From Eubacterium sp. (GTDB lineage Bacteria; Bacillota_A; Clostridia; Peptostreptococcales; Anaerovoracaceae), in assembly GCA_017425345.1 (NCBI GenBank), contig JAFOML010000023.1, forward strand, positions 1 to 17,476: 17,476 nt of DNA. The letters run 5' to 3'. The position numbers were made by a program, and so were the translations under genes. Under the pieces are notes generated by a model. The model saw nothing but the letters and a program-made list of their open reading frames with translations, made no database searches and was not told where the DNA came from. Numbering within the stretch: the stretch's first letter is position 1; every line of letters begins with the position of its first letter. This document shows positions 1 to 17,476 of the stretch, piece by piece.

Positions 1-11
1 GAAGCTCCCGG

Positions 12-78
12 CGCCCGTTGCAGTCGTTCGCTACGTCCTTGACGTGCGAGCACGCCAGGAGCTACGCTCCGACTTAAA
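12..78 (+). repeat. 67-bp structured direct repeat, copy 1
   Basis: This stretch is identical base for base to 7566-7632. It ends just before the ribosome-binding site of the aldo/keto reductase. It can form small hairpins, including GGAGC-TAC-GCTCC near its 3' end and CGTGC-GA-GCACG in the middle. Homology with copy 2 continues a few bases to the left with one mismatch, so the element probably extends beyond the window edge. It is non-coding. Its nature (REP-like palindromic repeat, small MITE or mRNA element) is unknown. Confidence 0.9.
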
Positions 79-88
79 GGAGGATTCT

Positions 89-1234
89 ATGATTTACAGA
101 ATGTTTAAGGACATGCGGTTGTCTCAGCTGAGCTTCGGTGCGATGCGCCTTCCGGTCATTGACGGAGATGACTCCGTGATCGATGTGGAGCAGACGAAGC
201 GCATGGTAGAGTACGCCATGAAGCACGGGATCAACTACTATGATACCGCATGGGGTTACCATGGTGGCCATTCAGAAGAAGTGCTAGGGGAGGCGCTGCA
301 GAGTTACCCGAGGGACAGCTACTGCATTGCCGACAAGTTCCCGGGCTACGACCTCTCCAACATGCCGAAGGTGAAGGAGATCTTCGAGGCGCAGCTTGCG
401 AAGACCGGGATGGAATACTTTGACTTTTATCTGCTGCACAATGTCTGCGAGATGAATGTCGAGCAGTATCTGGATCCGCAGTACGGTATCCTTGAGTACC
501 TTCTGGAGCAGAAGAAGGCCGGAAGAATCAGGCACCTGGGTTTTTCCAGCCATGGTGAGCTGCCGGTGCTGAAGAAGTTCCTCGCTGCGTACGGAGATCA
601 GATGGAGTTCTGTCAGCTGCAGCTGAACTACCTGGACTGGGAGTTCCAGCACGGCAGAGAGAAGGTCGAACTGCTGAAGGAATACGGTATTCCGGTCTGG
701 GTCATGGAACCACTCCGGGGCGGCAAGCTGGTGAAGCTTCCCGAGGCACAGGAGAAGGCCCTGAAAGCGCTCCGGCCGGAGGAAAAGATCCATGCCTGGG
801 CATTCCGTTTCCTGCAGAGCCTGCCGGAAGTCAAGGTGATTCTCTCCGGCATGTCCAATGAGGAGCAGCTGCACGACAATATTGAGATCTTTAGGCAGGA
901 TTTGCCGCTTGCAGAGAACGAGATGCAGGCGTTGATGAAGATCGCAGCAGAGATTGCGGATGAGAAAGCTGTTCCGTGCACCGCCTGTCACTACTGCGTC
1001 GATCACTGCCCGCAGGGACTGGATATTCCGCGCCTGATCGAGCTGTACAACGAGCATATCATGACAACGAAGGCCGGTCTGTTCGGTTTCATCGCGCCGA
1101 TGGCGATGGGAGCGATCCCGGCAGACAAACAGCCGTCGGCCTGTCTGCACTGCGGAAGCTGCGAGAAGGTATGTCCGCAGCAGATTAAGATCTCGGAGGT
1201 TATGACAGATTTTGTGAAGGCACTGGAGGGATAA
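89..1234 (+). CDS. Aldo/keto reductase with C-terminal 2x[4Fe-4S] ferredoxin domain
   Basis: This is a predicted cytoplasmic NAD(P)H-dependent aldo/keto reductase of 381 residues. The AKR tetrad is visible: D52 and Y57 in YDTAWGY, K83 in ADKFP and H117 in YLLHN. After the barrel come two ferredoxin-like clusters, C297/C300/C303/C307 (CTACHYCVDHCP) and C352/C355/C358/C362 (CLHCGSCEKVCP). This fusion is common in clostridial AKRs and suggests electron exchange with ferredoxin as well as nicotinamide. The ATG at 89 is chosen because AAAGGAGG sits 5 bp upstream; an in-frame ATG at 44 would run through the structured repeat. The stop overlaps the next gene region (TAATG), so the two are probably cotranscribed. 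Any promoter lies left of the window. The substrate is unknown; reduction of a sugar-derived aldehyde or ketone would suit the neighbourhood. Confidence 0.93.
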   Translation: MIYRMFKDMRLSQLSFGAMRLPVIDGDDSVIDVEQTKRMVEYAMKHGINYYDTAWGYHGGHSEEVLGEALQSYPRDSYCIADKFPGYDLSNMPKVKEIFEAQLAKTGMEYFDFYLLHNVCEMNVEQYLDPQYGILEYLLEQKKAGRIRHLGFSSHGELPVLKKFLAAYGDQMEFCQLQLNYLDWEFQHGREKVELLKEYGIPVWVMEPLRGGKLVKLPEAQEKALKALRPEEKIHAWAFRFLQSLPEVKVILSGMSNEEQLHDNIEIFRQDLPLAENEMQALMKIAAEIADEKAVPCTACHYCVDHCPQGLDIPRLIELYNEHIMTTKAGLFGFIAPMAMGAIPADKQPSACLHCGSCEKVCPQQIKISEVMTDFVKALEG

Positions 1235-1236
1235 TG

Positions 1237-1737
1237 ATGAAGGCTTTGAAAATCACACTGAGTGTTTTGCTTATGATGGTTATGATGCTGACATGCGCGG
1301 CGTGCGGAGAATCCGCAGAGGAAGGAGCTTCTGCCGCTGCGGCCGGTTCGTCGGCAGGTACCGTGACGGAAGAGGATGGACAAAATCCGATCATGAACTA
1401 TGTCGGAGACTATGCGTGTGGAAGAGCAGCGATCCATATCGAAGCAGATGGCATGGACGGTGTGGTTGCTGAAGTCACCTGGGGAAGCAGCGCGGCTGAG
1501 ACCTCGGTATGGACCATGAGCGGAACCTTTAACGAGGAAGATCTGGTATTTGAGTATCATGACTGTGTCCGGAAGGATTTGGTATTTGAAGAAAGCGGAG
1601 AAGTGAAATCCGAAGAGGAAGTTTACGTCGGAGGCCACGGATTCATGCACTTCAGCGATAAAGGCGGGCTGAGTCTTACCTGGCAGGACGATCAGGAGCA
1701 TGTCGCCGATGACATGGAATTTGAATACGCGAATTAG
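1237..1737 (+). CDS. Small lipoprotein of unknown function
   Basis: This is a 166-residue protein with a lysine-containing N-terminus, a hydrophobic stretch (about residues 6-19) and a cysteine pair in LTCAACG, where C20 or C23 would be the lipidated residue. The match to the lipobox is imperfect. A low-complexity Glu/Ala/Ser linker follows, as in many clostridial lipoproteins. The mature part, starting around NYVGDYACGRAAIHIEADG, looks beta-rich with alternating hydrophobic residues (WTMSGTF, LVFEYHDC, VYVGGHGFMHFS), suggesting a small lipocalin-like or beta-sandwich fold. I recognise no catalytic motif. The ATG at 1237 is preferred because GGAGG at 1225-1229 is 7 bp away; an ATG at 1234 overlapping the upstream stop is also possible. 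A strong terminator follows. It is expected at the outer face of the membrane. Confidence 0.82.
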   Translation: MKALKITLSVLLMMVMMLTCAACGESAEEGASAAAAGSSAGTVTEEDGQNPIMNYVGDYACGRAAIHIEADGMDGVVAEVTWGSSAAETSVWTMSGTFNEEDLVFEYHDCVRKDLVFEESGEVKSEEEVYVGGHGFMHFSDKGGLSLTWQDDQEHVADDMEFEYAN

Positions 1738-1752
1738 AACAATACTGAGAAA

Positions 1753-1790
1753 AAAATCAGGAGAGCGGCTGCTCTCCTGATTTCTCTTAT
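1753..1790. terminator. Bidirectional rho-independent terminator
   Basis: A perfect 13-bp stem, AAATCAGGAGAGC (1754-1766) and GCTCTCCTGATTT (1771-1783), closes a GGCT loop. It has an A-rich tract on the left (1750-1756) and a T-rich tract on the right (TTTCTCTT). It lies between the ends of two convergent genes, so it can stop the lipoprotein transcript on the plus strand and the dehydrogenase transcript on the minus strand. Confidence 0.9.
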
Positions 1791-1838
1791 TGAAGGAATT
1801 GTATGAAAAAGGAATGTTGTTGACTGTTTACTGGTGGA

Positions 1839-2885
1839 TCAGTCCCACGGATGGAGGACAACCTTGATGGCCTCTCCGGTTCTGGTCAGCTGGATGCCCT
1901 TGTTGATCTCGTCCAGCGGCAGAATGTGAGTGACAAACTTGTCGGTCGGGAAGATCGGGGAGATCGCCAGGTTGAATGCAGCCTTGGCCTGCTCATAGGA
2001 AGCACCGAACTGTCCCTTGATCCAGATGTTATTGTAGTGAACCAGGTTGGTGTCGAGTTCTGTGAGGGATCCCTTTGGAACGCCGCCGTGGAAGATGACG
2101 AGTCCGCCTTTCTTGACCATGTGGATCGCCTGAGCCTGGTTGATGTTTGCAGGAGTCGCGGAGATGACCTTGTCAGCGCCCTTTCCGTTCGTGAGCTTCT
2201 TGACCTCTTCGATCGGGTCAACATCGGAGTTGTTGATGATGACGTCTACGCCGAACTGCTTTGCCATTTCCAGTCTGTTCTGGTTGATATCGATCATGAT
2301 GACCTTCTGAGCGCCGCGGAGCTTAGCCAGCTGAGCCATAAAGTCGCCGATCGGGCCTGCGCCGATGATAACGATGGTGTCAGGGAATCCTACCTTCGCG
2401 TTTTCCATGGTGGAATAAACGGAGGTCAGAGGCTCTGCCAGGCTTGCTGCTTCGTAGGAAACGCCTTCCGGAATCTCATAGATGTTACCATAGTGGATCT
2501 TCTCTCCGCCAACTGCAATGTACTGAGCGAATCCGCCGGTGCCTGCGAGCTTGGCAACGTGCTCGTTCTCGCAGTTCTCGCTGTGTCCGCTGACGCATGC
2601 GTCGCACTCCATGCAGTAGGTACCCGGGTGCAGGAACAGTCTCTGTCCAACCTGGTACTTGGTGCATTCCGGACCAACTTCGTCGACAACACCTACGATC
2701 TCATGTCCGTAGATGAAAGGATAGTCACCTTTTCTGGAGTCCGTGGTCAGGTTACGGATATCAGAACCGCACAGACCGACAGCCATGATCTTCAGGATCA
2801 GTCCGTCCTTCGGGCAAACCGGCTTTTCGGTTTCTTCTACGCGGATATCGTTTGCGCCATACATCATTGCAGCTTTCATCTTCAT
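1839..2885 (-). CDS. Zinc-dependent medium-chain polyol/alcohol dehydrogenase (sorbitol dehydrogenase-like)
   Basis: This is a cytoplasmic MDR-family dehydrogenase of 348 residues, the usual length. Catalytic zinc ligands are C39 (GLCGSD), H61-E62 (GHE) and probably E151 (AEPLTS). The structural zinc is held by C91, C94, C97 and C105. The Rossmann motif GAGPIG is at 175-180, and D199 at the end of the second strand favours NAD over NADP. The family includes sorbitol, xylitol, threonine, butanediol and galactitol-1-phosphate dehydrogenases. Beside a sugar kinase and an aldolase, oxidation of a polyol to a ketose, or the reverse, is the likeliest job, but the substrate cannot be read from sequence. 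The start is supported by GAGGAG 7 bp upstream on the minus strand. It is transcribed divergently from the kinase, and both promoters carry the shared dyad. Confidence 0.93.
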   Translation of the reverse strand: MKMKAAMMYGANDIRVEETEKPVCPKDGLILKIMAVGLCGSDIRNLTTDSRKGDYPFIYGHEIVGVVDEVGPECTKYQVGQRLFLHPGTYCMECDACVSGHSENCENEHVAKLAGTGGFAQYIAVGGEKIHYGNIYEIPEGVSYEAASLAEPLTSVYSTMENAKVGFPDTIVIIGAGPIGDFMAQLAKLRGAQKVIMIDINQNRLEMAKQFGVDVIINNSDVDPIEEVKKLTNGKGADKVISATPANINQAQAIHMVKKGGLVIFHGGVPKGSLTELDTNLVHYNNIWIKGQFGASYEQAKAAFNLAISPIFPTDKFVTHILPLDEINKGIQLTRTGEAIKVVLHPWD

Positions 2886-2947
2886 ATGTTATCTCCTCTC
2901 TGTGTTAAAGGTGTTACATTGTCGTTTCAAATCGTTTTTACACCCCG

Positions 2948-2976
2948 AGTATATCCCATCAAAAAACGAACTGCAA
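2948..2976 (-). promoter_or_regulatory. Promoter of the zinc dehydrogenase
   Basis: Read on the minus strand, TTGCAG (2976-2971) is followed after 17 bp by TATACT (2953-2948). The -35 is a weak match, as expected for an activated promoter. The shared 20-bp dyad ends exactly 8 bp upstream of this -35. Confidence 0.6.
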
Positions 2977-2988
2977 ACAACGGTTTGC
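2973..2988. promoter_or_regulatory. Secondary inverted repeat overlapping the -35 region
   Basis: GCAAAC-AACG-GTTTGC is a perfect 6-bp inverted repeat. It overlaps the proposed -35 box of the zinc dehydrogenase and touches the main dyad at 2985-3004. It could be a separate repressor site or part of a larger operator. Only the symmetry supports it. Confidence 0.35.
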
Positions 2989-3004
2989 CGCTTGCTAACG
3001 GCAA
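2985..3004 (-). promoter_or_regulatory. Predicted operator A (dyad TTKCCK-N8-MGGMAA)
   Basis: Read on the minus strand the site is TTGCCGTTAGCAAGCGGCAA, with perfect outer arms TTGCCG and CGGCAA. It sits 8 bp upstream of the dehydrogenase -35. The same motif in the same orientation and spacing precedes the kinase, the aldolase operon and the ABC operon. Confidence 0.7.
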
Positions 3005-3038
3005 GTTTTTGGGGAAAAGGGGAAAATAGTGGCCATCT

Positions 3039-3058
3039 TTGCCGTTTATAAGCGGAAA
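3039..3058 (+). promoter_or_regulatory. Predicted operator B (dyad TTKCCK-N8-MGGMAA)
   Basis: The site is TTGCCGTTTATAAGCGGAAA. It lies 8 bp upstream of the proposed kinase -35 box. It matches operator A (minus strand) and operator C near 13111 at nearly every position outside the centre. Confidence 0.7.
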
Positions 3059-3066
3059 ATGTCGCG

Positions 3067-3095
3067 TTGCGCGGAGCGGACGGGTTTGCTACATT
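3067..3095 (+). promoter_or_regulatory. Promoter of the sugar kinase
   Basis: TTGCGC (3067-3072), 17 bp, TACATT (3090-3095). Both boxes are weak alone. The call rests mainly on their being placed relative to operator B exactly as at the other three promoters. Confidence 0.5.
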
Positions 3096-3150
3096 ATTAA
3101 TATGGAAAAGAATTGGCGTAACCGGAACGATAAATGAGAGGTATATGATC

Positions 3151-4704
3151 ATGAATAAAATTGAAAACTACCTGCTTGGCATGGACTGTGGAACGACGAA
3201 TATCAAGGCCGTGATCCTGGGAGAGGATGGAAAGGTGGTCTGCGAGGCGAGCCGCCCGAACCAGTTTATCAATCCAGGCCCCGGCATGCAGGAGCAGGAT
3301 GCGAATAAGTGGTGGGATAATGCGTCTTCGATCCTGAGAGAGATCACCGAGAAAGCTGGGACGGCGATCGTCAAGAGGATCCGGGGAATCTCTATCAGCT
3401 CCCACACCGTTTCCCTTCTTCCGCTGGATGCGAACGGCGTGCCTCTGCGCAATGCGATGACCTATCAGGACGGCAGATCCTCAGCAGAGCTCGCCTGGCT
3501 CGTGGAGAAGATCGGAAAAGAAAAGTTTGTGAACATCATCGGCGGACAGCCGTCGATTGCATTCCTTCCGGCGAAGCTCCTCTGGTACAAGAACCACGAA
3601 CCGGAGCTGTTCGCGAAGACACACTGCCTCCTGCAGTGCAGTTCCTACATTAACTATAAACTGACAGGTGAGATGACCTCAGATGTGGATCAGGCCTCCA
3701 GAACGCAGTGCATGGACCGCGTCACGCTGCAGTGGTCCAAGGAGATCGGCGATGCGATGGGTATCGATCTGGATTCCATCCTTCCGCCGCCGCGTCCGGT
3801 CGATGATATTATCGGTTTTGTCACCAATGCTGCCGCGGAAGAGACCGGTCTTCTTGCCGGAACCCCGGTCATCGCCGGCTGCTCGGACGCGATGGCATCC
3901 ATGTACGCGACCGGCATGAGCCGTCTGGGAGAGGCCGGTGAGGCGTCCGGAACGACTTCTTTAGTCTTTGTGGGAAGCACCGAGGCCAGCGAGCCGGATG
4001 TTCCGGTAGTTACGAGACCCTGCGGAATCGATGGCGTGCCATGGATCTTCGATGCGCCGATCCAGGCCAGCGGCGCCTCGCTGAAGTGGTTCATCGAGAC
4101 CATGGCAGCAGAGGAGCGCGCCTATGCTGAGGCAAATGGCAAGAACATCTATGAATACCTGAACGAACTCGCGCTGGAAGCGCCGGCAGGATGCAGAGGA
4201 CTTTTCTTCTTCCCATACCTGCTTGGAGAGAGAGCGCCGCTCTGGAATGATCACGCGAAGGGCATGTTCATCGGACTTGGGATGGATACCAGCAGAGCAG
4301 AGCTGGCGAGGAGTATCTTTGAAGGAACCGCTTTTGCGCTGCGGCATGTCATGGAGATGATCAAGGCATCCGGCGGAACCGCGCGCACGATCAGAATCTG
4401 CGGCGGCGGAGCCAAGAGCAGAACCTGGAACCAGATCAAAGCGTCCATGCTGAAGATGCCGGTATATATCCTGGCAGATGATTCCGGAGACGTTCCGGTA
4501 GGTGACTGCATGATCGTCGGTAAGAAGGTCGGTGTGTTCAAATCCTTTGAGGAGGCATCCAGCCGCGCGATCCGCATCAAGGAGATCATTCAGCCGGTGG
4601 ATGAGTGGGTCAATGCCTACGATAAGCTGTATCCGTATTACGTAAAAATGTACCAGGATCTGGATCAGGACCTGATGGACCTGAAGCAGACCCTGGCGAA
4701 GTAG
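3151..4704 (+). CDS. FGGY-family carbohydrate kinase (xylulokinase-like)
   Basis: This is a 517-residue ATP-dependent sugar kinase, typical of the FGGY family. The first ATPase domain opens with LLGMDCGTTNIKAVIL (phosphate-1 motif, residues 8-23). The catalytic base is probably D246 in AGCSDAM. The C-terminal domain has the adenosine-binding GGGAKS followed by WNQIKASML. FGGY kinases phosphorylate ketoses or polyols (xylulose, ribulose, rhamnulose, fuculose, erythritol, glycerol). With an aldolase and a zinc dehydrogenase nearby, the substrate is probably a ketose made by the dehydrogenase. ATG 3151 is chosen because GAGAGG (3136-3141) lies 9 bp upstream; ATG 3145 is too close, and longer in-frame starts would cross the promoter. 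It is monocistronic, with its own promoter and a downstream hairpin. Bacillus subtilis yoaDCB likewise combines a kinase of this kind with a hydroxyacid dehydrogenase and an MFS protein. Confidence 0.92.
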   Translation: MNKIENYLLGMDCGTTNIKAVILGEDGKVVCEASRPNQFINPGPGMQEQDANKWWDNASSILREITEKAGTAIVKRIRGISISSHTVSLLPLDANGVPLRNAMTYQDGRSSAELAWLVEKIGKEKFVNIIGGQPSIAFLPAKLLWYKNHEPELFAKTHCLLQCSSYINYKLTGEMTSDVDQASRTQCMDRVTLQWSKEIGDAMGIDLDSILPPPRPVDDIIGFVTNAAAEETGLLAGTPVIAGCSDAMASMYATGMSRLGEAGEASGTTSLVFVGSTEASEPDVPVVTRPCGIDGVPWIFDAPIQASGASLKWFIETMAAEERAYAEANGKNIYEYLNELALEAPAGCRGLFFFPYLLGERAPLWNDHAKGMFIGLGMDTSRAELARSIFEGTAFALRHVMEMIKASGGTARTIRICGGGAKSRTWNQIKASMLKMPVYILADDSGDVPVGDCMIVGKKVGVFKSFEEASSRAIRIKEIIQPVDEWVNAYDKLYPYYVKMYQDLDQDLMDLKQTLAK

Positions 4705-4708
4705 CGGG

Positions 4709-4737
4709 AGAACCGCGGAAGCGGTTCAGTTTCTTTG
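4709..4737 (+). terminator. Probable terminator of the kinase gene
   Basis: A 7-bp GC-rich stem, GAACCGC (4710-4716) and GCGGTTC (4721-4727), closes a GGAA tetraloop and is followed by AGTTTCTTT. It overlaps the last codons of the convergent regulator gene. The T-tract is interrupted, so it may be only moderately efficient. Confidence 0.6.
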
Positions 4738-6687
4738 AACCAGTAAGAGAGGGGAGTTCTTTATGTACTGAAGGACCTCCTCTTTTGTTTTGAGATTCTT
4801 GATCCCTTCCGGATCATATGCATCCTCGTAGAGGAAGTTCGTGAGCCGGAGGATCGCCGGCATATCGTCTTCTGTGAGCGCCGCGGCGACGATAATCCGA
4901 ATCTTATGCGCATTCCAGGTGATCCGGTGATCCAGCGTCACAATGGAGATCTGCGACTGTCTGGCCGGAACCAGAGAGTAGAGAAATACGACTCCGGGAA
5001 ATGCTGCGAAGGTGGAGATCTGCTCTCGCTTCAGAATGTCTTTCTGATAGGCGTCATCGACGATCCCGTTGTCGATGAACTGCTGCGTCACTCTTCGAAG
5101 GAGGTCGTCCGGTGTGGCAAAAGAATCCGCCTCGTGCCACCAGGCCTTTTTCAGGAGCCTGTTCAGAGAGAGATCTCTGGAGTACAGAGGCTTCAGGGTC
5201 TTTGTCATGATGTAGTGCGCGATCTCCTCCTGGTCCGACTCATTGAAGAACTGCGAGATGTACAAAGTCGTTGTCCCCGGGCTGTCCGTAATCTTTTTCT
5301 GCACGGTCGTGAGCACCAGATCCACATCAGTAAAGTCATAGGTATTCTTCTTATATACAGGAAGCAGGTCCACAATATCGAGGTAGTCGCCGAAGTGATA
5401 GCGGGCTTTCCGCTTGATGGCCCAGCTGACCGGCTGGTTCATGTGACAGGCAATGACCGTCCGGATCTTGTTTCCGGGATGATGCTTGATAAAGTGATCC
5501 AGCCCTCCCGCGATCACGTAAGACAGGTAGATCAGCTTGACCTCGTTCAGCTCCTTCCCCATGTACTTGACGGCAAGTGGCTGAAACAGCTCGGCGATGA
5601 CCATCTCGATCCGGTGGTGCCGCTTGATGCGGTCGGCGCTGAACTGCTCATAGAAAGTGTTGTGTCCCTGAAGGAGCGTCTGGATGTACTGGAACAGGGC
5701 GATGCGGAAATCGTGATCATCGGAGAAATCCATCTGGAAGGTTTCTGCGATCTGCCGGATATAGGTGTCCCCGCATTCGATCGTGTGGGGGCCGAAAGAC
5801 TCCCGGATTGCCTCTTCTGTGTAATTTCTCGGCGGAAAGATGCGATGGCTGCGGATCTGCAAGTAAATGGCGTCGCGCTCTTCCGGACCGATATAGAGGT
5901 GCAGCTGCTTTTCCAGCGCGTCCAGGATCGCGGTGGTCGCATTCAGCACATCCGGATCCGTCTTGGGGATCTGCGGTCCGTTGGCGAGGAAATGTCCGGT
6001 GGAGATCCGGTGGCACATGATCGTCAGAATCAGGTTGAGAGAGACGATGCACGGGTCCTCCATCTGGATGTCAAACCGGTCCAGACTCGCGGAAACGGTA
6101 TCGATGATGAAGTCCAGGACGTCGTCATCGACAAAATCTTCTTTATAGTAAGCGTTGCTTCTGGCGTGGTAGTTCCAGCTTTCCCGCAGCAGCAGATTCA
6201 GGACGCTGCGGCGTTTCAGCTCATCCTCTTCAAACCAGATATAATCGCGCTTCCGGTGGAGCCGGATGTAAGGCGCATTGTCCGAATAAGCGGAGGTCAG
6301 ATCCCGGATCGCATGTTCCAGGGTCGTGTGGCTGATGAACATCTCGTCCTCCAGGTCGTAGAGGTTCAGGGGCTCTTCACTCTGACAAAGTTTAAAAGCC
6401 AGGAACCGGACACGATTCTCTTTCGAGAAAAAAGCGTTATCGATCTGGTTCAGGGATTCGACCAGCTTGGGGTCTTCTGCGCGGAAAATATAGCCTTTGC
6501 TTTTCAAAGCCTCTATTTTAGCATTGTAGGGCGTCAGTTCATCGTTGATCTTGATGACGTCATTTCGGATCGTCCGGGAGGAGACGCCGAGTTCACCGGC
6601 GAGATCCGCGCTGGTTCTGGGAGAACTGGCGTGCTGCATGGTGTGGAGCAGCTTTTTTTGTCTCAGTGACAGGTCCAGAGATTTCAT
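4726..6687 (-). CDS. PRD-domain transcriptional regulator, MtlR/LicR-like (HTH-PRD-PRD-EIIB-EIIA)
   Basis: This is a 653-residue multidomain DNA-binding regulator. An N-terminal helix-turn-helix lies at about 8-48 (RTSADLAGELGVSSRTIRND), then a second winged-helix region (about 90-170), two PRD-like domains (about 185-290 and 300-405), an EIIB-like domain (about 407-500) that keeps C414, and an EIIA-like domain (about 510-650). In this family, PTS phosphorylation of PRD and EIIA histidines and the EIIB cysteine sets activity. By eye the expected histidines are missing: I220 and R279 in PRD1, A330 and Y390 in PRD2, and Y570 where EIIA normally reads Pro-His. The start has AAAGGA upstream. It faces the aldolase operon divergently, and operator D overlaps its own -35 region, suggesting autoregulation. 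It is probably the activator of the whole cluster, but this is inferred from position. Confidence 0.88.
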   Translation of the reverse strand: MKSLDLSLRQKKLLHTMQHASSPRTSADLAGELGVSSRTIRNDVIKINDELTPYNAKIEALKSKGYIFRAEDPKLVESLNQIDNAFFSKENRVRFLAFKLCQSEEPLNLYDLEDEMFISHTTLEHAIRDLTSAYSDNAPYIRLHRKRDYIWFEEDELKRRSVLNLLLRESWNYHARSNAYYKEDFVDDDVLDFIIDTVSASLDRFDIQMEDPCIVSLNLILTIMCHRISTGHFLANGPQIPKTDPDVLNATTAILDALEKQLHLYIGPEERDAIYLQIRSHRIFPPRNYTEEAIRESFGPHTIECGDTYIRQIAETFQMDFSDDHDFRIALFQYIQTLLQGHNTFYEQFSADRIKRHHRIEMVIAELFQPLAVKYMGKELNEVKLIYLSYVIAGGLDHFIKHHPGNKIRTVIACHMNQPVSWAIKRKARYHFGDYLDIVDLLPVYKKNTYDFTDVDLVLTTVQKKITDSPGTTTLYISQFFNESDQEEIAHYIMTKTLKPLYSRDLSLNRLLKKAWWHEADSFATPDDLLRRVTQQFIDNGIVDDAYQKDILKREQISTFAAFPGVVFLYSLVPARQSQISIVTLDHRITWNAHKIRIIVAAALTEDDMPAILRLTNFLYEDAYDPEGIKNLKTKEEVLQYIKNSPLLLVQRN

Positions 6688-6727
6688 GCGAGAGTCCTTT
6701 CTTTCTAGTGCTGTAAATCGTTGTTCT

Positions 6728-6756
6728 ATTATAGCAGATTATGTTTCCTCTTTGAA
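6728..6756 (-). promoter_or_regulatory. Promoter of the PRD regulator
   Basis: On the minus strand a consensus TATAAT (6733-6728) is preceded after 17 bp by a weak -35, TTCAAA (6756-6751). That -35 lies inside operator D, so a protein bound there would be expected to block this promoter while helping the divergent one. Confidence 0.55.
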
Positions 6757-6763
6757 GAGGAAA
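6744..6763 (+). promoter_or_regulatory. Predicted operator D (perfect 9-bp dyad)
   Basis: TTTCCTCTTTGAAGAGGAAA is a perfect inverted repeat of 9-bp arms around a TG centre. It fits the TTKCCK-N8-MGGMAA pattern of the other three sites and ends 8 bp before the -35 of the aldolase operon, the same distance as at the others. It is the most diverged site in base identity but the most symmetrical. Confidence 0.6.
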
Positions 6764-6771
6764 AAATGAAG

Positions 6772-6801
6772 TTGAACCGAAAAGCGACTATATACTAAGA
6801 T
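6772..6801 (+). promoter_or_regulatory. Promoter of the aldolase operon
   Basis: TTGAAC (6772-6777), 18 bp, TAAGAT (6796-6801). An overlapping TATACT at 6791-6796 has a better sequence but would leave only 13 bp to this -35. A leader of roughly 90 nt follows. The -35 is placed by its 8-bp distance from operator D. Confidence 0.45.
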
Positions 6802-6896
6802 GAGATCGTAAAAAAAGTTGTTTTGTCTACGGCTGGTTCAAAGCAAGCTGTAATAACCGGGGCCGCTAAGACCCTAAAAATCAGGAGGAAAAATAA

Positions 6897-7544
6897 ATGA
6901 AGTACGAAAACATCAGAAACCAGGTACTGGAAGCTATTCTGCAGGCTGTTGATATGGGACTCATCCATGGAACATCCGGAAACATCGCGATGAAGGATGA
7001 TAAGGACCCGGTAGTTGCTATCACACCGAGCGGAATTCCTTATACACACATGACAGCAGATCAGATCGCTATCGTTGAGCTCGAGACCGGAAAGTGGATC
7101 GATGGTCCGTTCAAGCCGTCTTCGGAAGTTCCGATGCATCTCGCTGTTATGAAGGCTAGACCGGAAGTTACCGCTACCGTTCATACCCACGGTATGTTCG
7201 CTACCATCGCTGCAATGGAAAAGTTTGGACCGATCCAGGCTGTTACTCCGCCGCAGGCTGAGTTTGTTCCGGTAGGCATCGTTCCGTTCACCATGCCGGG
7301 TTCCAACGAAGTAGCTGAGAAGGTCGTTGAGGCTCTGGGCGAGACCGGAAAAGTCTGCGTTATCAAGAACCACGGTATGATGTGCTGCGGTAAGGACATG
7401 AAGGGCGCTATGATGGCTGCTACTTATCTGGAAGAGATGGCACAGACCAACTACTACGCAAAGCTTCTGGGCGTATTCGAACCGATGCCGGAAGAGGCTG
7501 TAGCTAAGATGCAGGCCTTGATCGCTGCAGACCAGGCAGTATAA
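6897..7544 (+). CDS. Class II sugar-phosphate aldolase (fuculose/rhamnulose/ribulose-phosphate aldolase family)
   Basis: This is a 215-residue zinc aldolase of the FucA/AraD family, full length. Conserved features are GTSGN (25-29) and TPSG (43-46) for phosphate binding, catalytic E77 in SSEVPMH, and zinc ligands H96 and H98 (VHTHG) and H159 (NHG). The family mostly cleaves ketose-1-phosphates to DHAP plus an aldehyde (lactaldehyde or glycolaldehyde); some members are 4-epimerases, but the retained E77 suits an aldolase. As first gene of the operon it is followed by an iron alcohol dehydrogenase, the usual partner that reduces the released aldehyde. AGGAGG (6883-6888) lies 8 bp upstream of the ATG. 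The gene uses GCT and GTT codons more than most neighbours, as highly expressed genes often do. The exact substrate is unknown. Confidence 0.92.
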   Translation: MKYENIRNQVLEAILQAVDMGLIHGTSGNIAMKDDKDPVVAITPSGIPYTHMTADQIAIVELETGKWIDGPFKPSSEVPMHLAVMKARPEVTATVHTHGMFATIAAMEKFGPIQAVTPPQAEFVPVGIVPFTMPGSNEVAEKVVEALGETGKVCVIKNHGMMCCGKDMKGAMMAATYLEEMAQTNYYAKLLGVFEPMPEEAVAKMQALIAADQAV

Positions 7545-7573
7545 CGGGCGCCGGATGTCCCCCGCCGCCCGTT
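7543..7573 (+). other. Intercistronic hairpin at the left end of repeat copy 2
   Basis: AACGGGCG (7543-7550) and CGCCCGTT (7566-7573) form a perfect 8-bp stem starting inside the aldolase stop codon and ending inside the 67-bp repeat. No T-tract follows, so it is more likely a transcript-stability or processing element than a terminator. The matching arm of copy 1 would lie outside the window. Confidence 0.6.
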
Positions 7574-7632
7574 GCAGTCGTTCGCTACGTCCTTGACGTG
7601 CGAGCACGCCAGGAGCTACGCTCCGACTTAAA
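7566..7632 (+). repeat. 67-bp structured direct repeat, copy 2
   Basis: This stretch is identical to 12-78. It sits in the 115-bp gap between the aldolase and iron dehydrogenase genes and ends 10 bp before the dehydrogenase ribosome-binding site. It can form GGAGC-TAC-GCTCC (7612-7624) or, as an alternative, a longer stem pairing TCCT (7590-7593) with AGGA (7611-7614) around CGTGC-GA-GCACG. The two structures share bases and cannot coexist. Confidence 0.9.
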
Positions 7633-7659
7633 TTTGATCAACAGAAGGAGATTACAGAT

Positions 7660-8805
7660 ATGGGCTACAATTTCTTTATCAAGAGTAATATTGACTTTGG
7701 AAGAGGCGCGCTGGAAGATCTGGCGGGCATCATCCAGAGATACGGTATGAAGTCTGCTATGATCGTCTATGATGGCGGCGTCAAGGCAGCAGGCATTGCC
7801 GGTAAGGTCGTTGCGCAGGTGGAAAAGGCCGGGATCCCTTACGTGATCTTTGACGGCGTTATTCCGAACCCGACGAACGAAGTCGTTGAGGAAGCTGCTG
7901 CAAAGGCAAAGGAAGCTAAGGTTGACGGATTTGTCGCAGTAGGCGGCGGTTCCAGCATCGACCTTGCCAAGGCAGTTAACGTTCTGATGACAAACCCGGG
8001 AAAGATCGGGGAGTACGGTGGAATGAACATGGTCAAGAATCCGTGCCTGCCGCTGATCGCGATCCCGACAACCGCAGGAACCTCCAGTGAGATCACGAAC
8101 GTCAGCGCTCTGATCGACACCGAGAAGGTCGTGAAGTATGTCGTTATCGACAATAACATCGTTGCTTCCGACGTCATCGCTGACCCGGAACTGACGAGAA
8201 CCGTACCGAAGAGCGTTACCGCTGCTACCGGTATGGATGCGATCACCCACGCAGTTGAGAGCTACATCTCCAACATGGCGACTCCGCTGACAGAGTACAA
8301 TGCGCTGAAGGGACTCAGCATTCTGTACCACAACCTGCCGAAGGCTGTTGCAGACGGAAACGATATGGATGCCAGAGAGCAGATGATGCTCGGCTGCATC
8401 ATCACCGGTTTCAGCTTCTCCAACGCAAACCTGGGACTGGTTCACGGAATCGCTCATACGCTGAGCGCGCACTTTGGTCTTGCTCACGGAATGGCAAATG
8501 CATGCGTGCTGCCGTACGTTATGAGATATAACGCTGAGAGCTGCCCGGAGAAGATGGTCGACCTCGCTAAGGCGATCGGCCTGGAGCCTTCCGGAGATCT
8601 GGAAAAGGATAAGTATCTGCTTGCAGATGCGCTTCTCGACCTGACCAAGAAGCTGGAGATCAAGACGATCGAGCAGCAGGGAATCAAGAGAGAAGATCTC
8701 GACATGCTGGCTGACGATGTTATGAAGGAGCCTGTACTTGGCTTCAACCCGCGTCAGGATATGACGAAGGAAGACATCATTGCCATCATGGAACAGGCAT
8801 ATTAA
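7660..8805 (+). CDS. Iron-containing alcohol dehydrogenase (lactaldehyde reductase/FucO-like)
   Basis: This is a 381-residue group III alcohol dehydrogenase, full length. The NAD-binding GGGSS is at 95-99 and the family signature PTTAGTSSE at 136-144. Metal ligands are D193 and H197 (GMDAITH), H262 (LVHG) and H276 (LAHG), matching those known for FucO. It probably reduces the short aldehyde released by the upstream aldolase to a diol with NADH, balancing redox in fermentation. Related proteins act as 1,3-propanediol, butanol or sulphoacetaldehyde reductases, so the substrate stays open. The start is set by AGAAGGAG 9 bp upstream. It is separated from the aldolase by the structured repeat, while the next gene begins 2 bp after its stop. 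Confidence 0.93.
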   Translation: MGYNFFIKSNIDFGRGALEDLAGIIQRYGMKSAMIVYDGGVKAAGIAGKVVAQVEKAGIPYVIFDGVIPNPTNEVVEEAAAKAKEAKVDGFVAVGGGSSIDLAKAVNVLMTNPGKIGEYGGMNMVKNPCLPLIAIPTTAGTSSEITNVSALIDTEKVVKYVVIDNNIVASDVIADPELTRTVPKSVTAATGMDAITHAVESYISNMATPLTEYNALKGLSILYHNLPKAVADGNDMDAREQMMLGCIITGFSFSNANLGLVHGIAHTLSAHFGLAHGMANACVLPYVMRYNAESCPEKMVDLAKAIGLEPSGDLEKDKYLLADALLDLTKKLEIKTIEQQGIKREDLDMLADDVMKEPVLGFNPRQDMTKEDIIAIMEQAY

Positions 8806-8807
8806 TA

Positions 8808-9974
8808 ATGGATAATACAGGAAGCATCAAGATCCGCGTGGTGGCGACCGTGTTCGCCATCGCGCTGATCAACGGACTACAGCATCTGCTGTCCCCGGTG
8901 CTCTCCTCGGTTCGTGACTACTATCCGGATATCGACGTCAGCCTGGTACAGATGCTGGTTACTGTACCGACCCTGGTCGGAGTGTTTTTCGCACTACTGA
9001 CAGGATGGCTGGCGTTGCATGTCAGTAAGAAGAAAATTTTCTTATTCGCTGCGCTGGTATCCGGCATCACCGGACTGCTGCCCCTGCTTTCGGACAGCTT
9101 CGCACTGCTCTTCGTCTCAAGAGCGCTTTACGGAATGTCGCTGGGCATTGTAGTTTCGCTGGTGACCGCGCTTGTAGCCGACTTCTTTGACGGAGATGAG
9201 CGTGTGCAGATCATGGGCATTCAGGGGGCTTCCGTTGGAGCCGGTATGGTTCTGGTCACGACGCTCGCAGGTTTTATCGGAAGAACAGACTTCCACCACA
9301 CATATTATCTCAGCATTCTGGGATTTATCTCGTTTTTCGCGATCCTGGTCCTTCTGCCTGAGGTTCCGGTTGCGAAACCGGAAAAAGGGGAGAAGAAACA
9401 GATCCGGCTGAACGCCGAAGTGTTCCGGATGGCCGCCTTTATCTTCGCAGAAGGGTTCTTCATCATCATCTACACGACGAACCTTTCCATGCATCTGACA
9501 GGCGCTCTGAAGGGGGATGCGGCGATCGCAGGAACCCTGACCGGAATTTTCTCCGCAAGCCAGATCATCATGGGGATCCTGCTTGGCAGAATCGCGAAAG
9601 TGACGGGAAGATATACGCTTCCGGTCGCGCTGTTTTCGCTGGCAGCCGGATATCTGCTGACCGCGCTGTTCCCGGGATCGATGTCGATCCTGGCAGTAAG
9701 CGCCGTGCTGTGCGGATATTCGCAAAGCGTGTACTGCGCCAAAGCGATGCAGGAGGTCACCACCGTGGTGGATCCGGATTCGACCCCTATGGCGGCATCT
9801 CTGCTGACCTGCTCCCTGATGCTGTCGCAGTTCGTTTCCCCAGTCGTGGTCAATGCGCTGTCCGGTGTTCTGTTCGGATCCGTTACGACCACAGGGGCGT
9901 ACCTGATCGGAAGTGTCGGGGCCGCCGTCGCGGCGTGCGCAGCGGTATTGTGGAAGCGAAACAGTAATATTTAA
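8808..9974 (+). CDS. Major facilitator superfamily transporter
   Basis: This is a 388-residue polytopic membrane protein with about 12 hydrophobic segments in two halves joined by a charged loop (about residues 182-203, PVAKPEKGEKKQIRLN). An MFS-like loop follows the second segment (GWLALHVSKKKI, a variant of the GxLaDrxGRR motif). No substrate motif is recognisable. It begins 2 bp after the alcohol dehydrogenase stop with no good ribosome-binding site, suggesting translational coupling. With an ABC importer encoded next door it may export an end product such as a diol or acid, or take up an alternative form of the substrate. B. subtilis YoaB, also an MFS protein, is encoded beside a similar kinase and dehydrogenase. 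Confidence 0.88.
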   Translation: MDNTGSIKIRVVATVFAIALINGLQHLLSPVLSSVRDYYPDIDVSLVQMLVTVPTLVGVFFALLTGWLALHVSKKKIFLFAALVSGITGLLPLLSDSFALLFVSRALYGMSLGIVVSLVTALVADFFDGDERVQIMGIQGASVGAGMVLVTTLAGFIGRTDFHHTYYLSILGFISFFAILVLLPEVPVAKPEKGEKKQIRLNAEVFRMAAFIFAEGFFIIIYTTNLSMHLTGALKGDAAIAGTLTGIFSASQIIMGILLGRIAKVTGRYTLPVALFSLAAGYLLTALFPGSMSILAVSAVLCGYSQSVYCAKAMQEVTTVVDPDSTPMAASLLTCSLMLSQFVSPVVVNALSGVLFGSVTTTGAYLIGSVGAAVAACAAVLWKRNSNI

Positions 9975-10034
9975 CAATGTATATGTTGGTCTGTAAGGCA
10001 GGCCATTATGGATAGTAAAGAAAGGAATATAACC

Positions 10035-11087
10035 ATGAGAAAAGTTGCAGTTTGTACCCCGCTTCCGGGAGAAGTAATGGATCGCCTGAACAAGGATTGT
10101 GAAGTCGTGATCTGCGGAGAGCTGAAGCACGGAAAAGGAAACGTTACAGAAGAGCAGACTAAAGAAGAGTGCATGGGCTGCGAGATGATCGTTCTCGGTG
10201 ACGAAGTCGCAGGAGCTGACACCATCAAGGCATGGGCAGACGCAGGCATGAAGTTCATCGGCGTTGCTAAGGGAACACCGGTCACCGTAGACTTTGATGC
10301 GATTCAGGCAGCTGGTCTGGAGCTTTCCTACACACCGGGAAGAAACAGAGTCGCAGTAGCAGAATTCTGCATCGCTCTGATGCTGGCAGAGGCCAGAAAG
10401 CTGGCTGCAGCTGCAACCGGACTCCGCATGGGTGAGCATCTGGGCGAGCCGATGGAAGATATCTACGATGTACCGGACGTCAAGAACGTCATTTGGGGAC
10501 CGCTGGATGGAACACATCCGTATGACGATTACGGCATCGGATTCGAACTCTATGGAAAGAAGCTCGGTATTGCCGGTTACGGCGCGATCGGCCGCGAAGT
10601 AGCCGTTCGCTGCAAGGCTTTCGGTATGGAGATCCTGGCTTACGATCCTTTCCTCCCTGCAGAGCGCATTGAGGCTGATGGAGCAAGATCGGTTGATCTG
10701 GATACCATGCTCAGAGAGAGTGACGTCGTCAGCCTGCACCTGCCGGTACTGCCGTCCACCAGAGGCATGGTCAATAAGGACTGGTTCTCCAAGATGAAGC
10801 CGACTGCACTGCTTGTTAATACAGCAAGAGCTGCGGTTATCGACCAGAAAGATTTTGTCGAAGCACTGCAGAACGGCACCATCGGCGGCGCTGCAATCGA
10901 CGTTTACTGGAAGGAGCCGATCCCGGCGAACCATCCGCTGCTGAAGATGAGAAACGTAACGCTGACCCCGCATATCGCCGGACTGACCACAGACGTAGAC
11001 AGCTGGTCCGGAAAGATGATGGGATCTGAGGTACTGGCATATCTGGACGGAGAGCAGAGACAGTATCTGTGGAAGGTAAGAAAGTAA
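10035..11087 (+). CDS. D-2-hydroxyacid dehydrogenase family NAD-dependent oxidoreductase
   Basis: This is a 350-residue cytoplasmic enzyme of the D-isomer-specific 2-hydroxyacid dehydrogenase family. The catalytic Arg, Glu and His are R265 (NTARAAV), E294 (WKEPIP) and H313 (TPHIAG). The nucleotide-binding GYGAIG is at 181-186, with D204 in AYDP indicating NAD preference. An extra segment of about 40 residues (roughly 128-168, rich in Gly, Asp and Pro) precedes the Rossmann domain, making the protein slightly longer than classic members. ATG 10035 is chosen because AAAGGA lies 8 bp upstream and the protein then starts at the first strand (MRKVAVC); ATG 10008 would add nine polar residues. It may interconvert a 2-keto and 2-hydroxy acid, for example a sugar-acid or hydroxypyruvate-type product. 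Its substrate is unknown. Confidence 0.9.
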   Translation: MRKVAVCTPLPGEVMDRLNKDCEVVICGELKHGKGNVTEEQTKEECMGCEMIVLGDEVAGADTIKAWADAGMKFIGVAKGTPVTVDFDAIQAAGLELSYTPGRNRVAVAEFCIALMLAEARKLAAAATGLRMGEHLGEPMEDIYDVPDVKNVIWGPLDGTHPYDDYGIGFELYGKKLGIAGYGAIGREVAVRCKAFGMEILAYDPFLPAERIEADGARSVDLDTMLRESDVVSLHLPVLPSTRGMVNKDWFSKMKPTALLVNTARAAVIDQKDFVEALQNGTIGGAAIDVYWKEPIPANHPLLKMRNVTLTPHIAGLTTDVDSWSGKMMGSEVLAYLDGEQRQYLWKVRK

Positions 11088-11113
11088 TCTATATATAAGA
11101 AAAGGGTTTTATC

Positions 11114-13081
11114 ATGGGCGCGAAGAAATATCCTGGAAAAGAATTATATCCAAATCTGATGAGCCCGCTTCGGATTGGGAACCTCAGACTGAAGAACCGT
11201 ATCATTGCAGCTCCTACGAGCCCTGCAATGATCAGTTCGGAAGGTCATATGACTCCTGCTATGATCGCCTATCTCGGAGAGAAGGCAAAGGGCGGCGCTG
11301 CAGTCGTGACTTACGGGGAGGCCATTGTCCATTCGGCAACGGGAAAATCCCACAATAAACAGCTGCAGCTGGATGCCTACGGTGTCAAGCAGGGGCTCGC
11401 TGAGGCGGCAAGAGCGATCCATAACGGAGGCGCTTATGCCAATATCCAGCTTTCCCACGGCGGAAAGTACGGAGGACTCGCCAGTGTCGGAGGAGACTAC
11501 GGAAAAGAGGGGACTGCGTATGGTCCCAGTGAAGAAGATCTCCCGGAAGGCCATGTGGAAGAGATGCCAAAGGAGATCATTGATGAGATCGTCTGCGCAT
11601 ACGGAAAGGCAGCCCGTCTGGTCAAGGACTGCGGATTCGACATGGTCATGTTCCATGCGGCACACGGATGGCTGTTCTCGCAGTTCCTGTCCCCGGTCAT
11701 GAACCGGAGAACGGACGAGTACGGCGGGAGCTTTGAAAACCGGGCGCGCTTTATGATGGAGGCGCTGCAGGCGGTGAGAGACGCGGTAGGACCGCGTTTC
11801 CCGATCGAGATCCGCCTGTCCGGCGATGATATGTCAGAGAGCGGCCTCAGCATGGAGGAGTGCATTGAAGTCGCTAAGCTGGTAGATGACAAAGTCGATC
11901 TGATCAACGTATCCGTCGGCAACCACGAAGACCCGCAGCTGTTCTGCCGGACCCATCCGTCCTCGTTCTTCGAGCACGGCGTCAACGTCCGCTTTGCAGC
12001 AGAGGTCAGAAAGCATGTCAAAACACCGGTCACCTGCGTTGGCGCGCTGATCGATCCTGCCCAGATGGAGCAGATCATCCGGGACGGGATGGCAGACTGT
12101 GTGGAGATCGGCCGCGGCGAGCTTGCTGATCCGTACATTGCCAAAAAGGCGCTCTGCGGACTTGCAGAGGATATCACGCCCTGCATCCGCTGCTATGAGT
12201 GTTTTGCGGAAACCGGTCAGAGCGAGACTCTGAAGTGCACCGTTAATCCGGTCACCGGCCAGGAGATGTACCAGAAAGAGATCCGCCCGGCGGAGGAAAG
12301 CAAGCGCGTTCTGATCGCAGGCGGCGGCCCTGCGGGCATGGAAGCAGCGATCGTCTGCGCGGCCCGCGGTCATCGGGTCACGCTGGTGGATAAGGCAGAT
12401 AAGCTGGGTGGAAACCTCCATCCTGCCGGAGCAGCCTGGTTCAAGGAAGATATTCAGAGACTCTGTGAGGTTCTGATCGCCCGCGTGGAGAGATCCGGCG
12501 CAGAGGTGATCCTGAATACAGAAGTGACGCCGGAATACGTCCGCGAGATGGATCCGGACGCGCTGATCGTCGCAATCGGTTCAAACGAGCTGAGACCGCC
12601 AATCCCGGGCATGGATTCCGACAAGGTCGTTATGGCGATCGAAGCGGAGCTGCATCCGGAGAAGCTGGGTCATAAGGTCGCGATCATGGGCGGAGGCCTG
12701 GTAGGAAGTGAAGCTGCCATCGCGTTCCACGATGAAGGTCACGAAGTGGCGATCATCGAGATGAAAGGCGCGGTTGCAGAAGAGGTCAACTCCTTCTACC
12801 GCGGCGGACTTCTGCCGCAGATCGAGAGATCCGCGGAGATCTACACCGGAACGATGGTCAAGGAGATCACACCGGAAGGCGTGCGCTGCGTAAGAGACGG
12901 CGAAGAGATCCTGATCGAAGCAGATACCGTAGTCTGCGCGCTGGGATTCCGCGCGCCGTATGATCTGACGGATAAGCTGTGCGAGACTTGCGATGAGAGC
13001 TATATCATCGGAGACTGCAATAACGTCGGAAAGATTTATCAGGCAGTCAGCGGCGGATATTACACAGCGTCCCGCATTTAA
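11114..13081 (+). CDS. NADH:flavin oxidoreductase / 2,4-dienoyl-CoA reductase-like ene-reductase
   Basis: This is a 655-residue three-domain flavoprotein of the type seen in 2,4-dienoyl-CoA reductase, clostridial enoate reductase, trimethylamine dehydrogenase and BaiCD/BaiH. An FMN barrel of the Old Yellow Enzyme family (about 10-350) contains HAAHG (181-185) and NRRTDEYGGSFENR. A 4Fe-4S site is formed by C357, C360, C363 and C375; its C-x2-C-x2-C-x11-C spacing is one residue shorter than the C-x2-C-x3-C-x11-C usual in dienoyl-CoA reductase. An FAD domain has GGGPAG (403-408), and an NAD(P)H domain GGGLVG (526-531) with E549, suggesting NADH. It should reduce an activated C=C bond in the cytoplasm. 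It is last in the operon, with AAAAGGG ahead of its ATG. The substrate is unknown. Confidence 0.92.
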   Translation: MGAKKYPGKELYPNLMSPLRIGNLRLKNRIIAAPTSPAMISSEGHMTPAMIAYLGEKAKGGAAVVTYGEAIVHSATGKSHNKQLQLDAYGVKQGLAEAARAIHNGGAYANIQLSHGGKYGGLASVGGDYGKEGTAYGPSEEDLPEGHVEEMPKEIIDEIVCAYGKAARLVKDCGFDMVMFHAAHGWLFSQFLSPVMNRRTDEYGGSFENRARFMMEALQAVRDAVGPRFPIEIRLSGDDMSESGLSMEECIEVAKLVDDKVDLINVSVGNHEDPQLFCRTHPSSFFEHGVNVRFAAEVRKHVKTPVTCVGALIDPAQMEQIIRDGMADCVEIGRGELADPYIAKKALCGLAEDITPCIRCYECFAETGQSETLKCTVNPVTGQEMYQKEIRPAEESKRVLIAGGGPAGMEAAIVCAARGHRVTLVDKADKLGGNLHPAGAAWFKEDIQRLCEVLIARVERSGAEVILNTEVTPEYVREMDPDALIVAIGSNELRPPIPGMDSDKVVMAIEAELHPEKLGHKVAIMGGGLVGSEAAIAFHDEGHEVAIIEMKGAVAEEVNSFYRGGLLPQIERSAEIYTGTMVKEITPEGVRCVRDGEEILIEADTVVCALGFRAPYDLTDKLCETCDESYIIGDCNNVGKIYQAVSGGYYTASRI

Positions 13082-13110
13082 CTGTATTTCAGTCCGGATT
13101 ATTCCTCTTT

Positions 13111-13130
13111 TTGCCGTTACAAAGCGGAAA
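13111..13130 (+). promoter_or_regulatory. Predicted operator C (dyad TTKCCK-N8-MGGMAA)
   Basis: The site is TTGCCGTTACAAAGCGGAAA. It differs from operator B only at three central positions, though about 10 kb separate them, and lies 8 bp upstream of the strong -35 of the ABC operon. The surrounding CCTCTTT and AAAAAGG extend the symmetry. Confidence 0.75.
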
Positions 13131-13138
13131 AAGGTAGG

Positions 13139-13167
13139 TTGAGATGGAATTGTCTGATAACTATAAT
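13139..13167 (+). promoter_or_regulatory. Promoter of the ABC transporter operon
   Basis: TTGAGA (13139-13144), 17 bp, TATAAT (13162-13167). This is the best sigma-70-type promoter in the window, 11 of 12 consensus bases. It anchors the operator-to-promoter spacing used to read the weaker promoters. Confidence 0.82.
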
Positions 13168-13183
13168 CGTATTAGCTAGTCAA

Positions 13184-13224
13184 GAGAGACTATACCCGGA
13201 TGCCGGCCTGGGAAGGTCACTCTC
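13184..13224 (+). other. Possible structured leader of the binding-protein mRNA
   Basis: In the leader of about 95 nt, GAGAG (13184-13188) can pair with CTCTC (13220-13224), enclosing CCGG-ATG-CCGG (13196-13206) and a possible CCC/GGG pairing. It matches no riboswitch I recognise. It may be only a 5' stabilising structure for a highly expressed gene. Confidence 0.3.
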
Positions 13225-13270
13225 GACAAATAATCTAAAGAAAGTTAAATAGTATTAGGAGGCTTAAGAA

Positions 13271-14419
13271 ATGAAGAAGAAATTACTGGGAATCATTCTG
13301 TGTCTCGCAGTTGCCATGGTAGTTATGGCAGGATGCGGCGGCAGCTCCGAAGAACCTGCTGCTTCTGCTGCTGGCGGCAGTGCTGCTGGTGATGCTGCAG
13401 GCGCAAGCTACACCATCGGTTACAACAACTTTGGTGTTGGTGCTTATCCGCTTGACCTGAATGAGAAAGAAACAACTTATGCTATCGAGACCGCTGGCTC
13501 TCAGATAAAGGTTGCTAACGACAACTTCACCGTAGATAACGTAATCACTGACGTTAAGAACCTGATCTCCTCCAACGTTGACGGAGTCGTAGTATGGTGT
13601 GCTGCTGACACTCTTTACAACTCCCTGAACGACCTGATGCTGGACGCTAAGATGCCGTTCGCTCTGGGCGACAAGTATCCGACAAGTGAAGATACTATTG
13701 CTAAGTTCCAGGAGAACGAGTTCTTCGCAGGCGCTGTTTCCACCGACGATACCATCACTGGTGCTAACATGGCTGAGCGCGCATGGGAAGATGGACACAA
13801 GACTGCTCTGATCGTTGCTGCTGCACAGGGCGACACCAACCACGACGCAAGAGTTAAGGGCTTCACCGAGAAGTTCGAAGAGCTCGGCGGAAAGGTTCTG
13901 GGAACCGTACGCTGCGCAGATCCTTCTGAGGCTGTTCAGAAGTCCGGCGACCTGCTGGCTGCACACAAAGACGCTGATTGCCTGTATGGCTCCGGCGGTG
14001 ACTACTCCATCGGTGCTCTGAGCGCTATGGAATCCGCAGGCGTTGAGATGCCGGTTTACGGAACAGACGTTGACCCGAACGTCATCCAGGGCATCAAGGA
14101 CGGAAAGATCTCCGCTGCTACCGGTGCTGCAGGAACTTACTGCGGAACCTTCGCAGCTCTGCTGCTGATCAACTACCTCGATGGACATCCGATCCTGAAC
14201 GAGGATGGAAAAGCTCCGGCAACCAAGGGCGTTAAGACCATCATGATCACCAAGGACAACGTTGATGACTTTGAAGAGTACTGGATCAACAACGAGATCT
14301 TCTCTGAGGAAGAGCTCCAGAGCCTGCTGTACAGATACAACGAGAACGTTACCTGGGCAGACTATGAGAAGATGATCGACGAGTACAACTTCGAGAACAG
14401 AATGGCGGCTAAGCAGTAA
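13271..14419 (+). CDS. Sugar ABC transporter substrate-binding lipoprotein
   Basis: This is a 382-residue periplasmic-binding-protein-type lipoprotein of the ribose/galactose (type I) family. It has a signal peptide (KKK, then a hydrophobic stretch) and lipobox VMAGC with C22 lipidated, followed by a Ser/Ala/Gly-rich linker to about residue 45. The mature protein starts with a first strand, SYTIGYNNFG, and has two alternating alpha/beta lobes, including DGVVVWCAA and a late-lobe PVYGTDVDP segment typical of RbsB-like proteins. It is anchored outside the cell membrane and delivers substrate to the two permeases. AGGAGG (13257-13262) is 8 bp from the ATG. Codon use is strongly GCT/GTT-biased, and a hairpin follows the gene, both pointing to high expression relative to the membrane subunits. 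The ligand is unknown, probably a pentose, furanose or polyol. Confidence 0.93.
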   Translation: MKKKLLGIILCLAVAMVVMAGCGGSSEEPAASAAGGSAAGDAAGASYTIGYNNFGVGAYPLDLNEKETTYAIETAGSQIKVANDNFTVDNVITDVKNLISSNVDGVVVWCAADTLYNSLNDLMLDAKMPFALGDKYPTSEDTIAKFQENEFFAGAVSTDDTITGANMAERAWEDGHKTALIVAAAQGDTNHDARVKGFTEKFEELGGKVLGTVRCADPSEAVQKSGDLLAAHKDADCLYGSGGDYSIGALSAMESAGVEMPVYGTDVDPNVIQGIKDGKISAATGAAGTYCGTFAALLLINYLDGHPILNEDGKAPATKGVKTIMITKDNVDDFEEYWINNEIFSEEELQSLLYRYNENVTWADYEKMIDEYNFENRMAAKQ

Positions 14420-14456
14420 TCGACTAGTTAAGAAAGCAATCGTGTAAGACATACGT

Positions 14457-14485
14457 ATAGTGGGCTGGATCTTCCAGCCCACTAT
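14457..14485 (+). other. Intercistronic hairpin after the binding-protein gene
   Basis: A perfect 13-bp stem, ATAGTGGGCTGGA (14457-14469) and TCCAGCCCACTAT (14473-14485), closes a TCT loop. The following bases are CAGAAAGAAGG with no T-tract, and the permease ribosome-binding site comes directly after. It probably protects the upstream binding-protein mRNA from 3' decay, so more binding protein than permease is made. Confidence 0.8.
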
Positions 14486-14502
14486 CAGAAAGAAGGTATA
14501 TT

Positions 14503-15462
14503 GTGATAGGCGAAGAAAAAAAGGCCGGATGGGGTCTGAAACTCATTGTGATCGTCGCATGCATCGCCGTTCTGGTGATCCTGAACATGCTGACAGAAGG
14601 CAAGTTCCTGCAGCCTTCCAACCTCAAGACGATCGCTGTCAACGCATCGGTTCCTACCTTTACTGCATGGGCATTTGTATTTATCTTTGCAAGTGGATTC
14701 ATTGATCTTTCTCTTGGAGCCGTAATTGTACTGGCGGCTAACGTAGCAGGAACCTTCGGGAACTCCCTTGGATATCCCGGACTGGTCGTCACCGGACTTA
14801 TCACCGGTGTACTCTTAATGACTTTGAACTTTACCGTCTTCCAGGTGACCAAGATCCCTTCCTGGATCGCAGGTCTCGGATTGACGATGGTATATGAAGC
14901 GATTTCATCGTTTTATTCTGAACAGAGACTTCAGATGGGACTCCGCGTAGTTTCTCTCGAGTCACAGTTCCGCGCGCTGGGACGCGCACCGCTGGCATTC
15001 GTCGTTGTTCTTATCGGCCTCGTGGTGGCATATATTCTATACAACCGGACGACCATCGGACTCGATATACGAGCCATGGGTGATAACCAGGCCGTAGCCA
15101 GGAACATGGGTATCAAGCTTGGACGCACCGTCATCCTCTCCGGCGTGGTAGCAGGTATCTTCGTAGGATGCGCTGCATTCATGAAAGAGAGCTTTGCCGG
15201 AACCGTCAACGCTGTTACCGGACTGTCGAGCTTGTCTCAGACATTCCAGCCCCTCGCAGCGGCACTCCTTTCCCAGGCACTTGGTAAGCACATTAACATC
15301 ATTGTTGCTGTTATCGCAAGTACACTGTTCGTTATGGCAATCTTCAACTTCCTGACGCTGATGAACGTCCCGTCGGGAACATGGCAGGAAACTGTACTCG
15401 GAATTTCCGTCATCGTCTTCGGTGTCCTGGCCAATAGGAACACAAAGGAGGTCGTGAAATAA
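14503..15462 (+). CDS. Sugar ABC transporter permease 1 (RbsC-like)
   Basis: This is a 319-residue inner-membrane permease of the branched-chain/ribose type with about 8-10 hydrophobic segments. The hallmark GFIDLSLG is at 65-72, and the cytoplasmic coupling loop GDNQAVARNMGI at about 193-204 would contact the ATPase. It starts at GTG 14503, supported by AGAAGG 6 bp upstream; no in-frame ATG fits. Its stop overlaps the ATPase start (TAATG). Because a second, different permease is encoded after the ATPase, the channel is probably a heterodimer rather than the RbsC homodimer; YtfT-YjfF of E. coli (galactofuranose uptake) is a known example of that arrangement. Confidence 0.92.
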   Translation: MIGEEKKAGWGLKLIVIVACIAVLVILNMLTEGKFLQPSNLKTIAVNASVPTFTAWAFVFIFASGFIDLSLGAVIVLAANVAGTFGNSLGYPGLVVTGLITGVLLMTLNFTVFQVTKIPSWIAGLGLTMVYEAISSFYSEQRLQMGLRVVSLESQFRALGRAPLAFVVVLIGLVVAYILYNRTTIGLDIRAMGDNQAVARNMGIKLGRTVILSGVVAGIFVGCAAFMKESFAGTVNAVTGLSSLSQTFQPLAAALLSQALGKHINIIVAVIASTLFVMAIFNFLTLMNVPSGTWQETVLGISVIVFGVLANRNTKEVVK

Positions 15463-16967
15463 TGAGCAGCGAATATATTTTCGAGGTCAAAGGTCTGAAC
15501 AAGCACTTCGGACCGACTCACGCGAACAAGAATATCGACTTCACCCTGAAGAAAGGGGAGGTCAGAGGACTTGCCGGCGAAAACGGATCCGGAAAATCCA
15601 CGCTTCTGTCTCAGCTGGCAGGCATCTATGGCAGCGATTCCGGTACCATCCTCAAGGATGGCGAGCCGTATAAACCGGACAGCCCGCTGTACGCGCAGGA
15701 GCATGGCGTCTCCATCGTCGTACAGGAGCTCGGCTGCATCGGCGCTCTTCCGGCAGGCGTCAACGTCTTCCTCGGAAGAACGAACAAGTTTGCTAAATTC
15801 GGAATCGTGAACATGCGGAAGATCTTCCAGGAAGCGAATTCGATCCTGGAACAGTGGGGTATGCCGCAGGTTCCGCTGAACCGCGATTCCAAGCACATGA
15901 ACGTTGAGATCCGTAAGATCGTCGAGATCGCGAGAGCGCTCTCCACAGATCCTGACGTTCTGATCCTCGACGAGGTCACACAGGCTCTCGCGCAGGATAA
16001 CCGTAAAAAACTCCACGCTCTCATCGAGAAATTCAAGTCCATGGGCAGATCGGTCATCCTGATCACACATGACCTGGAAGAGATGATGGAGATCACAGAC
16101 ACGATTTCCATTCTCCGTGACGGAGAACTGATCGAGACTGTTGACAGTAAGACACTGGACGAGGATACGCTGAAGACCAAGATGGTCGGCCGCAGCCTGG
16201 AAGGTGAATACTACAGAAGTGACAAAGAAGCGTCCCACGGTGATCAGCTGATCCTGAAGGTCGAGAACATCTCCACCGCAAGCGGTCTGCAGGATGTCTC
16301 CTTCGATCTGTACGGCGGAGAGATCCTGGGTCTCGCAGGCCTGTCCGACTCCGGTATCCACGAGGTGGGTAAGGCTGTTTACGGACTGGAGCCCGTGACG
16401 GCTGGTTCGGTCACGCTGACACAGGACAATTTCCAGATCAAGAGCGCTACCCAGGCATGGAAGCACCGTGTCGGTTACGTTCCGAAGGACAGAGATAATG
16501 AAGCCCTGATGCTGAAAGCTTCTATTCGTGAGAACTTCTCCATGAGTTCTGTACCGGAAATGACCGGAGGAGCAGGCTTCCTGAGCAACGCGAAACTGAA
16601 TAAGGTTTCTTCCGATGCCAGAGAGCGGTTCATGGTCAAGTCCGTAGGAATCATGCAGGAGATCGACGCGCTGTCCGGCGGAAATAAGCAGAAGGTCAAC
16701 ATGGGCCGCTGGCTCCTGAAGGACCTGCAGCTCTTCGTAGTAGACTGCCCGACCCGAGGCGTAGACGTAGGCGTTAAGGCTTACCTGTACCAGTGCCTGA
16801 AGGATGCTAAGGCTGCAGGCCTTGCGATCCTCCTGATCACGGACGAGCTTCCGGAAGCGATCGGAATGTCCGACCGTATTCTGGTCATGAAAGACGGAAA
16901 AATTACTGGTGAAGTTTCGCGAAGCGAAGAGCTGAGCGAAGAAGCGATCGTGAGGGTGATGATATAA
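15462..16967 (+). CDS. Sugar ABC transporter ATP-binding protein with two nucleotide-binding domains (RbsA-like)
   Basis: This is a 501-residue protein with two fused ABC ATPase domains that drives sugar import from the cytoplasmic face. Domain 1 keeps Walker A (GENGSGKST, 39-47), Walker B with catalytic E171 (VLILDE) and H203, but its signature motif is degenerate (HMNVEIRK instead of LSVGEQQ-like), and DEPT reads DEVT. Domain 2 keeps LSGGN (404-408), but its Walker A is degenerate (GLSDSGIHE), and the catalytic Glu is replaced by C429 (VVDCPTRGVDVG). Thus one composite site, Walker motifs of domain 1 with the signature of domain 2, stays complete and the other is degenerate. A milder form of this asymmetry is known in RbsA-type proteins. 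AAAGGAGG lies upstream. The gene overlaps both neighbours by one base (TAATG), showing tight coupling. Confidence 0.93.
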   Translation: MSSEYIFEVKGLNKHFGPTHANKNIDFTLKKGEVRGLAGENGSGKSTLLSQLAGIYGSDSGTILKDGEPYKPDSPLYAQEHGVSIVVQELGCIGALPAGVNVFLGRTNKFAKFGIVNMRKIFQEANSILEQWGMPQVPLNRDSKHMNVEIRKIVEIARALSTDPDVLILDEVTQALAQDNRKKLHALIEKFKSMGRSVILITHDLEEMMEITDTISILRDGELIETVDSKTLDEDTLKTKMVGRSLEGEYYRSDKEASHGDQLILKVENISTASGLQDVSFDLYGGEILGLAGLSDSGIHEVGKAVYGLEPVTAGSVTLTQDNFQIKSATQAWKHRVGYVPKDRDNEALMLKASIRENFSMSSVPEMTGGAGFLSNAKLNKVSSDARERFMVKSVGIMQEIDALSGGNKQKVNMGRWLLKDLQLFVVDCPTRGVDVGVKAYLYQCLKDAKAAGLAILLITDELPEAIGMSDRILVMKDGKITGEVSRSEELSEEAIVRVMI

Positions 16968-17476
16968 TGAAAAAGAATTCTAACTTCCAATTAATTGATG
17001 CGCTCCCAATCATCGCACTGGTAGTACTGGTAGTGGTATTCGGGATCACATCCCATGGCGGACTGTTCTCGTCCTTCAACATTCAGTCCGTGATCCGCGA
17101 CTCTATCCCGGTCATCCTGGGTGGTCTCGGTGTCATCTTCGTTATTGCAACCGGCGGATGCGACCTTTCCATCGGAGCTGTCGCTGCGGTAGCAGCAACC
17201 GTAGGCGCTTACTACGGCTCGCAGTTCGGCGCATGGGCGACCATCGTCATTGCGCTCCTGATCGGAATCGCTTCCGGAACATTCCTGGGATTCATCGTAT
17301 CCCGCTGCCACGTTTCTTCCTTCATGGCGTCTCTGGCGCTCCTGATGGGACTCCGCGGCTTCCTGAATGTTTGTAACGTAACCTGGGAACAGGTTTACCT
17401 GCCGGAGAGCCTGCTGTTCATCAACAAGTTCGGCCCAGCTCTGATCATCACCGTTATCGCGGTCGTGGTCATCGGA
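16967..17476 (+). CDS. Sugar ABC transporter permease 2 (RbsC-like), partial
   Basis: This frame stays open to the window edge, giving the first 170 residues of a second RbsC-like permease. The start overlaps the ATPase stop (TAATG). Hydrophobic segments are at about 10-27, 47-62, 70-83, 91-111 and 157-170, and the family hallmark is GGCDLSIG at 63-70. It differs clearly from permease 1, so the two presumably pair as a heterodimer. The C-terminal half, including the coupling loop, lies outside the window. Confidence 0.9.
   Translation, partial: MKKNSNFQLIDALPIIALVVLVVVFGITSHGGLFSSFNIQSVIRDSIPVILGGLGVIFVIATGGCDLSIGAVAAVAATVGAYYGSQFGAWATIVIALLIGIASGTFLGFIVSRCHVSSFMASLALLMGLRGFLNVCNVTWEQVYLPESLLFINKFGPALIITVIAVVVIG

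Follow-up and report, generated by a model that had tools for sequence, protein, structure and literature searches.

LicR and ManR, which serve PTS sugars, are likely of the same architecture as the regulator considered in the present study. The available text of PMC3217849 groups both with MtlR and LevR as one type of Bacillus subtilis transcription activator, and describes MtlR as an activator of sigma-A promoters with a palindrome upstream of the -35 element and a 42-bp conserved stretch stated to lie 7 bp from it. MtlR, which controls the mannitol operon in B. subtilis and Geobacillus, is built of two N-terminal HTH domains, PRDs, and EIIB-like and EIIA-like domains (PMC8560693, accessible portion). 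According to that source the Mga/AtxA/AcpB virulence regulators are without an EIIA-like domain and MafR is without a conserved DNA sequence. In related bacteria, LevR/CelR-type sigma-54 activators of Clostridiales control sugar genes by way of PRDs (PMC6615313, accessible portion); this type carries an AAA+ domain and uses sigma-54 promoters. In the available portions of the literature searched, no published binding site was found for the regulator group described here.

In the present study we have analysed a stretch of 17,476 nucleotides from Eubacterium sp. (hereafter the window), in which four copies of the dyad TTKCCK-N8-MGGMAA had been predicted to mark the promoters of a cluster regulon, with the following protein as the candidate regulator.

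4726..6687, minus strand: 653-residue regulator, proposed activator, with HTH_11, Mga, PRD and EIIA-2 domains

Results

The HTH_11 (5.5e-12) and Mga (1.5e-6) domains at the N-terminus of the regulator both lie over the curated Pfam cut-offs, the protein carries the two PRDs expected of MtlR/LicR-type PRD activators, and the C-terminus holds EIIB-like and EIIA-like domains, as in MtlR. The AlphaFold2 model (pLDDT 87) matches AcpB, AtxA, MgaSpn, EIIA-Mtl and the LicT PRD in fold; of the solved structures, the first three come closest to the N-terminal and PRD parts. Unlike the LevR/CelR type, the regulator gave no match to an AAA+ domain, and the promoters are of the -35/-10 type with a spacing of 17-18 bp. 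The domain architecture is thus HTH_11-Mga-PRD-EIIA, of the MtlR/LicR type.

The regulator departs from MtlR at the site of phosphorylation. The EIIA-like histidine is present in MtlR, whereas Tyr570 occupies the EIIA phospho-His position here in a profile alignment to 3oxp, whose PHA histidine maps there; among 65 homologues this position is Tyr in 32, His in 29, Phe in 3 and Pro in 1. In our own sequence alignment the usual PRD phospho-His positions do not appear to be His. MtlR serves a PTS operon, whereas the transporters recognised in the window are of the ABC and MFS types and form no cognate PTS operon; a PTS may be encoded elsewhere in the genome. Around the related regulators, no PTS family was found among the 25 commonest of 143 families (136 of 141 neighbouring ORFs scanned, in a set that left out L020, L032 and L035 as near-duplicates). 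The tyrosine, together with the ABC importer in the cluster, suggests that the regulator may work without coupling to the PTS.

The following genes accompany the regulator.

1839..2885, minus strand: zinc-dependent medium-chain dehydrogenase (MDR; Pfam ADH_N, ADH_zinc_N)
3151..4704, plus strand: FGGY carbohydrate kinase (best NCBIfam model XylB, under its cut-off)
6897..7544, plus strand: class II aldolase (Pfam Aldolase_II)
7660..8805, plus strand: iron-containing alcohol dehydrogenase (Fe-ADH), lactaldehyde-reductase-like
8808..9974, plus strand: MFS transporter
10008..11087, plus strand: D-isomer-specific 2-hydroxyacid dehydrogenase (2HADH)
11114..13081, plus strand: two-domain flavin oxidoreductase (OYE + Pyr_redox, BaiCD-like)
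13271..17476, plus strand: ABC importer, four ORFs, the last cut by the window end
13271-14419, plus strand: ABC solute-binding protein
14503-15462, plus strand: ABC permease
15462-16967, plus strand: ABC ATPase
16967 to the window end (cut), plus strand: second permease-like ORF, outside the family scan

No curated NCBIfam cut-off was reached among the matches listed for the ten window proteins scanned (for four of them the best 25). The substrate could not be named: for the dehydrogenase, kinase, aldolase, 2HADH and OYE, relatives of solved structure are informative at the family level only, and a literature search for it returned nothing.

The putative operators and the promoters that they face are located as follows.

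2985..3004, minus strand: operator dyad TTGCCGTTAGCAAGCGGCAA, facing the dehydrogenase; then N8 and TTGCAG
2948..2976, minus strand: dehydrogenase promoter, -35 TTGCAG (2976-2971), N17, -10 TATACT (2953-2948); geometry matches related loci
3039..3058, plus strand: operator dyad TTGCCGTTTATAAGCGGAAA, facing the kinase; then N8 and TTGCGC
3067..3095, plus strand: kinase promoter, -35 TTGCGC, N17, -10 TACATT
6744..6763, plus strand: operator dyad TTTCCTCTTTGAAGAGGAAA, for the aldolase operon, with the regulator promoter on its other side; then N8 and TTGAAC
6772..6801, plus strand: aldolase operon promoter, -35 TTGAAC, N18, -10 TAAGAT
13111..13130, plus strand: operator dyad TTGCCGTTACAAAGCGGAAA, facing the ABC importer; then N8 and TTGAGA
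13139..13167, plus strand: ABC importer promoter, -35 TTGAGA, N17, -10 TATAAT

The four dyads are exact to the letter at the coordinates given by the original prediction and are the only matches without mismatch in the window. The spacing and orientation that it had claimed were read directly at all four sites, each dyad being followed by N8-TTG-N17/18-TAnnnT and pointing into the gene downstream. All four fall within intergenic DNA, which makes up 6.2% of the window. In several of the dyad copies the two halves are not perfect inverted repeats of each other. Compared with this arrangement, the palindrome of MtlR also acts from upstream of the -35 at housekeeping-sigma promoters (PMC3217849, available text) but differs in its letters (TTGTCACA-type), and by our reading of the primers given in that source it stands 18 bp before the -35 as against 8 here, a difference of one helical turn. 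In contrast to the situation reported for MafR, the proposed operator is sharply defined.

Dinucleotide shuffling of the window (1000 shuffles) gave a mean of 0.016 strict dyads and a maximum of 1, against the 4 found, and never the complete dyad-promoter pattern, which also occurs 4 times; with up to two mismatches the excess is modest (13 dyads against a mean of 7.2, and 5 of 200 shuffles reach 13). Since the pattern was derived from the window's own four sites, a fair test must come from other loci. In 35 related loci with relatives of the regulator (583 kb), 38 strict dyads were found where a first-order Markov model expects about 1.05. N8-TTG stands on at least one side of 37 of these 38, 34 also with TAnnnT at a spacing of 17 or 18. 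When looser sites are counted, 32 of the 35 loci have one or more with N8-TTG; L022, L027 and L034 have none, L022 being truncated where the regulator begins and L034 consisting of a short contig. In a set of 77 distinct N8-TTG sites, chosen without regard to the -10, TAnnnT follows at a spacing of 17 in 54 cases and of 18 in another 15. The -35 elements of these promoters are poor, with the TTG conserved and the remainder of TTGACA not. The 35 regulators fall into 28 groups at 80% identity, so the pattern is not one recent copy, and in loci of regulators with 20-24% identity 9 of the 11 strict dyad positions are followed by TAnnnT 31-32 bp on. The idea that the palindromes arose by chance, or that they form an RNA structure like the stem of a terminator, is already contradicted and its probability is negligible: nothing was found in its favour, shuffles, conservation and fixed spacing speak against chance, and dyads that precede the promoters would be absent from the transcripts that these start.

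The sites were predicted to be conserved in orthologous clusters, and they stand before genes orthologous to the dehydrogenase, kinase, aldolase/Fe-ADH operon and OYE of the window. The proposed link of gene sets into one regulon is general as regards these genes, whereas for the ABC importer it is confined to few lineages: three related loci match the solute-binding protein, with a site before the gene in L023 and L026 but not in L006. In G003 (Catenibacillus) the sole strict match is located outside the cluster, and the sites of the cluster itself (L006, L129) do not fit the strict consensus. In G184 the cluster and its sites are present and the regulator was not found, the contig stopping about 56 bp past the last site.

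The genome-wide scan covered 16 of 17 related genomes, that of L028 being left out. The dyad alone gave 174 matches and the reversed control 112; it is poorly specific, so the promoter at N8 supplies much of the signal, and the dyad alone was rejected as a genome-wide marker. Dyad plus N8-TTG gave 41 matches against 5 for the reversed control. By our own classification 30 of the 41 lie directly before orthologues of window genes, 7 lie before or close to other genes that would plausibly belong, and 4 look like chance matches; the full-pattern sites outside the cluster include some before aldehyde dehydrogenase, ACP-Pta-kinase and thiolase genes. In a family sample of 200 genomes, the regulator (E <= 1e-60, a cut-off that may miss diverged regulators) is present in 5, all of which carry dyad-N8-TTG, against 33 of the 195 that lack the regulator; three of the five (G016, G007, G003) had already been used to see the pattern, and only G050 and G124 are new. 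Both comparisons run against the possibility that the motif is equally common at random genomic positions. The dehydrogenase has an orthologue in 9 of 397 family genomes, all nine with the pattern somewhere in the genome; of 391 genomes searched across the class, 1 gave a match, namely the centre genome, and a search of a viral collection found no relative.

Several paralogous PRD regulators could share the operator, the four genes then answering to a mixture rather than to one protein. The recurrence of the motif core and of the dyad to -10 distance at 20-24% regulator identity would fit this, as would the sites outside the cluster, but in each of the five positive genomes a single strong relative (E <= 1e-60) was found (at most six candidates scored in each), and we consider such sharing unlikely. 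That a different transcription factor binds the dyads and co-occurs with the cluster by chance is highly improbable. AraC-type HTH proteins do account for 4 of the 136 ORFs scanned and are encoded no more than 6.5 kb from some of the related regulators. Against this, one regulator was recognised among the window proteins scanned (ORFs 44-1737 and 16967-17476 lying outside the scan), all five regulator-bearing genomes carry the pattern, and the site still adjoins the PRD regulator in L025, L026, L030 and L033, where the neighbouring enzymes differ.

The regulator's own promoter was compared in 36 upstream regions, comprising those of the 35 loci that include the regulator start (33, all but L022 and L027), L118 and L119 from two genomes found independently, and the window; these counts supersede those of a smaller earlier set (29 loci and the window), in which 29 of 30 had a dyad. 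A dyad lies within 300 bp upstream of the regulator in 31 of the 36 regions, and the side facing away from the regulator has N8-TTG in 30 of these 31, the exception being the dyad adjoining the L029 regulator. No dyad was found within 300 bp in L015, L031, L034, L118 and L119, all of which except L034 have sites elsewhere in the locus.

6728..6736, minus strand: extended -10 (TGCTATAAT) of the regulator promoter, with the dyad over the -35 region; same offset in 16 of 31 regions

On the regulator side an extended -10, TGnTAnnnT, stands exactly 7 bp from the dyad in 16 of the 31 regions, that of the window included; it is absent at this offset in 15, and any other offset accounts for at most two cases. 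The original prediction had overlooked that the dyad at 6744 also lies across the -35 region of the promoter serving the regulator itself. This coverage at a fixed offset suggests autorepression, a reading against which we count the 15 regions that lack the extended -10 there and the autoinduction of MtlR described in the available text of PMC3217849. The repressor-like position could also mean that the same PRD regulator binds the dyads and represses the catabolic promoters. On the catabolic side, though, the dyad stops 8 bp short of the -35 and leaves the promoter free, poor -35 elements are the usual mark of activated promoters, and the characterised MtlR is an activator (PMC3217849, available text), which makes repression of the catabolic genes very unlikely.

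Discussion

The original reading, a cluster regulon with an activator beside the polymerase, is supported by the conservation and the specificity of the pattern. We consider it highly probable that the adjacent HTH_11-Mga-PRD-EIIA activator uses the dyads as its operators at housekeeping-sigma promoters. The sequences themselves show the sites, their fixed geometry and conservation, their linkage to and co-occurrence with the regulator, and its domain architecture; binding, activation, dimer, autorepression, signal and transcription starts are all inferred. We propose that a dimeric regulator would bind the DNA face just upstream of the poor -35 elements, which would centre the dyad at about -53 or -54 if transcription starts are taken as 7 nt past the -10. 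The bound regulator would recruit housekeeping RNA polymerase to the promoters of the dehydrogenase, the kinase, the aldolase-ADH-MFS-2HADH-OYE operon and the ABC importer, and the entire catabolic gene set would rise together. In this mechanism the regulator-side dyad may play a double role, activating the aldolase operon in one direction and covering the -35 region of the regulator in the other, which would keep regulator levels low.

A broader reading, which we put forward tentatively and regard as possible rather than probable, is that a PRD branch departed from PTS control, with loss of the EIIA phospho-His and replacement of the PTS by an ABC or MFS importer, and runs a non-PTS catabolic regulon; one dyad would be both the activator site of an operon and the repressor site of the regulator's own gene, and the distance from dyad to -10 would be 31-32 bp across Firmicutes.

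One activator very probably switches on the four dyad-marked gene sets together, and the same layout beside the same genes recurs in many gut bacteria. The arrangement dyad, N8, TTG, N17/18 and TAnnnT provides a searchable operator rule for regulators of gut Lachnospiraceae and their relatives, with which regulons could be predicted from sequence and an uncharacterised six-enzyme pathway delimited. Whether a PRD protein can function without PTS phosphorylation becomes directly testable.

Results

Promoter-linked dyads in the window

The original prediction placed four copies of a 20-bp dyad, TTKCCK-N8-MGGMAA (the strict dyad), each 8 bp before a -35 box with a -10 box 17-18 bp further on, and reading of the sequence bears this out: the coordinates are exact, no other exact match occurs in the window, and gaps, boxes and spacings are as follows.

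2985-3004, minus strand: dyad facing the dehydrogenase; TTGCAG, 17 bp, TATACT
3039-3058: dyad facing the kinase; TTGCGC, 17 bp, TACATT
6744-6763: dyad facing the aldolase operon; TTGAAC, 18 bp, TAAGAT
13111-13130: dyad facing the ABC importer; TTGAGA, 17 bp, TATAAT

All four are intergenic, intergenic DNA making up 6.2% of the window. In 1000 dinucleotide shuffles of the window the dyad appeared on average 0.016 times per shuffled window (maximum 1), and the full pattern (dyad, N8-TTG, N17/18, TAnnnT) not once. At the window edge (44-1737) lie a putative aldo/keto reductase-like protein with C-terminal cysteine clusters and a small lipoprotein-like ORF, both without a dyad.

Conservation in related loci

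Homologues of the 653-residue regulator (4726..6687, minus strand) were aligned (A1) and the alignment served to retrieve 79 loci from genomes, divided at L035 into those with regulators of about 32-67% identity over the best segment (L001-L035) and those at 20-24% (L036-L079). The 35 regulators of the closer set form 28 groups at 80% identity. Their loci (583 kb) hold 38 strict dyads where about 1.05 were expected; TTG stands at offset 8 in 39 of 76 dyad orientations, each other offset from 0 to 24 carrying it at most 6 times. Counted by place, N8-TTG is found on at least one side of 37 of the 38 dyads and on both sides of two, and TAnnnT at a spacing of 17 or 18 is also present at 34. Relaxing the inner pair raises the number of places to 64, N8-TTG being present at 54 and absent at 10. 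The proposed check on orthologous clusters came out in favour of the prediction, since looser sites with N8-TTG are kept in 32 of the 35 loci; scanning of the 35 found none, even in the looser form, in L022, L027 and L034.

Among 77 aligned sites, A (65%) and G (60%) follow the TTG, which was itself selected for. An A-rich stretch lies past the -10 box, at positions 60-70 from the dyad start, around the expected transcription start. With the start assumed 7 nt past the -10 box, the dyad centre falls at about -53 or -54. In the distant set, which is small (three loci from Oceanobacillus; L037 and L038 nearly identical), none of 11 strict dyads, which lie within L037-L070 beside PRD regulators, has TTG at offset 8 and the -35 letters differ; nine have TAnnnT 31 or 32 bp past the dyad on one side or both. 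Because these nine keep the distance without the TTG, the spacing from dyad to -10 box may predate the -35 letters.

Genome-scale specificity

Occurrence at random positions was examined in 16 locus-bearing genomes (about 61 Mb by rounded sizes), with the reversed pattern as control. The dyad by itself is not specific, because it occurs 174 times against 112 in the control; dyad-N8-TTG occurs 41 times against 5, as the prediction requires. By our classification 30 of the 41 lie directly upstream of orthologues of window genes, four are chance-like, and seven lie before or near other genes:

MFS transporters: four matches, two of them assigned by likeness alone and one (L018) separated from its MFS gene by a transposase gene
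thiolase-like gene: one match
ACP-Pta-kinase set: one match
aldehyde dehydrogenase: one match

In L018 (13704-15506) the transposase gene, of IS110 type, is downstream of a regulon-type site; in L013 and L016 an MFS gene follows that site directly. In L030, L089, L088, L121 and L011 the full pattern also precedes either a thiolase or a set made up of an acyl-carrier protein, Pta/Ptb and a kinase of the acetate/butyrate type; the genes in L089 and L011 were identified by likeness alone, and in L030 the thiolase is followed by a ChsH2-type zinc-ribbon protein. Near the regulators, Pta/Ptb families account for 7 of 136 ORFs and acetokinase families for 5 of 136. These sites may mark the second half of the pathway, or they may be targets of another regulator.

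In a sample of 200 family genomes the dyad-N8-TTG pattern occurs in 38, including all five with the regulator (A1, E <= 1e-60) versus 33 of the 195 without it. G050 and G124, which belong to these five, played no part in defining the rule, and their sites adjoin the same enzymes as elsewhere. In G018, a genome without the regulator, 12 of 13 matches are copies of one repeated element, seen on several contigs with the motif TTTCCTGCAAACGCAGGAAATTAGCGGATTG and variants. The dehydrogenase orthologue is found in 9 of 397 family genomes, all nine carrying the pattern; the strict match of G003 is not at the cluster, whose own sites are weaker (L006, L129), and no regulator was found on the short contig of G184.

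Genes behind the sites

Searches by tblastn with the window proteins show that most of L001-L035 keep the same genes around the regulator, namely the dehydrogenase, FGGY kinase, class II aldolase, Fe-ADH, 2-hydroxyacid dehydrogenase and OYE, often with an MFS transporter; in L025 and L033 none of these genes was found at the locus. Sites stand ahead of the aldolase or Fe-ADH operon and in the kinase-dehydrogenase gap, and an aldolase or OYE gene standing apart sometimes has its own. That gap holds two dyads, as in the window, in L012, L017 and L024, and a single dyad common to both divergent promoters, flanked in each direction by N8-TTG, in L003 (16679), L010 (13989) and L020 (16492). L089 likewise has one dyad serving two divergent promoters (1501), where the window uses two. 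Membership of the ABC importer, also predicted, holds in part: among the related loci with a match to its solute-binding protein, L023 and L026 have a site ahead of it and L006 has none there.

The regulator's own promoter

We inspected the 300 bp that precede each of 36 regulator genes, taken from 33 of the 35 loci, from L118 and L119, and from the window; L022 and L027 were left out, the regulator start being missing or unsure. A dyad is present in 31 and absent from this interval in L015, L031, L034, L118 and L119. N8-TTG lies on the side facing away from the regulator in 30 of the 31, the exception being L029, and in 16 an extended -10 (TGnTAnnnT) faces the regulator exactly 7 bp past the dyad, any other offset occurring at most twice. 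The window has this element:

6728-6736, minus strand: extended -10 TGCTATAAT, 7 bp from the 6744 dyad, toward the regulator

In this arrangement the dyad reaches from about -42 to -23 and covers the -35 region, which suggests autorepression of the regulator gene through the same dyad. Such autorepression would not be universal, because further along L011, L013 and L018 carry a separate promoter with TTGACA.

Discussion

The proposed autorepression differs from the behaviour of B. subtilis MtlR, which autoinduces according to PMC3217849; our own reading of the primers printed there gives 18 bp from palindrome to -35. No description of this operator or cluster was found in the text consulted of PMC3217849, PMC8560693 and PMC6615313 or in a literature search made mainly among open-access papers.

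The sequence claims of the original prediction are right and, as far as sequence tells, so is their meaning. Among the matches listed, no solved relative or NCBIfam model fixes the substrate. From family knowledge we presume that the dehydrogenase would oxidise a polyol, that the FGGY kinase would phosphorylate the product, that the class II aldolase would split this into triose phosphate and an aldehyde, and that Fe-ADH would reduce the aldehyde. Judged from its conservation, geometry and co-occurrence, the dyad is very probably the operator through which this regulator acts as an activator.
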